60,366 bases of DNA from a virus. The stretch spans positions 1-60,366 of IMG/VR virus record IMGVR_UViG_3300036846_000361; one strand, 5' to 3'. Positions 1 to 60,366 of the stretch are shown here, one piece after another. The first letter of the stretch is position 1. The number at the start of each line of letters is the position of its first letter. A model generated the notes under the pieces. That model was given only the letters and a program-made list of their open reading frames with translations. It had not been told where the DNA came from and ran no database searches. Position numbers and translations under genes: made by a program.

Positions 1-127
1 CTGGCACGCTCAGTTCCTCCTCACGACTCGATGATGGCCGTCAGGCCCTTCTCGACGCCTGCCCTCGGGTCACCATCAGTGGCGACGTTCTCGGCCTGCA
101 GGAGACGATGCGCCAGATCCTTGTCGG
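1..127. repeat. Terminal overlap of circular contig (first copy)
   Basis: The first 127 bases are repeated exactly at 60240-60366. An exact terminal overlap of 127 bases is the usual trace of a circular assembly made with a k-mer of 127, so the molecule is circular or circularly permuted with a unit length of 60,239 bp. It is therefore probably not a biological direct terminal repeat. No gene is broken: the gene at 21-548 ends inside the overlap and the GTG start of the connector gene at 60246 is duplicated at base 7. Confidence 0.93.
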
Positions 128-548
128 TTCCAGCGAGAGCGACCGTCTCATCGACAGAGAGCTTCTTGCCTTCCGGGTTGCTACCCTGGATGTACTCGGC
201 AAGCTCGTACTCTCCCATCTCTGCCAGGCTGCTTCCGGACGTGAGCTGGAGAGGCTGGTTCGGATCTGCTCCGGATTCCAACGCCTCTCTTTCTGCATCC
301 GTGTAGAACGAGTGCAGACGCTCACCCTTCTCCTGCGCGATCAGGCCCATCTGCTCGACCGAGATTTCCTCACCGCGATAACAGTCCACGGGCTCCAGGA
401 CTGTGATACCGGAAGGATCGGACGAGGCTGCCATGTACGAGAACATGAGATCGCGAACGATTCTCGTGTCACCCTGACCCGAGTAGTCGTCGCCACCAGA
501 GTAGCCCTCATCAACGGCCGTCTTGGGCTTGCCGTAGAGTTCTGCCAT
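21..548 (-). CDS. Head-associated protein of unknown function (175 aa)
   Basis: The 175-aa acidic protein follows the major capsid gene and precedes the head-tail connector gene (across the contig ends). Its start is ATG at 548 behind a good GGGAGGAGGAC site. The N-terminus is Gly/Tyr/Asp-rich and probably flexible. The C-terminal half reads like a small helical domain (AEYIQGSNPEG...SVDETVALAGTDKDLAHRLLQAE). Similar C-terminal patterns occur in small proteins next to capsid genes of actinobacterial phages, but I cannot name a family. Position suggests a head or connector role. Confidence 0.8.
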   Translation of the reverse strand: MAELYGKPKTAVDEGYSGGDDYSGQGDTRIVRDLMFSYMAASSDPSGITVLEPVDCYRGEEISVEQMGLIAQEKGERLHSFYTDAEREALESGADPNQPLQLTSGSSLAEMGEYELAEYIQGSNPEGKKLSVDETVALAGTDKDLAHRLLQAENVATDGDPRAGVEKGLTAIIES

Positions 549-558
549 GTCCTCCTCC

Positions 559-1542
559 CTACCCTGCCAGTCCCTGGAACTTCAGGACGGCGAAGCGGTT
601 GTCTACGAACATGAGCGGGCGAACACTGGACTGTGTCCAGTACCGCTGCGTCTCCTGCTCGTACCATTGCTCCGTCGCGAGCGGCTGCTCGACGCGCATC
701 TGACCTGCCTGACCTTCCTGCAGGACGTATGCCGTGCCGGCGGTAACGCGGTTCGTGACGAAGATGTTGAGACCGAGCGACCCAAGCAGGTCGTTCAGCT
801 GCGGCCCGTAGATCCGAGCCAACTGCAGGTACTCCTGAGGATTCATGATCCACAGGTCGTACACGATGCCCAGTTCCTCGGTCTCTGCGATCGACTGTGC
901 TCGCGCAAAGTCGTACCCAGGCCAGACGTTGGAGTTGGACGCTGTCGAGCCGGCAGTGATGACTGCCGACCAGTTGTTGCCGGTGATTACGCGAGTCGGA
1001 GCCGCCTGAACTGCCGCCTCCAACACGCCGACCGCCCGCTGGTTGATCTTGCGAACGATCGTATTGCCGAGCATCCGGACGTTCCGCACGAACACGGACA
1101 CGTCGTTGCGGTCGCGAGCTTCTGTCGTGACGAAGAACTTGCCACCCCACTTCTCGACCTCGGCCACTGCCGGGAAGCGGCGGCTTGAGGTGATCAGCGG
1201 GAACTCTTCACCAGGAGCGACAAGCTGGATGTCACGGTTGGTGTAGAGGTCGTTGGCAAGCAGCTGGTCGTAGATGACCGCGCCACCCGTCACGCCTCCC
1301 GAGTTCGTGAACACGCGATCGGCAAAGAACCTCTGAAGCGTGAGGTCCATCAACGTTCGGGTGACACGCGTCGGCGCGTTCAGGGCGATATCGACCGTGA
1401 TCAACGTCTGGTTGACGGTCGGAGGCCCAAGCGGGTGAGCGACCGGGTTTGCTACCTGTGCCTCGATCGACTTGCCCGCACGCAGGATCCCATCTTGACC
1501 AGGGATCCAGACGATGTCGGTCTGTACTCTCTTTTTCATCAT
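559..1542 (-). CDS. Major capsid protein (HK97-like fold expected)
   Basis: This is the 327-aa major head protein. It lies in the canonical order protease/scaffold, decoration protein, capsid. The sequence has features typical of HK97-type coat proteins: an N-arm, a stretch of beta and helix around VTRTLMDLTLQRFFADRVF, and a spine-helix-like segment near DVSVFVRNVRMLGNTIVRKINQ. ATG codons lie at 1542 and 1539; with GAGGAGGG upstream, the second (1539, starting MKKRVQ) has the better spacing. Assignment rests on context and fold-like pattern, not on a database match. Confidence 0.88.
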   Translation of the reverse strand: MMKKRVQTDIVWIPGQDGILRAGKSIEAQVANPVAHPLGPPTVNQTLITVDIALNAPTRVTRTLMDLTLQRFFADRVFTNSGGVTGGAVIYDQLLANDLYTNRDIQLVAPGEEFPLITSSRRFPAVAEVEKWGGKFFVTTEARDRNDVSVFVRNVRMLGNTIVRKINQRAVGVLEAAVQAAPTRVITGNNWSAVITAGSTASNSNVWPGYDFARAQSIAETEELGIVYDLWIMNPQEYLQLARIYGPQLNDLLGSLGLNIFVTNRVTAGTAYVLQEGQAGQMRVEQPLATEQWYEQETQRYWTQSSVRPLMFVDNRFAVLKFQGLAG

Positions 1543-1551
1543 CCCTCCTCT

Positions 1552-1986
1552 CTAAATCTCGTACAGGTCGATCTCAGCGTCGGTGTTGATCAGTGCGTCG
1601 TTGCAGCACAGACCGATCGCCACGCCGGCAGCGTTGGGGATGACACTGCCATCGGCAGCGACCTCCACTTCCGTTCCGGCCTGAACAGCAGCACTGCAGG
1701 TGATCGGGACGATGCCGCCCTTGGCGATACCGACCTTCCCACCGATTACCGCGTCCCACTTGGCGACGCCGAACACACGCTTGCCCGCTCCCAAAGCACG
1801 ACCGCCCGCACTGGGATGGCCGACTTGGTAGAGAGTGCCTGTGTCCGCTGTTGCCGCCAACTGCTCTCCGGGACCTCCTGGCTTGGTGGCCGTGATCTGA
1901 ACGCACTTCTTGCCAGTGATCGCGGCCGTCGCTACGCCGGTGACATCGTCACCAGGGGTTTTGTACGGGATGAGGTCGTTGGCCAT
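1552..1986 (-). CDS. Capsid decoration/stabilisation protein
   Basis: The protein has 144 aa and is rich in Gly, Ala, Val and Thr with a repeated beta-strand pattern (ITGKKCVQITA, GKRVFGVAKWDAVIGGKVGI, GTEVEVAADGSVIP). This is the pattern of DUF2190-like head decoration proteins, which bind the outside of the capsid. It sits directly between the protease/scaffold gene and the capsid gene, the usual place. ATG at 1986 follows a GGAGGGTTAGGGG site. Confidence 0.82.
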   Translation of the reverse strand: MANDLIPYKTPGDDVTGVATAAITGKKCVQITATKPGGPGEQLAATADTGTLYQVGHPSAGGRALGAGKRVFGVAKWDAVIGGKVGIAKGGIVPITCSAAVQAGTEVEVAADGSVIPNAAGVAIGLCCNDALINTDAEIDLYEI

Positions 1987-1989
1987 CCC

Positions 1990-3510
1990 CTAACCCTCCT
2001 TTGCCTGAACGACCAGCCGGTTCGCGACGGCATTTCTGCGAATCACGGCGATTTCGGGGAACCAGTCTTCCGGCAGACTTGCAGCGTTGCCGGCCTCCAG
2101 GCCCTCGCCATCTGACCCGCCGGACGAACCACGCTCGGTGACAGGGACAAGTCCCTTCTCCAGTCCGTCCAACAGAGTCTTGCTACCCTGGTAGTCGGCA
2201 GACAACGCCTTCTTCCAGTGCTCACGGCGGGCGGGCGGAATGCGTCCGTCCGACACAGCCACATCGACGGTCTCGGCAACCAGGATCGTCTGCCGCTCGC
2301 GCTCGTGACGCAGAGCCGCTTCGGATCCTGCCTTGAGCGAATCGAATGTCGCTCGATCGAGCGTGACGACGCCATCCGTGACCTCGTTGCCGGTTTTCTT
2401 GTCGTCATCGTCGTCACCGTTGTCGTCGTCGTCGTCACCTGATGGAGTTTCGGTCGTGGCCGTGGCTGTGGCCGTTCCGCCTCCATCACCTTCTTCGCCC
2501 TCCTGTGAAGCCAGGAGGTTCGTCGCCAAAGTGGCGTTGATCTGCTCGGGAGTGGCATCCTCGGGCAGACCAAGCCGGGCGACCAGAGCGGTACGAGTTG
2601 CCTCGTCCATCTGCTGCTCTCCTTCCCTGGTCGGTTGATCAGGGCTCTCTGCCCTGGATGCGTAGATGACCATCTCGCGATCGGCAATGGCCATCCCGGC
2701 GAGCACAGCCGAAGCTGCAACCGCCTTGTCCGGATACTCCTCTGTCACGAGCACAGGATCACCGAACTTCACGTCGTTGCCGTCCACTTCGACAGGAACG
2801 CGTGACAACTCTCCGTCTCCCGTATCAACGATGAGGTTGTACCCCTCCTCGTTGTCGAATCTCTCGCCACGAATCCAGGCCTGCCAGTTCTCCTTGCCAG
2901 GCCCATCGTTGTAGAACTTGCGACGGATCAGGGAGACATCTACCGCCGCCTCGAACTCGGCCTTGTTCTTGTGGGTCATACCTCCTCCTGAAGCGGCGAT
3001 TTCCGCCGTGTCTACTTCGATGCCTTCCGGGATGTCTGCCCCATACCACACTGGCAGATCCGTCAGGACTGAACATCCGGGCCAGCGCACGCCGAGTAGT
3101 GACACGGCAGTGATGACTAGCTCGTAACCCTTACCAGTCACGGTCTCTACGTCTTGTACAGCTTCGATCGAGCGCGACGGGTATGCGTTCGGCAGAACAG
3201 TGGCGAGCCATTCAGGCACCCCGACATAGTCACCGAGGATCGTCTGATTGTTCTCGCCAAGTCTGAGGTTCTCAACTCTGCCGAACGCTTGTTCTGCATC
3301 TCCGATGAGAGCCTCATTGTACGAGGACGAATGACCGAGCTTGATCCTCGGGACGTTGATGGCAACATCGCCGATGGCCTTGACCGCGTCGGCGAGCATG
3401 TCTTCTGTGAAGGTCGCCGGACCAGATGCCAACTTGTACTCGATCCCGGTCGAGCAGATCGGTACTTCATCGACATGCCAAACGCCCTTATCGTCCTTGT
3501 ACGGGTTCAC
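1990..3510 (-). CDS. Prohead protease fused to scaffold (Mu gpI-like)
   Basis: The most likely start is GTG at 3510, which overlaps the stop of the upstream 40-aa gene (gTGA) and gives 506 aa. The N-terminal ~180 residues resemble Mu-I-like prohead proteases: a conserved HSSSYNE region and a GYELVITAVSLLGVRWPGCSVL segment. The C-terminal part is low-complexity and acidic, with a poly-Asp tract near 2395-2440, then helical, as expected of an internal scaffold that the protease degrades during head maturation. Protease and scaffold in one chain is common in phages. The catalytic residues were not fixed by eye. Confidence 0.83.
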   Translation of the reverse strand: MNPYKDDKGVWHVDEVPICSTGIEYKLASGPATFTEDMLADAVKAIGDVAINVPRIKLGHSSSYNEALIGDAEQAFGRVENLRLGENNQTILGDYVGVPEWLATVLPNAYPSRSIEAVQDVETVTGKGYELVITAVSLLGVRWPGCSVLTDLPVWYGADIPEGIEVDTAEIAASGGGMTHKNKAEFEAAVDVSLIRRKFYNDGPGKENWQAWIRGERFDNEEGYNLIVDTGDGELSRVPVEVDGNDVKFGDPVLVTEEYPDKAVAASAVLAGMAIADREMVIYASRAESPDQPTREGEQQMDEATRTALVARLGLPEDATPEQINATLATNLLASQEGEEGDGGGTATATATTETPSGDDDDDNGDDDDDKKTGNEVTDGVVTLDRATFDSLKAGSEAALRHERERQTILVAETVDVAVSDGRIPPARREHWKKALSADYQGSKTLLDGLEKGLVPVTERGSSGGSDGEGLEAGNAASLPEDWFPEIAVIRRNAVANRLVVQAKEG

Positions 3511-3629
3511 TTCTTCTTCTGCACCTTCTTGGGCAACTTGCCCTTGTTGTCGAAGTGATGTTTCTGCGCCCACTTCTTGCCGAAGTGGGAGTAGATGTAG
3601 CCCCGCTGTGCCTGAGACTTCGCCGGCAT
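3507..3629 (-). CDS. Small basic protein, DUF3008-like (40 aa)
   Basis: The 40-aa reading frame MPAKSQAQRGYIYSHFGKKW... ends in a Lys-rich tail. ATG at 3629 overlaps the stop of the 63-aa gene (ATGxTAA arrangement) and its TGA overlaps the GTG of the protease gene, so translation is coupled on both sides. The opening MPAKSxAQ is typical of DUF3008-type small phage proteins found next to prohead protease genes. Its function is unknown; a DNA- or scaffold-binding head protein is possible. Confidence 0.75.
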   Translation of the reverse strand: MPAKSQAQRGYIYSHFGKKWAQKHHFDNKGKLPKKVQKKK

Positions 3630-3820
3630 TACGGGACTTTCAGACCTGTGCTCTTGTCCTTGAACAACTGCTCTTGGAGCATCTTGCCGCTCGCGTCGGC
3701 GTTCATGCGAGCGCGGTTGGCGGGGATTCCGCCCAGAGGCCCGTTGGTCGGATCGCTGGTATCGACCCGTCCTGAAGGCATACCAGCGACAGTGCTGTTG
3801 CTACGCGAGTTCTTCGCCAT
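3629..3820 (-). CDS. Small head-operon protein (63 aa), unknown
   Basis: The start is ATG at 3820, with GAGGAGGGAGAAG directly upstream, rather than the upstream codons. The 63-aa product (MAKNSRSNSTVAGMPSGRV...) is polar and has no recognisable domain. It overlaps the end of the portal gene by 20 bases and the next start by one base, so it belongs to the head operon and is probably translationally coupled. Confidence 0.72.
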   Translation of the reverse strand: MAKNSRSNSTVAGMPSGRVDTSDPTNGPLGGIPANRARMNADASGKMLQEQLFKDKSTGLKVP

Positions 3821-5246
3821 CTTCTCCCTCCTCATCAGTTGAGGCAAACAGCGGGTTCAGGCTGGAGGGAGCACCCTGGCCATCCCCCGCTGCTGCCTGG
3901 ACCCCGGTACCATCCTGCGCTGTGGAACCGGGTTCATTGGGATTATCCGGTGGCTCGGTCAGGGCTGGTATTGGCCGAGCCGTTGCCTTGTCCATCTCCG
4001 GCAACCCCATTTCCTTGCGGACGTATGCCTCAAGCTCGTCGTCCATGACGATCCCTCCAGACTTCACCATGTTGGCGAGGTCGAGAGCCACAAACTCCGG
4101 ATCATACTCGTACGAGAGTCGAGGCACCTGGTCCACTTGCTCGCCGTAGTTCCAATCGATGTCATCCTCGATGACATGTTCGTTGAACGTATCGGCGAAC
4201 CAATTGGCGATAGCCGACAGGCCATGCGCCCAAAAGTCGATAAACGTCGCGCCGAGAGCGCGAGAGCCGGTCTGCGTCTGGCCAAGTTGCATGATCATCA
4301 GCATGAATCTGCGAGCCATGGCCTCGTCGTGGTACTTGATCGAGTTGATCACTTGGCTGTTTGTGCCACGAGCTACTTCGAGCTTTGCGCCCGCAGGAAC
4401 GGCTCCGCCCGACGTGTCTCCGATCCTGAAGCCTTTGGCCATCTCGTTCAGAGCCTTGATCTCATCGACGGTCGCTCCGGGGTGCGCCTCGATGTAGGGA
4501 ACACCGCCGGCACGTTCATGGTTGATCGCGTCGATTCTGATCAAGCGATCCTTGACGATCCAGTTCTTGTAGATGTCGCGGAACCAGGACCTGCCAACCC
4601 AGTTCGCGCCTTCCTGATCCCAGACGTATCCGACCAGACGGTCAATCGGGATCTCAGGCAGCTGGCCCCACCCGACTGGGCCTTGCCCGTTGGAGACGTT
4701 CTGGATGATGGAGAGTAGACCGCCATCGTCAGCGAGGCGGAAAGTCGAGATGGTGCGCGGCGGGCGCTCGGCGAGCTTCCGCAGATGCCACAAACGGTCG
4801 TCCGGGTCAATGGTGCCTACCTGCTCGAAGTAGTAGTGCCCATAGATCCCGGCCATCATCGCGAGGCGCATGTGTCTGTCGAACGAGAACCGGCCCTTGG
4901 TGCGAAGCCGATTGTCCACCTTGTCTCCGAGGATCGGCAGGTTGTAGTCCTTGGAGAGCTTGGTGACCATTTCCTCTTCTGCGCCGTTGGGATCGAGCGA
5001 CCATTTGAATCGACGGATGGCCATCGAGGTCGCCTGGAACAACGAGGCAATCTGCGAGTCTGACCGCATCCGCTCGTACGTCCGAACCGAGTTGGGCCAT
5101 ATCAGTTCGGGAACATACTCGTCCAGATCGACAAAACTGACCCATGGCGCCATATCCCCAACGCCCCAAGCGCCATTGACGACCGCACCTAGCTCGTTGG
5201 TGGGAGGACGAGACCCAGTGTTCGTTTTGACGATCGGAGGAGCCAT
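3801..5246 (-). CDS. Portal protein
   Basis: The 481-aa protein shows the portal pattern of Mu gp29/DUF935-type and related phage portals: an early YVPELIWPNSVRTYERMRSDSQIASLFQATSMAIRRFKWSL segment, a middle stem region (GQLPEIPIDRLVGYVWDQEGANWVGRSWFRDIYKNW) and an acidic Pro/Gly-rich C-terminal tail. It would form the dodecameric ring at the head vertex through which DNA passes. It lies upstream of the protease, decoration and capsid genes, as usual. The ATG at 5246 shares one base with the stop of the 28-aa gene. Confidence 0.88.
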   Translation of the reverse strand: MAPPIVKTNTGSRPPTNELGAVVNGAWGVGDMAPWVSFVDLDEYVPELIWPNSVRTYERMRSDSQIASLFQATSMAIRRFKWSLDPNGAEEEMVTKLSKDYNLPILGDKVDNRLRTKGRFSFDRHMRLAMMAGIYGHYYFEQVGTIDPDDRLWHLRKLAERPPRTISTFRLADDGGLLSIIQNVSNGQGPVGWGQLPEIPIDRLVGYVWDQEGANWVGRSWFRDIYKNWIVKDRLIRIDAINHERAGGVPYIEAHPGATVDEIKALNEMAKGFRIGDTSGGAVPAGAKLEVARGTNSQVINSIKYHDEAMARRFMLMIMQLGQTQTGSRALGATFIDFWAHGLSAIANWFADTFNEHVIEDDIDWNYGEQVDQVPRLSYEYDPEFVALDLANMVKSGGIVMDDELEAYVRKEMGLPEMDKATARPIPALTEPPDNPNEPGSTAQDGTGVQAAAGDGQGAPSSLNPLFASTDEEGEDGEELA

Positions 5247-5332
5247 TACCAGATGTGAATCAGTCCGATGAGCAGGACGACGAAGACGCCGACCATCGCC
5301 AACTCACCCAGTGTGGCTGTTCTGAAGTTCAT
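5246..5332 (-). CDS. 28-aa single-pass membrane peptide, possible lysis accessory
   Basis: This short frame encodes MNFRTATLGELAMVGVFVVL followed by LIGLIHIW, one hydrophobic helix of about 18 residues. Its ATG (5332) overlaps the TGA of the 60-aa membrane protein (ATGA) and its TAA overlaps the portal ATG. Such tight coupling indicates a real gene. Beside a holin-like protein and an endolysin it may be a second holin or antiholin, but no family is recognised. Confidence 0.68.
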   Translation of the reverse strand: MNFRTATLGELAMVGVFVVLLIGLIHIW

Positions 5333-5511
5333 TTGTCATCATCTCCGTTGTTCGGGAGTGACACGATCGCAATTGCAATTCCCCCTACAATGCCGAGTGC
5401 CGCCAGCAAGTCCGTCGAAGCGTTTTGATGCAGCGCGAGCACGATGATCGCGAGCGTGAGCGCAACGACCGATAGCACAATCAAATACGCTTGACGTCTT
5501 GCTGGCTTCAC
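5329..5511 (-). CDS. Holin-like two-helix membrane protein (60 aa)
   Basis: The 60-aa protein has two predicted membrane helices (about residues 9-27 and 34-53), a charged N-terminus (MKPARRQ) and a charged tail (NNGDDDK). This is the class II holin layout. It lies two genes downstream of the CHAP endolysin and upstream of the portal gene. A role in timing membrane permeabilisation for lysis is inferred from topology and neighbourhood. Confidence 0.72.
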   Translation of the reverse strand: MKPARRQAYLIVLSVVALTLAIIVLALHQNASTDLLAALGIVGGIAIAIVSLPNNGDDDK

Positions 5512-5526
5512 TCAGCACCCTTCCTC

Positions 5527-6216
5527 CTACTTGACGGTTGTCGTGCCTTCGAGGTAACCGTCCATGCCGTTGACGCGGATCATCACCGAACCGGTGAAGT
5601 CCTGCGGATAGGTCACGGACGACGTGCCGTCGTTCGCAACCGTCCGCACCGTGACCAGATCGTCGGCTGTCGTGCCGGCCTGGATCTTCACGACCGCGCA
5701 CTCGTCGAACGACTTGTCCCAGTTGAACCCCAGCGTCTTGCGCTGGTAGAAGTCGAGACCGCCGACCTCTTCACCGCCACCATCCGGCTGATCTGGCGGA
5801 AGCACGATCGGGTGCGTCGGCTCTCCACCGCCAGGAGCAATGGGATGCGTCGGCTCGCCACCACCGGGAGCGATGGGATGTTCCGGATGCGCATCGCCTG
5901 GGCCACCCGGTGCGATCGGGTGCTCCGGATGAGCATCGGGCGGCCAGACCGTCTCCGGTGGCAGCACGATCGGATGCTCTGGCGTCCCGCCGCCTGGCGC
6001 GATCGGATGCGCAGGGTGCTCGTCACCAGGAAGCACGATCGGGTGCTCCGGATGCGGCTGCGGCCCAGGAAGGCCGATGTCCACGTACGGCGGTGCCTCG
6101 CCACCCCAGATGCCCGGCGGCTCGGACGGCGTGTCCGGCGGAAGCACGATCGGATGCTCCGGGCGCTCACCCCGCTCTGGGGCGACGATCCATACGGGTC
6201 CAGCGATTTTTGCCAT
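5527..6216 (-). CDS. Proline-rich HPI-repeat protein
   Basis: The start is ATG at 6216 (MAKIAGPVW) with GGAGGGAGTAAGA upstream; the TTG at 6231 is less likely. The 229-aa product has an N-terminal ~140-residue low-complexity region with eight copies of an HPI[V/A] motif (PEHPIVLPPD, HPIAPGG and variants). A more ordered C-terminal domain of ~75 residues follows (GFNWDKSFDECAVVKIQAG...). Such HPIAPGG repeats are seen in phage proteins of unknown role. Its place between endolysin and holin-like genes suggests a lysis, spacer or virion-surface role. Confidence 0.75.
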   Translation of the reverse strand: MAKIAGPVWIVAPERGERPEHPIVLPPDTPSEPPGIWGGEAPPYVDIGLPGPQPHPEHPIVLPGDEHPAHPIAPGGGTPEHPIVLPPETVWPPDAHPEHPIAPGGPGDAHPEHPIAPGGGEPTHPIAPGGGEPTHPIVLPPDQPDGGGEEVGGLDFYQRKTLGFNWDKSFDECAVVKIQAGTTADDLVTVRTVANDGTSSVTYPQDFTGSVMIRVNGMDGYLEGTTTVK

Positions 6217-6244
6217 TCTTACTCCCTCCAAACTTTGTCAAGGG

Positions 6245-7150
6245 TTACTCGGCGACGCGCACAAACACCAGTGCCGCCTCCGAGGATGAACGGGTCCTTC
6301 TCATTACCTCCCCTCCGTTGGAGTTATTGCTGGCTGAGGTATTGCCTTCGATTGCCTTGAACGATCCTGCGTTGCCGGACTCGAAGATCCCGACGTGGTC
6401 GTGCTCGCCGTCCCACGACCAGTCGTAGCAGACAAGATCGCCTGGCTTTGGACTGCTGGTAATGGAGAGGCCGTTCACTCCGAGACGTGCGTCGTTGACT
6501 ATGTATGGAACGTAGGCGTAGCGGCTGCCCTTCTTGAAGCGACCGGACGGATTGTCACCGATGCAGTCGCACCAGCTGACGAATATCGCGCACCAGGGGC
6601 CGACCATCCCGTACCAGGTGCAGTACTTGCATTGGTTTGAATTGGGAGGCGATTCCTTGATGCCAATCTGCGTCGTGGCCATCCGTAGCCGCTCCAACGC
6701 CGAACTCGACTGCGATGGCGGCGGTGGCTCCTTGCCCTTGAAACGTTCCCAGGCGGCATTGATCAGTTCGACCGAGCGCGCGTCCATCGCAGGCTCGCCC
6801 GCGTGAGGCAGGCCGTCCGGAATGCGAACCGAGCGCAGCAGATTGAACGTCTCCTGCCCAACATATCCGGTCACAGGCGAGATGTTCCCTTGCCTTTGTA
6901 CACCGGCGACGCCAGTGTCGATCACGTTGCCACCCTTGAGCCCGTGGCTGAAGCCGTTACTGAACGCCTGATCGAACGCCTGCCATTCCCAGCGGCCTGC
7001 GCGTGAGACGGTGCGCTTGTACGCCTCGACATCGGAGCCATCGACCGACGCTGGGTAGCCTTGCGCGTCGGGCGGGTAGAGCGGACGCGGGAATCCACGA
7101 ACCGCGACCATCGGCCCACCAGGATAACCATGCTCCCACCAGTCAGTCAC
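6245..7150 (-). CDS. Endolysin with C-terminal CHAP domain
   Basis: The start is GTG at 7150, which overlaps the TAG of the terminase gene and has AGGAG five bases upstream; this gives 301 aa. The N-terminal ~140 residues resemble a peptidoglycan-binding or linker region. The C-terminal ~140 residues are a CHAP amidase/endopeptidase: the nucleophile Cys lies in GPWCAIFVSWC and the His in EHDHVGIFES. It should cut peptide bonds in host peptidoglycan at lysis. It is placed next to a holin-like gene, between terminase and portal. Confidence 0.87.
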   Translation of the reverse strand: MTDWWEHGYPGGPMVAVRGFPRPLYPPDAQGYPASVDGSDVEAYKRTVSRAGRWEWQAFDQAFSNGFSHGLKGGNVIDTGVAGVQRQGNISPVTGYVGQETFNLLRSVRIPDGLPHAGEPAMDARSVELINAAWERFKGKEPPPPSQSSSALERLRMATTQIGIKESPPNSNQCKYCTWYGMVGPWCAIFVSWCDCIGDNPSGRFKKGSRYAYVPYIVNDARLGVNGLSITSSPKPGDLVCYDWSWDGEHDHVGIFESGNAGSFKAIEGNTSASNNSNGGEVMRRTRSSSEAALVFVRVAE

Positions 7151-8685
7151 TACATCTCCTTGTCGATCAGGTCGGAGGCAATCGAACCTTCCAATTGCAT
7201 GTTCACGAACGGCGGTCGAGCGACGCATGAGTAGACGCAGGCATCCGCGCGATCCGGCGAATCAATACCGCGACCACGCATGTCGTCTTTCGACTCAATC
7301 TGAATGCGACCGAACGAGTCCACGAACCACTTGATCGACTGAAGCTGTTGATGGAGAATATCGTCCTCCGGATCCAAGTCGATCAAGCCTGCCTCCAGAT
7401 CCTGGCGAAACTGCCAATAGACCTCGGCACGACGATTCTTGAACTTGTCCGGGCGGTGAGCACGCTCTCCACCGGCAAAGCCGACGATCGCGTAACCCAT
7501 CTCGCGCAGACGATCATGCGGGCCGGCACCGAGCCCCACGATGTCAATCACAATCGGCGGGCGACGGAGATGGTCATGCCGATCGAGGATGTTCTTGATC
7601 CGGCCGGTCGATTGCATCGTGTCGGTCATTCCCCATGACTCGACGAACCGGATCACGCCACCGCGATTCCGGTACACGACCGACTTGTCGGTGCCCATGC
7701 GAGCTACGTCCACCCCGTAGCGACCCTTCTCAAATCCGGCCTTGTGAGTCTCGATCCCGGTCGTGATCATGCCAGGCGTGATCAGGTACTCGTCCGAAAC
7801 ATCGGGGAACTCGGCCATGACCTTGGAGACCCAAAGCGGGCTGCCCTCGCCCCAGTCACGACGGCGGTCTTCAACCCAACCCAGAGAGACCAGGTTCTCC
7901 GCGACGTCAGGAGGAACCGGCTCGCCGGTGAAGTTGGGCGTGTCATGCGCAGGGATGGTAACGACGTTCCAACCGGATCCAGGCTTGCATACTTGTGCAA
8001 AGCGGGATCCCGGATCATCGGGGTTGCCGATCGCCAGGAAACGGGCATTGTCGTTCGTCATGAGCGTCAAGGCCGCTACCCACAGCTGCTCCGGGATCCC
8101 GCACGCCTCGTCGAAGATGATCAGGATGTGACGCGCATGCAAACCCTGGAATGCGCTCTCGTCGTAGTCTGCTGGTTTGCGTCCCATCGCGATCAGTTCT
8201 TCGTTACTGTGACCCTCACCCATGTACATCTGGCAGTCCAGGGTGATCCTGCCAGGCAATTTGCCCTTCCTGTGCGCTCGGCGCATCTCGCGCCAGAGAA
8301 TTGCCTGAACCTGCGGCCAAGACGGCGCGGTGGTGATCGCGAACGCATCCCCCAGTTCGTGAACGTCGAGCCACCACAGCGCTACCCTGGACGCTATGAA
8401 GGACTTGCCAGGTCCGTGACAAGCCTTCACCGCCGTGTACTTGTTGACCACGACGGATTCTGCGATTTCTTCTTGCTTGCTCCAGATGAACTCACCCAGG
8501 CGTTCCTCGACCCAGGCGACGGGACTGTCCTGATACGGCGCAGGCTCGGGAAACATGTACCTGAGTGCCGCCGCTGCAGCCCCGGAGGGCAAGGGCGGTG
8601 TTGCGAACAGCGGGTCAGCGGGGGAGTCCTTCCGCTGTTGCCGAGGGGGTGCCGTCTTTGCCCTCCGAGCTTTAACGCTTGCCAT
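7150..8685 (-). CDS. terL: Terminase large subunit
   Basis: The 511-aa protein starts at ATG 8685 (GAGG upstream; the TTG at 8697 is less likely). The N-terminal ATPase has a Walker A-like ACHGPGKS and a Walker B with catalytic Glu in HILIIFDEACG. The C-terminal RNase H-like nuclease has acidic residues at GVDVARMGTDKS, VIDIVGLGAG and near DSPDRADAC. It packages DNA into the prohead in partnership with the small subunit encoded just upstream and the portal. It overlaps the small-subunit gene by 14 bases. Confidence 0.93.
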   Translation of the reverse strand: MASVKARRAKTAPPRQQRKDSPADPLFATPPLPSGAAAAALRYMFPEPAPYQDSPVAWVEERLGEFIWSKQEEIAESVVVNKYTAVKACHGPGKSFIASRVALWWLDVHELGDAFAITTAPSWPQVQAILWREMRRAHRKGKLPGRITLDCQMYMGEGHSNEELIAMGRKPADYDESAFQGLHARHILIIFDEACGIPEQLWVAALTLMTNDNARFLAIGNPDDPGSRFAQVCKPGSGWNVVTIPAHDTPNFTGEPVPPDVAENLVSLGWVEDRRRDWGEGSPLWVSKVMAEFPDVSDEYLITPGMITTGIETHKAGFEKGRYGVDVARMGTDKSVVYRNRGGVIRFVESWGMTDTMQSTGRIKNILDRHDHLRRPPIVIDIVGLGAGPHDRLREMGYAIVGFAGGERAHRPDKFKNRRAEVYWQFRQDLEAGLIDLDPEDDILHQQLQSIKWFVDSFGRIQIESKDDMRGRGIDSPDRADACVYSCVARPPFVNMQLEGSIASDLIDKEM

Positions 8686-9403
8686 TGGTTTCCTCAAGTT
8701 GGGCGACCGGCGTGCCTTCCAGCATGATCAGATGCTTGCGGACAACAACCGGCCAGACCGACCTCTGAGAAGGACTGAGGTCCAGATCCTTCTGAATGCC
8801 TTCCAGGAGCCGCGCGATCGTCGCGCCGAATTGCTCGGCCATGCGGACGGTGCGCTCGGCCAAACCCAGGGCGATCGCATCCTTGGAGTACCGCACAAGC
8901 CGGTCCAGTGCATCGGCCCGCGCTCTCTGGAAGACGTGAAGCTGTTTACCGCTGATCGTGAACTCGATCCAATCCGGCTTGTTGTTGATCTCGGCGATCT
9001 GCGAGGACAACCACTCGACCTCGCCCGCCGTAATCTTGATGGCCCAGACGATCGCGTCCAGGGCACTGATGTCCTTGGGCCGTCCCATGAACGTGATCTG
9101 ACGGTTCCTCTCAGCGCGGGCGCGATGCTGCGGCGAGCTTCCACCGTGGTACTTGCAGCGACCGAAGCCAGGATGGTCCGTTCCCCAGCCTGCCTTCTTC
9201 ATGCAATACAAGTCACCGCCGTTCTCGTCCCGCGTCTTGCGGTGAGCGGCGCAGTAACCGAGCTTCTCCCAATGCTCTTTACCGTTCGTGTTCGTGGAGG
9301 GCTGATCCCAGACATTCTTGCCCTTGCGGACGCGCGGCTTGTCCGTGATCTTCGTTCCGTTGACTGCGCGCTTGCGTCCTTCAGCGTGTGGGTACTTTGC
9401 CAC
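8672..9403 (-). CDS. terS: Terminase small subunit (probable)
   Basis: The 243-aa protein starts with GTG at 9403, overlapping the previous TAG. Its N-terminus is basic and contains Cys/His residues (YCAAHRKTRDENGGDLYCMK...GFGRCKYHGG) in a zinc-ribbon-like array. This arrangement is common in actinobacterial phage and prophage small-terminase-like proteins. The C-terminal half is helical and could form the oligomer. It lies immediately upstream of terL, which is the main reason for the call. Confidence 0.75.
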   Translation of the reverse strand: MAKYPHAEGRKRAVNGTKITDKPRVRKGKNVWDQPSTNTNGKEHWEKLGYCAAHRKTRDENGGDLYCMKKAGWGTDHPGFGRCKYHGGSSPQHRARAERNRQITFMGRPKDISALDAIVWAIKITAGEVEWLSSQIAEINNKPDWIEFTISGKQLHVFQRARADALDRLVRYSKDAIALGLAERTVRMAEQFGATIARLLEGIQKDLDLSPSQRSVWPVVVRKHLIMLEGTPVAQLEETNGKR

Positions 9404-9597
9404 TACAGGGGCGCCACTGGTCGCTTGATAACGACTACAGGCCCCGTGGAGTAGTAGTAGCCATGCACCGGATCAAAGAAGAACTCACGGATCGGCGGCG
9501 GCTGACCATAGCCAAGATCAATAGGCTCGTACTCTGGGGGTCTCCAAGTCGTGCCTTCGACGGCTTGGTCAACAAGGCGAGCGGGATCCGAGGACAC
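9403..9597 (-). CDS. Hypothetical protein (64 aa)
   Basis: A 64-aa frame starts with GTG at 9597 and overlaps the small-terminase start by one base. It contains a Pro/Tyr-rich segment (WRPPEYEPIDLGYGQPPPI, then FFFDPVHGYYYS). No family is recognised. Coupling to terS supports translation. It would be the first gene after a possible internal promoter at 9694-9706. Confidence 0.55.
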   Translation of the reverse strand: MSSDPARLVDQAVEGTTWRPPEYEPIDLGYGQPPPIREFFFDPVHGYYYSTGPVVVIKRPVAPL

Positions 9598-9693
9598 GGC
9601 GAGACCCTATCGCAGCCGCGCGGCGGGCGCTAGACTGGTGTATCCGGCTCGCGTACGTCGGGCGGGCGCTCGCGTCCGCGCGTACCGGCGCGC

Positions 9694-9706
9694 GTTATAT
9701 AACAGC
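9694..9706 (-). promoter_or_regulatory. Candidate promoter element GCTGTTATATAAC
   Basis: This AT-rich element stands in a 112-bp gap of otherwise very GC-rich sequence upstream of the terminase block. On the minus strand it reads GCTGTTATATAAC and shares GCTSTTATATA with the element at 12901-12914, which also lies upstream of minus-strand genes. It could be a -10 region of a late promoter. No clear -35 is visible. Confidence 0.35.
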
Positions 9707-9709
9707 GTC

Positions 9710-10237
9710 CTACAGCTTGGTACGATCGAGGAGCTTAGCCGCGTAGAGGTACATATGAGAGAACGCGCTACGTTCGTGCTGCCTGCCTCGCACCCAGCAA
9801 TCGACAGGCTTCAGCATCTCCTGAGTCTTGTAGCGCGCGGCGGCGGCAGGCTCTTGCCACTGGACCTCGCTGAAGTGCTTGTGGCGTCTGTACGTGTCGT
9901 TGCGGCCAGAGCGGTAACCCTCAAAGGCCCACGCCACACGCTCGGGCGCGGTCGTGTCCTTGCCCGGAGTGGCGTTGGGCACGAGCCGGAAGTCCTCCAT
10001 GACCAGATGCACATGGTCGGCCGAGAGCAGGCTGACCGTGACGCACTGAGTCTTGAACCCGAGCCAGTAGCTCCAGATCAGGCGAGCCTGCTGCATGGGG
10101 TCGCCGGTGATGGTGGCCGAGCCCTTGTGCAGGATCAGGCGCATGCAGTCGGCGGCGAGTCGCTGTGTCGGGTCGATCACGCCCCAGGCAATCCCGGTGG
10201 ACTGCCCAGGGTCGATCGCGAACACACCAATGTTCAT
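9710..10237 (-). CDS. RuvC-like Holliday junction resolvase
   Basis: The 175-aa protein opens with FAIDPGQSTGIAWGV, the first beta-strand and catalytic Asp (residue 9) of the RuvC/RNase H fold. An acidic residue follows in LVMEDFRL, and the C-terminal HERSAFSHMYLYA segment fits the last helix with its acidic/His cluster. Such enzymes resolve branched DNA before packaging, which agrees with the location in the packaging operon. ATG 10237 has AGGAG upstream and overlaps the previous gene by four bases. Confidence 0.8.
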   Translation of the reverse strand: MNIGVFAIDPGQSTGIAWGVIDPTQRLAADCMRLILHKGSATITGDPMQQARLIWSYWLGFKTQCVTVSLLSADHVHLVMEDFRLVPNATPGKDTTAPERVAWAFEGYRSGRNDTYRRHKHFSEVQWQEPAAAARYKTQEMLKPVDCWVRGRQHERSAFSHMYLYAAKLLDRTKL

Positions 10238-10485
10238 TTCGTCTCCTGCCGCAGGGACGAAGCCTCCAACGCCGCACGGGCTTTGCGCGCGACGTGGGTG
10301 AAGCCCGGGTGAGCTATGCCGTGAGCGTTCGACTTCTCAGCGAACTCCTTGATCCAGTCCAGGGCTTCGCGTGCAGCAGCAAGCTCGGCCACGAGACGTT
10401 CCAGTTCAGCCTCCGTGATCCAGGCCGCGCCAGTTGCAAGGATTTCTTCAGGTGTGCGTGCGGCGGTTGCGGGATCGTCGCTCAT
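10234..10485 (-). CDS. Hypothetical helical protein (83 aa)
   Basis: The start is ATG at 10485, overlapping the preceding TGA (ATGA). The 83-aa product is helix-rich (ITEAELERLVAELAAAREALDWIKEFAEK) and may form a coiled coil. Its C-terminal part (HVARKARAALEASS) resembles the end of the 139-aa neighbour (RRITAALEVSS), so the two may be distant duplicates. No function is known. Confidence 0.68.
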   Translation of the reverse strand: MSDDPATAARTPEEILATGAAWITEAELERLVAELAAAREALDWIKEFAEKSNAHGIAHPGFTHVARKARAALEASSLRQETK

Positions 10486-10901
10486 GGCTTGTCTTCCTGC
10501 TGCGGCCGAAGATGGCGCATCTCTTGCCCCGTCGAGGGAATACCAGCGTCGAGTCCAAGCGGGTCTGCGCTCTCTTTCTGCTGCGGGGACGAAACCTCCA
10601 ACGCGGCCGTGATCCGGCGAAGGGCAATGTCGCGCTCGTAGATCCACTGGTTGATCTCGCCAGCCGTCGTGTGCGGTCCGATCCCCTCGAACTTGAACTT
10701 CGCCGTCCGGACGAACTCCTTGGCGGCTTCCAGGGCTTGCTCCTGCACGAGAAGCAGGCTGATGTTCCTCAATCCTGCGTCGAGAGTCTCTTTGTAGTCG
10801 CGTTCTGCGGATTCGGACCGACGTTTCCAGTAGGTGACTGCTTCGTTCCATTCTTCGAGCGTCTGCGGCTCCCGCTCGTTGCGTGCGGCGTCGTCAGTCA
10901 T
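10482..10901 (-). CDS. Hypothetical coiled-coil protein (139 aa)
   Basis: The 139-aa protein starts at ATG 10901 and overlaps both neighbours by four bases. Residues ~15-85 are strongly helical and amphipathic (EWNEAVTYWKRRSESAERDYKETLDAG..., LLVQEQALEAAKEFVRTAKFKFEG). The tail is polar. It belongs to the accessory block upstream of the packaging genes. No family is recognised. Confidence 0.7.
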   Translation of the reverse strand: MTDDAARNEREPQTLEEWNEAVTYWKRRSESAERDYKETLDAGLRNISLLLVQEQALEAAKEFVRTAKFKFEGIGPHTTAGEINQWIYERDIALRRITAALEVSSPQQKESADPLGLDAGIPSTGQEMRHLRPQQEDKP

Positions 10902-11143
10902 GGCTGTGGCGGGATAATCAGGGTGTCTTCTTCGTGCGCGCGAGCGGAGACTGACGGTGGGTCATGCTTCTCGTCATCTGTCAGGAAGTAGTCGATCGTC
11001 TTGTGCGCTTGGTCGGCCATGGCGCGAGCTTTCTCGTCGCCGTGTATGGCGATGTAGTGCGACAGCATCTCGCTCGCGCTGACCAGCCGGCCAACCATGT
11101 ACTCATAGTTCGGGTCCTGCGAGAGTTCTCTCAACGGTTTCAT
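10898..11143 (-). CDS. Hypothetical protein (81 aa)
   Basis: I chose ATG 11143 (MKPLRELSQDPNYEYM) because GGGGGAGA stands just upstream. The ATG at 11161 lacks a site. The 81-aa product is mostly helical, with an acidic patch (FLTDDEKHD) and a Pro-rich end. It is coupled by ATGA overlap to the next gene. Its function is unknown. Confidence 0.65.
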   Translation of the reverse strand: MKPLRELSQDPNYEYMVGRLVSASEMLSHYIAIHGDEKARAMADQAHKTIDYFLTDDEKHDPPSVSARAHEEDTLIIPPQP

Positions 11144-11157
11144 TCTCCCCCAAAATC

Positions 11158-11283
11158 TCATGGTGTTGTTACTGTTTGTGTGTTTGTACGTGCTGGGCGG
11201 TAGTGTTCGTTGCAGCCGGAGAACACGGCGAAGAAAAGTCCAAACGCGAACACGCAAAATGCTAGCATTGTGGCCCACCTCAT
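11158..11283 (-). CDS. 41-aa lipoprotein-like peptide
   Basis: The short frame reads MRWATMLAFCVFAFGLFFAV and then FSGCNEHYRP..., a hydrophobic helix ending in a lipobox-like VFSGC and a short polar tail. ATG 11283 overlaps the TGA of the 63-aa gene and an AAGGA lies nine bases upstream. It would be exported and lipid-anchored. A spanin-like or superinfection-exclusion role is possible but not shown. Confidence 0.62.
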   Translation of the reverse strand: MRWATMLAFCVFAFGLFFAVFSGCNEHYRPARTNTQTVTTP

Positions 11284-11471
11284 CCAATGTGTTCCTTGAT
11301 CTGATATTCGAGCCGCTGTAGGATCTTACAGCGCTCGCACTTGGGCGTGGACTTGCGCTCGATGCAATCGGCCGACCACCAGCCGCCGAGGTTCGGTCGC
11401 TGCTGTGTGCAGGGGATCATGGTTGCGATAAAACTTTTTGCCGCGATCAGGTCACTGGTGAGGTCGGCCAT
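11280..11471 (-). CDS. Cys-rich small protein (63 aa)
   Basis: The 63-aa protein contains four well-spaced cysteines (MIPCTQQ, SADCIE, KCERC), suggesting a zinc- or disulfide-stabilised fold. ATG 11471 lies inside the previous gene's end (20-base overlap). No family is recognised. Confidence 0.65.
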   Translation of the reverse strand: MADLTSDLIAAKSFIATMIPCTQQRPNLGGWWSADCIERKSTPKCERCKILQRLEYQIKEHIG

Positions 11472-11652
11472 GGTTCCTGATGGTGTCCTCGTCGGCGTGG
11501 GTCACGATCACGGTGTTCGGCGGCAGCCAAGGTTCGTAGAGAACTTGTGTGTCGGGATTCATCGCCCTGACAGCCTTGAGCTGGAGCTTGAGCTCCCAGA
11601 GCGTGATCTTGCCATGGGCGATCCGTCTGGTTAGTCCTTCACCAGGCTCCAT
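11452..11652 (-). CDS. Hypothetical protein (66 aa)
   Basis: The 66-aa protein (MEPGEGLTRRIAHGKITLWELKLQLKAV...) reads as a compact alpha/beta domain with TVIVTHADEDTIRNHG. Similar short proteins are frequent in phage accessory regions. It overlaps the genes on both sides by about 20 bases. Function unknown. Confidence 0.68.
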   Translation of the reverse strand: MEPGEGLTRRIAHGKITLWELKLQLKAVRAMNPDTQVLYEPWLPPNTVIVTHADEDTIRNHGRPHQ

Positions 11653-11825
11653 ACGATTTCTCTTTCTCCGTTCGGATACTGCACGACCATGTCGAGGCTG
11701 TCCTCACAGTCGAGGATGAAGATCAGGTACTGCTGGCCGTCCTTGGCCTGCCCGATTGTCTGGACGCGCGTCACGCCAACGGCGAGTCCGGTGCGTTTGT
11801 CGCCCGTGAATACGTCGATGTCCAT
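11631..11825 (-). CDS. Hypothetical protein (64 aa)
   Basis: The 64-aa product alternates beta-like segments (RTGLAVGVTRVQTIGQ, QQYLIFILDCEDSLDMVVQYP). Its ATG at 11825 follows the end of the upstream gene closely. No domain is recognised. Confidence 0.65.
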   Translation of the reverse strand: MDIDVFTGDKRTGLAVGVTRVQTIGQAKDGQQYLIFILDCEDSLDMVVQYPNGEREIVWSLVKD

Positions 11826-11828
11826 GGG

Positions 11829-12116
11829 TTAGGCCTGCGCCAGGTCTCGGCGCATACGCTTGAGTGCCCGCTTGGCCTCTGCCGCTTGGTCGTCGCCGTC
11901 GTCCTTGCAGATCCCGTCCGCGATCAGTTCTACCGCGTCGAGCAGATGAGCGACGCCATCGCGGATCTTCTCGATGTCGTACTCGTGGTTGATGTCCTCC
12001 TCGGTGATCGTCGTGATCGCCGTCATGGCCAGCTTGAAGTTCTCGATGCTATCACGCAGCACGATCGAGAACGTGGCCATCAGTTCCATCCTGACCAACT
12101 GCTCACTCCTCTTCAT
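11829..12116 (-). CDS. Hypothetical helical protein (95 aa)
   Basis: The start is ATG 12116 (MKRSEQLVRMEL), with AAGGAAAGGAC upstream; upstream in-frame codons lie in the hairpin leader and are less likely. The 95-aa product is helical, acidic in the middle and basic at the end (KRALKRMRRDLAQA). Function unknown. Confidence 0.68.
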   Translation of the reverse strand: MKRSEQLVRMELMATFSIVLRDSIENFKLAMTAITTITEEDINHEYDIEKIRDGVAHLLDAVELIADGICKDDGDDQAAEAKRALKRMRRDLAQA

Positions 12117-12142
12117 GATTGTCCTTTCCTTCTGTGAGAACC

Positions 12143-12180
12143 GGAGCGGGGTGGCCCCCAAACTCACACCACCCCGCTCC
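12143..12180 (-). promoter_or_regulatory. Strong stem-loop in leader of the 95-aa gene
   Basis: GGAGCGGGGTGG at 12143-12154 pairs perfectly with CCACCCCGCTCC at 12169-12180, a 12-bp stem with a 14-base loop. It lies between two minus-strand genes and ends 26 bases before the ATG at 12116. There is no T-run on either side, so it is not a simple intrinsic terminator. It may be an mRNA-stability or attenuation element. Confidence 0.6.
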
Positions 12181-12227
12181 AGCCGGGGAGAAGCGCCTGG
12201 TTGGCCCTCCAAGGCCGCCCGGCGTCT

Positions 12228-12476
12228 CTAGCTCGATTCTATCCGCTCCGGGTACGTGACGCTAATCGAGCCCTTTCCAGGGATTTCCTCGATGGATGAG
12301 ATCGTCTCCGTGGGGACTGCGACAAAGCGTCGTTCGCTTCTGAAGTTGAACATGGTGTCGTCGGTTTCGAGCGCATTGCGTAGGCGGTCGGTCATCTCTT
12401 GGCTGGGCTCGTCCGAGAACCAAGTGCGCGTGTCGGTCGTTAGGAGTGTGAATGGTTGGAGGTTTGGGTTTGTCAT
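12228..12476 (-). CDS. Hypothetical protein (82 aa)
   Basis: The 82-aa protein (MTNPNLQPFTLLTTDTRTWF...) is a likely small alpha/beta domain with a basic patch (NFRSERRFVAVPTETIS). The pattern resembles small ligand- or RNA-binding folds, but no family is recognised. ATG 12476 overlaps the preceding stop by four bases. Confidence 0.66.
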   Translation of the reverse strand: MTNPNLQPFTLLTTDTRTWFSDEPSQEMTDRLRNALETDDTMFNFRSERRFVAVPTETISSIEEIPGKGSISVTYPERIESS

Positions 12477-12808
12477 GTTCGCTTGGCCCCGCCAAGTTTG
12501 TACTCGATCGTGTAGCGGATGACCGAATCCATGTTCTCAAGTAGACCTTTGGAATCCAGTTCCTTGAACAACTCAAGCTTTCGTTCTTTCGGCACGAACC
12601 ATCCGTACCAAGTTTTGTTTCTTTTGTCCTCGAACGGCCTGACTTCTCCGCCAAACATCTTGGCGAGATACTCCAGGTGTTTTGGGTGTTTGGCTTCGAT
12701 CGTGACCGCTCCAATATCGCTTGGAGTCCGTAGACCAAAACCAATCATGAACGAGCCGACCAAGATCCCGAGTTCGTGGTCGGTGTACTTCTTTGCCCTT
12801 GCAGGCAT
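12473..12808 (-). CDS. Hypothetical protein, possibly degenerate LAGLIDADG-like fold (111 aa)
   Basis: The start is ATG 12808 (MPARAKKYTDHELGILVGSF) with AGGAGGGAGC just upstream. The product has 111 aa. The opening ELGILVGSFMIGFGLR followed by an alpha/beta pattern (AVTIEAKHPKHLEYLAKMFGG, WYGWFVPKERKLELFKEL) loosely recalls a single LAGLIDADG repeat, but the acidic catalytic residue is not evident. It is the first gene of the minus-strand arm. Confidence 0.66.
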   Translation of the reverse strand: MPARAKKYTDHELGILVGSFMIGFGLRTPSDIGAVTIEAKHPKHLEYLAKMFGGEVRPFEDKRNKTWYGWFVPKERKLELFKELDSKGLLENMDSVIRYTIEYKLGGAKRT

Positions 12809-12850
12809 GCTCCCTCCTTTTCTTGTGCGATTGAATCCAACCGCCGACCG

Positions 12851-12856
12851 ATTATA
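12851..12856 (-). promoter_or_regulatory. Candidate -10 box TATAAT for minus-strand arm
   Basis: The minus strand reads GGTATATAATCGG here, a perfect TATAAT in GC-rich sequence, 43 bases upstream of the first ATG (12808). No TTGACA-like -35 occurs at 16-18 bases, so activation by another factor would be needed. Confidence 0.4.
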
Positions 12857-12900
12857 TACCTCCCGGCGCGCGCCCGACCCCCTAGCCCGAAGACAACTGC

Positions 12901-12914
12901 TGCTATATAAGAGC
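12901..12914 (-). promoter_or_regulatory. Candidate promoter element GCTCTTATATAGCA
   Basis: This minus-strand element shares GCTSTTATATA with 9694-9706. Both stand upstream of minus-strand genes in GC-rich gaps, suggesting a shared promoter motif of the packaging/structural arm. Confidence 0.35.
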
Positions 12915-13220
12915 ATCACTCGCGCGGCGAGAGGGAGATGCCTCGGGCGTACGTTTAATAGGATTTTCTTGTGTTTTTGTGTGTTGAATTGGGGATTTTG
13001 TGTGGTTTTTTTGTATGTAGGCGTGTTTTGACATGATCAGGTTTTTTTCGTGTATGCGATTCAGGAAAAGGTGCGTGGATCCAGCTGGTTTACGATTCGA
13101 CGTGTGTGATTGGGGGCAGATACGGGCGTGAATGGTGGGCAGGCGTGGAAAGTGTGTGTACGCAGGGGAAAGTGCTTGAAGGTTACAAAACAACCATCCG
13201 ACTTGACCGGAGTCCCGTCC

Positions 13221-13253
13221 AAAAAAAAAGCGAGACCCCCGAAGGGGTCTCGC
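13221..13253 (-). terminator. Rho-independent terminator of the 13280-13765 gene
   Basis: Read on the minus strand, GCGAGACCCC (13253-13244) pairs with GGGGTCTCGC (13239-13230) over a four-base TTCG loop (13243-13240), a 10-bp perfect stem, and is followed by nine T residues (13229-13221). This is a textbook intrinsic terminator, 27 bases after the stop codon of the gene. It makes that gene a separate transcription unit. Confidence 0.93.
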
Positions 13254-13279
13254 TCGCCGCTCGCGGTAGCGCGCGGTAG

Positions 13280-13765
13280 CTACCCGGTAGCGACCTCCGC
13301 GCCGGTCTCCGCGACTTCGTCCGTCCGGGTCGCGACCGCTCCGGCCCGCGTCCCGCGACCGGTATAGGAGCGATCGAGGCCGATCGAGGCGGGCGCCTTC
13401 GAGTAGAGGGCGCGAAGGCTCGCGACCGGGATCGTCTCGCGACCGTAGGCCGCGAACCGGTAGGAGAGGACTTCCCACCGCGCGAGCCGTCCCCCGGCGT
13501 CCCGCGCCTTCGCGACGGCCGCCGCGAGGCTACCGCGCTTCGCGACGGGGTTCGCGAGGCCGTTCCCGCGATAGTAGATCGCGGCGACTACCGGGACGAG
13601 CCGCGAGGCCGGGATCCCGGACTTCGCGGCGGCGACCTTCGTCGCGTTCGCGGGGGAGAGGCCGACGCGGAGGACTTCCGGCGTCGCCTTCTTCGTCTCC
13701 GCGCGGAAGGTCGCTTCGGCGGACGCCTTCGCGACTTCGATCGGGGTCTTCGTAGTACGGGCCAT
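13280..13765 (-). CDS. Basic protein of unknown function in a CA/TG-free island
   Basis: The 161-aa protein is rich in Ala, Arg, Thr and Val, and has no His, Gln or Cys. ATG 13765 follows a GAAGGAG site. The gene has its own terminator and promoter region. Its base usage is extreme: in the whole frame the dinucleotides CA and TG occur only where forced by the start codon and the single Trp codon, also across codon junctions. The N-terminal part (TPEVLRVGLSPANATKVAAAKSG) may be helical and nucleic-acid-binding. It is either an orphan regulator or recent cargo; no family is recognised. Confidence 0.78.
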   Translation of the reverse strand: MARTTKTPIEVAKASAEATFRAETKKATPEVLRVGLSPANATKVAAAKSGIPASRLVPVVAAIYYRGNGLANPVAKRGSLAAAVAKARDAGGRLARWEVLSYRFAAYGRETIPVASLRALYSKAPASIGLDRSYTGRGTRAGAVATRTDEVAETGAEVATG

Positions 13766-13805
13766 TTCGGCTCCTTCGTTAGGCGACCGGCGAGCCGTTC
13801 CCGCC

Positions 13806-13839
13806 GGTTCTACCGGGATTCTACCGGACGCTACCGGGT
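13806..13839 (-). promoter_or_regulatory. Three 11-bp repeats with TAGAAT -10 box
   Basis: The plus strand shows three tandem 11-bp units (TTCTACCGGGA, TTCTACCGGAC, GCTACCGGGTC). On the minus strand the middle copy gives GGTAGAAT, an actinobacterial-type -10 at 13823-13818, about 53 bases upstream of the gene start. The repeats could be binding sites for an autoregulator. Confidence 0.5.
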
Positions 13840-13879
13840 CGCCGCGTTGAGTTCGCGCGATCTTAATATTCGGCCTCGA

Positions 13880-14400
13880 TGGGCCGCGCGGCGCGATTAG
13901 CGATGAGTTGAGCGGCCGGTACGAAGCTTGATGGTGGTTGTGCCCGAGGTTGCGTTGGGTTGCGGCGAAGCGGATGCCGGCGGATGCCGCCCGGAGCCTG
14001 GCGGCTTCTCAACTCAACTCAATTCAAGGCAACCACGGAAACTGAACCGCAAAAATTGTGCCCTGCACAATGAACCGTGAAGGTTGTGCCAGTATGGTTA
14101 CAACTCAACCCTTATCAGTTCAACACTGAAAACGAAGTCTGGTTGGGTTATGCCTGTACAATTCATGTCAAACCACTAGAAAAGCTTGGTTGAGTTTTGC
14201 CTTGAGTTGAAAAACCACGAACCAGAGCGCGTATCCATGTCATATCAACCAAGAATCGAGTCGCGAAGTGTGTATATCGCAACTCAAATCAGTCGTCGCA
14301 TGTTAAATGATGGCAAAAAAAGGCCACCCAAAATCCACACAAACCCACAAATTCACACCCAAATCAACAGATTTCCAGGCAAAAAAAGTTGACCAACGAG
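13880..14400. other. Non-coding repeat-rich region, candidate origin/operator
   Basis: No gene with a ribosome site is seen in about 520 bases. The region has many copies of CAACTCAA/TTGAGTTG (near 13903, 14010, 14101, 14188, 14202, 14280) and of GGTTGTGCC-like words (13935, 14056, 14082, 14145). Two 21-base direct repeats begin TGAACCG at 14043 and 14071. It becomes A-rich and C/A-only on the plus strand at 14310-14390. This is the layout of an iteron-type origin or multi-operator control region between divergent transcription units. Confidence 0.5.
14055..14071. promoter_or_regulatory. 17-bp palindrome ATTGTGC-CCT-GCACAAT
   Basis: A perfect inverted repeat of seven bases with a three-base centre lies in the non-coding region between the divergent arms. 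It also contains one GTGCC iteron word. It is a candidate site for a dimeric regulator or initiator. Confidence 0.55.
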
Positions 14401-14410
14401 TTCGGTAGGA

Positions 14411-14433
14411 CCACCGTATGTTTACGGTAGAAT
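14411..14433 (+). promoter_or_regulatory. Candidate promoter with operator for structured RNA
   Basis: TAGAAT at 14428-14433 is an actinobacterial-type -10. A small inverted repeat (CCGTA-TGTT-TACGG, 14413-14426) abuts it. The start site expected about seven bases downstream, near 14440, coincides with the first base of the strong hairpin that opens the structured RNA. The motif CGGTAGAATC is shared with the promoter at 13818. The -35 is weak. Confidence 0.5.
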
Positions 14434-14948
14434 CGACCCGAGGTCTCCTCCGGAGACCTCGAAGTTGAATCCGAATCTTGAAAACTGACTTGTAGGGAGA
14501 GCGAAAGGGGAATCCCCTTCGCTCATGTTCCCGATTCCGGTAGGCAACTCTCGGAGATGAATCCCGGCGCGTAGGTAAGCGCCGCGCGTAGCGTCCGAGC
14601 CGAGCCGACTACCTCCCGCGACGGAGCGAAAGATGACTAGCGCGGCGGGAGGGACGAGACCGACCCGCTACTCAAGTAGCGTTGAAACGCCGGAATGTGA
14701 GGGCCTCAATCCACCGAGGAAGTAACGCCTATGAGTTGGGGTTCGAGAACCGAACCTTGAAAATGAGATCCCAAGTCCGGACGTAGCGCGCTCGACGACA
14801 TCGCAGCCGCGTACCCCGGAAGTTGACGCGGTTAGCCATACCGCACCAAGGGTAGGCTCGAAACTTGAGACTAGAGCCAAGAGAGAGGACAACTTCCGAC
14901 GGATCAAGAAACGCGCAAGCGTATATTGACCGCGCTACGGGCGGGCTT

Positions 14949-14970
14949 GAGGGGAAATGGTACCCCCCTC
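14949..14970 (+). promoter_or_regulatory. Hairpin whose loop shows TGGTACC
   Basis: GAGGGG (14949-14954) pairs with CCCCTC (14965-14970). The ten-base loop AAATGGTACC can pair with the GGTACC that lies between Shine-Dalgarno and start codon in twelve leaders of this arm. It sits near the 3' end of the structured RNA candidate. Confidence 0.45.
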
Positions 14971-15020
14971 CTTACGGCCGAGCGGAGGGCAAAGGAAAGA
15001 CAATTCGAGCCTTTGCCCTC

Positions 15021-15082
15021 CGTTCATTAAGTACGGGCCAAGTCAGAAAAAGAGCCCGCATTTAATGAACGGATCCCCGTTC
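15021..15082 (+). promoter_or_regulatory. Mutually exclusive hairpins before the first plus-strand gene
   Basis: CGTTCATTAA (15021-15030) pairs with TTAATGAACG (15062-15071), enclosing CGGGC/GCCCG (15034-38/15054-58). The same GAACGG (15067-15072) can instead pair with CCGTTC (15077-15082), directly before the AAAAGGAGGG ribosome site. Two competing folds beside a ribosome site are typical of a switching leader. Confidence 0.5.
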
Positions 15083-15095
15083 AAAAGGAGGGAAA

Positions 15096-15401
15096 ATGGA
15101 CAAAGCGACCCAACGCCTACGGGCGCAGATCAAGTCCGAGCGTACAAAGAGAGGTCAACTCTCCCCGATTCATCCGAAATGGCTCGGGAAGAAAAACGGA
15201 CCATCTCAGAGAGTAACTCCGACAATCTGCGGCCATATCGAAGGCGGCGAGCAAATCCCGATCAAGCGTAAGCGAAAATCGGACAACTCGTACTATACGG
15301 TGATGATTATCGTTGGCGGAACGAGATGTACGAAACCAAGCGATATTCGGCATCCGCGCTACGGTCACCGTTGCCTCGATCATTCCGGGTGCGCCATCTA
15401 G
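15096..15401 (+). CDS. Hypothetical basic protein (101 aa)
   Basis: This is the first gene of the plus arm. ATG 15096 has AAAAGGAGGGAAA upstream. The 101-aa product is basic and polar, with a short hydrophobic strand (YYTVMIIVGGTRC) and Cys/His near the end. Its TAG lies in the loop of the first hairpin of the next leader. No family is recognised. Confidence 0.6.
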   Translation: MDKATQRLRAQIKSERTKRGQLSPIHPKWLGKKNGPSQRVTPTICGHIEGGEQIPIKRKRKSDNSYYTVMIIVGGTRCTKPSDIRHPRYGHRCLDHSGCAI

Positions 15402-15457
15402 CGATGGCCATCCCGGAGTGTCATCGACGACATTCCAATACCAACAAGGAGGGTACC
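15385..15457 (+). promoter_or_regulatory. Two-hairpin leader 1 with GGAGGGTACC ribosome site
   Basis: Hairpin A: CCGGGTG+GCCATC (15385-15398) with GATGGC+CATCCCGG (15403-15416); the stop codon of the upstream gene lies in its loop. Hairpin B: GGAGTGTC (15415-15422) with GACATTCC (15429-15436). Ribosome site 15448-15457. It is the first of thirteen copies of one architecture. Confidence 0.75.
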
Positions 15458-15460
15458 GAA

Positions 15461-15610
15461 ATGGCAACTATCGCTGTCATCAAAACGACAAGCGGAAGTT
15501 ACAACGTCTTTGGAACGGAAGACGAGATGTTCGTCATCCAAGGCAACCTGACCTTCGAGCAACTGAAGAAGCTCAAGGTCGAGGTTGACAAGGCGGTGAA
15601 AGCTCGATGA
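15461..15610 (+). CDS. Hypothetical protein (49 aa)
   Basis: The 49-aa product (MATIAVIKTTSGSYNVFGTE...) reads as a beta-beta-alpha mini-domain ending in an amphipathic helix (EQLKKLKVEVDKAVKAR). Its start is set by the leader ribosome site at 15448. TGA overlaps the next ATG. No family is recognised. Confidence 0.75.
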   Translation: MATIAVIKTTSGSYNVFGTEDEMFVIQGNLTFEQLKKLKVEVDKAVKAR

Positions 15611-15876
15611 AAACGGTAACGGTCCATTGTGACGCCGTTGACATCGAGGCGTTGATCGGCGCGGCTGATCTGCCGCTCGATCGGCTTCCCGATGTTCTCA
15701 TCGTGACCAATGATGAGAAGTGGGGCGACATCTTCTGGATCATGCCGGACATTCTCATGTTTGCCGGTGTTCCGGATGACCCTGAGTTGATCACGTTTCA
15801 GCGCGCGGTCGGAAGCGACATCGCAGAAGACGTGATCAACCGCGTTCGACGGATGTTCTGGGCAATTCAGCCGTGA
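15607..15876 (+). CDS. Hypothetical acidic protein (89 aa)
   Basis: The 89-aa acidic protein (MKTVTVHCDAVDIEALIGAADLPLDRLPD...) is coupled by ATGA to the previous gene. It has Asp/Glu-rich alternating segments (DVLIVTNDEKWGDIFWIMPDILM). Function unknown. Confidence 0.72.
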   Translation: MKTVTVHCDAVDIEALIGAADLPLDRLPDVLIVTNDEKWGDIFWIMPDILMFAGVPDDPELITFQRAVGSDIAEDVINRVRRMFWAIQP

Positions 15877-15878
15877 TT

Positions 15879-15946
15879 GCGGGTGCCCGTCGAAAGACGG
15901 CATCCCGGAGTCATCGAACGATGCTCCAGTCCAAAAGGAGGGTACC
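15879..15946 (+). promoter_or_regulatory. Two-hairpin leader 2
   Basis: Hairpin A: CGGGTG-c-CCGTC, GAAA loop, GACGG-CATCCCG (15880-15907). Hairpin B: GGAG-CATC/GATG-CTCC (15907-15927). Ribosome site GGAGGGTACC at 15937-15946, two bases before ATG 15948. Confidence 0.75.
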
Positions 15947-15947
15947 A

Positions 15948-16208
15948 ATGAAGGTCAAGGCGATTTACCATCAGACCGAACCCGATGGAAAGCTTGTTCA
16001 TGTTGTCGATCATGACAACGGCGGCTTTGTGGTCTCATCGGAGAAGGTCGGCATCGCCGTTCAGAACTTCTTGAACGAAGCGACGAGTCTCGATATGCGT
16101 ACACTTCATACGCATCTGCTCTACGCCTTCAAGGATCGCTTCCAAGAAGAAGCAGACGCAGGCAACCATCCCACCCTGGACAATTGGCGAATCGACGAAC
16201 GGTCATGA
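15948..16208 (+). CDS. Hypothetical protein (86 aa)
   Basis: The 86-aa protein (MKVKAIYHQTEPDGKLVHVVDHDNGGFVV...) starts with beta strands and ends in an acidic helix. It starts two bases after leader 2. Its TGA overlaps the ATG of a tiny membrane peptide. No family is recognised. Confidence 0.75.
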   Translation: MKVKAIYHQTEPDGKLVHVVDHDNGGFVVSSEKVGIAVQNFLNEATSLDMRTLHTHLLYAFKDRFQEEADAGNHPTLDNWRIDERS

Positions 16209-16285
16209 CACTCTACATCGTCACGACGTTCGCCATCGTCGCTTGGGGCGCTTTTGTCGCGTCGCTCTTGAGGTGGCTCGGATGA
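16205..16285 (+). CDS. 26-aa membrane peptide
   Basis: The frame encodes MTLYIVTTFAIVAWGAFVAS followed by LLRWLG: one transmembrane helix. It overlaps its upstream neighbour (ATGA) and its downstream neighbour (ATGACG), which argues for translation. A small inner-membrane effector is possible; nothing more can be said. Confidence 0.6.
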   Translation: MTLYIVTTFAIVAWGAFVASLLRWLG

Positions 16286-16458
16286 CGCAAATCCTGAAGT
16301 TCAGGGATGAACGCTTTCAACGCTGCCCAGAATGCGGAAGACCAACCGCACTTCTGAACAACGGACGGTTGAGACGACATTTCGTCGTTGACGAGAGCGG
16401 ACGGCATCTCTGCGTCGAACGAGCAATCGACCGGAAAGCATTGCGGGTGACCGGCTGA
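16282..16458 (+). CDS. Small zinc-ribbon-like protein (58 aa)
   Basis: The 58-aa product contains RCPECGRPTALL and a later RHFVVDESGRHLCVE, so one CxxC plus His/Cys could bind zinc. ATG 16282 overlaps the previous stop. Its TGA lies in the GAAA loop of the next leader's first hairpin. Such small zinc proteins often bind nucleic acids. Confidence 0.68.
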   Translation: MTQILKFRDERFQRCPECGRPTALLNNGRLRRHFVVDESGRHLCVERAIDRKALRVTG

Positions 16459-16515
16459 AAAGCCGGCATCCCGGAATGTCAGCCGGCATTTCGAACAACC
16501 CTAAAGGAGGGTACC
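16443..16515 (+). promoter_or_regulatory. Two-hairpin leader 3
   Basis: Hairpin A: CGGGTG-a-CCGGCT, GAAA, AGCCGG-CATCCCG (16444-16473), with the upstream stop codon in it. Hairpin B: AATG...CATT (16475-16490). Ribosome site 16506-16515. Confidence 0.72.
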
Positions 16516-16517
16516 GA

Positions 16518-17312
16518 ATGATCTATCTCGATGCGGAAGGCAATGAGTGGGAGTTCCGCTACATTGTCACGCAGACCGAGGATGAAGGCCCGGAGCGGTT
16601 GGAGTTTCGGGCACATGATCCGGAGCATCTCGACGACGCCTACAACCCTTGGCGTATTTGGAGCGAGAGCCTGCCGATCCTCAACGAAGCCTACAATCAC
16701 TTCCATGGCTTCTTGATCACGGCCGACATGAACCCGGACAACATCCCGACGCTCGCCGAAGCGTTCAGCAACATCCGACTCATCGCAGAGGAGGAGGACA
16801 ACGAGACGCTCAAGCACATCGGGGACATGGACGAGCCGTTGATCGCGCTCATCCGTGGAGCCCTTGAGGGCGACCTGTCTCCGAGCAATCGGGCGTTGCT
16901 GGCCCATCTCTGCGGCAAGACGATCACACTCGACACTGAGCCCGACGAGTACGAGTACAACGTCTCGCTACACGTCAAGGAGAAGGGCCAAGAAGTGTCC
17001 GAGTACCGGATGGTGATTGATTCCTTCCGGTTGTACTCTGAAAGCCCGTTGAACTTCGCCTTCGACCTCGAAGCGAAGATCATGAACATCGTCAACATGG
17101 GCAAGTATACGCGGCATGAAGTGGTCGCGTGGATCTCAACTGCCTCCGGCGATGAGCACTGGCTCATGACCTGGGCCAATGCGTCTGACCTGATCCTGCT
17201 GGAGCAGGCGTCGGCGCGCGGTTACGACGTCACGAGTCACTTCCAGAGCATCCAGGACGCGATGTCGATCGAAGGTCACAAGTTCGTCCGAGCACGAGCC
17301 GAGCGCAACTAG
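16518..17312 (+). CDS. Hypothetical protein (264 aa)
   Basis: The 264-aa acidic protein is one of the larger unknown early genes. It has Trp/Tyr-rich strands at the start (MIYLDAEGNEWEFRYIVTQ) and helical segments later (LAEAFSNIRLIAEEEDNETLKHIGDM). No motif, signal or membrane segment is seen. It stands alone between leaders 3 and 4. Confidence 0.8.
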   Translation: MIYLDAEGNEWEFRYIVTQTEDEGPERLEFRAHDPEHLDDAYNPWRIWSESLPILNEAYNHFHGFLITADMNPDNIPTLAEAFSNIRLIAEEEDNETLKHIGDMDEPLIALIRGALEGDLSPSNRALLAHLCGKTITLDTEPDEYEYNVSLHVKEKGQEVSEYRMVIDSFRLYSESPLNFAFDLEAKIMNIVNMGKYTRHEVVAWISTASGDEHWLMTWANASDLILLEQASARGYDVTSHFQSIQDAMSIEGHKFVRARAERN

Positions 17313-17321
17313 CGCGTTCAG

Positions 17322-17389
17322 CGGCGGGGCAAGAAGAAAAGCTTGCCCGCGCCGGTGTCCAAAAGGCGCCATAACCAAAGGAGGGTACC
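17322..17389 (+). promoter_or_regulatory. Two-hairpin leader 4
   Basis: Hairpin A: GCGGGGCAAG with CTTGCCCGC (17324-17350). Hairpin B: GGTGTCC, AAAA, GGCGCC (17354-17370). Ribosome site 17380-17389. Confidence 0.72.
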
Positions 17390-17391
17390 GA

Positions 17392-17673
17392 ATGTCGTTT
17401 GTTCCCGATGCACAAGGAACAGCCAAGCGTCGCGAGCAGGATAAGGATATGATCCTGAATCCTGATCGTTGGCCTGTCTGGCCCAAGCTGCCGTTGAAAA
17501 GGCACGGCTATGAGCAGAATCATGGCTTCGCCTTCAACGGAAGCTTGAAAGACGACAACACACGTTCTCGCGTCTACCTGGCGACGATCTTCAGCGCCAT
17601 CGACGATGCGACGCTCTACATCGACTACCCCGACATCGATGCTCTACTCGATGACGGCTGGACGGTGGACTAG
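17392..17673 (+). CDS. Hypothetical protein (93 aa)
   Basis: The 93-aa protein begins MSFVPDAQGTAKRREQDKDM with a charged N-terminus, then NPDRWPVWPKLPLKR, and ends in an acidic segment (IDYPDIDALLDDGWTVD). Short phage proteins with a charged start followed by W-P-x-W-P-x-L-P are frequent in actinobacterial phages, but the function is unknown to me. Confidence 0.75.
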   Translation: MSFVPDAQGTAKRREQDKDMILNPDRWPVWPKLPLKRHGYEQNHGFAFNGSLKDDNTRSRVYLATIFSAIDDATLYIDYPDIDALLDDGWTVD

Positions 17674-17678
17674 TCAGC

Positions 17679-17741
17679 GGCAGGGGTTCACAGAACCCCT
17701 TGCCGGTGTCCATAAGGCCACCAGACCAAAAGGAGGGTACC
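17679..17741 (+). promoter_or_regulatory. Two-hairpin leader 5
   Basis: Hairpin A: GGCAGGGGTTC, ACA, GAACCCC-t-TGCC (17679-17704). Hairpin B: GGTG-CC, ATAA, GG-CACC (17705-17722). Ribosome site 17732-17741. Confidence 0.75.
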
Positions 17742-17742
17742 A

Positions 17743-18030
17743 ATGGACTTTGTCGGACCAGGCTCCCGTAAAATCGGAGTCGGTTTGATGCGGATGTTCA
17801 AGTCCGGACACGAAGCGGCCAAGGTCTACCAGAAGACCAACGAAGGCATCAAGCTTCGCAAGTATCGCGAAGACAACGCCGACGTGGTAGCCGTCATCGA
17901 GATGGAGTCGTCACGTCCCACCGTCACCCGTACATTGATCGGCGCAGCAGTTGCAGGCCCGGTCGGTGCGATCGTTGGTCTCTCAGCACAGAAGAAGGAG
18001 ACCAAAACCGGGAAGGTGAGGGCAAGATGA
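17743..18030 (+). CDS. Small protein with glycine-zipper segment (95 aa)
   Basis: The 95-aa protein has a basic N-terminal half and a hydrophobic Gly/Ala stretch (TLIGAAVAGPVGAIVGLSA) resembling a glycine-zipper membrane segment, then a basic tail. A membrane-associated role is likely. It overlaps the next gene by four bases. Confidence 0.72.
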   Translation: MDFVGPGSRKIGVGLMRMFKSGHEAAKVYQKTNEGIKLRKYREDNADVVAVIEMESSRPTVTRTLIGAAVAGPVGAIVGLSAQKKETKTGKVRAR

Positions 18031-18302
18031 ACGAGATCATCCGCGCAGACGGCGGCGAGATGAACCCGACCACCGCCAAGGTGGTCGAGATCAGATTCGT
18101 CATCGACGGATCGTTCAAGACCGCCAACCTGATCGATGAAGTCTGTGACAACCTCGATTGGGTGTTCGCAGCCGTCGAACTGAACCCGGATGGATTCGGG
18201 CACACGGTTCCGGACATGAACGTCATGCGCACCGCTGCCTGGATGGACAGCGACGTCATGGCGGAGGTCGAGGAATCGCTGAAAAGCGGTGAGCCAAGGT
18301 GA
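18027..18302 (+). CDS. Hypothetical acidic protein (91 aa)
   Basis: The 91-aa protein (MNEIIRADGGEMNPTTAKVVEIRFV...) is acidic, of alpha/beta pattern, and coupled to both neighbours by four-base overlaps. No domain is recognised. Confidence 0.7.
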   Translation: MNEIIRADGGEMNPTTAKVVEIRFVIDGSFKTANLIDEVCDNLDWVFAAVELNPDGFGHTVPDMNVMRTAAWMDSDVMAEVEESLKSGEPR

Positions 18303-18502
18303 AAGCTGAGCCTGGCAAGGTCGTACTCGTCTCCAGCATTCCGGGTTGCAACTTCTGCAATGACGGAACGCCAGGGCCGTACGACTTCAAGACGAGGATG
18401 GGCCCGTGGGCGAACGGTTGCGAGATGCACTATCGTCACCTTCGTGCTACCCCAGACCTCGGCGTCGGTATGGCTCAACTCTGGATCACAGAGGAGTCAT
18501 GA
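18299..18502 (+). CDS. Zinc-finger-like protein (67 aa)
   Basis: GTG 18299 overlaps the previous TGA. The 67-aa product carries GCNFCNDG and later NGCEMHYRHLR, a CxxC...CxxH set that may bind one zinc. It is probably a small nucleic-acid or protein binder. Confidence 0.65.
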   Translation: MKAEPGKVVLVSSIPGCNFCNDGTPGPYDFKTRMGPWANGCEMHYRHLRATPDLGVGMAQLWITEES

Positions 18503-18720
18503 TGGGAGCACACAGCCTAGCTGAAGCTCCGACACGGACGGTTCATGTCGTCCAGGTCTTGTCGAACGGCCGCATGATCTCTTTATGTGGCCGGGAAGCT
18601 GACGAGAGTTGGAAGCGCATCGCGCAGCACGACCAGGCGATCTTCGGCAAGGGACCGAGGTCAATCAGGGAAATGTTACCTGATCTGCGTCTCTGCGCTC
18701 TGTGTCTACCTCGATCATGA
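18499..18720 (+). CDS. Small Cys-containing protein (73 aa)
   Basis: ATG 18499 follows GAGGAG and overlaps the previous stop. The 73-aa product has SLCGRE and LRLCALCLP, a possible split zinc site. The layout (TVHVVQVLSNGRMISLCGRE...) is the same as in the 72-aa protein at 27454 (SVHFVSQSVDNGKWTTLCGKQ...VCHRC), so they belong to one family of small phage zinc proteins. Confidence 0.72.
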   Translation: MMGAHSLAEAPTRTVHVVQVLSNGRMISLCGREADESWKRIAQHDQAIFGKGPRSIREMLPDLRLCALCLPRS

Positions 18721-18875
18721 ACGGCATCGACATCCTCGTGATCGTGATCGTGCTCGCGATCGTGTTCGTCGGAGCGAATATGCTCGACAAGCACGAGACT
18801 GAGCTCGACGATGATGACGACATCGAGGATGAAGTAGCGAAAGCTCGCAAGCGCAAGCGTAACGGCGCAAGCTAG
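18717..18875 (+). CDS. Membrane-anchored charged peptide (52 aa)
   Basis: The frame gives MNGIDILVIVIVLAIVFVGA, a membrane helix, followed by an acidic block (ELDDDDDIEDE) and a basic tail (KARKRKRNGAS). ATGA overlap with the upstream gene supports it. Function unknown; it may tether a complex to the membrane. Confidence 0.65.
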   Translation: MNGIDILVIVIVLAIVFVGANMLDKHETELDDDDDIEDEVAKARKRKRNGAS

Positions 18876-18876
18876 A

Positions 18877-18942
18877 CGGCACCCCGCGCAAGCGGGGCAC
18901 CGTGTGGCGTTCGCCACAGTACGAAACCAAAAGGAGGGTACC
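18877..18942 (+). promoter_or_regulatory. Two-hairpin leader 6
   Basis: Hairpin A: CCCCGC, GCAA tetraloop, GCGGGG with outer CGG/CCG (18877-18902). Hairpin B: TGTGGC, GTTC, GCCACA (18903-18918). Ribosome site 18933-18942. Confidence 0.75.
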
Positions 18943-18943
18943 A

Positions 18944-19252
18944 ATGAAGAAGCTCCATCGCGAGAAGCTCGCAGATCTTGGCATCTCATCGAACAAGTAC
19001 GTCGTGCTCGAAGACGGGACGGTCATCTATGACAAGAACGACCGGCCCAACGGCGTACTGATTCCGATCATCTGGGGCATCACGCTCGAACACGATCGCT
19101 GGATGATGTATGTCGAGTACCAGACCGACGAGTTCGGTGGTCGTCCGCGTCATTACCTGCGCTGGTCGCAGGGTGAGAAGAACGACTTGTCGAGGCCATT
19201 CCTCCGGCAGCAGGATGCGATCGCTGCCGCGATCAGTTCGGTGTACGCATGA
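18944..19252 (+). CDS. Hypothetical protein (102 aa)
   Basis: The 102-aa protein (MKKLHREKLADLGISSNKYVVLEDGTVIYDK...) is an alpha/beta sequence with a Trp-rich beta region (IIWGITLEHDRWMMYVEYQ). It starts behind leader 6 and overlaps the next ATG. No family is recognised. Confidence 0.74.
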   Translation: MKKLHREKLADLGISSNKYVVLEDGTVIYDKNDRPNGVLIPIIWGITLEHDRWMMYVEYQTDEFGGRPRHYLRWSQGEKNDLSRPFLRQQDAIAAAISSVYA

Positions 19253-19512
19253 AGCCGAAAGAAGGTGACAAGGTCAAGGTCATCGACAGGCTCTCATCGC
19301 TCGGCGACGAAAGTGCTCCTGAGATCTGGATCGTCATCCAAGCTCACGACAATCTGGACGAATCCTGGGATCCGTTCGGTGAGTCCGCTTGGGCTCAAAA
19401 GGATCACGATACCGAAACCGGGCAAACCGGCGAATGGTACGTGATCTGCAAGACCGGCGAATGGATGGACGGCACGTGTAGCTTCGCCAGCTACGAGGTC
19501 GAGTCGCTATGA
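19249..19512 (+). CDS. Hypothetical protein, SH3-like start (87 aa)
   Basis: The 87-aa product opens MKPKEGDKVKVIDRL, as in small SH3-like barrels, and is Trp-rich and acidic. It is coupled to both neighbours. A binding role is possible; nothing firmer. Confidence 0.7.
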   Translation: MKPKEGDKVKVIDRLSSLGDESAPEIWIVIQAHDNLDESWDPFGESAWAQKDHDTETGQTGEWYVICKTGEWMDGTCSFASYEVESL

Positions 19513-19637
19513 AGCGAGGCAAGTATCTGCAGATCGGCTCGGGCAGCAGATCCCGCTCGATCGCCAAAGCAGAAGACAAGGCTCGCCGCTCTCGCAAGAA
19601 AGCAGACAAGAAGCAAGCACTCAAGGATCAATCCTGA
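19509..19637 (+). CDS. Highly basic peptide (42 aa)
   Basis: The frame reads MKRGKYLQIGSGSRSRSIAK then a run of Arg/Lys (AEDKARRSRKKADKKQALKD). ATGA overlap supports it. It is probably RNA- or DNA-binding by charge alone. Confidence 0.62.
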   Translation: MKRGKYLQIGSGSRSRSIAKAEDKARRSRKKADKKQALKDQS

Positions 19638-19643
19638 GCACTG

Positions 19644-19711
19644 CGCCTGCCCTCGGCAACGAGGGTTTGGCGGAGACCTCATGAGAGGCTCCAAACCAAA
19701 AGGAGGGTACC
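19644..19711 (+). promoter_or_regulatory. Two-hairpin leader 7
   Basis: Hairpin A: CGCC + CCCTCG, GCAA, CGAGGG + GGCG (19644-19672). Hairpin B: GGAG-CCTC, ATGA, GAGG-CTCC (19672-19692). Ribosome site 19702-19711, here serving a TTG start. Confidence 0.75.
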
Positions 19712-19714
19712 GAT

Positions 19715-19930
19715 TTGACGCGAAAGAAGCCGGCATACACACCGCCAAGGCTTCACGACCAATGCTTCATCGCGAAGACGTATGGCCCATGGTCGTCAGG
19801 GACTCGGGTCGAGATCATCAAGCTCGATATGCCTGCTGACTACGTGGTCGTGCGTCATACCTCGACAGGTGAGGAGTTCGAGATTGAACTCGATGTCCTC
19901 GTCAGGAAGCGAGACCGCAATCGTGACTGA
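19715..19930 (+). CDS. Hypothetical protein with TTG start (71 aa)
   Basis: The only fitting start after leader 7 is TTG at 19715 (MTRKKPAYTPPRLHDQCFIA). The 71-aa product looks like a small beta barrel (GTRVEIIKLDMPADYVVVRHTSTGEEFEIELDVL). Function unknown. Confidence 0.7.
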   Translation: MTRKKPAYTPPRLHDQCFIAKTYGPWSSGTRVEIIKLDMPADYVVVRHTSTGEEFEIELDVLVRKRDRNRD

Positions 19931-20180
19931 ACTCACCGACGGCACCCGCATCCGCATCACGCAGAAGACCAAGCTATGGTATCCGAGCGTGGAGGCGAAT
20001 GTGGAGGTCGAACCTGGTCGCGAGTTCATCGCGATCGACAGGCCCGACGAGAACAATTACGGTTGGTGCCTGCCGGTGGTCGAGCCGGATGTGTACGCCA
20101 GCGATGTCGTCGAGATACACGACGACAGCATGATCGTAGTCTGCGATCCCGATTCGTTCGTGATTGTCGAGGAGAAATGA
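19923..20180 (+). CDS. Hypothetical beta-rich protein (85 aa)
   Basis: GTG 19923 overlaps the end of the previous gene. The 85-aa product is acidic and beta-rich (TELTDGTRIRITQKTKLWYPSVEANVEVEPG). It may be a paralogue-like partner of the 71-aa protein. No family is recognised. Confidence 0.68.
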   Translation: MTELTDGTRIRITQKTKLWYPSVEANVEVEPGREFIAIDRPDENNYGWCLPVVEPDVYASDVVEIHDDSMIVVCDPDSFVIVEEK

Positions 20181-20383
20181 TCATCGACACGCCGGATGGG
20201 ATCGAAGCATACCGCATGCTCGCGATCTACCATCGGCTAAAGCTTGAGATGAAAGGAATCCGGTTCCGCATCTCGACCTTCGCCGTTGCGCGTCGCGAGT
20301 TGGGTATGAGCCCACGTACTCCCAGGGCCAAGGTTCTGGAAGCGTGGGAAGCGAAGATGAAGGAGAAGGGAATCAATGTCTAA
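20177..20383 (+). CDS. Hypothetical basic helical protein (68 aa)
   Basis: ATG 20177 overlaps the previous stop and GAGGAG lies upstream. The 68-aa product is basic and helical (RLKLEMKGIRFRISTFAVARRELG, RAKVLEAWEAKMKEKG). It may bind nucleic acid. No family is recognised. Confidence 0.68.
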   Translation: MIIDTPDGIEAYRMLAIYHRLKLEMKGIRFRISTFAVARRELGMSPRTPRAKVLEAWEAKMKEKGINV

Positions 20384-20564
20384 GCTGACAGTCACGTACG
20401 AGGCTGAGAGCATGGAAGACCTGGCTCAAGGTCTCGAAGCTCGGGCTGAGGAGTTGGAGCAGCAGGTCGGAAGCTCCAACCAGAGAAAAGGTCACCTGCT
20501 CAAGGCTGAGGCAGACGGCTACCGTGCCGCAGCTGAGATCGTCCGCAGAACGACGATCGGCTGA
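20376..20564 (+). CDS. Hypothetical helical protein (62 aa)
   Basis: The 62-aa product is a likely coiled coil (EAESMEDLAQGLEARAEELEQQVG, KAEADGYRAAAEIVRRTTIG). It overlaps its upstream neighbour by eight bases. Function unknown. Confidence 0.7.
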   Translation: MSKLTVTYEAESMEDLAQGLEARAEELEQQVGSSNQRKGHLLKAEADGYRAAAEIVRRTTIG

Positions 20565-20635
20565 CGATCCGGTGGGGTTGGGAAACCAACCCCTTCCGAA
20601 TCGCCAACTGGCGAGGAAACCAAAAGGAGGGTACC
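20565..20635 (+). promoter_or_regulatory. Two-hairpin leader 8
   Basis: Hairpin A: CGATCCGG-t-GGGGTTGG, GAAA, CCAACCCC-CCGAATCG (20565-20603). Hairpin B: TCGCC, AACT, GGCGA (20601-20614). Ribosome site 20626-20635. Confidence 0.77.
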
Positions 20636-20636
20636 A

Positions 20637-21614
20637 ATGACAAGTGGAAAGCGGGACGATCTGTTCCGCAAGATCCAGGGACTCCTCGCAAAAGCCGAGG
20701 CAACCGAGCACGAAGGTGAACGTCAGGTGTTCATGGCGAAGGCCGATGAACTCATGATGAAGTACCGCATCGAGCTTTGGGAACTTCAGCAGCACGAGGC
20801 CGGTCGAATCTCCGAGCGCGAGCCGGTGGTCAAGGACTTTGACTACAGCTTCGCGTTTGAGTCGGGTCCATTCCCGGAGATCAGCGATGCGCTTTGGTCG
20901 CTGTTCTGCTCGACCGCAAGGCACGTCGGCTGCATCATCGTCTTCCACAAGCAGCACTGGAGCGGTGAGAAGAAGCAGTACATGTCGGCTGTCGTCCCGG
21001 TGATCGGCACCGAGAGCGACCAGGGTTACTTGACGCTGCTGTTCTCGTCACTCATGACGCAGCTGGTAGAGCAGATCCGGCCCAAGTACGATCCGGGCAA
21101 GGACTACTACCAGAACCTGCGCATGTTCAAGGAAGCGGGCTGGAACTGGCTGGAGACAGCCAAGGCCATGCAGGATGCCGGCTTCCATACCGACGTGACG
21201 AACGACAAGGCTCGTCACCTGACCGCTCACGCGTACCGCCGCTGGTGCAAGAAGATGGGCATCGACCAGAACTACTCCAACTGGAAGACGTACCGCCGCA
21301 ACTTCGCGGATGGCTTCGTCCACCGGGTGGCCGCTCGCTTCGTCGAGATGGCCGATGCTCAGAAGAAGGTCAAGAGCGACAGTGGCACCGGCTTCGATCT
21401 GGTCCTGCGCGAGCAGCATCAGATCAACCTGGACTTCCTGAATCAGATGTTCCCTGTGACGGGCACCGGCAGAGCCGTGACCGTCGCTCGCGATTCCCGC
21501 AAGTTCGACTCGTCTGCCTATGGCAGTGGTCGCGCAGCGGGCGATCGAGCGAACATCAGCGGCAACCCTGGCCGGGGAGTTCGGCCAGGTGGAGGTCGGC
21601 AACTGAAAAGTTGA
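20637..21614 (+). CDS. DUF2786/DUF7168-type protein (325 aa)
   Basis: Residues ~8-50 (LFRKIQGLLAKAEATEHEGERQVFMAKADELMMKYRI) match the DUF2786 signature: a helix pair with I-x-x-LLAKA...GE...A...A..LM.KY. The middle region (~residues 60-250) fits the DUF7168-like domain that often follows. The C-terminus is Gly/Arg-rich and disordered. The family is common in phages and actinobacteria; its biochemical role is unknown, with nucleic-acid binding suspected. Confidence 0.8.
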   Translation: MTSGKRDDLFRKIQGLLAKAEATEHEGERQVFMAKADELMMKYRIELWELQQHEAGRISEREPVVKDFDYSFAFESGPFPEISDALWSLFCSTARHVGCIIVFHKQHWSGEKKQYMSAVVPVIGTESDQGYLTLLFSSLMTQLVEQIRPKYDPGKDYYQNLRMFKEAGWNWLETAKAMQDAGFHTDVTNDKARHLTAHAYRRWCKKMGIDQNYSNWKTYRRNFADGFVHRVAARFVEMADAQKKVKSDSGTGFDLVLREQHQINLDFLNQMFPVTGTGRAVTVARDSRKFDSSAYGSGRAAGDRANISGNPGRGVRPGGGRQLKS

Positions 21615-21697
21615 CGATCCGGTAGGAGCCTCATTGCGGCGGGGCTCCGTCCGAATCGCCAATAGTTGGCGGTTGAACAAACCCAAAGGAGGGTACC
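21615..21697 (+). promoter_or_regulatory. Two-hairpin leader 9
   Basis: Hairpin A: GATCCGG + GGAGCC, long loop, GGCTCC + CCGAATC (21616-21657). Hairpin B: CGCCAA, TAG, TTGGCG (21657-21671). Ribosome site 21688-21697 abuts the ATG at 21698 directly. Confidence 0.75.
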
Positions 21698-22306
21698 ATG
21701 GAACGGACACCGATCCCGCAGGAGTTGCGGGATTCCGGTCCACTCGCCTCGCCAGCGCAGGTCTCATATCTGAAGGCTCTGCGTGACGGCAAAACCCTGA
21801 GCTCACTAACTCAGGAACAAGTCGAGTGGCTCATCTCGACCGACTTCACCACGATCCCGAAGCGGCGCGCAAGCTCCGTCATCGAGACGCTGGTGGGGCT
21901 GCCTTGGAAGCCGAAGAACGAGCAAGAGGCAGCGCAGGTCGAGGCGAGAGGCGCAGGTCTGCCGGTGTCGATGAACGATCTGCCTGACGGCTACTACGCC
22001 GTCAAGGGTGTCGAAGGTCACAAGAACGACATCTCGTTCTTCCGCCTGCGCTCACCCAAGCAGGGCAACTGGGTCGGCTACCAGTTCACCGATCAGGTTG
22101 TGGGTCATGGGAAGCGGTATCCTGTCAAGGAAGCCGCCACCCGCGAGAAGATCCACGGCATGATCAAGGAACAGGGAGTCACCGAGTGCCGGCAGTTGTA
22201 CGGCCAGGAAATCGGTAGTTGCGGCCGTTGCGGTCGCGAACTCACCGACGACACCAGCCGCGCTCGGGGCATCGGCCCCGACTGCTGGGCGATCATGGGA
22301 GGTTGA
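21698..22306 (+). CDS. Protein with C-terminal DUF6011-type zinc finger (202 aa)
   Basis: The N-terminal part (PASPAQVSYLKALRDGKTL-like, residues ~12-60) resembles a short helical domain found in phage proteins that act on nucleic acids. The C-terminus GSCGRCGRELTDDTSRARGIGPDCW matches the DUF6011 zinc-finger pattern CxxCGRxLTD...GIGPxC. The gene is coupled in space to the KTSC gene. A DNA- or RNA-binding role is likely. Confidence 0.78.
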   Translation: MERTPIPQELRDSGPLASPAQVSYLKALRDGKTLSSLTQEQVEWLISTDFTTIPKRRASSVIETLVGLPWKPKNEQEAAQVEARGAGLPVSMNDLPDGYYAVKGVEGHKNDISFFRLRSPKQGNWVGYQFTDQVVGHGKRYPVKEAATREKIHGMIKEQGVTECRQLYGQEIGSCGRCGRELTDDTSRARGIGPDCWAIMGG

Positions 22307-22307
22307 C

Positions 22308-22583
22308 ATGGTTCTGCAGAAGGTCGATGGCGTTCAGATCTATGACGACAAGAACAAGCGGGTGTTTCTGAACACCCGAGTCGTCTCGTCAACGAACGTC
22401 GAGTGGGTCGGTTGGCCCGAGTCGGGTGAACCGATCATGTTCGTGCGGTACAGTTCCGGCAAGCTCTATGGATACCTCGGCGTCAGCCGCCAGCGCGCGG
22501 TCGCCGCTGCGTACTCATCGAGCGTCGGCGGCTACATCGCCCAGCGCGTCAAGCCGAAGTTCCAAGTTGTACAGATCAGCTAG
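22308..22583 (+). CDS. KTSC-domain-like protein (91 aa)
   Basis: The sequence VVSSTNVEWVGWPESGEPIMFVRYSSGKLYGYLGVSRQRAVAAAYSSSVGGYIAQRVKPKF follows the KTSC pattern: S-x-x-I..V.W....L.V.F.SG..Y.Y..V......L..A.S.G.Y....I. KTSC domains are found alone in phages and fused to tRNA ligase-like proteins; the function is unclear. GGGAGG lies before the ATG. Confidence 0.78.
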   Translation: MVLQKVDGVQIYDDKNKRVFLNTRVVSSTNVEWVGWPESGEPIMFVRYSSGKLYGYLGVSRQRAVAAAYSSSVGGYIAQRVKPKFQVVQIS

Positions 22584-22585
22584 TT

Positions 22586-22645
22586 GCGGCGGACCAATCG
22601 AGAGATTGGCCGCCCGGAGCTAACTGCTCCAGAAAGGAGGGTACC
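22586..22645 (+). promoter_or_regulatory. Two-hairpin leader 10
   Basis: Hairpin A: GGCGGACCAATC, GAGA, GATTGGCCGCC (22588-22614). Hairpin B: GGAGC, TAACT, GCTCC (22616-22630). Ribosome site 22636-22645, serving a TTG start at 22648. Confidence 0.77.
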
Positions 22646-22647
22646 AA

Positions 22648-23238
22648 TTGGACATCGAGAAGGAATGGCGGCGTGATCCGCCGATCGAGCCAATGACTTC
22701 GATGCCGGCACTTTGGCACGACTTCAAACGGCGTCGAGCGGATCCGCAGTCTCCCATCCATCGGTTCAGGGACAACATCCCTGACGCCTGCGCTCTGGAC
22801 GGGTCGGCACATGCAGCTTTGCGCCGAGCCGTCCGCAGTATCAGGCCGAACGGAAAGATGCACAATCATCAGTCGAAAGTCTCACCGGCTCTGCCGCAGT
22901 ACGAGGCGACGCTGATTGAGCATATGAACGTGATCATTCAGATGGACACCTTCAATCGGCTGTACACGATGCTCGGTCTTCTGAAGACTCCGGGCATCGG
23001 TCCGATGACCATCTACGACGTAGCGGTGCGCTTCGGTGCCTGGCTTGGGTTGAAGCCCGAGAAAATCTATGTCCATGCTGGTACGTCGGCTGGACTGAAG
23101 GCGCTCGGCATTAAGCCTGACGGACACAGTGTCCCGATGGAGTTGCTGCCGAGGATTCTGAGACGCAAGGATCCGGATGAGGTCGAAGACTTCCTCTGTA
23201 CATACCGAGTCGCATTTGAAAGGATGAGGGATGCCTGA
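22648..23238 (+). CDS. Helix-hairpin-helix-like protein with TTG start (196 aa)
   Basis: TTG 22648 lies two bases after the leader ribosome site. The 196-aa protein contains LLKTPGIGPMTIYDVAVRFGAWLG, a helix-hairpin-helix-like segment (T-P-G-I-G) typical of non-specific DNA binding, followed by LGLKPEKIYVHAGTSAGLKALG. The arrangement recalls DNA glycosylase or endonuclease-like HhH proteins, but no catalytic residue can be assigned with confidence. Confidence 0.75.
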   Translation: MDIEKEWRRDPPIEPMTSMPALWHDFKRRRADPQSPIHRFRDNIPDACALDGSAHAALRRAVRSIRPNGKMHNHQSKVSPALPQYEATLIEHMNVIIQMDTFNRLYTMLGLLKTPGIGPMTIYDVAVRFGAWLGLKPEKIYVHAGTSAGLKALGIKPDGHSVPMELLPRILRRKDPDEVEDFLCTYRVAFERMRDA

Positions 23239-23425
23239 CTTCCGTATCACGATCGAACTGGTAGATGTCAGCGGCGATCAAACCGACGAACTGGCCAAGG
23301 AAATCGAAGATGACTATGGTCAGGACTTCGGCATCAACGACGGTGACTTCATAGTACGCATCTCGCAGAAGGTCGGCCAGAACTACTTTGGCCGCGACCC
23401 TGGCGACGACGTCATCCAGACGTAG
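23231..23425 (+). CDS. Hypothetical acidic protein (64 aa)
   Basis: The 64-aa acidic protein (MPDFRITIELVDVSGDQTDELAKEIEDDYGQDFGINDGD) overlaps its neighbour by eight bases. It resembles small acidic DNA-mimic-like proteins in charge only. Function unknown. Confidence 0.68.
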   Translation: MPDFRITIELVDVSGDQTDELAKEIEDDYGQDFGINDGDFIVRISQKVGQNYFGRDPGDDVIQT

Positions 23426-23569
23426 TTGCGGGCAGGGCGGGTAGCGCCGCCCCACCCGGAATCTCGTATGGATTCCCGTTTGCCCTGGAAAATTGGGGTA
23501 GACGTATGGGTGAGTCTTAGGTAGGCTTACTCAGGTTGGCCGTAATCTATCTCCAAGGAGGGAGCACCC
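23426..23569 (+). promoter_or_regulatory. Two-hairpin leader 11 plus AT-richer spacer
   Basis: Hairpin A: CGGG + GGGCGG, GTAGCG, CCGCCC + CCCG (23429-23458). Hairpin B: GGAATC...GATTCC (23458-23476). Unlike the other leaders, an extra ~90 bases follow, with GGGGTAGACGTATGGG and an imperfect inverted repeat near 23511-23533, perhaps a promoter or operator. The ribosome site differs (AAGGAGGGAGC) and lacks GGTACC. Confidence 0.6.
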
Positions 23570-24052
23570 ATGGCCAGTAGTGTGAATTTCGCCCAGCTTG
23601 TCAAGCTGGCGAAGCAGGGAATGGGCCACAGCGCGGCAGCCGCCGAGTTGGGCGTCACCGTCGGGCAGATCAGTTCGCTGGTCTTCTCGAAGGCTCTGGT
23701 CGAAGCAGGTCAGTACGACGAAGTGACCAAGGTCACTCCGGCCGTCATCGTCCGTCTCAAGGATGACGAGGGCAACCGCTGGGAACTGATCGCGGCCCGC
23801 ACCGGCAAGACGGTGGGCGAGGTCAAGGACCTGTACGTCGAGGGTGGCGGCGATCTGAACGGTGGATCGCGAACGTCATCGCCGGGAACGAACCGTGCGT
23901 CTGGTCGCAAGACCAAGTCGGCTCCGGCTGCCAAGTCGGGCGCCAAGAAGAAGACGGCAGGCCGCAAGGCCAAGGCGTCTTCGGCACGGCCGGTTGGTCG
24001 CGCTCGCACGCTCGCTGAGCGGCGTCGGTCGCGGTCGTCCAACCCCTCGTAG
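23570..24052 (+). CDS. Histone-like DNA-binding protein (HTH plus basic tail, 160 aa)
   Basis: Residues ~1-45 carry a helix-turn-helix-like segment (MGHSAAAAELGVTVGQISSLVFSKAL). Residues ~45-90 are a mixed domain. Residues ~100-160 are a Lys/Arg/Ala/Ser-rich tail (KSAPAAKSGAKKKTAGRKAK...) like H1-type or mycobacterial HupB tails. It probably binds and condenses DNA or acts as a regulator. Its leader differs from the others, suggesting separate control. Confidence 0.74.
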   Translation: MASSVNFAQLVKLAKQGMGHSAAAAELGVTVGQISSLVFSKALVEAGQYDEVTKVTPAVIVRLKDDEGNRWELIAARTGKTVGEVKDLYVEGGGDLNGGSRTSSPGTNRASGRKTKSAPAAKSGAKKKTAGRKAKASSARPVGRARTLAERRRSRSSNPS

Positions 24053-24093
24053 CGGCGGCCATCGAGGCTACCAGATCCGGTGACTCGGGTGAA

Positions 24094-24354
24094 TTGGAGG
24101 AACTTCTCCACCCCGGTCGCCGGGTCTGGGTCGTTGCGAAGGCTGAAGAGAGAGACGGATGGATCATACCGGCGTCTGTTTACTCGTGTGACATCCGTAG
24201 CTTCAAGCAGTTCCTCCCGCGCGGTATTTTCAACTCTGAGCGTGGCACAGTTGAGCGAAAGCAGTCGCTCGTACAACTGTACACTGATCCCGGCGGGTAT
24301 CGCACGATTGCCGTCGCGAACATCAGGATGAAAGATCCCACGAAGGCTAGGTGA
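24094..24354 (+). CDS. Hypothetical protein, start uncertain (86 aa)
   Basis: The frame is open from 24019 and has no ATG or GTG before the well-formed body (RVWVVAKAEERDGWIIPASVYSCDIRSF...). TTG 24094 is the first usual start, but has no ribosome site. The product may start there, be made by frameshift from the upstream gene, or be re-initiated. The sequence looks like a small beta-rich domain. Function unknown. Confidence 0.55.
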   Translation: MEELLHPGRRVWVVAKAEERDGWIIPASVYSCDIRSFKQFLPRGIFNSERGTVERKQSLVQLYTDPGGYRTIAVANIRMKDPTKAR

Positions 24355-24357
24355 GAC

Positions 24358-24422
24358 TGCGGGCGGGCTGGTAGCAGCCTTGCCCGGAGCTTCATCACGA
24401 AGTTCCATACAGAAGGGGTACC
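24358..24422 (+). promoter_or_regulatory. Two-hairpin leader 12
   Basis: Hairpin A: CGGGC + GGCTG, GTAG, CAGCC + GCCCG (24360-24386). Hairpin B: GGAGCTTC, ATCAC, GAAGTTCC (24386-24406). Ribosome site AGAAGGGGTACC at 24411-24422, with GGTACC kept although the Shine-Dalgarno is altered. Confidence 0.74.
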
Positions 24423-24423
24423 T

Positions 24424-24681
24424 ATGGACGAGTATGTTGATACACTACCCGTCTACACAGCGAAGCGAAGTGAGTCATTCCCTTCGTTTCTCGTTGTGAT
24501 GTGCGGGCGCGAGGACTGTCCAGGTACCAAGGCTGACAGGCCGTTCCTCGTGAGTCAACGCGAATGGATGCGCCCGATTCATAGAGAATCGCGGAGCGGC
24601 AAGCCATTCGTCATCACCGGAAGATCCTGCCCATATTGCTTCAGGGCGGGACGGCTTCCGAAGCGCAGCGCGATCCGGTAG
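24424..24681 (+). CDS. Zinc-ribbon-like protein (85 aa)
   Basis: The 85-aa protein has MCGREDCPGT and RSCPYCFRAGRLPK, a C-x4-C ... CxxC set expected to bind zinc, plus basic residues. Small zinc-ribbon proteins of this shape occur in actinobacterial phages. Function unknown. Confidence 0.74.
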   Translation: MDEYVDTLPVYTAKRSESFPSFLVVMCGREDCPGTKADRPFLVSQREWMRPIHRESRSGKPFVITGRSCPYCFRAGRLPKRSAIR

Positions 24682-24753
24682 GATTCCGGTAGCGCGCGCA
24701 AAAGTTCGCGACGACAAAAGGTAGCCGTTCTACCCGGCGTTGGCGCGATGGAG

Positions 24754-24804
24754 GGGAGGGAAGTCCAGGTCGAGCGTTGGTACCCTCCACCTGGCTTCCC
24801 TCCC
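24754..24804 (+). ncRNA. Hairpin with loop perfectly complementary to leader ribosome sites
   Basis: GGGAGGGAAG-t-CCAGG (24754-24769) pairs with CCTGG-CTTCCCTCCC (24790-24804). The 20-base loop contains TTGGTACCCTCC (24777-24788), the exact reverse complement of GGAGGGTACCAA, the ribosome site of the plus-arm leaders. It lies in a 164-base gap without a gene, preceded by CCGGTAGGATTCCGG (24669-24683), a possible promoter. It may be a trans-acting antisense RNA or a leader that masks ribosome sites. Confidence 0.5.
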
Positions 24805-24845
24805 ACTCTACACAAGCTTGGCCGTATTACAACAAAGGAGGAGGT

Positions 24846-25175
24846 ATGCCAAGGAAAAGAAGGGAGGCTGCATCGACCCACGTTACCTTTGTGGGTCCTG
24901 ACAAGCCTCCCCGGAATAGCCCCGGTGTAAGTTGGGGCATCCGACTCCAACCGCTCGTTCAGAATCCTGGGCAATGGGCTGAGGTCGCGGTGTTCGACAC
25001 CCCGATGCAAGCTCAGCAGGCTCAGGCGAACCTGGTCAAGCGGGAACGAGTTGGGATCAATATTCCGATGAGTGGCGGCGAATGGGAGTTCGCAGCACGC
25101 GATTGTACCCTGTTCGCCGTCTATCGAGGAGGTCAAAAGCGCCGTGGCTCACGTAGCGTTCGCCGAGCTAGCTGA
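24846..25175 (+). CDS. Hypothetical basic protein (109 aa)
   Basis: ATG 24846 follows AAAGGAGGAGGT. The 109-aa protein is basic at both ends and contains a central domain (WGIRLQPLVQNPGQWAEVAVFDTPMQAQQAQANLVKRE), which looks like a small alpha/beta substrate-binding module. Its end overlaps the helicase start by 32 bases. Function unknown. Confidence 0.72.
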   Translation: MPRKRREAASTHVTFVGPDKPPRNSPGVSWGIRLQPLVQNPGQWAEVAVFDTPMQAQQAQANLVKRERVGINIPMSGGEWEFAARDCTLFAVYRGGQKRRGSRSVRRAS

Positions 25176-26943
25176 ACGCGGTGACCGCTGTGTTGTGATC
25201 TTCCGGTACAGCCAAGAGGCTGTCTACGCAATCAAGCGCGTTCCCGGCGCTCGGTTTGTCCCTCACGACAAGGCCGGATCCGTCGGGCAGGCTCACTGGA
25301 CTCTGCCTCTCGACCTTGACGTCATGCGTACCCTGCGCTCGGAGTTCGGTGACGGACTTCAGCTGGGGGATGCGATCAAGGCGTGGGGTCGAGGGCAGGT
25401 CCAGAAGGAGCGCAACCTAACTTCACTCGCCGTGAGCGATGATATCGCGATCGACAAGTTGAAGATAGCGAAGCTCCTGCCGGACCTGACCGAATGGTTC
25501 CGACCGTACCAGCGGGCGGACGTCAAGTTCATGGCGACGACGAACTGTCTGAACCTGAACGAGCCGCGCTTGGGCAAGACGACTGAGGTGATCGGTTCCG
25601 TCTTTGAGGCGGGACTACAGAAGATGCCTCAACTAGCGATCGTGCCCAAGTCTACGATCGACTCCATTTGGAGAATGGAGATCGAGCGGTGGACGAAGAT
25701 CCCGGTGGTAGCGTATCACGGCGATCTCAATGCCCGCGAGAAAGCGGACTGCGAGCGAGTTGTTGAACGCTGCCTCGATAAGGGCAAGCCGTTCTGGTTC
25801 GTGACGACGGCGGACATGATCCGTCGCGGATCGTACCCAGGCGTCGATCAGGTTCCGGTCTGGGGCTCGGTCACCATTGACGAGTTCCACAAGACCGGGT
25901 TGCCTGAGATCAGGAACGTGTTTCCGAAGGCGGTAGGCAAGATCGCGGCTGAACGGAAGTACGCACTCAGCGGCACCCCGATGGGCGGCAAGCCGATCAA
26001 GTTGTGGGGCGCTCTGCACTTCATCGAACCTAACCAGCATACGTCGAAGTGGACGTGGGCTGCGCAATGGCTCGTGATCAATACGGTGTGGGGCAATCAC
26101 AAGGAGATAGGCGGCATCAAGCGAGGTCGTGAAGACGACTTCTACCGGATGCTGTCCAAGCATGCCATCCGTCGGCTCCGGAGCGAGGTATTGCCCGAGC
26201 TACCGGAGAAACAGTGGGTGGATGTCTGGTGCAAGATGACTGCCGGCCAGGCGGCTCAGTACAACGAGTTCGCCAAGCAGGCAGAAATCCGCATCGACGA
26301 GTTCCACCTATCTGCTACGAGCGTGCTCGCGGAGTATGTCCGGCTCAAGCAGTTCGCCAATCATAAGAACAAGGTCGAAGTGCTGGGCATGGATAAGGAG
26401 ACGGGAAAGCTTGACTTGAAAGTCAGAGCCACCGAGGAATCAGGGAAGCTGCCAGAGCTACTCGAACGGTTGTACGAGTGCGGCATCGATCCTGAGGAGC
26501 CGGAAGGTGATGAACAAGCGATCGTGGCTTCTCAGTTCCGCGAGACCGCCGAGATGGTTCACCGCCATCTTACCTCTCAGGGTATCGGATGTGCGATCAT
26601 CAGCGGTAGGGTGCCGCAGAAGGAACGCAATCGGCTTCAGGCCGAGTTCCAGAGCGGCAAGCTCCGCGTTATGATCGTCGTCACCGCTGCTGCCGGCGTT
26701 GGCATTACGCTGAACAAGGCGGCTTCGGTCCATGTTCTCGATGAGACCTGGAACCCCGACGATCAGGAGCAGCTGACCGATCGCGCAGTCGATACGAATG
26801 AGTACCATCAGGTCACGGTGTTCGTGTACCGGAGCCGTGGCACTGTGGAGCAGTACATTAAGGAAGTGAACGACGAGAAGTGGGACGTGAACAAGGACAT
26901 CCTCGATCTGCGGAGGCAAGGCTTCCGCGCCATGAAAGGGTAA
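25144..26943 (+). CDS. SNF2-type superfamily 2 helicase
   Basis: GTG 25144 has GGAGGTC ten bases upstream and gives 599 aa. Motifs in order: Walker A-like EPRLGKTTE (~139), DEFH box in VTIDEFHKTG (~245), motif III YALSGTPMGG (~275), motifs V/VI VTAAAGVGITLNKA...LDETWNPDDQEQLTDR. The N-terminal ~100 residues may be a HARP-like or DNA-binding region. It is an ATP-dependent DNA translocase of the SNF2/SMARCAL1 class, probably for replication-fork remodelling. It opens the replication block. Confidence 0.9.
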   Translation: MAHVAFAELAERGDRCVVIFRYSQEAVYAIKRVPGARFVPHDKAGSVGQAHWTLPLDLDVMRTLRSEFGDGLQLGDAIKAWGRGQVQKERNLTSLAVSDDIAIDKLKIAKLLPDLTEWFRPYQRADVKFMATTNCLNLNEPRLGKTTEVIGSVFEAGLQKMPQLAIVPKSTIDSIWRMEIERWTKIPVVAYHGDLNAREKADCERVVERCLDKGKPFWFVTTADMIRRGSYPGVDQVPVWGSVTIDEFHKTGLPEIRNVFPKAVGKIAAERKYALSGTPMGGKPIKLWGALHFIEPNQHTSKWTWAAQWLVINTVWGNHKEIGGIKRGREDDFYRMLSKHAIRRLRSEVLPELPEKQWVDVWCKMTAGQAAQYNEFAKQAEIRIDEFHLSATSVLAEYVRLKQFANHKNKVEVLGMDKETGKLDLKVRATEESGKLPELLERLYECGIDPEEPEGDEQAIVASQFRETAEMVHRHLTSQGIGCAIISGRVPQKERNRLQAEFQSGKLRVMIVVTAAAGVGITLNKAASVHVLDETWNPDDQEQLTDRAVDTNEYHQVTVFVYRSRGTVEQYIKEVNDEKWDVNKDILDLRRQGFRAMKG

Positions 26944-26945
26944 AG

Positions 26946-27200
26946 ATGATTCACTTCATCGTGCTCTTGGTGGCTTTTGGTTGGGCGATTATGACCGCGA
27001 TTCCCAAGGCTGCGGAGCTTCGTAGCCAAGGGGAGCGGAAGAACGGCCCAGCTAAGGCTCGCCAGGGCGGGAAACAGGCTCCTACAAGCTCTCCGAGGGT
27101 GCGTAGGACGGTCTCCGCGCCGCGCGTCCTGTCGAGCGCGGACTACAAGGAGATGGACGAGTGGTTTTCGGAAGGTAGCAAGCCCGAAGACTACAAGTGA
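26946..27200 (+). CDS. Membrane-anchored small protein (84 aa)
   Basis: ATG 26946 lies three bases after the helicase stop. MIHFIVLLVAFGWAIMTAIP is one membrane helix. A basic Ser/Pro-rich linker follows, then an acidic end (ADYKEMDEWFSEGSKPEDYK). Function unknown. Confidence 0.7.
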   Translation: MIHFIVLLVAFGWAIMTAIPKAAELRSQGERKNGPAKARQGGKQAPTSSPRVRRTVSAPRVLSSADYKEMDEWFSEGSKPEDYK

Positions 27201-27207
27201 GCGGGTA

Positions 27208-27279
27208 GCGGGTGAGGCCGACAATTGAGCGGCCCACCCCGGTGCTCGTGTCGAGTACCAGAACCGAAAGGAGGGTACC
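27208..27279 (+). promoter_or_regulatory. Two-hairpin leader 13
   Basis: Hairpin A: GGGTG-a-GGCCG, nine-base loop, CGGCC-CACCC (27210-27239). Hairpin B: GGTGCTCG, TGT, CGAGTACC (27241-27259). Ribosome site 27270-27279, directly followed by ATA instead of ATG. Confidence 0.75.
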
Positions 27280-27423
27280 ATACTCAAAAAGCTGTCACAG
27301 AGTAGGACGGCCAGATGGGAACGTGCTGCTACCTCTCTGCGCGAGGCAGCCGACAAGGTGGAAGCTCTATTCTCTGAGTTGGATGAACCGCTCAACGAGT
27401 TGCGTGACCTGCAGGCGGAGTAA
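27280..27423 (+). CDS. 47-aa helical protein with apparent ATA start
   Basis: Directly after the consensus ribosome site the frame reads ATA CTC AAA AAG CTG..., giving ILKKLSQSRTARWERAATSL, then REAADKVEALFSELDEPLNELRDLQAE and TAA. The product is a clean amphipathic helix pair. There is no ATG, GTG or TTG near the site; internal TTG codons lie too far downstream. An AUA start would be rare; a sequencing or natural ATG-to-ATA change is the alternative. Confidence 0.6.
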   Translation: MLKKLSQSRTARWERAATSLREAADKVEALFSELDEPLNELRDLQAE

Positions 27424-27453
27424 ATCAATGACGCTTGGAAGGAGGTAATCGGT

Positions 27454-27672
27454 ATGGCATCCCTTGCCAAGCCGAGGCCAGACGGCTCCGTCCATTTTGT
27501 CTCGCAGTCAGTAGACAACGGGAAGTGGACGACGCTGTGTGGCAAGCAGGTGAAGGCGAGTACGTGGGTGTTCACACACGCGTACGACGATCGGATTGTT
27601 GAACTGAAGCAATCCGGTCGTGCCCGGAGCGAATTGCGCTCTCTGGGCTACGTCTGTCACCGCTGTTTCTGA
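27454..27672 (+). CDS. Small zinc-finger-like protein (72 aa)
   Basis: ATG 27454 follows AAGGAGGTAATCGGT. The 72-aa product has TTLCGKQ and YVCHRCF, a split C...CxxC zinc site, and resembles the 73-aa protein at 18499. Both may be members of one phage zinc-protein family of unknown role. Confidence 0.73.
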   Translation: MASLAKPRPDGSVHFVSQSVDNGKWTTLCGKQVKASTWVFTHAYDDRIVELKQSGRARSELRSLGYVCHRCF

Positions 27673-27715
27673 GCCTGTAACGGGTGTACCATTCCCCTCA
27701 AGTCAACCCGACAAC

Positions 27716-27836
27716 CTAAATAACGTACGCGAGGCGAGAGAACAGACTAACCGCTGATCTGGCTCTCGGGCGCGTATACGCGCGGAGGACCGGCTTTCAT
27801 TTCAAAACAGTTCGGAGCCTCGCGTACGTTATTTAG
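27716..27836. repeat. 20-bp perfect inverted repeat with structured centre
   Basis: CTAAATAACGTACGCGAGGC at 27716-27735 is exactly inverted at 27817-27836. The 81-base centre holds further pairs: CGAGAG with CTCTCG and the 14-base palindrome GCGCGTATACGCGC near 27769-27782. The block is non-coding. It could be a cruciform or origin element, or an RNA of about 120 nt. It is followed by another stem, GGAAAGCC (27840-27847) with GGCTTTCC (27913-27920). Confidence 0.75.
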
Positions 27837-27839
27837 ATG

Positions 27840-27980
27840 GGAAAGCCCCGGAAACCGAGCCGATTAGACTTCCATCCGCCCGTCCGGTAGAGTCTCCCGG
27901 TCGGTCGAGACTGGCTTTCCTCCGCTTTGTTTTGACCCCCTAACTTGAACTTGAACCCTAGCCCCAGAGGGAGCAGGCAC
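27840..27980 (+). promoter_or_regulatory. Hairpin-rich leader and possible promoter of recombination genes
   Basis: GGAAAGCC (27840-27847) pairs with GGCTTTCC (27913-27920) and encloses AGTCTC/GAGACT (27889-27894/27906-27911). CCGGTAGAGT at 27883-27892 resembles the CGGTAGAAT motif of other putative promoters. A GAGGGAGC ribosome site precedes ATG 27981. Within the 308-base gap from 27673 no gene is seen. Confidence 0.45.
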
Positions 27981-29138
27981 ATGTCTTCTATTCAGCGAAA
28001 TCGTACACGTGCGGAACGAACGAAGCATCGGGAGACCCGTAGCGATTTGAGGAGGCCCGCGCCCAGCTCACTGCGCGGTGGCGTTGCGGGTCTCCCAATG
28101 TTGCGTACGTCCGAGCGTAGTACGTTCAAGCGGTGCCATTGGAAGTGGTACTGGGAGTTCGAGGAAGTGCTCAAGCCCAATACCGACGTTCCGCCCCTAC
28201 GCTTCGGATCGCTCGTTCATAAGGCACTCGCGGACTACTACAAACCAGGGATCAAGCGAGGCCCGAAACCTGCCGCGAGCTTCCGCAAATACTACGACGC
28301 GGAACTGAAGCTACAAGAGCAGTTCGGCTTCCGTGTACCGGACGTTGAGGCCGACGAGATATGGGTCGAGGCAGGCGAGCTAGGCGAGGCGATGCTGACT
28401 CATTACGTCGAGCACTACGGTCACGACGATGAGTGGGAGATCATCGTAACCGAGCAGCCGTTCGAGCAAGTCGTCTACCACGAGCGCCGAACCGACAGGT
28501 GGCCATACTCGAAACGCGAGCCCTTGTTCATCTACGTCGGCATCCTCGACGGGATCTGGCGCAACCGGCGAACGAAGAAACTCAGCATCGTAGACCACAA
28601 GACGGCGAAGGCAATCAACGTCATGTACCTCGCGCTCGATTTACAGGCGACCGGCTATTGGACGTGGGGGCTTGACTGGATCTACGAGAAGGGATTGCTG
28701 AAGCCGAACGAGAAGCCAGCTGGCATGATGTATAACCACCTGCGCAAGGCTCTCCCCGACTCGCGACCGTACGAGCTAGTGAACAACCGGAGAATCTACC
28801 TCAACAAGGACGGCGCGTACAGCAAGCAGCAACCGCCCGCCTACTTCAGCCGCACTCCGATCTACCGCGATTGGAATGAGCGCGAGGTAGCGCGATCACA
28901 AGTGCTCGCAGAATTTGCCGATATAGCGCGGATCCGCGCGGAAGGGAAACAGCCAGACGGATCACCGCCGGTCGCCGCATATAAGAACCAAGGACAGTTT
29001 ACATGTCCAGGGTGCTGGCTATTCGATTCCTGCGAGCTTCATGAAATCGGTGCCGACTGGAAGGAGATGCTAGAGCATAGTACAAAGAAGTGGGATCCGT
29101 ACACGGAGCACGAAGTGTACGCTGGAGAGACGAAATGA
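27981..29138 (+). CDS. PD-(D/E)XK exonuclease, RecB/Cas4-like
   Basis: The 385-aa protein has the RecB-family order: FGSLVHKALADYY (motif with His), GILDGIWRNRRTKKLSIVDHKTAK (catalytic Asp and DHK), and a QATGYWTWGLDW helix. One Cys near the N-terminus (RCHW) and CPGCWLFDSC at the C-terminus form a four-Cys set like the Fe-S cluster of AddB/Cas4-type nucleases. It probably resects double-strand ends for the annealing proteins encoded downstream. ATG 27981 is preferred; a later in-frame ATG lies at 28098. Confidence 0.85.
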   Translation: MSSIQRNRTRAERTKHRETRSDLRRPAPSSLRGGVAGLPMLRTSERSTFKRCHWKWYWEFEEVLKPNTDVPPLRFGSLVHKALADYYKPGIKRGPKPAASFRKYYDAELKLQEQFGFRVPDVEADEIWVEAGELGEAMLTHYVEHYGHDDEWEIIVTEQPFEQVVYHERRTDRWPYSKREPLFIYVGILDGIWRNRRTKKLSIVDHKTAKAINVMYLALDLQATGYWTWGLDWIYEKGLLKPNEKPAGMMYNHLRKALPDSRPYELVNNRRIYLNKDGAYSKQQPPAYFSRTPIYRDWNEREVARSQVLAEFADIARIRAEGKQPDGSPPVAAYKNQGQFTCPGCWLFDSCELHEIGADWKEMLEHSTKKWDPYTEHEVYAGETK

Positions 29139-29147
29139 GGAGGGAGC

Positions 29148-29849
29148 ATGGAAGCAAGCGTTGAGCTAGACGCCCGAGAGTTCGGGCTCCACACGAGGCA
29201 AGGCGGTTGGCGTCTCGGTCTGCTTGTTGCCCGCAACGTCGAGCCAGGCAAAGGTCAGAACGAACGTGGATCTCGTCGTTCTAATCGAAACGACGAGAAG
29301 ATCAGCGCCAAGAAGTTTGCTGATCTGGCAGGGACCACTGCCGCGCGGGTAATGCGCTACTGGCGGGCATGGGAGGAGGCAGCCGACAAAGATATCGTGC
29401 CATCGTCGGCCGGACTCACTCCGGGCGAGGAGGTCGATCTGGACGTGGATGAACTTCCAGATTGGTCCGACTACTACGATGCCTCCACATCGAGCGGGAG
29501 TAGCTCGGGCGGTAGCGGTAGCTCGGGGGATGATGATGAAGACGACGAAGACGACAGCGATGACGATGGGGACGACGATGAAGATGAAGGTGGCGAGGAA
29601 ACTCTCGATGATGTCTTCATTAATCCTATGACTACCGTCTGTATTAAAACCCGGACGATGAAACTTGATCTCCGAGAGTTCAATCTGACGGAATCACAGC
29701 GCAAGACGGTACTGAACTATCTGAATGAACTAGAGGAGCACATCACTACGATCCGCGAGGACATCGAGGTACGAAACAGGCGGCGTATCAAAGGCAAGAC
29801 CGTCTACGTCTACGAAGTCAGCAACGAACGGGAGGGAGCAGAATCATGA
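29148..29849 (+). CDS. Hypothetical protein with acidic linker (233 aa)
   Basis: The N-terminal ~85 residues look like a DNA-binding domain (KISAKKFADLAGTTAARVMRYWRAWEEAA, a helix-turn-helix-like pattern). A Ser/Gly then Asp/Glu-rich linker of ~50 residues follows. The C-terminal ~80 residues form a mixed domain with helix ESQRKTVLNYLNELEEHITTIRED. It precedes the Sak4 block. A regulator or loader is possible. No family is named. Confidence 0.76.
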   Translation: MEASVELDAREFGLHTRQGGWRLGLLVARNVEPGKGQNERGSRRSNRNDEKISAKKFADLAGTTAARVMRYWRAWEEAADKDIVPSSAGLTPGEEVDLDVDELPDWSDYYDASTSSGSSSGGSGSSGDDDEDDEDDSDDDGDDDEDEGGEETLDDVFINPMTTVCIKTRTMKLDLREFNLTESQRKTVLNYLNELEEHITTIREDIEVRNRRRIKGKTVYVYEVSNEREGAES

Positions 29850-30292
29850 TTGCCAGCCATATCCGTCTCTTTAAGCACTTCAAGGTCGAGCACCAGTTCA
29901 CTATGCAAGAAGCCATGCAGTTCTTGAACTGCACCGAAGGCTACTTTGCCCGCGTCGTGCGCACCGATGCTCGCAAGCACGCTCGGCGAGACTGCGAAGG
30001 GTATTACCTCTGCTGTTGCGACAACAGTAAAGACAGGTTCATGTTCTCTAAGAATCCTTCAGTCTTGACGCAACAGTTCAAACGAGGCAGAGGGATCCAT
30101 ATGGGCCAAAGAACTACTCTACTCGAACTGATGGAGGTCATGTTCGTAGAAGGATGCGCTGACGACGCTATCGACGTCAAGGTATGGAGCCTTCGATGGC
30201 AGGCCAATCACTGGGAGGATCTGAAGAATCTCGATATCGAGAAGCGTGAACGTCGTCTCATGAAAGCCGAGCGACTCATCAAAGCAAGCTAA
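29846..30292 (+). CDS. Hypothetical basic protein (148 aa)
   Basis: The 148-aa protein has a possible N-terminal helix-turn-helix (FTMQEAMQFLNCTEGYFARVV), a Cys-rich strip (CEGYYLCCCDN) and a helical basic C-terminus. It overlaps the previous gene by four bases. It may be a DNA-binding partner of the recombination system. Confidence 0.75.
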   Translation: MIASHIRLFKHFKVEHQFTMQEAMQFLNCTEGYFARVVRTDARKHARRDCEGYYLCCCDNSKDRFMFSKNPSVLTQQFKRGRGIHMGQRTTLLELMEVMFVEGCADDAIDVKVWSLRWQANHWEDLKNLDIEKRERRLMKAERLIKAS

Positions 30293-30309
30293 CAAGATTA
30301 GGAGGATCG

Positions 30310-30495
30310 ATGGCAAGGCCACGCCTAGAGGTCGCCACCGAGTTCCTTGAAGCCATTGCACAGGCCAGCAGACTCGGATCGTTAGCCGAGCAGCACGCCA
30401 TGATGGATGAAGAGGACAAGATCAAGCTCGCGGACGCGATCATCGACTGCCAGAAGGACATAGACCGTCTGTTTGAGGAGTACCAAGATGCCTGA
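30310..30495 (+). CDS. Hypothetical helical protein (61 aa)
   Basis: The 61-aa product is fully helical and acidic (EEDKIKLADAIIDCQKDIDRLFEEYQDA). ATG 30310 follows AGGAGG. It overlaps the Sak4-like gene by eight bases. Function unknown. Confidence 0.7.
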   Translation: MARPRLEVATEFLEAIAQASRLGSLAEQHAMMDEEDKIKLADAIIDCQKDIDRLFEEYQDA

Positions 30496-31333
30496 CATCA
30501 AACCCGTCGGCGCGTCGAGCAAGATCAATATGCTCCTACACGCGGATATCGGAACCGGCAAAACGAGCTTCATCGGTACGGGCGGCAGCGACTACAAGAT
30601 CCTGATCATGCGACCGCCGATCGACCACACCGACCCGATCATTGGGAGCGGTGTGCAGGAGATGATCGTCAAGAACTGGGAGGAGATTTTCGACGGGCTT
30701 GAGTACGTCCGTCATGAAGGTGCCGCCTGGGATTGGTTTTGGATCGACTCGATCAGTCTCCTCCAGGACATCGGACTCGATGACGTCTATGAAGGCGTCC
30801 TCGACAAGAAAGGGCCGGTCGGCTCACAAGCTCGCAAGGAGCGTGAGCAGTTCGGCCCGGATCGCGGCGAGTACCGCGTCAATATGTGGCGCTTGGCGCA
30901 ATGGGTCCGACATTGCGTAGGAGACGGATCTGTCAACCTCGGGATCACGGCTCACTCTTTTTGGTGGGAGCCGAATAACGTCCTCGACGAGTTGACGCCA
31001 TCCTGCCTCTGGCCATGGATCCAGGGCAAGAACATGCCGTCGAAGATCTGCGGCATGATGAACATCGTCGGCTACATGGAGGTAGAGACGCGAGAGAGAG
31101 GAAACAGGAAGCGCCAAGTACGTGTCCTCCATACCAACAAGACAGAGCGGTACTACGCGAAGTGTCAGTTCAAGCTTCGCGACGGTAGCTCGGTCTTTGG
31201 TGACGGGGACATAGTCAACCCGACCCTGCCAGGCATCACGGAAGCGATCATGGCTAGCAGACCGTCGGTTAATGGGGCTGGTCCAAGAAGACGAAGAAGG
31301 GAGCAAAGTGGCGTCAATCAAGTACGACGTTAG
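30488..31333 (+). CDS. Sak4-like RecA-fold ATPase
   Basis: The 281-aa protein has Walker A ADIGTGKTS near residue 24 and a Walker B-like WDWFWIDSISLL near residue 85, the pattern of the AAA_24/Sak4 branch of RecA-like single-strand annealing proteins. It lies next to a DUF669-like single-strand-binding protein, the usual partner. The C-terminus is Arg-rich. It probably promotes strand annealing in phage recombination. Confidence 0.85.
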   Translation: MPDIKPVGASSKINMLLHADIGTGKTSFIGTGGSDYKILIMRPPIDHTDPIIGSGVQEMIVKNWEEIFDGLEYVRHEGAAWDWFWIDSISLLQDIGLDDVYEGVLDKKGPVGSQARKEREQFGPDRGEYRVNMWRLAQWVRHCVGDGSVNLGITAHSFWWEPNNVLDELTPSCLWPWIQGKNMPSKICGMMNIVGYMEVETRERGNRKRQVRVLHTNKTERYYAKCQFKLRDGSSVFGDGDIVNPTLPGITEAIMASRPSVNGAGPRRRRREQSGVNQVRR

Positions 31334-32303
31334 TGATGTCGAGTCCGGCGGCGGAGCGGAACAGCCGCAGCCTGCGCTCTACAAAGGCAAGATCGTCACC
31401 GTCACGCATCGCACGAAGAACGTACGTGGCGAAGCCGTGAACGATCTGGAAGTCGTCGTTGATGTGGGAGACGATTTCGCTCGTCTCTGGACGTACATTC
31501 AACTCGACAACCCTGCGACGAAGTGGAAGCTCCGCGAGTTCACCGACGCGATGGGACTGCCGGCTCGCGGCGCCATCGACCCGACGAAGCTCAAGAACAA
31601 GCCGGTGACGGTCAAGGTCTCGGCTGACACCGACCTCGACGGCAACTATCGCGGACGGGTCAAGAACCTGTTCAAGCCCGGCGAGGAGCCGTCCGAGAAC
31701 GGAGCATCCGCCACGGCATCGGCGGAGGGCGACGATGAGCCGCTGAGCGAGGAGGAGTTGGCCGACTGGGACAACGACGACCTCAAGGAGGAGTTGGAGG
31801 CTCGCGGGATCAAGCTCGCCGGTCGCTTCAGTTCCGCCAAGGCGATCGAGGCCATCCTGGAAGCGCAGGGCACCAACGGCGAGCCTGAGGAGGAGGATGA
31901 AGACGAAAGCGAAGACGAGGATGAGGCGAAGGCGTCGTCTGACATCGATCCGGAGCTTCTGGAGGATCTCAAGACGGATCCGGAGCACTACGCCGATTGG
32001 GCAGATGATGACCTCAAGACGTACATCGAAGAACTCGGCATCTCCGGCAACCTGACCGGACGCAAGACTCGATCGAAGATGATCGAGCACATCACCCAAT
32101 ACGCCGAACAAGCCGGGGGCGGTGGCGAGGAGGGTGATGGCGCACCAGAGGATGACTACGAGGAATGGCCCGATCAGGACCTCAAGGATGAGGTTGCTAC
32201 GCGGATCGAACAGGGCGCAGCGGTCAAGATCGTCGGTCGCCAGACCAAGGCGAAGCTGATCGAGGCGCTCCGCAAGGACGACCGCGCTGGCGAGCCGTTC
32301 TAA
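31308..32303 (+). CDS. DUF669-like ssDNA-binding protein with three SAP-like repeats
   Basis: GTG 31308 (GAAGGGAG upstream) gives 331 aa. The N-terminal ~135 residues (GKIVTVTHRTKNVRGEAVNDLEVVVDVGDD..., VTVKVSADTDLDGNYRGRVKNLF) match the DUF669 single-strand-binding pattern. The rest is acidic and carries three similar motifs: WDNDDLKEELEARGIKLAGRF, WADDDLKTYIEELGISGNLT and WPDQDLKDEVATRIEQGAAV, each followed by a basic helix, as in SAP or LEM-like DNA-binding repeats. The triplication is unusual. Confidence 0.82.
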   Translation: MASIKYDVSDVESGGGAEQPQPALYKGKIVTVTHRTKNVRGEAVNDLEVVVDVGDDFARLWTYIQLDNPATKWKLREFTDAMGLPARGAIDPTKLKNKPVTVKVSADTDLDGNYRGRVKNLFKPGEEPSENGASATASAEGDDEPLSEEELADWDNDDLKEELEARGIKLAGRFSSAKAIEAILEAQGTNGEPEEEDEDESEDEDEAKASSDIDPELLEDLKTDPEHYADWADDDLKTYIEELGISGNLTGRKTRSKMIEHITQYAEQAGGGGEEGDGAPEDDYEEWPDQDLKDEVATRIEQGAAVKIVGRQTKAKLIEALRKDDRAGEPF

Positions 32304-32309
32304 GCAGTC

Positions 32310-35087
32310 ATGCCTCAGGTCAGTAATCGACACATCCGGCTACTCAAGCCGTACCTGATAGGCAAGCCACGTGCCAACGGCGAGTGGGATATGTACTGCC
32401 CGCTGCATGGCGACGAGAGGCGGTCTGCCTCTCTGAATCGGATCACCGGTACGTGGTATTGCTTCGCGGGCTGCGGTGGTGGCGGCGTGCTCGATCTGAT
32501 CAAAGCTCAGTCGCGTTGGGTCGAGCCGGGAGCGGCCAAGATGAACGGTCACTCTCGGCCCGACTCGACGCCAGACGAGCGGGTCAACGAAGGCATGATC
32601 AAAGGGTGGGCGTCCGCGCTCCTGTCGAACGAGTATGCGCTTGACTACCTCGTTACGGAGCGCGGCATCCATACCAAGACACTCATGGACTTCGATATCG
32701 GTTGGGACGCCGCACGAGACGTGTACACGATCCCCGTACGCGGCGAGGACGGAGCCATCTGGAACGTCCGCCGCTACACACCAAACCCGAAGGGCGATAC
32801 CAAGATCTGGAGCGTCAAGGGGATGAGAGTGACCGAGCTATACCCGGTCAAGATCCTCGACGACGCCGAGCGCGTCATCATCTGCGAAGGTGAGTGGGAC
32901 ACGCTCCTGACAATACAGATGGGCTTCCCGGCCGTCACCCGTACATCGGGAGCCGGTACTTGGTACCATCGCTGGAACGAAGCCTTCAAGGACAAGCTTG
33001 TCTACATCTGCCAAGACCGCGATGTCGAAGGCGTCTCGGGGTCCAGGAAGATCGCTCGTGCCTTGTCTCGCATCGGGATCGATGTCCGCATCGCCGAGCT
33101 TCCTTACTCGGTCATCCCCAAACACGGCAAGGATCTATCCGACTTCTGGATGGAGCATGACCGAGCAGATTTTGAATCGCTTCTCGCCGATGCTTTGAGT
33201 TGGAGAAGGCAGGAGAAGGAGTTACGCGAGCCGGAGATAATCACCGTCTTGGAAACGTTCGACTCGCGCAAGGTGGCCGAGCCGGTCAAGGTCCAGGTCA
33301 CGATCAAGGGCCGAAAGGAACCAGGCTACATCCTGCCCAAGAAGGCGCACCTGGAATGTACCCGAGACGCAGGACCGACCAAGTGTCCCTACTGTCCCTT
33401 GTTCACTGCGGACGGAGAGGCCGATGTAGAGATCAGCCCATCATCGCCGGTCGTCTTGCAAATGATCGACGCTCCCAAGGAGAAGCTCTTTGACATCCTG
33501 CGAGCAGAATACGGTGCCGTCAAATGCTCCAAGCTGGAGATAGAGACGAGAGAGCATCAATCGGTCGAAGTCCTGATTGCGCGACCCAGCGTCGATCACG
33601 CCGACGGGACGCAGACCAGCGAGTACAAGAACCTCAAGATCACAAGCGTCGGCCGACACGATACCGCTAACAACAGCACGATCGTCGCGACCGGCGCGCT
33701 CTACCCCAACCCGCGCTCACAGCACAACGAGTTCCTCGCTTGGGACATAGTCAGGCAAGAGACGAGCGTGGACCACTTCGATGTTACTCCCGAAGCGGTC
33801 AAGCTCATGTCTCGGTTCTCTCCGCGTCGCGGGCAGAGACCGTTGCGAAAGCTCGGCGAGATCAACCGGCAGCTGGCGGAACACGTGACCCACATCATCG
33901 GTCGGCCGGAGATGCACGCCATGATGGACCTGACATTTCACAGCGTCCTCTCGTTCAAGTTCGACGGGAAGCTGGAGCATCGCGGTTGGCTAGAGACGCT
34001 GATCGCAGGCGACACCCGTACGGGCAAGTCCGAGGCGGCGGAGCGGCTTGTAAGGCACTTTGGAGCAGGCGAGATAGTCGGAGGCGAGGGCGCGACGATC
34101 GCGGGATTGGTCGGTGGCCTACAACAGGTAGGCGGGAAGGAGTGGGTCATTACCTGGGGTGTCATCCCGATTAACGACAAGCGGATCGTCGTGATCGATG
34201 AGCTATCCGGGCTCCAGCCGGAAGACATCTCCAAGATGAGCGACATCCGCGCGTCCGGAGTAGCGAAGCTGACGAAGATCGAGCAGGATATGACGCACGC
34301 TCGGACGCGGTTACTTTGGATGGGGAATCCGAGAGATGGCGGTATGAACCAGTACACGTACGGGATCGACTGCCTCAAACCGTTGATCGGGAATCCGGAG
34401 GACATCGCCCGCTTCGACCTCGCGATGATCGTGACGATGACCGACGTATCGAAGGAGATCATCAACCGGCCGCTTCAGGCGAGAGGCAGTCTACGCTTCA
34501 CGAGCGAAGCTTGCCATACACTCCTGATGTGGGCATGGACCCGCCAGCCAGATCAGATCGTCTGGGCTCGCGGCGCTGAGGATGCCGTCTTTCGATCGGC
34601 GCTCGATATGGGCTCGCGCTACATCGAGGATCCGCCGCTTGTACAGGGTGCGAACATCCGAATCAAGATCGCCCGAGTAGCCTGCGCGCTCGCGGCGAGA
34701 ACATTCAGCACAGATGCGTCGTGCGAGAAGGTCGTTGTCACCAAGGCGCACGTCGAGGACGCGGTGACGTTCATGAACATGATCTACGAAATGCCAGCGA
34801 TCGGGTACGAGGAGCATTCACGCGAGCGGCTACACGAGATAGAGACAGCTGAGGAACACAAGGATGAGATCCGCCGCTTCTTGATTGAGCATCGCGGTCT
34901 CGCCAAACTCATGCGCTCCAACGGGAGCTTTCGACGGCAAGACGTAGAGGAGGTCCTGGGCGTTGAACGAGGACAGGCGAACGCTATTATCAACAAGCTC
35001 TGGAACGCGAGAATGATCAGCAAGGAGGGAGCAGACTCTATGGTACAGCCGACTCTTCATCAGCTACTCCGTGAGGTCTCATGGTGA
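32310..35087 (+). CDS. TOPRIM primase fused to MCM-like AAA+ helicase
   Basis: The 925-aa chain begins with a CHC2-like zinc finger (CPLHGDE ... WYCFAGCGGGG, ~30-58). A TOPRIM domain follows with IICEGEWD (~190) and QDRDVEG (~236). Residues ~330-520 hold KCPYCPLF and a beta-rich stretch, as in an MCM N-terminal OB/zinc region. The AAA+ part has Walker A GDTRTGKSE (~567), Walker B VVIDELSG (~625), sensor MGNPRDG (~671) and an arginine-finger-like IARFDL (~700). A winged-helix-like end follows. It should prime and unwind at the phage fork. Confidence 0.88.
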   Translation: MPQVSNRHIRLLKPYLIGKPRANGEWDMYCPLHGDERRSASLNRITGTWYCFAGCGGGGVLDLIKAQSRWVEPGAAKMNGHSRPDSTPDERVNEGMIKGWASALLSNEYALDYLVTERGIHTKTLMDFDIGWDAARDVYTIPVRGEDGAIWNVRRYTPNPKGDTKIWSVKGMRVTELYPVKILDDAERVIICEGEWDTLLTIQMGFPAVTRTSGAGTWYHRWNEAFKDKLVYICQDRDVEGVSGSRKIARALSRIGIDVRIAELPYSVIPKHGKDLSDFWMEHDRADFESLLADALSWRRQEKELREPEIITVLETFDSRKVAEPVKVQVTIKGRKEPGYILPKKAHLECTRDAGPTKCPYCPLFTADGEADVEISPSSPVVLQMIDAPKEKLFDILRAEYGAVKCSKLEIETREHQSVEVLIARPSVDHADGTQTSEYKNLKITSVGRHDTANNSTIVATGALYPNPRSQHNEFLAWDIVRQETSVDHFDVTPEAVKLMSRFSPRRGQRPLRKLGEINRQLAEHVTHIIGRPEMHAMMDLTFHSVLSFKFDGKLEHRGWLETLIAGDTRTGKSEAAERLVRHFGAGEIVGGEGATIAGLVGGLQQVGGKEWVITWGVIPINDKRIVVIDELSGLQPEDISKMSDIRASGVAKLTKIEQDMTHARTRLLWMGNPRDGGMNQYTYGIDCLKPLIGNPEDIARFDLAMIVTMTDVSKEIINRPLQARGSLRFTSEACHTLLMWAWTRQPDQIVWARGAEDAVFRSALDMGSRYIEDPPLVQGANIRIKIARVACALAARTFSTDASCEKVVVTKAHVEDAVTFMNMIYEMPAIGYEEHSRERLHEIETAEEHKDEIRRFLIEHRGLAKLMRSNGSFRRQDVEEVLGVERGQANAIINKLWNARMISKEGADSMVQPTLHQLLREVSW

Positions 35088-35833
35088 ACATCGCGATCCT
35101 CGGCTGCGGCCCGTCCGGTCTACTCGCGATGCACGCCTGCGTCCGAGCCGGATACGACCCAGACATTTACTCACACAAGTTCAAGTCGCGAATCTACGCC
35201 GCGATGTTCTTGCACAAGTCGATCCCCGAGGTTTGTCCCGATCGGCCGGAACTGAAGATTCGCATTCTCAAGACCGGGACACGCGAGGGCTACGCGCAGA
35301 ATGTCTACGGCGACCCGCAACACGAAGTATCCTGGGACAAGTTCCAGACCGGGTTCATCGATGCCTGGAGTCTCCCGAACGCCTACGACAAATTGTGGGC
35401 GCTCTATTCTCACCGCATCACCGATATGGATGCGAAGGATCTTCTGAGGACGGAACTCAAAGCGTACGATCTTGTCATCTCGACGATCCCTCGACCGATC
35501 CTCTGCTATCGAGACCATGTCTTCCATTCGCAGAGGGTCTGGGTCCGCCATGAGCAGACGGAAATGAGGCACAACCTCATGGTGTACAATGGCTCAACTG
35601 TCCATACCTTCTACCGCTACTCAGTGATCGGCGGGCATCGCTCGTATGAGTACAGCTTCGATCCCGGCCCGAGGAATGGATTTGAGGTTGCCGTCGGATA
35701 CAAGCCGCTCTGGACTACCTGTGACTGCCGCCCGAAGATCGTCAAGTTGGGACGCTTTGGAGCCTGGGAGAAGCAGATCCTCTGTCATCAAGTCTACGAG
35801 GAGACGTTCGGTGTTCTGCAGTCGTTGCGGTGA
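35081..35833 (+). CDS. Rossmann-fold FAD/NAD-binding protein (250 aa)
   Basis: The N-terminus VNIAILGCGPSGLLAMHACVRAGYDPDIYSHK is a classic dinucleotide-binding beta-alpha-beta with GxGxxG and a second-strand end. The remainder does not show the usual second FAD motif; it has ISTIPRP near residue 145, as in NAD/FAD oxidoreductases. It lies between the primase and a nucleotidase-like gene, and thyX is also on this arm, so a nucleotide-related redox role is possible but unproven. Confidence 0.75.
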   Translation: MVNIAILGCGPSGLLAMHACVRAGYDPDIYSHKFKSRIYAAMFLHKSIPEVCPDRPELKIRILKTGTREGYAQNVYGDPQHEVSWDKFQTGFIDAWSLPNAYDKLWALYSHRITDMDAKDLLRTELKAYDLVISTIPRPILCYRDHVFHSQRVWVRHEQTEMRHNLMVYNGSTVHTFYRYSVIGGHRSYEYSFDPGPRNGFEVAVGYKPLWTTCDCRPKIVKLGRFGAWEKQILCHQVYEETFGVLQSLR

Positions 35834-35840
35834 TAAGATC

Positions 35841-36464
35841 ATGCCGGTCGTCGCTATCGACATCGATGGGACGCTCGGAGACTATCACACTCACTTCCTG
35901 AGCTTCACCGAGGACTGGCTTGGATACGACGCGCATCCGGATATGCCGACGTACGACGGATCAGAGTCCTTCAGCGCCTGGTGCGAGGATGCCTTCGCTA
36001 TCTCGATCGACACCTTCCGGCAGATCAAGCTTGCCTACCGGCAGGGCGGTATGAAACGAACCATGCCGATCCTCGATGGCGCCCAGAAGCTCTGCTGGGA
36101 TATACAGGATGCCGGCGCGGAGCTATGGATGACTACGACACGACCGTACCTCTCACTCGACAACATCGTGCCGGATACGGTCGAGTGGCTCCGTCGCTAC
36201 CACATCGAGTACGACGGCATGTTGTTTGATGAGGACAAGTATGCCCAGCTAGCCGGTCGCATCAATCCGGAGAGAGTTGTCCTCGTCCTCGATGATCTGA
36301 GCGAGATGTGTGAGGCCGCGAACGTCCTATTCCCCGGTCGGGTAATGCAGGTTGCCAACCACTACAACGCGGGAGCCCTGTACAGCGTCTCGACCGATCT
36401 CAAGTCTGCGCATGAGATCGCGCTGGATAGGATCGCCGCCTGGAGGGAGCAGAATGACGAATAA
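35841..36464 (+). CDS. HAD-like phosphatase, 5'(3')-deoxyribonucleotidase type
   Basis: ATG 35841 starts MPVVAIDIDGTLGDYHTHF, the HAD motif I DxDGT. Motif II is ELWMTTTRPY (T), and motif III/IV are RVVLVLDDLSEMC (DD). The 207-aa size fits phage deoxynucleotide phosphatases. It may dephosphorylate host dNMPs or feed thymidylate metabolism with ThyX. Confidence 0.82.
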   Translation: MPVVAIDIDGTLGDYHTHFLSFTEDWLGYDAHPDMPTYDGSESFSAWCEDAFAISIDTFRQIKLAYRQGGMKRTMPILDGAQKLCWDIQDAGAELWMTTTRPYLSLDNIVPDTVEWLRRYHIEYDGMLFDEDKYAQLAGRINPERVVLVLDDLSEMCEAANVLFPGRVMQVANHYNAGALYSVSTDLKSAHEIALDRIAAWREQNDE

Positions 36465-36744
36465 CTTTGAGAAGGAGCATAGCGACATTCTCGATCGAGC
36501 GAACAGGTTGTTCAAGATGAGGTCGCAGGTCCGAGGACAGATGTGGCTGGAGTGGCCGCCGTCCGACAAGATCCGCGAGCTACGCGAGCGTGTCATGCGG
36601 ATCGAAGCTGCCTACTCTCACCGTGAGCGAGTGCTCGATATGACGCACGACGCACTCGACTCGGCGATCGTCGAGGACGCGATTGACGTCATCAACTACG
36701 CGGCTTTCCTCGTCAAGCAGATCGAGCGAGGCATGAGCGGATGA
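36454..36744 (+). CDS. Small helical protein, DUF1599-like end (96 aa)
   Basis: ATG 36454 follows GGAGGGAGCAGA. The 96-aa helical product ends EDAIDVINYAAFLVKQIERG, similar to the E-D-x-x-D-x-x-N-Y-x segment of DUF1599/MazG-like nucleotide-modifying phage proteins. It neighbours nucleotidase and polymerase genes. The call is tentative. Confidence 0.68.
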   Translation: MTNNFEKEHSDILDRANRLFKMRSQVRGQMWLEWPPSDKIRELRERVMRIEAAYSHRERVLDMTHDALDSAIVEDAIDVINYAAFLVKQIERGMSG

Positions 36745-39700
36745 TACAACGGGGAGAATCCCCTGGCCATGCGAAGCTCGGCGTCACTGGACGCATCGAG
36801 CGCGGCGAGTCTCCCGACCATGCCAAGCTCGGAGCGTTCGGTCACAAGCACGACGACCCTGCCCTCATCCGGAAGGAGCAGAGGACGTTCCGCAACCCGC
36901 GCCTCACCAAGCCGATGCGGTTCGTCTCGCTCCATCATCACTCGACCTATTCGTTCCTGGACGGATACGCTCTGCCCGAGGCACATTGCCGGCGTATTGG
37001 CGAACTTAATGGCTCCGCGCTAGCTCTTACTGAGCATGGAAACATTATGAGTCATGTGAAGTTTGAGCAGGCCGCGAACGAGACTGGGATCAAACCGATC
37101 TTCGGCATCGAGCTTTACTGTGGCGAGATTGACCCTGACCGCAGATCGCAACTGAAGAACCACCTGACCGTACTCGCCAACGACCAGGAGGGATATCAAA
37201 ATGTGCTCCGACTTGTCTCCCGTAGTCATACAGAAGGATTCTACTACGCACCAACTGTCTCTGGACAAATGCTACGTGAACATCGAGACGGGCTTGTTGT
37301 TCTCAGCGGATGCCAAGGCAGTCTGCTCTTCACTTCGCTGGTGGGCGGAAAACACATTCCTGATTCGGAGGCTGGATACAAGAGAGGTCTTGCTGTCGCA
37401 GCCCGATTCAAACGAGCCTTGGGCGACGCCTACGTGCTTGAGGTGCAAGGGTTCCCGGCTCTAGACAAGACCAACGAAGCTAACCCAATGATCGCAAGGA
37501 TCGCCCGCGAGCTAGACATCCCGCTGGCGGTCACTCTCGACTGTCACTATACCATGCCGACCGAGAAGGAGATGCAGCAGATCCTCCACTCGATCCGGGG
37601 TGGCGCCAAACAGACGCTCGAAGAACAAGCGCAGAACTGGGGCTATGCCGCCGAGCTTTGTCCGCCGTTGAATGACCGTCATCTCCTCAAGCTACTGACC
37701 GAGACCGGGATCCCTCGCGATCAGGCGATCCGAGCAATCAACCTCACCGCCGAACTCGCCGAGGATATGAACGTCAAGCTCCCGCATCTGCCCATGGTAC
37801 GGTTCCCGCTTCCGTCCGGGTTCACAGACGGATGGGAGTTGTTCGAGGACTGGCTTCGCAAGGGATGGAAGTTTCGGGGCTTCGACCGACTCTCTCCGCG
37901 CGACGCTCGCGCGTACAAAGCGAGGCTGCGCTACGAGATGTCAATCATCAGGGGGAAAGACTATGCGGATTACTTCCTTGTCGTGTCGGACCTTGTACAG
38001 TTCGCCAAAAATGCGGACATTGGAGTTGGCCCGGCAAGAGGGTCAGCTGCTGCGAGTCTGGTCTGTTATATTCTGCGCATCACAGAAGTCAACCCGATGC
38101 TCTTTCCCTTTCTCGTGTTCGAGAGATTCATTGACATCACCCGAGAGGATCTGCCGGATATTGACCTTGACTTTGAGTCCACTCGGCGCGGGGAAATTGT
38201 GGACTATCTCGTTACAAAGTATGGTCGAGAGTACGTCTCCAACATTGGTACTTTTTCCACCTTCAAATCGAAGATCGCGCTGGATGACATCGCTCGTGTC
38301 TACCGGATCCCGAAGTTTGAGGTGGATCAGATCAAGGATGTCCTTCTCGAAAGATCATCCGGAGACCTCCGAGCCAGCGCCACCATCGAAGATACAATCG
38401 ACCAGTTCGAGCAAGCGCAGAATGTAATCGAGCGGCAGCCGAACCTACTCAAGGCGACGCGACTTGAAGGCAACGTTCGAGGCTTCGGCATTCACGCGGC
38501 CGGTGTCGCGGTGTCGAACCGGCCCATCACCGAGGTAACCTCGATCTTGGAGCGCGAAGTCAGGAAGCGAACCGTTCAGGTAGTTGCCATCGACAAGTAC
38601 GACGCCGAGCAGCTAGGCATCCTCAAGATCGACCTGCTGGGGCTCTCCGCTATCGACGCACTCGTCGGTATGTGCAAGATGCTCGGTAAGCCGTCGTCCT
38701 TCTTGTATGACATTCCGATCGAGGACGCTGTCGTGATCGAGGGATTCAAGGATAATGACGTCATCGGAGTCTTCCAGTTTGAGGGCCGGGCGATGCGCAT
38801 GGTGAACGGATCTGTCAAGCCGGACGACTTCCAAGAAGTGTGCCACGTTACTGCGCTCGCCCGTCCTGGCCCGCTCCACAACGGCGCGGTCTCCGACTAC
38901 GTTGACATCAAGCGCGGGATCAAGAAGCCTGCCCTTGTCCATCCGGCGCTCGACGAGATCACCGCCTTCACCCAATGGCAGGTCGTCTACCAGGAGCAGA
39001 TCTTGCGCATCGTCCGCGAGGTTGGGAACTTCGACTGGACGCACGCCGCCTACATCCGCAAGATCATCAGCCGTAAACTCGGCGACCAGGAGTTCAACCG
39101 GCAATGGGAGCGGTTCTGGGCAGGCTGTCAGATCCGTCACCCCGATATGGACGAGCAGACGGCTCGCGGGATCTGGGGTCTTTGTACAACGGCAGGCTCC
39201 TACGCCTTCAACTTTGCTCATTCGGTCTCGTATGGATACCTGGCCTGGTGGACGATGTGGTTCAAGCGACACCACCCGGATATGTTCTACGCGGCGATGC
39301 TCGATCGCGCGGACAAGAAGGGCACCGGACGGAGCGGCGACACCGTGAAGGCAACCGGCGTATCACGCGCGAAGCTCGACGGGCAGGTCATTATGCTGCG
39401 CGACGCGATCGGTCACGGCTTCAAGATCCTGCCCTACGACCTCCGCCACTCTGACTTGACTTGGAAGAGAGTGGGTCGCCGCAAGCTGCGTCCTGGCTTC
39501 GATCAGATCGAGGGTGTCGGGCCGAAGATGGCCGCGAAGATCGTGGACTGGCGCGACGGAGTCAAGGACTGGCGCGGAGTCGATTGGTCATCCCTGATCG
39601 AGGTTCACGGCATCGGCGAGAAGACGATCGTGAACCTAGTCGAGCATGCAACGGCTGAGGATCCGTTCGGCGTCGAGCGGCTGGAGAAGATGATACAAGC

Positions 39701-40106
39701 CGTCAAGAAGGATCTTCCCCGCTTAGGGCTACCTTCACCCACTCATACCGCGATCGAGGTACCCTACGAAAGAGGCGAGGACGAAGAAGTCGTGTGGGTC
39801 GGAGTTGCTGTTCACAAGAACCTTCGTGACCTCTTTGAAGTGAACCGAGCACGGACGGGCGAGGAGCTTGATCCAGCCACGGTGAGAGACCCGCACTTGA
39901 ACGAATGGATGCTTGTCGTAGGTTATGACGGCACGGATCTGCTGTCCTTGCGAGTGACTCGCTGGCGCTATCCGCATCTGAAGAAACTGCTCTGGAAGAT
40001 TGACCTACACGAGGACGTATTGGTCGTGCGCGGAGTGAAGCGCGGGTGGCGCGCGGCGAGAGAGATTCAGGTCAGCGATATCTGGGTATGTGATGCCCAG
40101 ATCTAA
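36741..40106 (+). CDS. dnaE: DNA polymerase III alpha subunit (DnaE-like)
   Basis: The 1121-aa protein has an N-terminal PHP domain (SLHHHSTYSFLDG...ALTEHGNI, from ~62), palm motifs GPARGSAAASLVCYIL (~432) and the catalytic LPDIDLDF (~470), and a C-terminal helix-hairpin-helix and OB-like region (IEVHGIGEKTIVNLVEHAT). It is the phage replicase of the C family. The ATG at 36741 adds a 58-residue extension with two RGESPxHAKLG repeats; MRFVSLHHH at 36915 would be the bacterial-type start. Confidence 0.93.
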   Translation: MIQRGESPGHAKLGVTGRIERGESPDHAKLGAFGHKHDDPALIRKEQRTFRNPRLTKPMRFVSLHHHSTYSFLDGYALPEAHCRRIGELNGSALALTEHGNIMSHVKFEQAANETGIKPIFGIELYCGEIDPDRRSQLKNHLTVLANDQEGYQNVLRLVSRSHTEGFYYAPTVSGQMLREHRDGLVVLSGCQGSLLFTSLVGGKHIPDSEAGYKRGLAVAARFKRALGDAYVLEVQGFPALDKTNEANPMIARIARELDIPLAVTLDCHYTMPTEKEMQQILHSIRGGAKQTLEEQAQNWGYAAELCPPLNDRHLLKLLTETGIPRDQAIRAINLTAELAEDMNVKLPHLPMVRFPLPSGFTDGWELFEDWLRKGWKFRGFDRLSPRDARAYKARLRYEMSIIRGKDYADYFLVVSDLVQFAKNADIGVGPARGSAAASLVCYILRITEVNPMLFPFLVFERFIDITREDLPDIDLDFESTRRGEIVDYLVTKYGREYVSNIGTFSTFKSKIALDDIARVYRIPKFEVDQIKDVLLERSSGDLRASATIEDTIDQFEQAQNVIERQPNLLKATRLEGNVRGFGIHAAGVAVSNRPITEVTSILEREVRKRTVQVVAIDKYDAEQLGILKIDLLGLSAIDALVGMCKMLGKPSSFLYDIPIEDAVVIEGFKDNDVIGVFQFEGRAMRMVNGSVKPDDFQEVCHVTALARPGPLHNGAVSDYVDIKRGIKKPALVHPALDEITAFTQWQVVYQEQILRIVREVGNFDWTHAAYIRKIISRKLGDQEFNRQWERFWAGCQIRHPDMDEQTARGIWGLCTTAGSYAFNFAHSVSYGYLAWWTMWFKRHHPDMFYAAMLDRADKKGTGRSGDTVKATGVSRAKLDGQVIMLRDAIGHGFKILPYDLRHSDLTWKRVGRRKLRPGFDQIEGVGPKMAAKIVDWRDGVKDWRGVDWSSLIEVHGIGEKTIVNLVEHATAEDPFGVERLEKMIQAVKKDLPRLGLPSPTHTAIEVPYERGEDEEVVWVGVAVHKNLRDLFEVNRARTGEELDPATVRDPHLNEWMLVVGYDGTDLLSLRVTRWRYPHLKKLLWKIDLHEDVLVVRGVKRGWRAAREIQVSDIWVCDAQI

Positions 40107-40124
40107 GGAGGTCGTATGGTGTGA
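40105..40124 (+). promoter_or_regulatory. Possible two-codon minigene (ATG GTG TGA)
   Basis: A perfect AAGGAGGT (40105-40112) overlaps the polymerase stop and precedes ATG GTG TGA (40116-40124). No longer frame starts there. Minigenes of this kind can stall ribosomes or sequester peptidyl-tRNA; it could also be a relic. Confidence 0.35.
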
Positions 40125-40189
40125 GCCGATAGTCGGCCAAGCCGCTGGGCCGGAAAACAGCGAGGCCTGTCAACAATCCTGGAGCCATA

Positions 40190-40699
40190 GTGAAATACGT
40201 CATCGCTACCACGTGTGCTGTCTTCGTCCTGGCTGGGACGACGGACGCAAAAGCATACCTTGTCGCGAAGCCTCTCTGCAAGTCGCTGGCCTGCAGGATG
40301 CATTCGCAACTGACGAACTTGAAACATGCTCGGTACGTCTGCCAGCAAGGCAGACACTACGCGAAGAAATGGTCATGTACGGCAGTCAAGTGGCTGAAGC
40401 GCGAGTATCACCAGACCATGGCGGCGCTGCACCCGAGGGTGACGGTGTCGTCCCACTATGCAGGCTGGGAGTGCATTCACGGAGGGGAAGGCAACGGAGA
40501 CGATCCTACGGGCACGTACCACGGTCCACTCCAGATGACCTGGGGCTGGGCCGGACACAACGTGAACTGGGACTCTGCTCCGATGTCCGAAGTGTTCGCG
40601 ATAGCGGATGCGGAGGCAGCCGCGCACGGCTACTCGTACTCCTGGATGCAGGGGCAGTGGCCCAATACCTTCCCGCCCTGCGCCGGGTACTTCAACTAA
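40190..40699 (+). CDS. Secreted transglycosylase/Rpf-like wall hydrolase (169 aa)
   Basis: GTG 40190 (GGAG upstream) starts MKYVIATTCAVFVLAGTTDA-KA, a Sec signal peptide. The C-terminal ~80 residues (WECIHGGEGNG...GTYHGPLQMTWGW...WMQGQWPNTFPPCAGYF) follow the Rpf/transglycosylase pattern: W-x-C, catalytic Glu in GGEG, Y-x-G-x-LQM, and a paired Cys. Similar domains are typical of high-GC Gram-positive bacteria. It would cleave glycan strands outside the membrane. It sits among replication genes, not with the lysis cassette. Confidence 0.75.
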   Translation: MKYVIATTCAVFVLAGTTDAKAYLVAKPLCKSLACRMHSQLTNLKHARYVCQQGRHYAKKWSCTAVKWLKREYHQTMAALHPRVTVSSHYAGWECIHGGEGNGDDPTGTYHGPLQMTWGWAGHNVNWDSAPMSEVFAIADAEAAAHGYSYSWMQGQWPNTFPPCAGYFN

Positions 40700-40718
40700 C
40701 ACATCGAATGGAGGGAGC

Positions 40719-41069
40719 ATGGCAGCAACGTTGGCACAGATCGTAGGCGATGTCGCGGACGAGTTGGAGGCACCACGTGCCGACATCAAGGCCGTGATTG
40801 ACACGTTCTTCGAGACGATCGCTGAGCGACTCTCGGAGGGTGAAGAGGTCACTTTGTCCGGGTACATCTCGCTCAAGTACGGCTATCGCCCAGGCAAGAA
40901 GAAGGGCGCAATCGTACGCAACCCGTTCGACGGAACCACTCGCAAGCTCGACGCAGCGACCCCTGCGAAGATCACGATCAAGGCTCGACCGCTCGCGAAG
41001 CTCAAGGCAGCAGTTCCGAGCGCAACGAGCAGAGAAGGCAGAGCGATCAAGTCTGCGGCGGGTAAGTAG
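40719..41069 (+). CDS. HU/IHF-like DNA-bending protein (116 aa)
   Basis: ATG 40719 follows GGAGGGAGC. The sequence IVGDVADELEAPRADIKAVIDTFFETIAERLSEGEEVTLSGYISLKYGYRPGKKKG...RNPFDGTTRKLDAATPAKITIKARPLAKLK follows the HU fold: two helices, the beta arm with R-N-P, and the final KxRPLAKLK helix. A basic tail follows. It would organise phage DNA during replication. Confidence 0.87.
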   Translation: MAATLAQIVGDVADELEAPRADIKAVIDTFFETIAERLSEGEEVTLSGYISLKYGYRPGKKKGAIVRNPFDGTTRKLDAATPAKITIKARPLAKLKAAVPSATSREGRAIKSAAGK

Positions 41070-41978
41070 ATGGAGCGGAGGGATCTCAAAGAGTATGCGG
41101 CGTCTCGGGACTGGAGAGACAGGACTGAGACGCCGCTCCTCCGCGACGTGGCGTTTAACCGTCACTCGATGAACGACGGGCATCACGTCTCGCCGAGCGA
41201 TAACGGAGAACTCCAGGTTGGAGACGACCGGATCATCGTCAATCTCGTACAGGGACTCAATCCCAACTTCGAGAAGGTCATGTCCAAGGCTACGCGGGCG
41301 ACCATCGGTATCGACCTCAACGAGCCGGACAGAGACGACCGTGATTGGGAGGAGATGCTGAAGGGCGGTTTGCAGACTGCCTTGGAATCTCAGGTCGTCG
41401 TCTTTGAGGTGAGCGGAGTCTCGCGAGCCTGTACGCACCAGATCGTCCGCAGCCGACGCGCAGCGTTCCATCAGCAATCGATGCGGGCGAGCTTCTATGG
41501 CCGGCAGCCTGAGTTCCGGATCCCGGAGTCAGTCTGGAACGGTTCAGAGCAGCTACGTGAGTTCTGGACCTCGACCATAATGATGGTACACAAGGCGTAC
41601 GAGATGGCCTGTGACGAGGACATCAGCTACCAGGACGCTCGCTACGTCCTCCCGGAGGGCACGACCAACTACATCCTCTGCGAGTACAGCCTACGGGAGT
41701 TCATGAACGTCTACGCCTACCGGGGCTGCTCACTTTTCCAGTGGGAGATCACGTCGGTCATGAGGGCCATGCGGGATATCTTGGTGGCAAGGTACGACTA
41801 CCTCGAACCGTACATCAAAATCTCCTGTGAAAAAACTCATGGCCCTGAGGAGTACGGAGGACACAAGTGCACCTTCCAGGGCTGGGAGAATGTCGAGGGA
41901 CAGTGCGACTTCCCTTGGGCTCGGGAAGACAATAGGGTGTTCCGATCGGAGCGTCACAGGATCGAACGAAAGGACTAG
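41070..41978 (+). CDS. thyX: Flavin-dependent thymidylate synthase
   Basis: The 302-aa protein has the ThyX motif region HQIVRSRRAAFHQQSMRAS near residue 122-140 (RHRxxSxNxxSxR class, with changes) and the downstream EITSVMRAMRDILVARY helix. The C-terminus is extended by ~45 residues with Cys/His (KISCEKTHGP...HKCTFQGW...GQCDF) not typical of the minimal enzyme. It makes dTMP using folate and FAD for phage DNA synthesis. Confidence 0.88.
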   Translation: MERRDLKEYAASRDWRDRTETPLLRDVAFNRHSMNDGHHVSPSDNGELQVGDDRIIVNLVQGLNPNFEKVMSKATRATIGIDLNEPDRDDRDWEEMLKGGLQTALESQVVVFEVSGVSRACTHQIVRSRRAAFHQQSMRASFYGRQPEFRIPESVWNGSEQLREFWTSTIMMVHKAYEMACDEDISYQDARYVLPEGTTNYILCEYSLREFMNVYAYRGCSLFQWEITSVMRAMRDILVARYDYLEPYIKISCEKTHGPEEYGGHKCTFQGWENVEGQCDFPWAREDNRVFRSERHRIERKD

Positions 41979-42272
41979 ATGACGTACGTGCCGAAGAACA
42001 TCGACTGCAAAAAGATCAAGCCGCATATGGCTGAACTTATCCTCAGATGCGGCAGTCCGGAGATTGCAGCCGACTATGCTGGCATCGGCACGTCTACCAT
42101 GTACCGCATCATTCACGACCACCATTGCACCGTCCAGTTGAGGACGGCTCAGCTTATCCTCGACGGGCTTCAGAGAAAGCGTGTCGAGGATAGGCGCAAT
42201 GGTGTTGTCCATCCAAGCATGGTCAAACAAGCCCACCTGGTGGCTCGACGGGAGCGCGAGTTCGATGAATAA
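41979..42272 (+). CDS. Helix-turn-helix protein (97 aa)
   Basis: The 97-aa product has GSPEIAADYAGIGTSTMYRIIHDH, a helix-turn-helix pattern of the kind in phage regulators, followed by a basic C-terminus. ATG 41979 directly follows the thyX stop. It may regulate the late switch. Confidence 0.72.
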   Translation: MTYVPKNIDCKKIKPHMAELILRCGSPEIAADYAGIGTSTMYRIIHDHHCTVQLRTAQLILDGLQRKRVEDRRNGVVHPSMVKQAHLVARREREFDE

Positions 42273-42537
42273 ATCTTCAGACAGTTTCTTGTACGCTTGT
42301 ACGGCGTTCGGCTGTCGCGTGGTCACGTTCATGAACGGGGATACCTGTCCGGCCTGTTTTGCTACCGGCGTCGTCGTCCGTCCGCCCGTCGAGATCACCG
42401 ACTTCCGAGAGCGCCGGACGACCTTGTACGCTGTTGTAAGAGGCGACGATACAAGGGAAGGCGACGGTCGGCCGGGTCCCCCTTGGAAAGACGAGAAACA
42501 GGCTCCTACATGGCGAGAGGAGGATCCCGATGGTTAG
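42265..42537 (+). CDS. Zinc-ribbon-like protein (90 aa)
   Basis: ATG 42265 (GGAGCGCGAG upstream) gives 90 aa: YACTAFGCRVVTFMNGDTCPACFATG contains C-x4-C and CxxC and should bind zinc. The rest is Pro/Asp/Glu-rich and disordered. Function unknown. Confidence 0.7.
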   Translation: MNKSSDSFLYACTAFGCRVVTFMNGDTCPACFATGVVVRPPVEITDFRERRTTLYAVVRGDDTREGDGRPGPPWKDEKQAPTWREEDPDG

Positions 42538-43006
42538 GGCCGGGGACAGCGGTAAGGGATACCTCGAAAACTGGTATGACTCGGGGATCGCCTTGCCAAG
42601 CTACCTTGATCGGAAGATCATCACTGATCATGAGATCGAGCGCCTGACCCGCGTCTTCTCGATCGTCCGGATCACCGGTAGTATTGTTGGGCGCTTAGGC
42701 CCGGATGCCGGAGCCGAGGAACTTGCCTTGGACAAGAGGCGTTCGCGGCGAGTTTCTCATGCTCTGGAACAGAGCCTACGCGGGTGGCAGGTCCGGAAGC
42801 CAAAGGTTCAGATGACTGAGGAGATACGGCTAACCGCAATACATCTGAACTGGGAGGCTTTCGGGCCTGCCCATCTCACGTCAATCGAGGGCCGTCTGCG
42901 CCTCGTCGCTACCTGGGCAATGCGGACAGACGATACAAGGTGGGGCCGGACGGCGGTCGTCAAACTGGAGAATGAGTACAAGTGGTGCGAGTACGCTCTA
43001 CGATGA
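42530..43006 (+). CDS. Hypothetical protein (158 aa)
   Basis: The 158-aa product follows GAGGAGGATCCCG. It is helical and basic, with EIERLTRVFSIVRITGSIVGRLG and a C-terminal Trp-rich part (ATWAMRTDDTRWGRTAVVKLENEYKW). No family is recognised. Confidence 0.72.
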   Translation: MVRAGDSGKGYLENWYDSGIALPSYLDRKIITDHEIERLTRVFSIVRITGSIVGRLGPDAGAEELALDKRRSRRVSHALEQSLRGWQVRKPKVQMTEEIRLTAIHLNWEAFGPAHLTSIEGRLRLVATWAMRTDDTRWGRTAVVKLENEYKWCEYALR

Positions 43007-43086
43007 AGCCTTGCGCACTCTGGCTATGGCTGGTCGTCTTCTGGATGGTCGTCGTACTCGCGGTCATATTCACTTTTCGCGGCTGA
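43003..43086 (+). CDS. 27-aa membrane peptide at end of plus arm
   Basis: The frame MKPCALWLWLVVFWMVVVLA-VIFTFRG overlaps the previous stop (ATGA) and is one Trp-rich membrane helix. It ends one base before the stop of the convergent tail-fibre gene. Possibly a small toxin-like or exclusion peptide. Confidence 0.58.
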   Translation: MKPCALWLWLVVFWMVVVLAVIFTFRG

Positions 43087-43087
43087 C

Positions 43088-44149
43088 CTATACCACGCCA
43101 TAGAGATAGAACGCTGATCCAGCGAGGAACTGTCCGCCACCAGGAGACGCCACAATCCTGGTAATCGGTCCAGAGTTGCGCCAGAATCCGCCGATTGTCT
43201 CGGCGCGCATGTTGCCTGTCGCTATTCCGCCTTTACCGACTAGCGCACCCTGGACAGTCTTATTGAATACAGACTGTGCATATAGAGGGAAGTCCAAGAT
43301 CGCTGATGATACAACGCCAGCAGGAGCCGATGCACCAGCCAAAGGATATTGACCAAAGTTTGTGCCACCAAATAGTTCGGCTGATTGCGCTGTAGCTCCA
43401 ACTCCCCAATATTTCTGATAGTCGTAGTTAGCTCCAGCATCGCCATTCAACTGCCAGTTCAAAACATCAAACTGGACAGCGTTGGTATCACGACCGACGA
43501 GCATAGCCTTCAGATGGTTGTAGGTCTGCGGGATTGCTCCACCGATCAGAGCCTGCGTGTCAAAGTTGTTCGCGTTGGCAGCAAGGATACTTGAGCAGAG
43601 TAGCACCTGCCCGCCAGCAGGACCTGGTGGACCTTGTGGGCCGGATGCCATGTTCGCTTGTGATATGCGAATGAAGCCCGGCACATACTGACCAGTTCCA
43701 CCCGGATCGCCGAGGACTGCACCTGTTCCTGCATCAACTGACGCACGAACTGAATAGGTATGTGAACCAGCCGAAGGTGTTTGACGACGCCCGGTAAAGA
43801 TGGGTACGTAAACTACTCCCGTTACCGGAACAACAACAACTCCGAAGCGACCGATAGAAACACCATCTAGATAGAGCCACAGATTGAGTGTGCGGTTTGC
43901 TGCACCAGCATCAGGTCGCGCACCTGGAGAAAAGAATTCAATTAAGACTGGCCTACCATCGAATGTGATTGCTGGAGCCGAGACTACAACAGCGGCACTC
44001 GCTTCAGTGGTAGCAGTCACAGTGACGTCAGTGATGTATTCGGTGTATGACAGCTCACTTTGGCCAACAGGCGGCGGGTTGCCCATGTTCCAGATTGGTA
44101 CCCAATCTGTAGTGGCGGGCGGTGGAGTAGTGCGAGGATCAACACTCAT
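43088..44149 (-). CDS. Tail fibre/receptor-binding protein, distal (353 aa)
   Basis: ATG 44149 overlaps the previous TGA (ATGA). The N-terminal ~170 residues are beta-rich. A short G-P-x-G-P-P-G-P-A-G collagen-like stretch follows. The C-terminal domain contains LNGDAGANYDYQKYWGVGA and ends FLAGSAFYLYGVV, a domain shared with the neighbouring fibre gene. Codon use is AT-richer than in its neighbours, so it may be recently exchanged. It is the last gene of the structural arm and probably the host-range determinant. Confidence 0.78.
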   Translation of the reverse strand: MSVDPRTTPPPATTDWVPIWNMGNPPPVGQSELSYTEYITDVTVTATTEASAAVVVSAPAITFDGRPVLIEFFSPGARPDAGAANRTLNLWLYLDGVSIGRFGVVVVPVTGVVYVPIFTGRRQTPSAGSHTYSVRASVDAGTGAVLGDPGGTGQYVPGFIRISQANMASGPQGPPGPAGGQVLLCSSILAANANNFDTQALIGGAIPQTYNHLKAMLVGRDTNAVQFDVLNWQLNGDAGANYDYQKYWGVGATAQSAELFGGTNFGQYPLAGASAPAGVVSSAILDFPLYAQSVFNKTVQGALVGKGGIATGNMRAETIGGFWRNSGPITRIVASPGGGQFLAGSAFYLYGVV

Positions 44150-45483
44150 GTTAGCAGCACCGGCTTGATCGACAGCCAACGATTCTGCGCGTTCACGTTC
44201 GAGGCGGTATTGACGCGGTACTGCAGCTTCACCGTATCACCAGCCGCAAGCGTACGACGGATCGTGCGTGCCATAGAAGCACCATTCACTGTAGCTGAGG
44301 GACTCGCCCAGAGAATCCCGTCATTGTCCTGCGCAGCGGCAGCGCCAAGCTTTGGCGAAATGAACATATAATTGACGATGCTCGCGGTGACGAGCGTGCC
44401 AAACGAAATCTCATAAGAGCCGGCACGAGGAACAACGATCGACGGGCCGACGGTCGTGAGATCGACATACGCAACGCTAGTCGTGCCTTCTTGCGTAATG
44501 ATCTCAGCCTGTGCCGCCGAACCGGGTAGACCGATCCATCGAGCAGCAGTGGCGCTCCATTGTAGCAACCACGAGAACGTAGGAGCGGCAGTGTTATCAA
44601 CAAGAATTGCTTGCTGACCATCCTGAGGAGTAACCGGTAATGTCGTTGCCGGAACAGGAGCGGAAAGCGCCGGTGGTACGATAGCTGGCAATGTGCCGAG
44701 CATCCCGTACAACGTCACGCGTGACCCGGCAACGAAGTTGCTGCCCAGGCCTGGCGTGATAGTGATGCGGTTAATCGCCGCCGAGCTACGCCAATGTCCG
44801 CCAGCGGTGCGAGTGCGCTCGTTGCCGCTGGACACGCCGATCTTTGAGGTTGTGACCCCGAGCATCGACTTATTGGCTACGACTCCAGCATAGCTCGGGA
44901 TCGAGAACTCACCCTCACAGAACAGCCCGGCTGGGTTGCCATTCGTCGCTTCCAGCGGCAATCCCAGGGACGTATTCGCGTAGCTCTCTCCTGCACCTGC
45001 AGTTGAACCTTGCCCTTCCAAATACTGGACGTCATAGTTCGCACCGGCGTCACCGTTGAAGCGAACGGACGCGGCGGTCAGACCAGCGCCTGCGCTGTCA
45101 TCACGAAGCACCGTGTAGAGTAACAGACTGGCGTAGTTCTGCGGGATGTTCTGAATGTCGATATTGACCTGCGGGCTGGCGAGCAGGATATCTGCAATCG
45201 GGACGAGTCCGGATGGGGCATACGGAGTTCCCTGCTGCGTCCACGGAACGGGAGCGTTCGACGTTGGCTTGTCTGCGACGTACGCTATGCCGTTGTAGAC
45301 GACGATGTCGCCGTCGTTGTAACTACCGGGAACGTAGTCGCCCTTGTAGGTCAGACCGCCACCGGCCGCTATCGCCTGCCACAGAGTGTCGTAGTCTGAA
45401 GCAGTCCTCTTGGCCAGGACTGTACCGGTCGCTCCGCCAGCCGGGATGCTAGGTGGAACCGAGAATGCCGAGTGCGATGACAT
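44146..45483 (-). CDS. Tail fibre protein (445 aa), two-module mosaic
   Basis: The N-terminus has a carbohydrate-binding-like GLTYKGDYVPGSYNDGDIVVYNGIAYVA segment. The middle (VRFNGDAGANYDVQYLEGQGS...TITPGLGSNFVAGSRVTLYGML) is homologous to the C-terminal domain of the 353-aa fibre. The end (DGQQAILVDNTAAPTFSWLLQWSA...LSIKPVLLT) is homologous to the end of the 333-aa fibre ([20 protein letters not shown]...IQPVRMT). It overlaps the collagen fibre gene by one base. Confidence 0.8.
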   Translation of the reverse strand: MSSHSAFSVPPSIPAGGATGTVLAKRTASDYDTLWQAIAAGGGLTYKGDYVPGSYNDGDIVVYNGIAYVADKPTSNAPVPWTQQGTPYAPSGLVPIADILLASPQVNIDIQNIPQNYASLLLYTVLRDDSAGAGLTAASVRFNGDAGANYDVQYLEGQGSTAGAGESYANTSLGLPLEATNGNPAGLFCEGEFSIPSYAGVVANKSMLGVTTSKIGVSSGNERTRTAGGHWRSSAAINRITITPGLGSNFVAGSRVTLYGMLGTLPAIVPPALSAPVPATTLPVTPQDGQQAILVDNTAAPTFSWLLQWSATAARWIGLPGSAAQAEIITQEGTTSVAYVDLTTVGPSIVVPRAGSYEISFGTLVTASIVNYMFISPKLGAAAAQDNDGILWASPSATVNGASMARTIRRTLAAGDTVKLQYRVNTASNVNAQNRWLSIKPVLLT

Positions 45484-47264
45484 TAGCCGTCCAGTTTCAC
45501 GATGTAGGGGACGAACACGGTCGGCGGCAGGTTCTCGTGTACACCATCGCCGCCCGCGTTCTGAATGAGTCCAGCGTATCCAGTTGTTGAGCCATCACTG
45601 GTCGTACGGATCAACGAGCCACCGCCTGTGACTCCGCCGCCGCCGAGAACGCCGTGACCGTGCGCGGGCATCTCGGCAGTGACGAGCTTATGAGTCTCCT
45701 CGCCGGTGAATGCGGCAAGCACCGCTGCGGCCGCGCGAGTGATCCGGTTCGCGCGTGCGCCGCCTGGCATCTGGTCGAGGCCGGTCGGAACGACGCCGCG
45801 CAGATCGGGTACGCGGAAGTTGCCAGCGCCAGGATCGGCGGCGCCATAAGCAGTCTTCCAGGCAACAGCGATGTTTCCGGCTGCGATCGGATATGTGGTC
45901 GCACTGTAGGCTGCCCCATCCGCCCAGACCCAGAGACCGTAGTTGGCTTGTACCGGTAATGCCGATCCGGGCCACATCTTGACTTCCCCAGGGATCGCGG
46001 AGCCACCGCCTCCACCGCTGCTACTGCCGCCCGCTCCTTGTACCTCGCCGCGCCAGTTGAAGAAGTAGCCGGATGTCGCCGAGTCAGCAACAATCAGCGG
46101 CTTGGAGATCTGCCCTGCAGTGGAAGGCTCGGTCAGAGTCAACGCGCCAGCCGTCGTTGGTGACAAGAAGTAGACGCCGCCAGCCGTTAGTCCAGACAGG
46201 CCGGTCATGTGTCCCGATACTCTGAGAGAGAACGTATTGGCATCAGTGACTGAATCTACGATTCCGACAACCTCGGCATGGGCCGCAGTATCGGCCTGCG
46301 CCTTCACGTAGCTCGTGCCGTTGAATATCACGATGTCGCCGACAGCGAGCCCATGAGCAGTCTGTGTAACGGTGTTGACGCCTCCTGGACCGGGCGGACC
46401 AGCCGGACCAGTCGCACCAGGGACGCCCTGTGGTCCTTGAGCACCGGTCGCACCTGTAGGCCCAGCGACTCCTTGCGGACCAGTAGCACCTGTAGCTCCG
46501 GGTGGGCCTGGAACCGTACTGTCCGCGCCCTTTGGCCCAGTTGCGCCGGTTGGTCCTTGAGCGCCGGTCGCGCCCGTAGTTCCTTGCGGGCCTTGAGGAC
46601 CTGTAGCGCCTGCGGCACCGGCGGCGCCAGTAGCTCCCGTCGGGCCAATCGGGCCTTGAGCACCGGGTGGACCTTGAATCGAACCACCACTGACCCATTT
46701 TGTCCCGTCCCAGATCCAGAGCGAGTCGTCGGCCGAGACGAGGTAGGCATCACCTTGCGTGTTGCCGGTCGGCGGCAGAGCGCCCGAGGTCGGGACTGTA
46801 CCCTTCATTGTGATCCCGGTGCCGGCCGCGCCCTGTGGTCCTACTGGACCTTGCGGGCCGGTTGAACCAGTATCCCCCTTGACTCCCTGCGTGCCCTGCG
46901 GTCCAGTAGCTCCAATCGGGCCTTGAGATCCTGTTGCTCCCGTCGCGCCCGTCGCGCCGGTTGATCCCGGAGGACCAGCTACTCCTTGATCGCCTTTGGG
47001 TCCTTGTGAACCCGTAGCGCCGGTTGGCCCGGCTGGGCCTGTTGCTCCTGTTGGCCCTGCTGGTCCGGTTGGGCCCTCTGGACCTGGAGGGCCTGCCGTT
47101 CCGCCGCCGCCTCCAGGCAAAGCTACATATACACCATTTTGACGCTCATACCAGATACCAGTAGCATCATCGATGAATAGGTCAGTATCCTCGCCAAGCA
47201 GGTCTGACGGAGCACCGCTGTCTACGCGGACGACGGTCGCCGGATCGACAACCAGGTGTCTCAA
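45483..47264 (-). CDS. Collagen-repeat tail fibre with tail-collar-type domain (593 aa)
   Basis: Residues ~50-300 are Gly-X-Y repeats ([20 protein letters not shown] and variants), interrupted by an ordered insert near residue 155-200. The C-terminus ([27 protein letters not shown]...[21 protein letters not shown]...EMPAHGHG) is a phage tail collar/microcystin-dependent-type domain. A trimeric fibre shaft carrying a receptor-binding tip is expected. Confidence 0.88.
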
Positions 47265-48262
47265 GTCATCCTGACAGGCTGAATGCGGATGTAGCGGCGA
47301 GTCGCGACGATCGCGCCACTGGTGTTAGACGAGCCGTCGGACACCGTCAGCACCTGCCCGGTCGTCAGCCCGACCATCTTGCCCTTGTCGAACGGCGACG
47401 AGTAGTCGTTGTTGTTCTGGCCGCCTAGCTGACCTGCAAGTGCCGCGAGTGAAACTCCGCCAGCCGTGATGTTGAGCGAGTACACCGAATAGGATGAGCC
47501 TGCCCCAGCGACCAACCCTTGCGCACCAATCTCGCACATGTAGTCGCCTGCGCGCGGAACGGTCACGGTCAGGCCGCCTTCGAGCCATCCACCCGGTCCG
47601 ATGCAGATCCAGCACCCTGCAGACTGGAAGTATTGCATCAGCCACGAGTATTTCGGAGCGGTCAAACTGTCAACGAGAATCGCCTGCTGCGTATCGCCCG
47701 GCGAGGCGGGCAGAGTCGTTGCTGGAGAGGGACTGACCTGGAGAGGATCGGCACCGGTGCGAAGATGCTGAGGGGCATGCACTCCGGCGGCGGCCATGCC
47801 GGGAGCGGTGCCAAGTGCTCTCAGCGTTTCAGTCCCCGCACCGGCACCGGCCGAGGGCTTCAGCGCGTCCGCGATGTCTACTGAAGCGATCGAACCGTCA
47901 ACGATCTCAGCCGAGCCGACCGAGCCATCGGCCATCTTGGAGAGCGTGACGGAGTTATCAGCGAGTTGTGTCGTACCGACCGAGCCATCGGCCGGACCAG
48001 CATAGGTACTCGTGACTTGAATCCAGTTGGTCCCGGTGTCGTAGTACAAGAGTCCGTTATCAGTCGCGAAGTAGATGCGGCCGATCTTGCCAGGGGTGGA
48101 CGGAGTGCTGACCGGACGAGAAGCGAGCGTCCCTTGCCCATATATGGTGCCGAGGGCTTCGAGCGCCTGAGTAACGTTGCGAACGTACAGCGGGACATCA
48201 GCAGGATCAGAGCGATCAGCGGATGGCTCGACGATGCCCCAACGCGTGGTAGTGTCTGCCAT
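47261..48262 (-). CDS. Tail fibre protein, proximal (333 aa)
   Basis: The N-terminus ([34 protein letters not shown]) is of the type that attaches fibres to baseplates. The middle has short repeats ([31 protein letters not shown]), common in fibre shafts. The C-terminal ~150 residues form a jelly-roll-like domain also found in the 445-aa fibre. ATG 48262 follows AGGAGGATC. Confidence 0.8.
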
Positions 48263-48269
48263 GATCCTC

Positions 48270-48953
48270 CTATGTCCCAGGCTGGTTCATATAGACACCC
48301 TGGAAGGTTGCGAAGGTCGAATACACCGTGCTGAACAGATGGTAGTTATCGAGTAGCTCTTGGAAGTCCTGACCGGCCATAGTCGAGTAATGGAGAACGA
48401 TCCCGGCAGGCTTTTGCGCCAGGATCGCATTCTCGACTTGCGTCGGATCCGGCGTCTCGCTCGTGATGGTGAAGATCTGTAGGTGGTAGGCATCTGCGCC
48501 AACTCCCGGATTGAATCGCTCGCGCATGACTACACGCTTCGTCCCGGTCAGGTACTGAGCGGCAGCGGCGGCAATAGCCTTTGGAGTCCCACGGTTCCAT
48601 CCGTCCGTGGTTGCGACTCGCATCCTCTGCGTGTCGGAGTCGAGGTCGGGCAGAATACTGACTCCAACCAACTGAGCGAGCCAAGCAATACCGTCGTCCG
48701 ACGTACGTGTGATATCAAGGATCACCGACCATCCATCTTCACCATTTGGCCCGGTCTCGGCGAGACCAGCGACCTGCTCCGCTTGCAAAGCGAGCCCTGA
48801 CACATACGCGAGTAGCTGGTATCCGGTAGCCGGATCATACTGGATGATCGGCTCTATCGCTTCGTAGGAGCGTGTGCCTACAACTCCAACCGGATAGGGG
48901 TAGTCGATCGGCGGCTCTTCAAATGGCTCGATCGGAGTCAGCGGCTGGGTCAT
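48270..48953 (-). CDS. Baseplate/tail protein I-like (227 aa)
   Basis: The 227-aa protein follows the J-like gene, as gpI follows gpJ in P2-like baseplates. The sequence LAYVSGLALQAEQVAGL...AWLAQLVGVSILPDLDSDTQRMRVATTDGWNRGTPKAI fits the tail protein I pattern. It should form part of the baseplate wedge that holds the fibres. Confidence 0.8.
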   Translation of the reverse strand: MTQPLTPIEPFEEPPIDYPYPVGVVGTRSYEAIEPIIQYDPATGYQLLAYVSGLALQAEQVAGLAETGPNGEDGWSVILDITRTSDDGIAWLAQLVGVSILPDLDSDTQRMRVATTDGWNRGTPKAIAAAAAQYLTGTKRVVMRERFNPGVGADAYHLQIFTITSETPDPTQVENAILAQKPAGIVLHYSTMAGQDFQELLDNYHLFSTVYSTFATFQGVYMNQPGT

Positions 48954-50131
48954 GTAACCGATCCGTTGATCGTGCCCGCCGAAGCGAGCGTTGCCGGAGT
49001 CGCGAGAGTTACATCGGCGGACGCGAGTGTACCACCGTGTACAGCCATTTCCAGAGTGATGAGCCGATCAACACCCTCGACGTTCGATATGGTCTGAGCC
49101 ATCTCGAAGTAGTAGACCTTGTCAACCTGTACCCAGGTCTGCGGATTATCGACGAACGGAGCCTGGCCCCAGGTGGCAGGGTTGAGGTAGTTCTGAACCG
49201 CAGCAATTGCGTTCGTCGTAACCTGAGCGGGATCGTAAGTGGAGACGACGGCCGCCGTAAAGGTGACATCAACCGATGTTCGGTTCGGATCGATGACATT
49301 GACGATGAAGGTGACTTCTCGATTCACTTGCAGCATCGCATCGAGAGCGGACTTGGTTGCCCCGTCGAGGTTGTTCCCGTTGATGTCGATCGCAGAGACT
49401 GCGACCATACGCGCATTGCCGGTCGAGGAATCGGCAGGGTTGAATCCGTCGATCGCGATGGCACGGTAGACACCGACGGTCTCCAAAGCGAGATTGGCAA
49501 AGTCGTCCGGCAAGATCGGCCGAGTGGAGAGCAGACGCAGATGATGCGCGAGACGGTTGTTGTAGTCGGTCGAGGTCTCCGCATCGATGCCGCCGGTCGT
49601 GATATCCGTCTGAACAATCCCGGTGACAAAGGCGAGAGTATCCAGTAGCAATACTGGCCCGCCAATCGAGCCGAGACCGGAGCCATCCAGTCCCTCATTG
49701 ACGGCGATCAGGTAGACCTCGCCGTCAGCCGTCGCGGTATTGCCCGGAGGAACTATGACATCCCCGTCCGTCTGGAACGGGACATCAATGCCCTCGATGT
49801 TACGGATGGTCACGTACGTGCCGCCGGGGATCGTGTAGCCAGCATTGTCCTGAACCGTCCAGGTCGATTGGGCGCGAGCCGGGGTAGCGTCAATTGGCGG
49901 GATGTTCAGGAGCGTGCTACCGAACCACTGGAAGATCGTATCAGGGACATCGAGCGCCAGCGTCCGCAGATCGGCTACCTGCGATGTCATGACCTGAACG
50001 ATCCAGGTATCGAGGGCTCCATCGTTGGGAACCCAAGCTGGTACCTTGTTCTGGATGTAGGAGATGACCTCATCGAGCAGATCTTGCGGATTCGTCACGA
50101 TGGGGTACTGGATGTAATCGGGAGTGCTCAC
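48950..50131 (-). CDS. Baseplate J-like protein (393 aa)
   Basis: The 393-aa protein shows the baseplate J pattern: N-terminal helical part (PADLRTLALDVPDTIFQWFG-like region), AQSTWTVQDNAGYTIPGGTYVTIRN, GGIDAETSTDYNNRLAHHL, and the C-terminal DPNRTSVDVTFTAAVVSTYDP repeat domain. J proteins form the baseplate wedge with gp25 and I. It lies between those two genes. Confidence 0.88.
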   Translation of the reverse strand: MSTPDYIQYPIVTNPQDLLDEVISYIQNKVPAWVPNDGALDTWIVQVMTSQVADLRTLALDVPDTIFQWFGSTLLNIPPIDATPARAQSTWTVQDNAGYTIPGGTYVTIRNIEGIDVPFQTDGDVIVPPGNTATADGEVYLIAVNEGLDGSGLGSIGGPVLLLDTLAFVTGIVQTDITTGGIDAETSTDYNNRLAHHLRLLSTRPILPDDFANLALETVGVYRAIAIDGFNPADSSTGNARMVAVSAIDINGNNLDGATKSALDAMLQVNREVTFIVNVIDPNRTSVDVTFTAAVVSTYDPAQVTTNAIAAVQNYLNPATWGQAPFVDNPQTWVQVDKVYYFEMAQTISNVEGVDRLITLEMAVHGGTLASADVTLATPATLASAGTINGSVT

Positions 50132-50461
50132 TCATCCCTCCCTCACTGACGAGACGCCGATGTTGACAAGGTCGATCATTTCGTCGTACAGATCAGGCTT
50201 TTCACTCGCCAAGACACTGGCACGAGGTTCCTGAGCCTGAATCACTGCTCCTAGCTCCTCGGCTCCGATCGGTTGCTTCAGCAGAGTCAGATCCTCGATG
50301 CCAAACGTCGGCACCTCATCGCGCCAGCCGAGTGGCGTCGCAACGATCATGAGGACACTGTTACGAATGTCCTCGATCGAATCCTGCTCCACCACGTCTG
50401 CTCCGGACGGCCCGAGCTTGAAGGGAATATTGAAATGTGGAGTATCTACAGAACTCATCAT
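50132..50461 (-). CDS. gp25/W-like baseplate wedge protein (109 aa)
   Basis: The 109-aa size and the segment SIEDIRNSVLMIVATPLGWRDEVPTFGIEDLTLL fit the GPW/gp25 family, lysozyme-fold-like baseplate wedge proteins of contractile tails. The place before the J gene is canonical. Confidence 0.85.
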   Translation of the reverse strand: MMSSVDTPHFNIPFKLGPSGADVVEQDSIEDIRNSVLMIVATPLGWRDEVPTFGIEDLTLLKQPIGAEELGAVIQAQEPRASVLASEKPDLYDEMIDLVNIGVSSVREG

Positions 50462-50727
50462 GCTCCAGGGTTATCGAAGGGCCACCAGGCAATCACCCAA
50501 GGTTCTCGATCATTGTCGAACAGAACGAGACAAGAGTCTCCAGGCGCAGGAAGTGTTGTACTATCTCTCGACATCCATCTCAAATCAGGGAAGACGAGAG
50601 TGTCAGTCATTTCGGGGATCTGTATGGTAACGCGATCCGCGAAGTCTACTGGAGCCGAGCTAATGACGCCGCGCCAGATATTGGCAAGCAGCGAAGTGAC
50701 CGGGCGATCTTCAAACAGGTAGCTCAC
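50458..50727 (-). CDS. Small OB-fold baseplate/spike-like protein (89 aa)
   Basis: The 89-aa protein is beta-rich (DRVTIQIPEMTDTLVFPDLRWMSRDSTTLPAPGDSCLVLFDNDREPWVIAWW). The APGDSCLVLFDNDREPWVIAW segment is typical of gpV/gp5-like OB domains of tail spikes. It lacks a long spike helix and may need another protein for the needle. Confidence 0.74.
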   Translation of the reverse strand: MSYLFEDRPVTSLLANIWRGVISSAPVDFADRVTIQIPEMTDTLVFPDLRWMSRDSTTLPAPGDSCLVLFDNDREPWVIAWWPFDNPGA

Positions 50728-52931
50728 AGAGGGAACCCTGAGGCGTAAGCGATCAGATCGCTGCGGTAGTTCATATCGTCGATCGTGATACCCTGGCTCG
50801 ATCCCATCTCACATACCTTGTTCTGCCCAATGTAGACGGCGACATGTCCGGGGTAACCGATGTCGCCCTTGCCGCTGTAGAACACCAGATCGCCAGGGCT
50901 TGGGAAGGACACCCGCCGACAATGAGCGATCAAGGTGCTAGTGTTCCCGGATCCGTTGTAGTTGTTCCCGTTCGGATCCGGGCAACCTGCCTCCTTGTAA
51001 CAGAGAGTCGCGAACGCTGAGCAGTCGATCCCCGCATGCGCATCGGCGCTCCAGAGCGAGTCCGGGATCGGACGAGCAGGCCGCGTACCATCGCCACGCT
51101 CATCGGGCGGGTAGCAATAGTGATTACCGCTGTGCTCAATTCCCCAAGCCTGATCAGCGACGGCGACAACTGCCGTCCGCGAACCATCGGCTCCAGCACC
51201 GCCGCCAAACTGCGCCGCGTCCGCCGACTGAGAAGCTCCCTTGCCAGACTTCTTGCCGGAGCCTACTGCCCATGTCGGGATGGAAGACACATCCGAGACG
51301 ATCGGCTCAGGCAGAACCGGCATGGGCTTCTTCAGGTTCACTTGGGCATTTTCGTTGAACACGGATCGACTGTAGTCGCTGACGATCCATCGACCCGAGA
51401 CCGGGCCCATATGCTGAAGGGCTACGACGCCACCTGGCGGAGCCGTCCAGAGTCCGACGCGCATCGGGATATTGACTGTGGCGAACTTCTTGCCAATGTC
51501 ATAGTCGAATCCGATCCCATCAACTCCAGGACTGGTCTCGTCGAGTATCATGATCGGCTGAGTCTTGAGCAGGTCGTCTTCCGACATGAGATAGAAGACG
51601 CCCGACACAAAGAACGCTCTCCACTGGACTTCACCTGCGAGTCTCGTGATGCACGTCCAGTTGTCTTCGCGCTTCCAGATCTTGCCAGCGAACTCAGGTG
51701 TCCCACGAAAGAACACATAGTCGCTTGCCGTCTTGGTTCCGTCCGTTCCGCCACCCCAGGTAGAGCGGTCCATGAGGTTTGCATTAGCAGTGTTTGTCTC
51801 TGTGTCGCCACCGGTGATCCCGAACGCCGCTACCCAGGCATTCGCTTCCAGGTACCATTGCTTGTACAACTCGCGATTCTTGGCGGCGGGGTTCTGCGTG
51901 TCGGCGCAGATCTTCCAGTAAGGATCGTTGGGCTCATATTTGTACTGCTGTATGCAGGCGTTGTAGAACAACCGGCTGGAGGTTGCCGGATCAGTTCGAT
52001 CACGGTAGCTACCCCATTTGTAATATTGCTGGAAGAGACCGGCGCTATCCTGTTTGCCTCCACCGTGGGCCGCGTCGCCGCCCGAGAGGTTGCGGAGCGT
52101 CGATTCCTGGGTCGCCGTCATGATCGCGCAGACGATCACCTTGCGCGGCATATTCATCTGCTTGCCGACACCTATGATGATGTTCGCGTTCTGAATCTGC
52201 TCCTTGTCGGCCAAAACGTTCTTGCACATCAATCCGGCACCGGCCCCGGCATGAGGGGCCAATCCTGCGGCCGCGCCTCCAGCTGCGCCTCCAGTTGGCG
52301 GATTCGCATAGCGTCCGGGATTCCGATTGATGCTGTTATTGATCCCGCTCGTACCGGAGACTGGCGGAGTGGCAGCGACCGTCGGCAGATCGGTTGATCG
52401 CTCGATCGGTTGAACCTTATGAAGCTCCGGGATCACGACCGGGATCTTGAACTCCTTGACCTCGCGGATCAGGTTGAGAATGAACTCGGCCCGAGTCGTG
52501 TTCTTGCGGTGGACGAACTTCACACCATGATGAGGAGCATCTTTCGGCGGGTAGGTTCGCAGAATGGCAATCTCGCGATCCTCGAATGTCAGATCGAGTT
52601 GCGAGCTACCAGGCGAACGAGAGACCGAGACGAGCCGGAACCATAGCCCATCGACCTGAATGTCGAGTCGAGAGTTGAGCAGACCGCTGTTGAGAACTGT
52701 ACGATCGTAGTCGAGCAAAGATACAACAACCGTCGAAGCTCCCTCGATCGTCCGAGTAACATTGACATCGACTACCTGCCCGGCGGCATTGAACTTGATC
52801 TGGCTTCGGAGATAGACGACCAGTTTCTCCAGGTCCAGATCCTTCCCCATCAGTTCCTGCTGAAGCTGACGAGGGTCGATCTTGCTGAGCTCTAGCTTGT
52901 GAACAGCGGTGACGGCGGACTTCTTGGTCAT
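50724..52931 (-). CDS. Baseplate hub with lytic transglycosylase-like and NlpC/P60 domains
   Basis: The 735-aa protein has an N-terminal hub part (~1-175; VSLLDYDRTVLNS..., FEDREIAILRTY), a Gly/Ala linker, a transglycosylase-like domain (~240-375; ATQESTLRNLSGGD...DSAGLFQQ, catalytic Glu ~276), a second hub part, and a C-terminal NlpC/P60 domain (~600-735; GIDCSAFATLCYKEAG with Cys, PGHVAVYIG with His). It would both cleave glycan strands and peptides when the tail tip crosses the wall. Confidence 0.88.
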   Translation of the reverse strand: MTKKSAVTAVHKLELSKIDPRQLQQELMGKDLDLEKLVVYLRSQIKFNAAGQVVDVNVTRTIEGASTVVVSLLDYDRTVLNSGLLNSRLDIQVDGLWFRLVSVSRSPGSSQLDLTFEDREIAILRTYPPKDAPHHGVKFVHRKNTTRAEFILNLIREVKEFKIPVVIPELHKVQPIERSTDLPTVAATPPVSGTSGINNSINRNPGRYANPPTGGAAGGAAAGLAPHAGAGAGLMCKNVLADKEQIQNANIIIGVGKQMNMPRKVIVCAIMTATQESTLRNLSGGDAAHGGGKQDSAGLFQQYYKWGSYRDRTDPATSSRLFYNACIQQYKYEPNDPYWKICADTQNPAAKNRELYKQWYLEANAWVAAFGITGGDTETNTANANLMDRSTWGGGTDGTKTASDYVFFRGTPEFAGKIWKREDNWTCITRLAGEVQWRAFFVSGVFYLMSEDDLLKTQPIMILDETSPGVDGIGFDYDIGKKFATVNIPMRVGLWTAPPGGVVALQHMGPVSGRWIVSDYSRSVFNENAQVNLKKPMPVLPEPIVSDVSSIPTWAVGSGKKSGKGASQSADAAQFGGGAGADGSRTAVVAVADQAWGIEHSGNHYCYPPDERGDGTRPARPIPDSLWSADAHAGIDCSAFATLCYKEAGCPDPNGNNYNGSGNTSTLIAHCRRVSFPSPGDLVFYSGKGDIGYPGHVAVYIGQNKVCEMGSSQGITIDDMNYRSDLIAYASGFPL

Positions 52932-53557
52932 GGGATCCTCAACACCGTTTTGATCTTGAGATGGTTCGGGTCTCGCTGCTTGGGGTTGGCCTTCTTGATG
53001 TCAGTCCAGCGCCTCGCGTCACCGTACATAGCCTTCGCGATTGTCCTCATCGTCTCGCCCTTGGAATGAACCGTGTAAATGTTCGGCAGAGCCTTGGTAG
53101 TCAGGATCTTGACTAGATCCTGCGGATTGTACTGAAGGAGATGGACGACTGCATCCTGTCGGTAACGGAATGGCTTGCCTTTGGCGGAGATATCATAGAG
53201 ACAATCATCGCCCCAGTCGATCCCATTGATGACCCAGGTCGCGCCTTTGATCGGAAGTCCACCGTCGATATGTATTGTGGGCGGCGGATCGAAGGCTGCG
53301 CCCATTGCCATCTGGAAGAGCAGAGCAACATCACTCTCGACCGAACTCTTGTCCAGATGGTCAAACATAACCGGTACGTCCATCGCAAATGGGTTACGTC
53401 CGTCCCACTGAGTGAACGCGGTACGACGTGGACGAGCGACGACTGACCAACCGCCAAGGCCATCGGTCGCCTTTGGGATCCCGTCACCCCTCAACATCTT
53501 GACGGTATGACCGTTCGAGGATCGGAACGTGTAGTAGTATTTGGCCGCGACGCTCAT
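52928..53557 (-). CDS. LysM-containing tail protein (209 aa)
   Basis: The C-terminal ~50 residues (YTVHSKGETMRTIAKAMYGDARRWTDIKKANPKQRDPNHLKIKTVLRIP) are a LysM domain. The N-terminal part resembles tail-tip connectors between tape measure and hub (gp53-like). It overlaps the hub and tape-measure genes by four bases. It probably attaches the hub to the tail tube. Confidence 0.86.
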   Translation of the reverse strand: MSVAAKYYYTFRSSNGHTVKMLRGDGIPKATDGLGGWSVVARPRRTAFTQWDGRNPFAMDVPVMFDHLDKSSVESDVALLFQMAMGAAFDPPPTIHIDGGLPIKGATWVINGIDWGDDCLYDISAKGKPFRYRQDAVVHLLQYNPQDLVKILTTKALPNIYTVHSKGETMRTIAKAMYGDARRWTDIKKANPKQRDPNHLKIKTVLRIP

Positions 53558-55746
53558 GCCCTGGCCTGCGCATCGAGGCGATACTTGCTGGTGACTTCCG
53601 CGAGCTTCCGGCCGTCAACTTGAATAACGCTCGTCAAGTTGAGGAACCCCATCCCCAGCGGCGAAGCCATACCCGGAGTCACCGTAGCTCCTACGGGCAG
53701 GGAGACAACTTCCGGGCCACGCTCGCCGACCATGAATGATCCTGGACTAGTTACAGAACCTCCGCCGGCAAGATGTTGCAAGATATTGCCGGCAAGTTTA
53801 TTAGGCCCAAGAGGTCCGAGGTACGTGAAAATGTTTGCGGCCCAACTCGCTGCGCTCTTGGCACTCGGACCATGGATGCCGGTGACCTTACCAAGCCAGT
53901 GCGCCGCTTCCTTGGCGTAGTGAGCAATCTGTTGTAATGCCTTCGCCAAAAGCATCTGTTGATTTACGAATGGGATCACGAACGGCATCGCATCTTTGAA
54001 GAGCTTGATGTATGGTTTGAACTCCTTGATCAAGTCCTTGATGAAGTAGTTGACGAAGTCGTGGAACCATTTCCACTTGAAGTAGAGAAGCGTCAGACCG
54101 GCAATCGCAATCGCGATCCATCCCACCGGCCCTAGCTCGACCAAGAAGGTCCACATTGAGGCACCGAGAACACGAATCAAAGCGACAAACCCTTTGATCC
54201 CTCCTCCTGCTCCAAGGAAAGCGGCGCGCAGTTCAAGCACATAGAGTTGGAGCTTGTTGTAGGCAAAGGTCGCGTTGCCAATACCAGCACGACTTTGAAC
54301 AAGTCCAGTCCGGAAAAGAGATAGAGCATCTCGCGCTTCGCGATAGACAGGTCCTAGCTTGCTGACGATGAATAGCGAAGCGGCCATGGCTTTGTTCATG
54401 TTGCCAGCCTCCGCCCCTGCCATTAGCTCTGCGTAGCCGAACCGAGTCGTCCAGGCGGTCACAATCATGAGCCTGGCCCACATGACGGCCCACATCGCGT
54501 TCTGCAACAACCCGATCGTCCACATCGCAAACATGAGGGTGCGCGCGAGGATCCATTGGGCAATCAACGCAGCGAAGACGGTCTCCAGAATCCATCCATG
54601 GTGTCCAAGAATGATAAGGATGTCACCAACAAGCTTCATAACGAGGTAGAGCGGGATCAGAGCGAAAGATGCATCCTTGATCGCAGGGAGCAACGAGTTC
54701 TTGAGGATCAGGAAGAAGGCATTGGCATACTTCCAGAGTAGGTTGAGCGCCTTGAAGACGCCACTCAGCCATGGATAACTCTTAACGAAGATATCCTGAA
54801 CCTGTTTCCAGCTGATTGCCATACCCTTGCCTTGCTCCGCGTTTCTCTGGATGATCTTGCCAACCTGATCGAACGTCTTGTTCAGATTGCCGATGAAGCT
54901 GGGGCCTTTGTTGTAGCCGCCGAGCGTCAGGGCTCCCATCACCTGAGAGATGTTATCCCTCAAAGTCGTTAGCATTCCGCCGAACGTCATTGCCTGCCGC
55001 CGCGCCGCGTCCATGTAGCCGGGAGTCGAAGCCATGTAGGCATTGAGGGCAGCGATGACTTTGTTCGTCGGAATCCCGAGCGCGCCGACCCGATGAATCT
55101 CGTCGCCAGTCAGACCGAGCTTCTTCCGCAAGACATCGTAGATCGGCAGACCGTCGCGCGCAAGCTGAATGACCGTCTGTCCAGTCAGATGGCCCATGTA
55201 GGCCATATGCTGCAGAGCGACCGCGACTCTGTTCAGGGCTCCAGGAGTCGTCCTGCCCGCGTAGGCCAGAGCGTTGACGAGAGAGAACAGAGTCTTGTTG
55301 GTATCTTGGACCGAGATACCGAGCGGGTGGAACGCTGCGAACATCTGACGGAACGCGATCGTCATATCCTTGAACTGGAACGGAGTGTACTTAGTGAAGT
55401 TGTACAACTGTTCCAGTTCTGCGTTTACGTTTTTCGCGCCGCCCATTACCGGCTCAAGAGCGGCGCGGGATCCTGCCATCGTCTGGTTGAACTGGTATCC
55501 CCACTTGAGCATAGTGCCCACGAGAGCAGTCAAAGCCAAGGTGCCGGCGAACGCATATCGACGCAGAGTGAACAGAGCTTGGTTATGAAGCCAAGTCTTC
55601 TCCGACGCTGACAGCGCCGCAAGTCCCTGTTTCTTCTCAGCACCGGCTACTGCATCAATGCCGCCAACAAGCTCACCTAGTCCCGCCATGGTCTGACGGA
55701 GACCGATTAGCTGCAGCCTGAGAGTTGATGATGAGCTCGCCGACAC
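53554..55746 (-). CDS. Tape measure protein (730 aa)
   Basis: GTG 55746 has AGGAC upstream. The 730-aa product has a PhageMin_Tail-type region (~residues 85-290; FTKYTPFQFKDMTIAFRQMFAAF..., DGLPIYDVLRKKLGL) and hydrophobic segments at ~360-430 and ~530-560, as in tape measure proteins that insert in the host membrane. Its length suggests a tail of roughly 100 nm (about 1.5 angstrom per residue, an estimate from the known rule). Confidence 0.9.
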   Translation of the reverse strand: MSASSSSTLRLQLIGLRQTMAGLGELVGGIDAVAGAEKKQGLAALSASEKTWLHNQALFTLRRYAFAGTLALTALVGTMLKWGYQFNQTMAGSRAALEPVMGGAKNVNAELEQLYNFTKYTPFQFKDMTIAFRQMFAAFHPLGISVQDTNKTLFSLVNALAYAGRTTPGALNRVAVALQHMAYMGHLTGQTVIQLARDGLPIYDVLRKKLGLTGDEIHRVGALGIPTNKVIAALNAYMASTPGYMDAARRQAMTFGGMLTTLRDNISQVMGALTLGGYNKGPSFIGNLNKTFDQVGKIIQRNAEQGKGMAISWKQVQDIFVKSYPWLSGVFKALNLLWKYANAFFLILKNSLLPAIKDASFALIPLYLVMKLVGDILIILGHHGWILETVFAALIAQWILARTLMFAMWTIGLLQNAMWAVMWARLMIVTAWTTRFGYAELMAGAEAGNMNKAMAASLFIVSKLGPVYREARDALSLFRTGLVQSRAGIGNATFAYNKLQLYVLELRAAFLGAGGGIKGFVALIRVLGASMWTFLVELGPVGWIAIAIAGLTLLYFKWKWFHDFVNYFIKDLIKEFKPYIKLFKDAMPFVIPFVNQQMLLAKALQQIAHYAKEAAHWLGKVTGIHGPSAKSAASWAANIFTYLGPLGPNKLAGNILQHLAGGGSVTSPGSFMVGERGPEVVSLPVGATVTPGMASPLGMGFLNLTSVIQVDGRKLAEVTSKYRLDAQARA

Positions 55747-55752
55747 CTTGTC

Positions 55753-55971
55753 CTATTTCTTGTTCAACGCTTGCGCCAGTCGGTTGATTGTCCGCACCGC
55801 GAGGTCTTCACGTTCGTCGGCACGCAACTTCGCTGCGTGGTTCGCGATTGCGAGCATGAGAGCGCGTTCTGTCGAATCTTCCGTGTTAAGGTAGGTGAAT
55901 GGACTCTGCCCGGAGATGGCAACAAAAGCAGCGCTCTCAACCTCATTGGGTAGACCTATACCCCTTCCCCC
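55753..55971 (-). CDS. Tail assembly chaperone, -1 frameshift extension
   Basis: In the -1 frame relative to the upstream 184-aa gene, a clean frame runs from the GGGGGAA site to TAG at 55753 (...GRGIGLPNEVESAAFVAISG..., ...RTINRLAQALNKK). It has no start of its own. Slippage of one base back gives a 252-aa fusion. The tail chaperone pair upstream of the tape measure is the classic place for such a shift (lambda G/GT type). Confidence 0.82.
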   Translation of the reverse strand, partial: GGRGIGLPNEVESAAFVAISGQSPFTYLNTEDSTERALMLAIANHAAKLRADEREDLAVRTINRLAQALNKK

Positions 55972-56510
55972 AAGAACTCCTGGTCAACATCGAAGGCTGT
56001 GTTCCCCATCCATCGGTTGAGAGTGATGCCATACTGCCCAATCGCGAACTCGTTGTCTCCGAAGACAAAGTACAACGCTGTTCGGACGACGGACGGATTG
56101 CCTGGTGTCGGCCCTTCCCAACCAAGGTACAAGGCCAGGTGATCCCAGCCTTGAACCGTCGCTCCGGAATCGTCCTGCAACTGCAGAGGCTCCTGATCAT
56201 CGACTCTCTGATAGTAGAACCCAACGGTCGAGTCGATGATCTGATCGACCAGGATCCGCATGTTACGCTCGCCGCGATCCTTGGTCTCACGATTGACACG
56301 ACGGCCAATCGCTTCGATATCACGGCGGTCCATCAGCTTGTGCTTCGTACTCAGAACGACCGGATCGCCGTAACCGATGATTGGGATGAGTGTTTCTCGC
56401 GTGTCGGCGATTTCGGTGCGCTTAGCCCGCAGCTGGTCAGCCAGACTCTGCGGGCCTTGCGCGTCGCCGCTCACCACTTCGTGGATCAGCGGCTCTTGAG
56501 GCTCTTCCAT
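55956..56510 (-). CDS. Tail assembly chaperone (short form, 184 aa)
   Basis: ATG 56510 has GGAGGGAGCAGAA upstream; ATG 56525 lacks a site. The 184-aa protein follows the tail-tube gene and ends FLGEGV-TAG, three codons after GGG GAA at 55971-55965, the presumed slippery site. It should coat the tape measure during tail assembly in a fixed ratio with the frameshifted form. Confidence 0.82.
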   Translation of the reverse strand: MEEPQEPLIHEVVSGDAQGPQSLADQLRAKRTEIADTRETLIPIIGYGDPVVLSTKHKLMDRRDIEAIGRRVNRETKDRGERNMRILVDQIIDSTVGFYYQRVDDQEPLQLQDDSGATVQGWDHLALYLGWEGPTPGNPSVVRTALYFVFGDNEFAIGQYGITLNRWMGNTAFDVDQEFLGEGV

Positions 56511-56533
56511 TTCTGCTCCCTCCATGACTCAGC

Positions 56534-57019
56534 CTACGTCTTCGTCGGCGGAGCCGCGATTGAACACACGACCTCGACGAGGGCAGGATCACTGGCCTCT
56601 GAGTCATGCGTCGGAATGTTGACCGTCTTCAACGTGCCGAGGTAGACGATCGGAGTGACGCCAGTCGTGATCTTGTGGCTGTGGATGTCCATCGGCGTCT
56701 GACTGATCTTGACATCACTTCCACCGACGGCGGCAATCAGCATCGAGATGCCGCCTTCTTTGCCGGCGGGATAGCCGGTGTGATCGCGCTGTAGACGGTA
56801 GAGCCGGGACAACGTGACCTGCGTGACGGTGACGCGACCTCCGAGGCTGATCGGCGGCCCCATCGCTCCAGGATAGTAGATGCGCTCCTCGGAGTCCACA
56901 TCGCCGCCCGCCTTCTTGTCCCAGATGCCGAAGTCAACCATCACTCCTGGTTGGGTCGGATTCTCGACCTCCAGAGTGACGGTCCAGGAATCGACGCGAG
57001 TCGGATGAATCGTGCTCAT
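56534..57019 (-). CDS. Tail tube protein (161 aa)
   Basis: The 161-aa protein directly follows the sheath gene, as expected for the tube. It is beta-rich, with SWTVTLEVENPTQPGVMVDFGIWDKKAGGD, GGRVTVTQVTLSRLYRLQRDH and GSDVKISQTPMDIHSHKITTG. Small sheath-partner tube proteins have this size. The call rests mainly on order. Confidence 0.83.
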   Translation of the reverse strand: MSTIHPTRVDSWTVTLEVENPTQPGVMVDFGIWDKKAGGDVDSEERIYYPGAMGPPISLGGRVTVTQVTLSRLYRLQRDHTGYPAGKEGGISMLIAAVGGSDVKISQTPMDIHSHKITTGVTPIVYLGTLKTVNIPTHDSEASDPALVEVVCSIAAPPTKT

Positions 57020-57020
57020 G

Positions 57021-58463
57021 TTACGGTGTCACCCCCTCGGTGAGGCTTGTCTTGTAGATTTCGATTTCTACCCACTCTGCGAACGGGCTCATCTTGACGT
57101 AGAGCACCGCGTGTAGCTCGTTGTTTGCGAGCGTCTCCGGAGTGTTGACGGAATCGCCAGTGTCAACGAAGAACGCTTCTACAGGCGTTGAGCCGTAGAG
57201 GTCTCCGTTGTTGTAGTAGGCCGCGAGCATGCCGGCCAGGGATCCGTTGAACTTCGTGATCGTGATACCTGCTCCATCGATCTTGTCGAACAGGAACTGT
57301 TCTGCGATCGCCCGACCTTCTCCCGCGATCCCCATGTAGAGACGAGAGTTGCCGAGGCTGACCCAGTTCGGGTCTGCGATCGCATCGACCAGAGTCCGCC
57401 ATCCGTAGACACGGACAGATCCGAACATCGAGCGGATGACGTCCACACCGCCGTTGTTCAGAGCCTCTCGGTCGAGCTTGTTGGGATCTTGCGTCAGGCC
57501 GGTGGCGTAGTTGCTGATCCCGTTCACGCCTGCGGCAGGCGTATCCGGCCCGAGTCCCGAGTTGTCGTTGATCGAGACCTTGCCGCAAACGAGAGAACTG
57601 GGCGGCACGACTCTCGTTGTCCCGCTGACTACTCCCGGAACAACCAACCATGGCCAGAACATCGCGCCGAACTTCTGGTTTCCGGTTCGTGCGGCAGCCG
57701 CTGATGCGAGAAGCGTTCCCTGGGTGGCGGTGTCCGGCGCATCCAGGATTGCGGTGCGGAAGTTTGCCTCCGCGTGCTCCAGCAACTGCTGATGCCCGAT
57801 GTCCGACGATCGGCCAGGCGCAGAAATCTGCCCCACTCCGAAGTCCTCGGAAATGACATCGAGCGCAGCCTGCCATTCGGCATCGGTGATGGCAGCACGA
57901 TCGTCGTCGCCTCCTGCCAAAGGAGCCGCTGCTGCAACGGCCGGAACCGATGTACTTGCGCCGAGCGTCAGAAGGATGTACGAGCTTCCCTGCGCCCAGT
58001 TGACAGCTGAGTTCTGATCCGCCAGGTCGGGACTGGTCTCGATTTCGTTGTTGTTGACATCCTCGATGTAGACAACGAACGTACCGACACCGATTCCTGC
58101 TCTGACTCCGACCTTGAGGTTGTTCCCACTCGCACCCGGCCCGAGAGCCGTAGCAACAAGCGAGGTCGCGGCGGTTGCATCCTCCAGGTTGAGAGATGCA
58201 GTTTTGGCGGCAGGACCGACAACCCTGGAAACGTATGCGATGCCGCCACCTTCGCGGTAGTACACGTCGAGGGCATCATACAAGATGCTGTACGAGACCC
58301 TCGCGCCGAACACGCGCTCGTAATCCGCCATGCTCCGAAGTGCTGTCGGAGTCGTCGGCCCTGCATCCGTCAAACCGACAACAAACCATACGCCGGTGTC
58401 GGTGGGGGCTGAACGAACTGGCGGAGTGGAGCGCTGAATGATGCTGACACCAGGACGGGTCAT
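57021..58463 (-). CDS. Contractile tail sheath protein (480 aa)
   Basis: The 480-aa protein shows the sheath signature: N-terminal GVSIIQRSTPPVRSAPTDTGVWFVVGLTDAGP and SMADYERVFGARVSYSILYDALDVYYREGGGIAYVSRVVG; C-terminal GVDVIRSMFGSVRVYGWRTLVDAIADPNWVSLGNSRLYMGIAGEGRAIAEQFLFDKIDG. It defines the phage as a myovirus. Sheath contraction drives the tube through the wall. Confidence 0.93.
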   Translation of the reverse strand: MTRPGVSIIQRSTPPVRSAPTDTGVWFVVGLTDAGPTTPTALRSMADYERVFGARVSYSILYDALDVYYREGGGIAYVSRVVGPAAKTASLNLEDATAATSLVATALGPGASGNNLKVGVRAGIGVGTFVVYIEDVNNNEIETSPDLADQNSAVNWAQGSSYILLTLGASTSVPAVAAAAPLAGGDDDRAAITDAEWQAALDVISEDFGVGQISAPGRSSDIGHQQLLEHAEANFRTAILDAPDTATQGTLLASAAAARTGNQKFGAMFWPWLVVPGVVSGTTRVVPPSSLVCGKVSINDNSGLGPDTPAAGVNGISNYATGLTQDPNKLDREALNNGGVDVIRSMFGSVRVYGWRTLVDAIADPNWVSLGNSRLYMGIAGEGRAIAEQFLFDKIDGAGITITKFNGSLAGMLAAYYNNGDLYGSTPVEAFFVDTGDSVNTPETLANNELHAVLYVKMSPFAEWVEIEIYKTSLTEGVTP

Positions 58464-58466
58464 CAG

Positions 58467-58673
58467 CTACTCCTCTCCTTCTTTGGACTGGCTCTTTCCG
58501 GACGACGACCTGCTGTAAGACTTTTTGGAAGTCTCGATGAGCACACCGCCGTCGATCAGAGTCTGATTGTCCTTGGTTTCCTCATCCGACAGCTTGACAA
58601 CCTCACCCGGTTCGACCGGACGGCCGTTGGCAAGCGCATCGGCATGAGAACCAACGAACCTGTACTCTGTCAA
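58467..58673 (-). CDS. Small tail-region protein (68 aa)
   Basis: The 68-aa product (YRFVGSHADALANGRPVEPGEVVKLSDEE...) is a small beta domain with a Ser/Lys-rich tail. Proteins of this shape (V-G-x-H-A-x-x-L-x-x-G-R-P-V-x-P-G) recur beside tail genes of actinobacterial phages. Its role is unknown. Confidence 0.75.
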   Translation of the reverse strand: MTEYRFVGSHADALANGRPVEPGEVVKLSDEETKDNQTLIDGGVLIETSKKSYSRSSSGKSQSKEGEE

Positions 58674-59309
58674 CTAATCCTCCTTCATTTCGACCGTGAC
58701 ATCGGCCGTCTCGACTTCCGGCCAAACCGAACCAGGTTGGTTAACTGGATCGGGCTGCGTCGGGTATGCTGGCCCGGCGAGTCTGTTGACGAGGTCATCA
58801 ACCCAGACGCGGAAGATAACCTGAACACTGCGCATCGAAAGCTCACGCTCTGGAGTGGGAATGTCGATGAAGGTTTCGTCCACCCATTCCACCCCGGCGA
58901 ACTCCCATGAGTTATCGAACATGGGCTTCTGCAACATGATGGCTCGAAGCGCAGCGCCGTAAATCTTCACAACCTTGTTCGTGTCCTCATCGGTTGATGC
59001 GCGAGCGACGATCCCTACGCCCAACGCCCACCAGCCAGTGTAGTTTCCGTCGCCTTCGGCCCTCGGAGGCGATGCGATCCCAGGAGACACCACTACGCAA
59101 AGCGGCATACGCTCCTGCGGGAAGCCGGTGAACTCGTTTCTGTTGGTATAGACCTTCGGAGCTTCAATCCTGCCCAAGGGCAAATTGCGCTGGTACTCAA
59201 TCTCGCGCAGGTACGTCGGCATCCAAAGACGCAGAGTTGCGACCACCGCGTCCTCTAGAACGTCGGCGCTGAAGATTGGCTGAAAGATCGTGTCAGTCGG
59301 AAAGGTCAT
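58674..59309 (-). CDS. Tail terminator-like protein (211 aa)
   Basis: The 211-aa protein lies between the gp10-like and sheath genes, the place of the tail terminator. The pattern DVLEDAVVATLRLWMPTYLREIEYQRNLP then FPQERMPLCVVVSPGIASPP...WWALGVGIVARASTDEDTNKVVKIYGAALRAIM resembles U-like terminators. It would cap the tail at the neck. Confidence 0.75.
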   Translation of the reverse strand: MTFPTDTIFQPIFSADVLEDAVVATLRLWMPTYLREIEYQRNLPLGRIEAPKVYTNRNEFTGFPQERMPLCVVVSPGIASPPRAEGDGNYTGWWALGVGIVARASTDEDTNKVVKIYGAALRAIMLQKPMFDNSWEFAGVEWVDETFIDIPTPERELSMRSVQVIFRVWVDDLVNRLAGPAYPTQPDPVNQPGSVWPEVETADVTVEMKED

Positions 59310-59773
59310 AGGTTCATCGCCGCCGTGAGGTACTCTCCGACCATGGCTGCCCAGCGCTGCCTATCTTGAGGGTAGAAGTCTATGAACGGGCGAGCAGGCA
59401 TCTTGCGAGTACCGTGCTGGATGAACTCCGGATACTCCAGGTCTGTGTCTAGGATGATCGTGCTAGGCCCGACCTTCAAACGCTGATGCGGAGAATCGCG
59501 GACTGTGTACCCCTCCAGCATTCTGCCTGTGTCAATCAGCATGCGAGGATCAGGCGAGCCCTTTCGCGCCTTCTGTTGAATCGTGCTGGGAGCGAGCGCA
59601 TGCCAGCTACCACCGAAGCGCCGACCTTGCCCGGTGATAGTAGTTCGGATGACTCTCATCATGTCGTCCGCGATCAAGTTGAGAACCGGCTTCATGTTCG
59701 CTACGGCGCTCATCCCTCGCTCCAGCTTGAGCTTCGCGACCTCTTCACCAAAGAGGATGATCCTGACAGACAT
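59306..59773 (-). CDS. Tail completion protein (Mu gpG/HK97 gp10-like, 155 aa)
   Basis: The 155-aa protein shows the virion morphogenesis pattern: DMMRVIRTTITGQGRRFGGSWHALAPSTIQQKARKGSPDPRMLIDTGRMLEGYT ... YPEFIQHGTRKMPARPFIDF. This family links head and tail. It is in canonical position. Confidence 0.87.
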   Translation of the reverse strand: MSVRIILFGEEVAKLKLERGMSAVANMKPVLNLIADDMMRVIRTTITGQGRRFGGSWHALAPSTIQQKARKGSPDPRMLIDTGRMLEGYTVRDSPHQRLKVGPSTIILDTDLEYPEFIQHGTRKMPARPFIDFYPQDRQRWAAMVGEYLTAAMNL

Positions 59774-60246
59774 CAGAAGGGACGCTCCAGCAGATCGATG
59801 TCATCAGGGAACGAGTAGAACGGCATATTGGCGTTGAGCGAGTCTGACGGATCGAGCCCCGCTTCCTCAGCCTGAATGGCTCCGGTCAGGTTAATGAGTC
59901 CTTCATCGAACAGCACCTTGTACTCCGGATAAGGCGATCTGTCCAACGCTACCTCGGCAGCGTAGTAGGTCAATTCAACCCACATCGCTGTCCGGAGGGA
60001 GACGAGATACTTGCCGTCATCGAACAGATCCGTCGGGATGTCAGTCCCGAGCCTCGGAGCTACTTCTTGGAGTGACCGATTGATCAGCAGAGTCACTTGT
60101 GTCGCCGTCGGGCGCGTCGCACCCGCGCCCGTAACCGCATCAGGATCGCTGAACGTGCCAGTCTCCTTGCCGACATCATCGACCGTGCGAGCCATATCGA
60201 TGGCACCCACGTCCGTCAGATCCGGTGTGTAGTCAGAGACTGGCAC
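59773..60246 (-). CDS. Head-tail connector/adaptor (157 aa)
   Basis: GTG 60246 follows AGGAGG at eight bases. The 157-aa helical protein (TQVTLLINRSLQEVAPRLGTDIPTDLFDDGKYLVSLRTAMWVELTYYAAEVALD) resembles gp6-like adaptors that dock on the portal. It spans the contig junction region together with the preceding head gene. Confidence 0.8.
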   Translation of the reverse strand: MPVSDYTPDLTDVGAIDMARTVDDVGKETGTFSDPDAVTGAGATRPTATQVTLLINRSLQEVAPRLGTDIPTDLFDDGKYLVSLRTAMWVELTYYAAEVALDRSPYPEYKVLFDEGLINLTGAIQAEEAGLDPSDSLNANMPFYSFPDDIDLLERPF

Positions 60247-60366
60247 GCTCAGTTCCTCCTCACGACTCGATGATGGCCGTCAGGCCCTTCTCGACGCCTG
60301 CCCTCGGGTCACCATCAGTGGCGACGTTCTCGGCCTGCAGGAGACGATGCGCCAGATCCTTGTCGG
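60240..60366. repeat. Terminal overlap of circular contig (second copy)
   Basis: This is the exact second copy of bases 1-127. It contains the start codon of the connector gene (GTG at 60244-60246) and the 3' end of the 175-aa head gene. Deleting one copy closes the circle and makes the minus-strand structural operon continuous. Confidence 0.93.

Follow-up and report, generated by a model that had tools for sequence, protein, structure and literature searches.

The window, the whole 60,366-nucleotide stretch of viral DNA analysed here, has a hairpin between two small genes whose loop carries UUGGUACCCUCC, a perfect antisense match to the extended ribosome site GGAGGGTACCRA. Sequence comparisons make it probable that this hairpin belongs to an antisense RNA acting in trans, which would shut off the translation of the early genes together. 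The locus contains the following features.

24424-24681, + strand: P2, the upstream ORF, 85 aa, CxxC-type, syntenic in relatives
24682-24845, + strand: intergenic gap with both hairpins inside, bounded by the ORF at 24424-24681 and the next ATG at 24846; candidate antisense RNA of about 100-130 nt
24706-24748, + strand: companion hairpin H1, GC-rich, just upstream of the anti-leader hairpin (folding)
24754-24770, + strand: 5' arm of the anti-leader hairpin with a bulged T at 24764; 16 of 16 positions pair with the 3' arm (folding)
24771-24788, + strand: 18-nt loop of the anti-leader hairpin, CGAGCGTTGGTACCCTCC, with a 10-mer conserved in all relatives covering the locus
24789-24804, + strand: 3' arm of the anti-leader hairpin (folding)
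24846-25175, + strand: P1, the downstream ORF, 109 aa, syntenic in relatives
25072-26943, + strand: DNA helicase (PHROG 62), which opens the block of replication genes that follows the hairpin

The anti-leader hairpin (24754-24804) consists of a 16-bp stem with one bulge and an 18-nt loop, CGAGCGUUGGUACCCUCC, and folding of the region gives a minimum free energy of -42.9 kcal/mol. The preliminary description had reported a 15-bp stem in a non-coding gap at 24682-24845. The gap is right and the hairpin is present, and its length is slightly better given as 16 bp with the one bulged T. The last 12 bases of the loop, TTGGTACCCTCC at 24777-24788 of the + strand, are the exact reverse complement of GGAGGGTACCAA, as had been claimed, and are flush with the 3' arm of the stem. 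Folding also places a counterpart of H1 at the same position in the relatives inspected. Near the hairpin, a consensus scan detected no promoter; a possible one is a TAGGAT-like element that 7 of 9 relatives have at the end of P2. ARAGORN calls no tRNA in the window, nor in any of ten related loci. A search of Rfam 15 returned no family at E<=1 in positions 13600-28600 of the window, and no family reached its gathering score in the four relatives searched.

The ribosome sites to which the loop is complementary form an array of leaders, all on one strand.

15448-15459, + strand: leader 1 motif, GGAGGGTACCGA
15937-15948, + strand: leader 2 motif, GGAGGGTACCAA
16506-16517, + strand: leader 3 motif, GGAGGGTACCGA
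17380-17391, + strand: leader 4 motif, GGAGGGTACCGA
17732-17743, + strand: leader 5 motif, GGAGGGTACCAA
18933-18944, + strand: leader 6 motif, GGAGGGTACCAA
19702-19713, + strand: leader 7 motif, GGAGGGTACCGA
20626-20637, + strand: leader 8 motif, GGAGGGTACCAA
21688-21699, + strand: leader 9 motif, GGAGGGTACCAT
22636-22647, + strand: leader 10 motif, GGAGGGTACCAA
27270-27281, + strand: leader-like motif, GGAGGGTACCAT, the sole copy downstream of the hairpin

Ten of the 11 forward copies are upstream of the hairpin (15448-22636) and one is downstream (27270), and there is one inverted copy. Leaders 2, 5, 6, 8 and 10 contain GGAGGGTACCAA exactly (at 15937, 17732, 18933, 20626 and 22636), which are the five named in the preliminary description. 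The near-identity that it had claimed for the others also holds; the remaining leaders are one base off, with GGAGGGTACCGA, a single change from GGAGGGTACCAA, four times and GGAGGGTACCAT at 21688 and 27270. Written as GGAGGGTACC(RA), the motif is near-invariant, has one orientation and stands before early genes. The hairpin is located at the downstream border of this array, ahead of the replication genes, almost all of whose starts are without the motif. The ribosome site of P1 is AGGAGGAGGT, and the full shared motif is absent there.

In each of the leaders at 15448-22636, the shared motif is also immediately preceded by two small hairpins, which vary in sequence. The copy at 27270 is a complete leader with the shared motif, yet no obvious start codon follows it. 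A second near-antisense site, ATGGTACCCCCC with 2 mismatches, occurs at 14957-14968 just before the first leader gene. The non-coding region at 13890-14290, ahead of the early genes, is dense in TTGAGTT/AACTCAA-like repeats and is possibly an operator or promoter region.

The match between loop and leaders is unlikely to result from chance. The preliminary description had expected a given 12-mer far less than once in 60 kb, and letter-permuted versions of the antisense 12-mer bear this out, with a mean of 0.0015 per 60 kb strand (0.08 for the 10-mer). Matches at no more than 2 mismatches number 18, compared with 2.9 expected; none of 100 shuffles gave as many as 18. The strongest argument against chance is the conservation of the hairpin in relatives, which were gathered from IMG/VR through the leader scan, the helicase and P2. 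Seven relatives (G001-G005, G010 and G011) have 8 to 15 copies each in the leader orientation and exactly one opposed copy, and the truncated record G055 has two leader copies and one opposed copy. Arrays of GGAGGGTACC with one opposed copy in a hairpin loop are therefore present in 8 of the 8 relatives whose records cover the locus, and the hairpin of G005 is also present in its near-copy 3300047444_000469. In every case the opposed copy is located between P2 and P1 and is part of the loop on a long GC stem. The preliminary description had proposed looking for relatives that keep the leaders and lose the loop complement; none of these 8 close relatives does so, and the combination was found only in more distant lineages.

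The P2 proteins of the eight relatives are 52-69% identical, and the hairpins differ in their stems. Nine hairpins of this motif class and three of others were compared; in all 12, each of the 11-17 stem positions pairs, and most positions have 2-4 different Watson-Crick pairs. Within its class, the loop 10-mer GGTACCCTCC does not vary. Across the relatives the antisense bases abut the 3' arm and 5-10 spacer bases occupy the 5' side of the loop.

Seven relatives (G002-G005, G010, G011 and G055) also have a tRNA-like minihelix 3' of the hairpin and before P1, which was read by eye. It consists of an acceptor stem, a T arm with a UUCRAYY loop and a GG-containing linker; the anticodon arm is absent, except perhaps in L106. 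In the corresponding loci (L104, L105, L106, L107, L227, L228 and L248) it is directly 3' of the hairpin, except in L227, where it is further off; G010 has further sequence between the hairpin and the minihelix. ARAGORN does not call the minihelix as a tRNA. It is absent in the window and in G001, the closest relative, where only CAAGCTTGGCCGT is left. RNase P might use the minihelix to free the RNA, as with the C4 RNA of P1/P7 (PMC11143913).

Where the helicase is more distant (35-46% identical), the phages have other leader motifs, and their hairpin loops match them. The leaders GGAGGGTACA of L011 and L012 occur with the loop TTGTACCCTCC, and the leaders GGAGGGTCA of L002 with the loop TTGACCCTCC. 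L006, L009 and the fragment L411 combine the motif AAAGGAGCCA with the loop GGATGGCTCCTTT, and L027 combines the leaders AAGGAGCTAC with the loop GTAGCTCCT. As leader and loop pairs these read GGAGGGTACA/UGUACCCUCC, GGAGGGTCA/UGACCCUCC, AAAGGAGCCA/UGGCUCCUUU and AAGGAGCUAC/GUAGCUCCU. Seed and target thus covary across five IMG/VR motif classes and the start-associated array of cluster K (SAS, below). In a scan with shuffled motifs, which allows no stem bulge and so misses the window hairpin, the eight other positives each beat all 40 shuffles. The leaders of the AAAGGAGCCA lineage are on both sides of the hairpin; therefore, the position at the border of the array is not universal.

The hairpin itself is not universal either, since leader or SAS arrays without a detectable anti-leader hairpin occur in G009, G047, TM4, ZoeJ, Pixie, Unicorn, Aminay and AnnaSerena; in Pixie, ZoeJ, Unicorn and Aminay the search covered the left 3.5 kb and the right half. 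Phages that have P2 and no leader array (L253-L267) lack the hairpin too. In phiRKBJ001 the inverted copies are outside convincing hairpin loops, and a scan for the inverted motif plus CCCCC gave, among the matches listed, mostly chance matches. In G008 (L110/L231) the leaders are mixed, GGAGGGTAC[CAT], and at 22247 of the reverse strand there is a weak hairpin with the loop AAATACCCTCC; its antisense is only 8 nt long and is within the range of the shuffled controls. L003 and L004 are one contig (IMG/VR 3300046533_000294, 129757 b) with two helicase and leader arrays, 20 copies of GGAGGGTCA on one strand and no inverted copy; the contig may be two phages joined. No near DNA relatives were found in the phages collection and no homologs of P1 or P2 among cultured phages; the helicase is only about 30% identical to those of Streptomyces, Arthrobacter and Microbacterium phages. 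A search of genome contigs with P2 found no relatives, and therefore no host or prophage was identified.

Among cultured phages, the closest parallel is in cluster K of the mycobacteriophages. The SAS/ESAS elements of this cluster are an over-conserved array of ribosome sites before many non-structural genes (Pope et al. 2011, PMC3203893). The SAS extends past what 16S rRNA can pair with, K1 phages have a single SAS in the opposite orientation that is not tied to a gene start, and nothing was proposed about the partner or function beyond "RNA or protein" (PMC3203893). The window leaders likewise extend beyond the pairing with 16S rRNA. In Adephagia, Anaya and eight further K1-type genomes, folding shows that the single inverted SAS of K1 forms the loop of a long hairpin. 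These ten hairpins have compensatory changes in the stem, with a covariation score of 0.165 compared with 0.134 for shuffles, 7 of 500 of which reach it. The K5-type genomes, including Kratio, have the same loop on an unrelated stem 0.8-1.2 kb from the left end; this K5 anti-SAS hairpin is newly found here, and in Kratio it is inside an annotated ORF. In the K1 and K5 loops, 10 contiguous bases pair and are followed by a conserved mismatch (CCUCC instead of GCUCC). The Adephagia hairpin is at about 58661-58713, in the gap between genes 92 and 93 (58447-58878), and late transcription of this phage is reported to start between these two genes (PMC11373665). Representatives of K2, K3, K6 and K7 have no detectable hairpin. 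An inverted copy in ZoeJ was considered as an anti-SAS and rejected; it is directly upstream of a leftward gene and is an ordinary SAS.

The strand on which the hairpin would act is suggested by its G-U pairs. Over 29 hairpins, which are not independent because ten are from close K1 relatives, the strand with the antisense loop has 38 G-U pairs and a summed energy of -839 kcal/mol, compared with 12 and -735 kcal/mol for the complement. L002, L006, L009, L011, L012, L027 and L411 each show the same strand direction individually. Only the strand that functions as RNA tolerates G-U pairs; therefore, the functional RNA would carry the antisense loop and run in the same direction as the leaders, and an antisense RNA is favoured. 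The preliminary description had proposed a trans-acting master regulator. Its antisense RNA part gains support from this asymmetry, and action in trans and repression are inferred. The predicted duplexes between the loop and eleven leader sites are 10-12 nt long and range from -22.6 to -28.0 kcal/mol, compared with -9.0 to -19.1 for the other starts tested, a list in which the entry 17743 is leader 5 itself. The leader motif is predicted to be more open than random in Adephagia and L006; in the group of the window its predicted openness is no greater than that of random windows (0.43 vs 0.43).

Four other explanations of the hairpin were considered. It may be a functionless inverted relic of a leader, as the preliminary description had offered for an alternative, given that the leader motif is present in reverse. 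This is extremely improbable and is rejected, because the loop 10-mer is invariant in nine genomes and the hairpin is kept in eight relatives with P2 proteins only 52-69% identical while the stem has been rewritten by compensatory changes. The loop also changes to match in lineages with other leader motifs, and the inverted copy is without the two hairpins and the A-rich spacer of the leaders. The strong GC stem between gene blocks could instead suggest a terminator or processing hairpin, in which the likeness of the loop to the motif would be accidental or a relic. The stem has no T-run after it and no intrinsic terminator signature; within 24400-24900 the sole terminator-like site reported is a separate one on the minus strand. 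Conservation is highest in the loop and the stem is variable, which disfavours a plain terminator as well as a relic, since either would keep the stem or nothing. Since the loops also change along with the leader motif, a terminator is very unlikely.

The conserved, asymmetric stoperator arrays of cluster A are bound by a protein, and either strand of a hairpin can fold. GGAGGGTACC may thus be bound by a phage protein, as DNA or RNA, with the hairpin as an extra site or, if transcribed from the other strand, a decoy. This is quite unlikely, as the opposite orientation and the hairpin loop recur together across unrelated lineages and the G-U pairs favour the strand bearing the antisense. The K1 and K5 loops also keep their mismatch to the SAS, which argues against a simple copy of the site. 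A sensor in cis is unlikely as well. In that case the hairpin would serve the replication or late operon downstream of it as a 5'-leader switch, and abundant early leaders would pair with the loop and alter the folding or stability of that transcript; regulation would run from the leaders to the mRNA of the hairpin, not in the other direction. Its position upstream of the helicase block in the group of the window, and in Adephagia within the gap from which late transcription starts, is consistent with such a switch. However, pairing with the loop does not require the stem of 11-24 bp to open, the Kratio hairpin is inside an annotated ORF, and the conserved motif of the leaders coincides exactly with the ribosome site, the place at which blocking would have the greatest effect.

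As a trans-acting antisense RNA, the hairpin would offer 10-12 unpaired bases, GGUACCCUCC plus UU, which would pair with the extended Shine-Dalgarno sequence GGAGGGUACC(RA) before about ten early genes. The pairing would bury the Shine-Dalgarno core, ribosomes could not start, and the whole early set would be turned off at once. The RNA would probably be made with the next temporal class of transcript, which would time the shut-off; this is suggested by where the hairpin stands, at the array border and ahead of genes without the motif, together with the late start point in Adephagia. It is fairly likely that these hairpins represent a class of phage "anti-leader" RNA, in which each lineage pairs an array of extended ribosome sites with a co-evolving hairpin loop, made with the next temporal class of transcript, that silences the earlier class translationally. 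Such a class would account for the function of the SAS, and some of its members would be processed at the minihelix. It would include this uncultured group, at least four further leader-motif classes and the cluster K1/K5 mycobacteriophages. No description of such an RNA was found in the literature (open-licence papers).

The role of the SAS has been listed as unknown since 2011, and the anti-SAS hairpin is a concrete, testable partner for it in K1 and K5. Cluster K includes TM4 and phages in development for therapy. The findings suggest a translational switch from early to late that is programmed by one loop sequence and co-evolves with its targets, and such switches could be detectable in genomes from sequence alone.

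The SAS of cluster K resembles the leaders of the window as a near-invariant array of ribosome sites in one orientation before non-structural genes, and in K1 also by the single opposite-orientation copy away from a gene start, in a hairpin loop. It differs in being the 13-bp GGGATAGGAGCCC immediately upstream of start codons, and the stems are unrelated. An SAS-like motif, GGGAAAGGACCCC, is described for cluster EF of the Microbacterium phages (PMC7302621); as in the window, there are ten conserved ribosome-site motifs, in a phage whose helicase is distantly related. An anti-motif hairpin was predicted for AnnaSerena of this cluster and was then not found. Unlike stoperators, the sites of the window overlap ribosome sites.

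The C4 antisense RNA of P1/P7 acts at a ribosome site and is, like the candidate in the window, a phage RNA complementary to a ribosome-site region. It controls one transcript, whereas one loop in the window matches about ten separate leaders, and the window region matches no described Rfam family. According to the passage of PMC11143913 that cites Hartmann et al. 1995, C4 is released from a precursor by RNase P; the minihelix of the seven relatives could serve RNase P, and the window is without it. The candidate also has a likeness among bacterial RNAs that act on many targets. In staphylococcal RsaE/RsaA and similar sRNAs, a C-rich (UCCC) loop pairs with the purine-rich ribosome sites of many mRNAs, and the window likewise presents a C-rich hairpin loop to many ribosome sites. 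The seeds of those sRNAs are short and generic, whereas the loop of the window has 10-12 nt with a lineage-specific extension that changes with a dedicated phage leader array.
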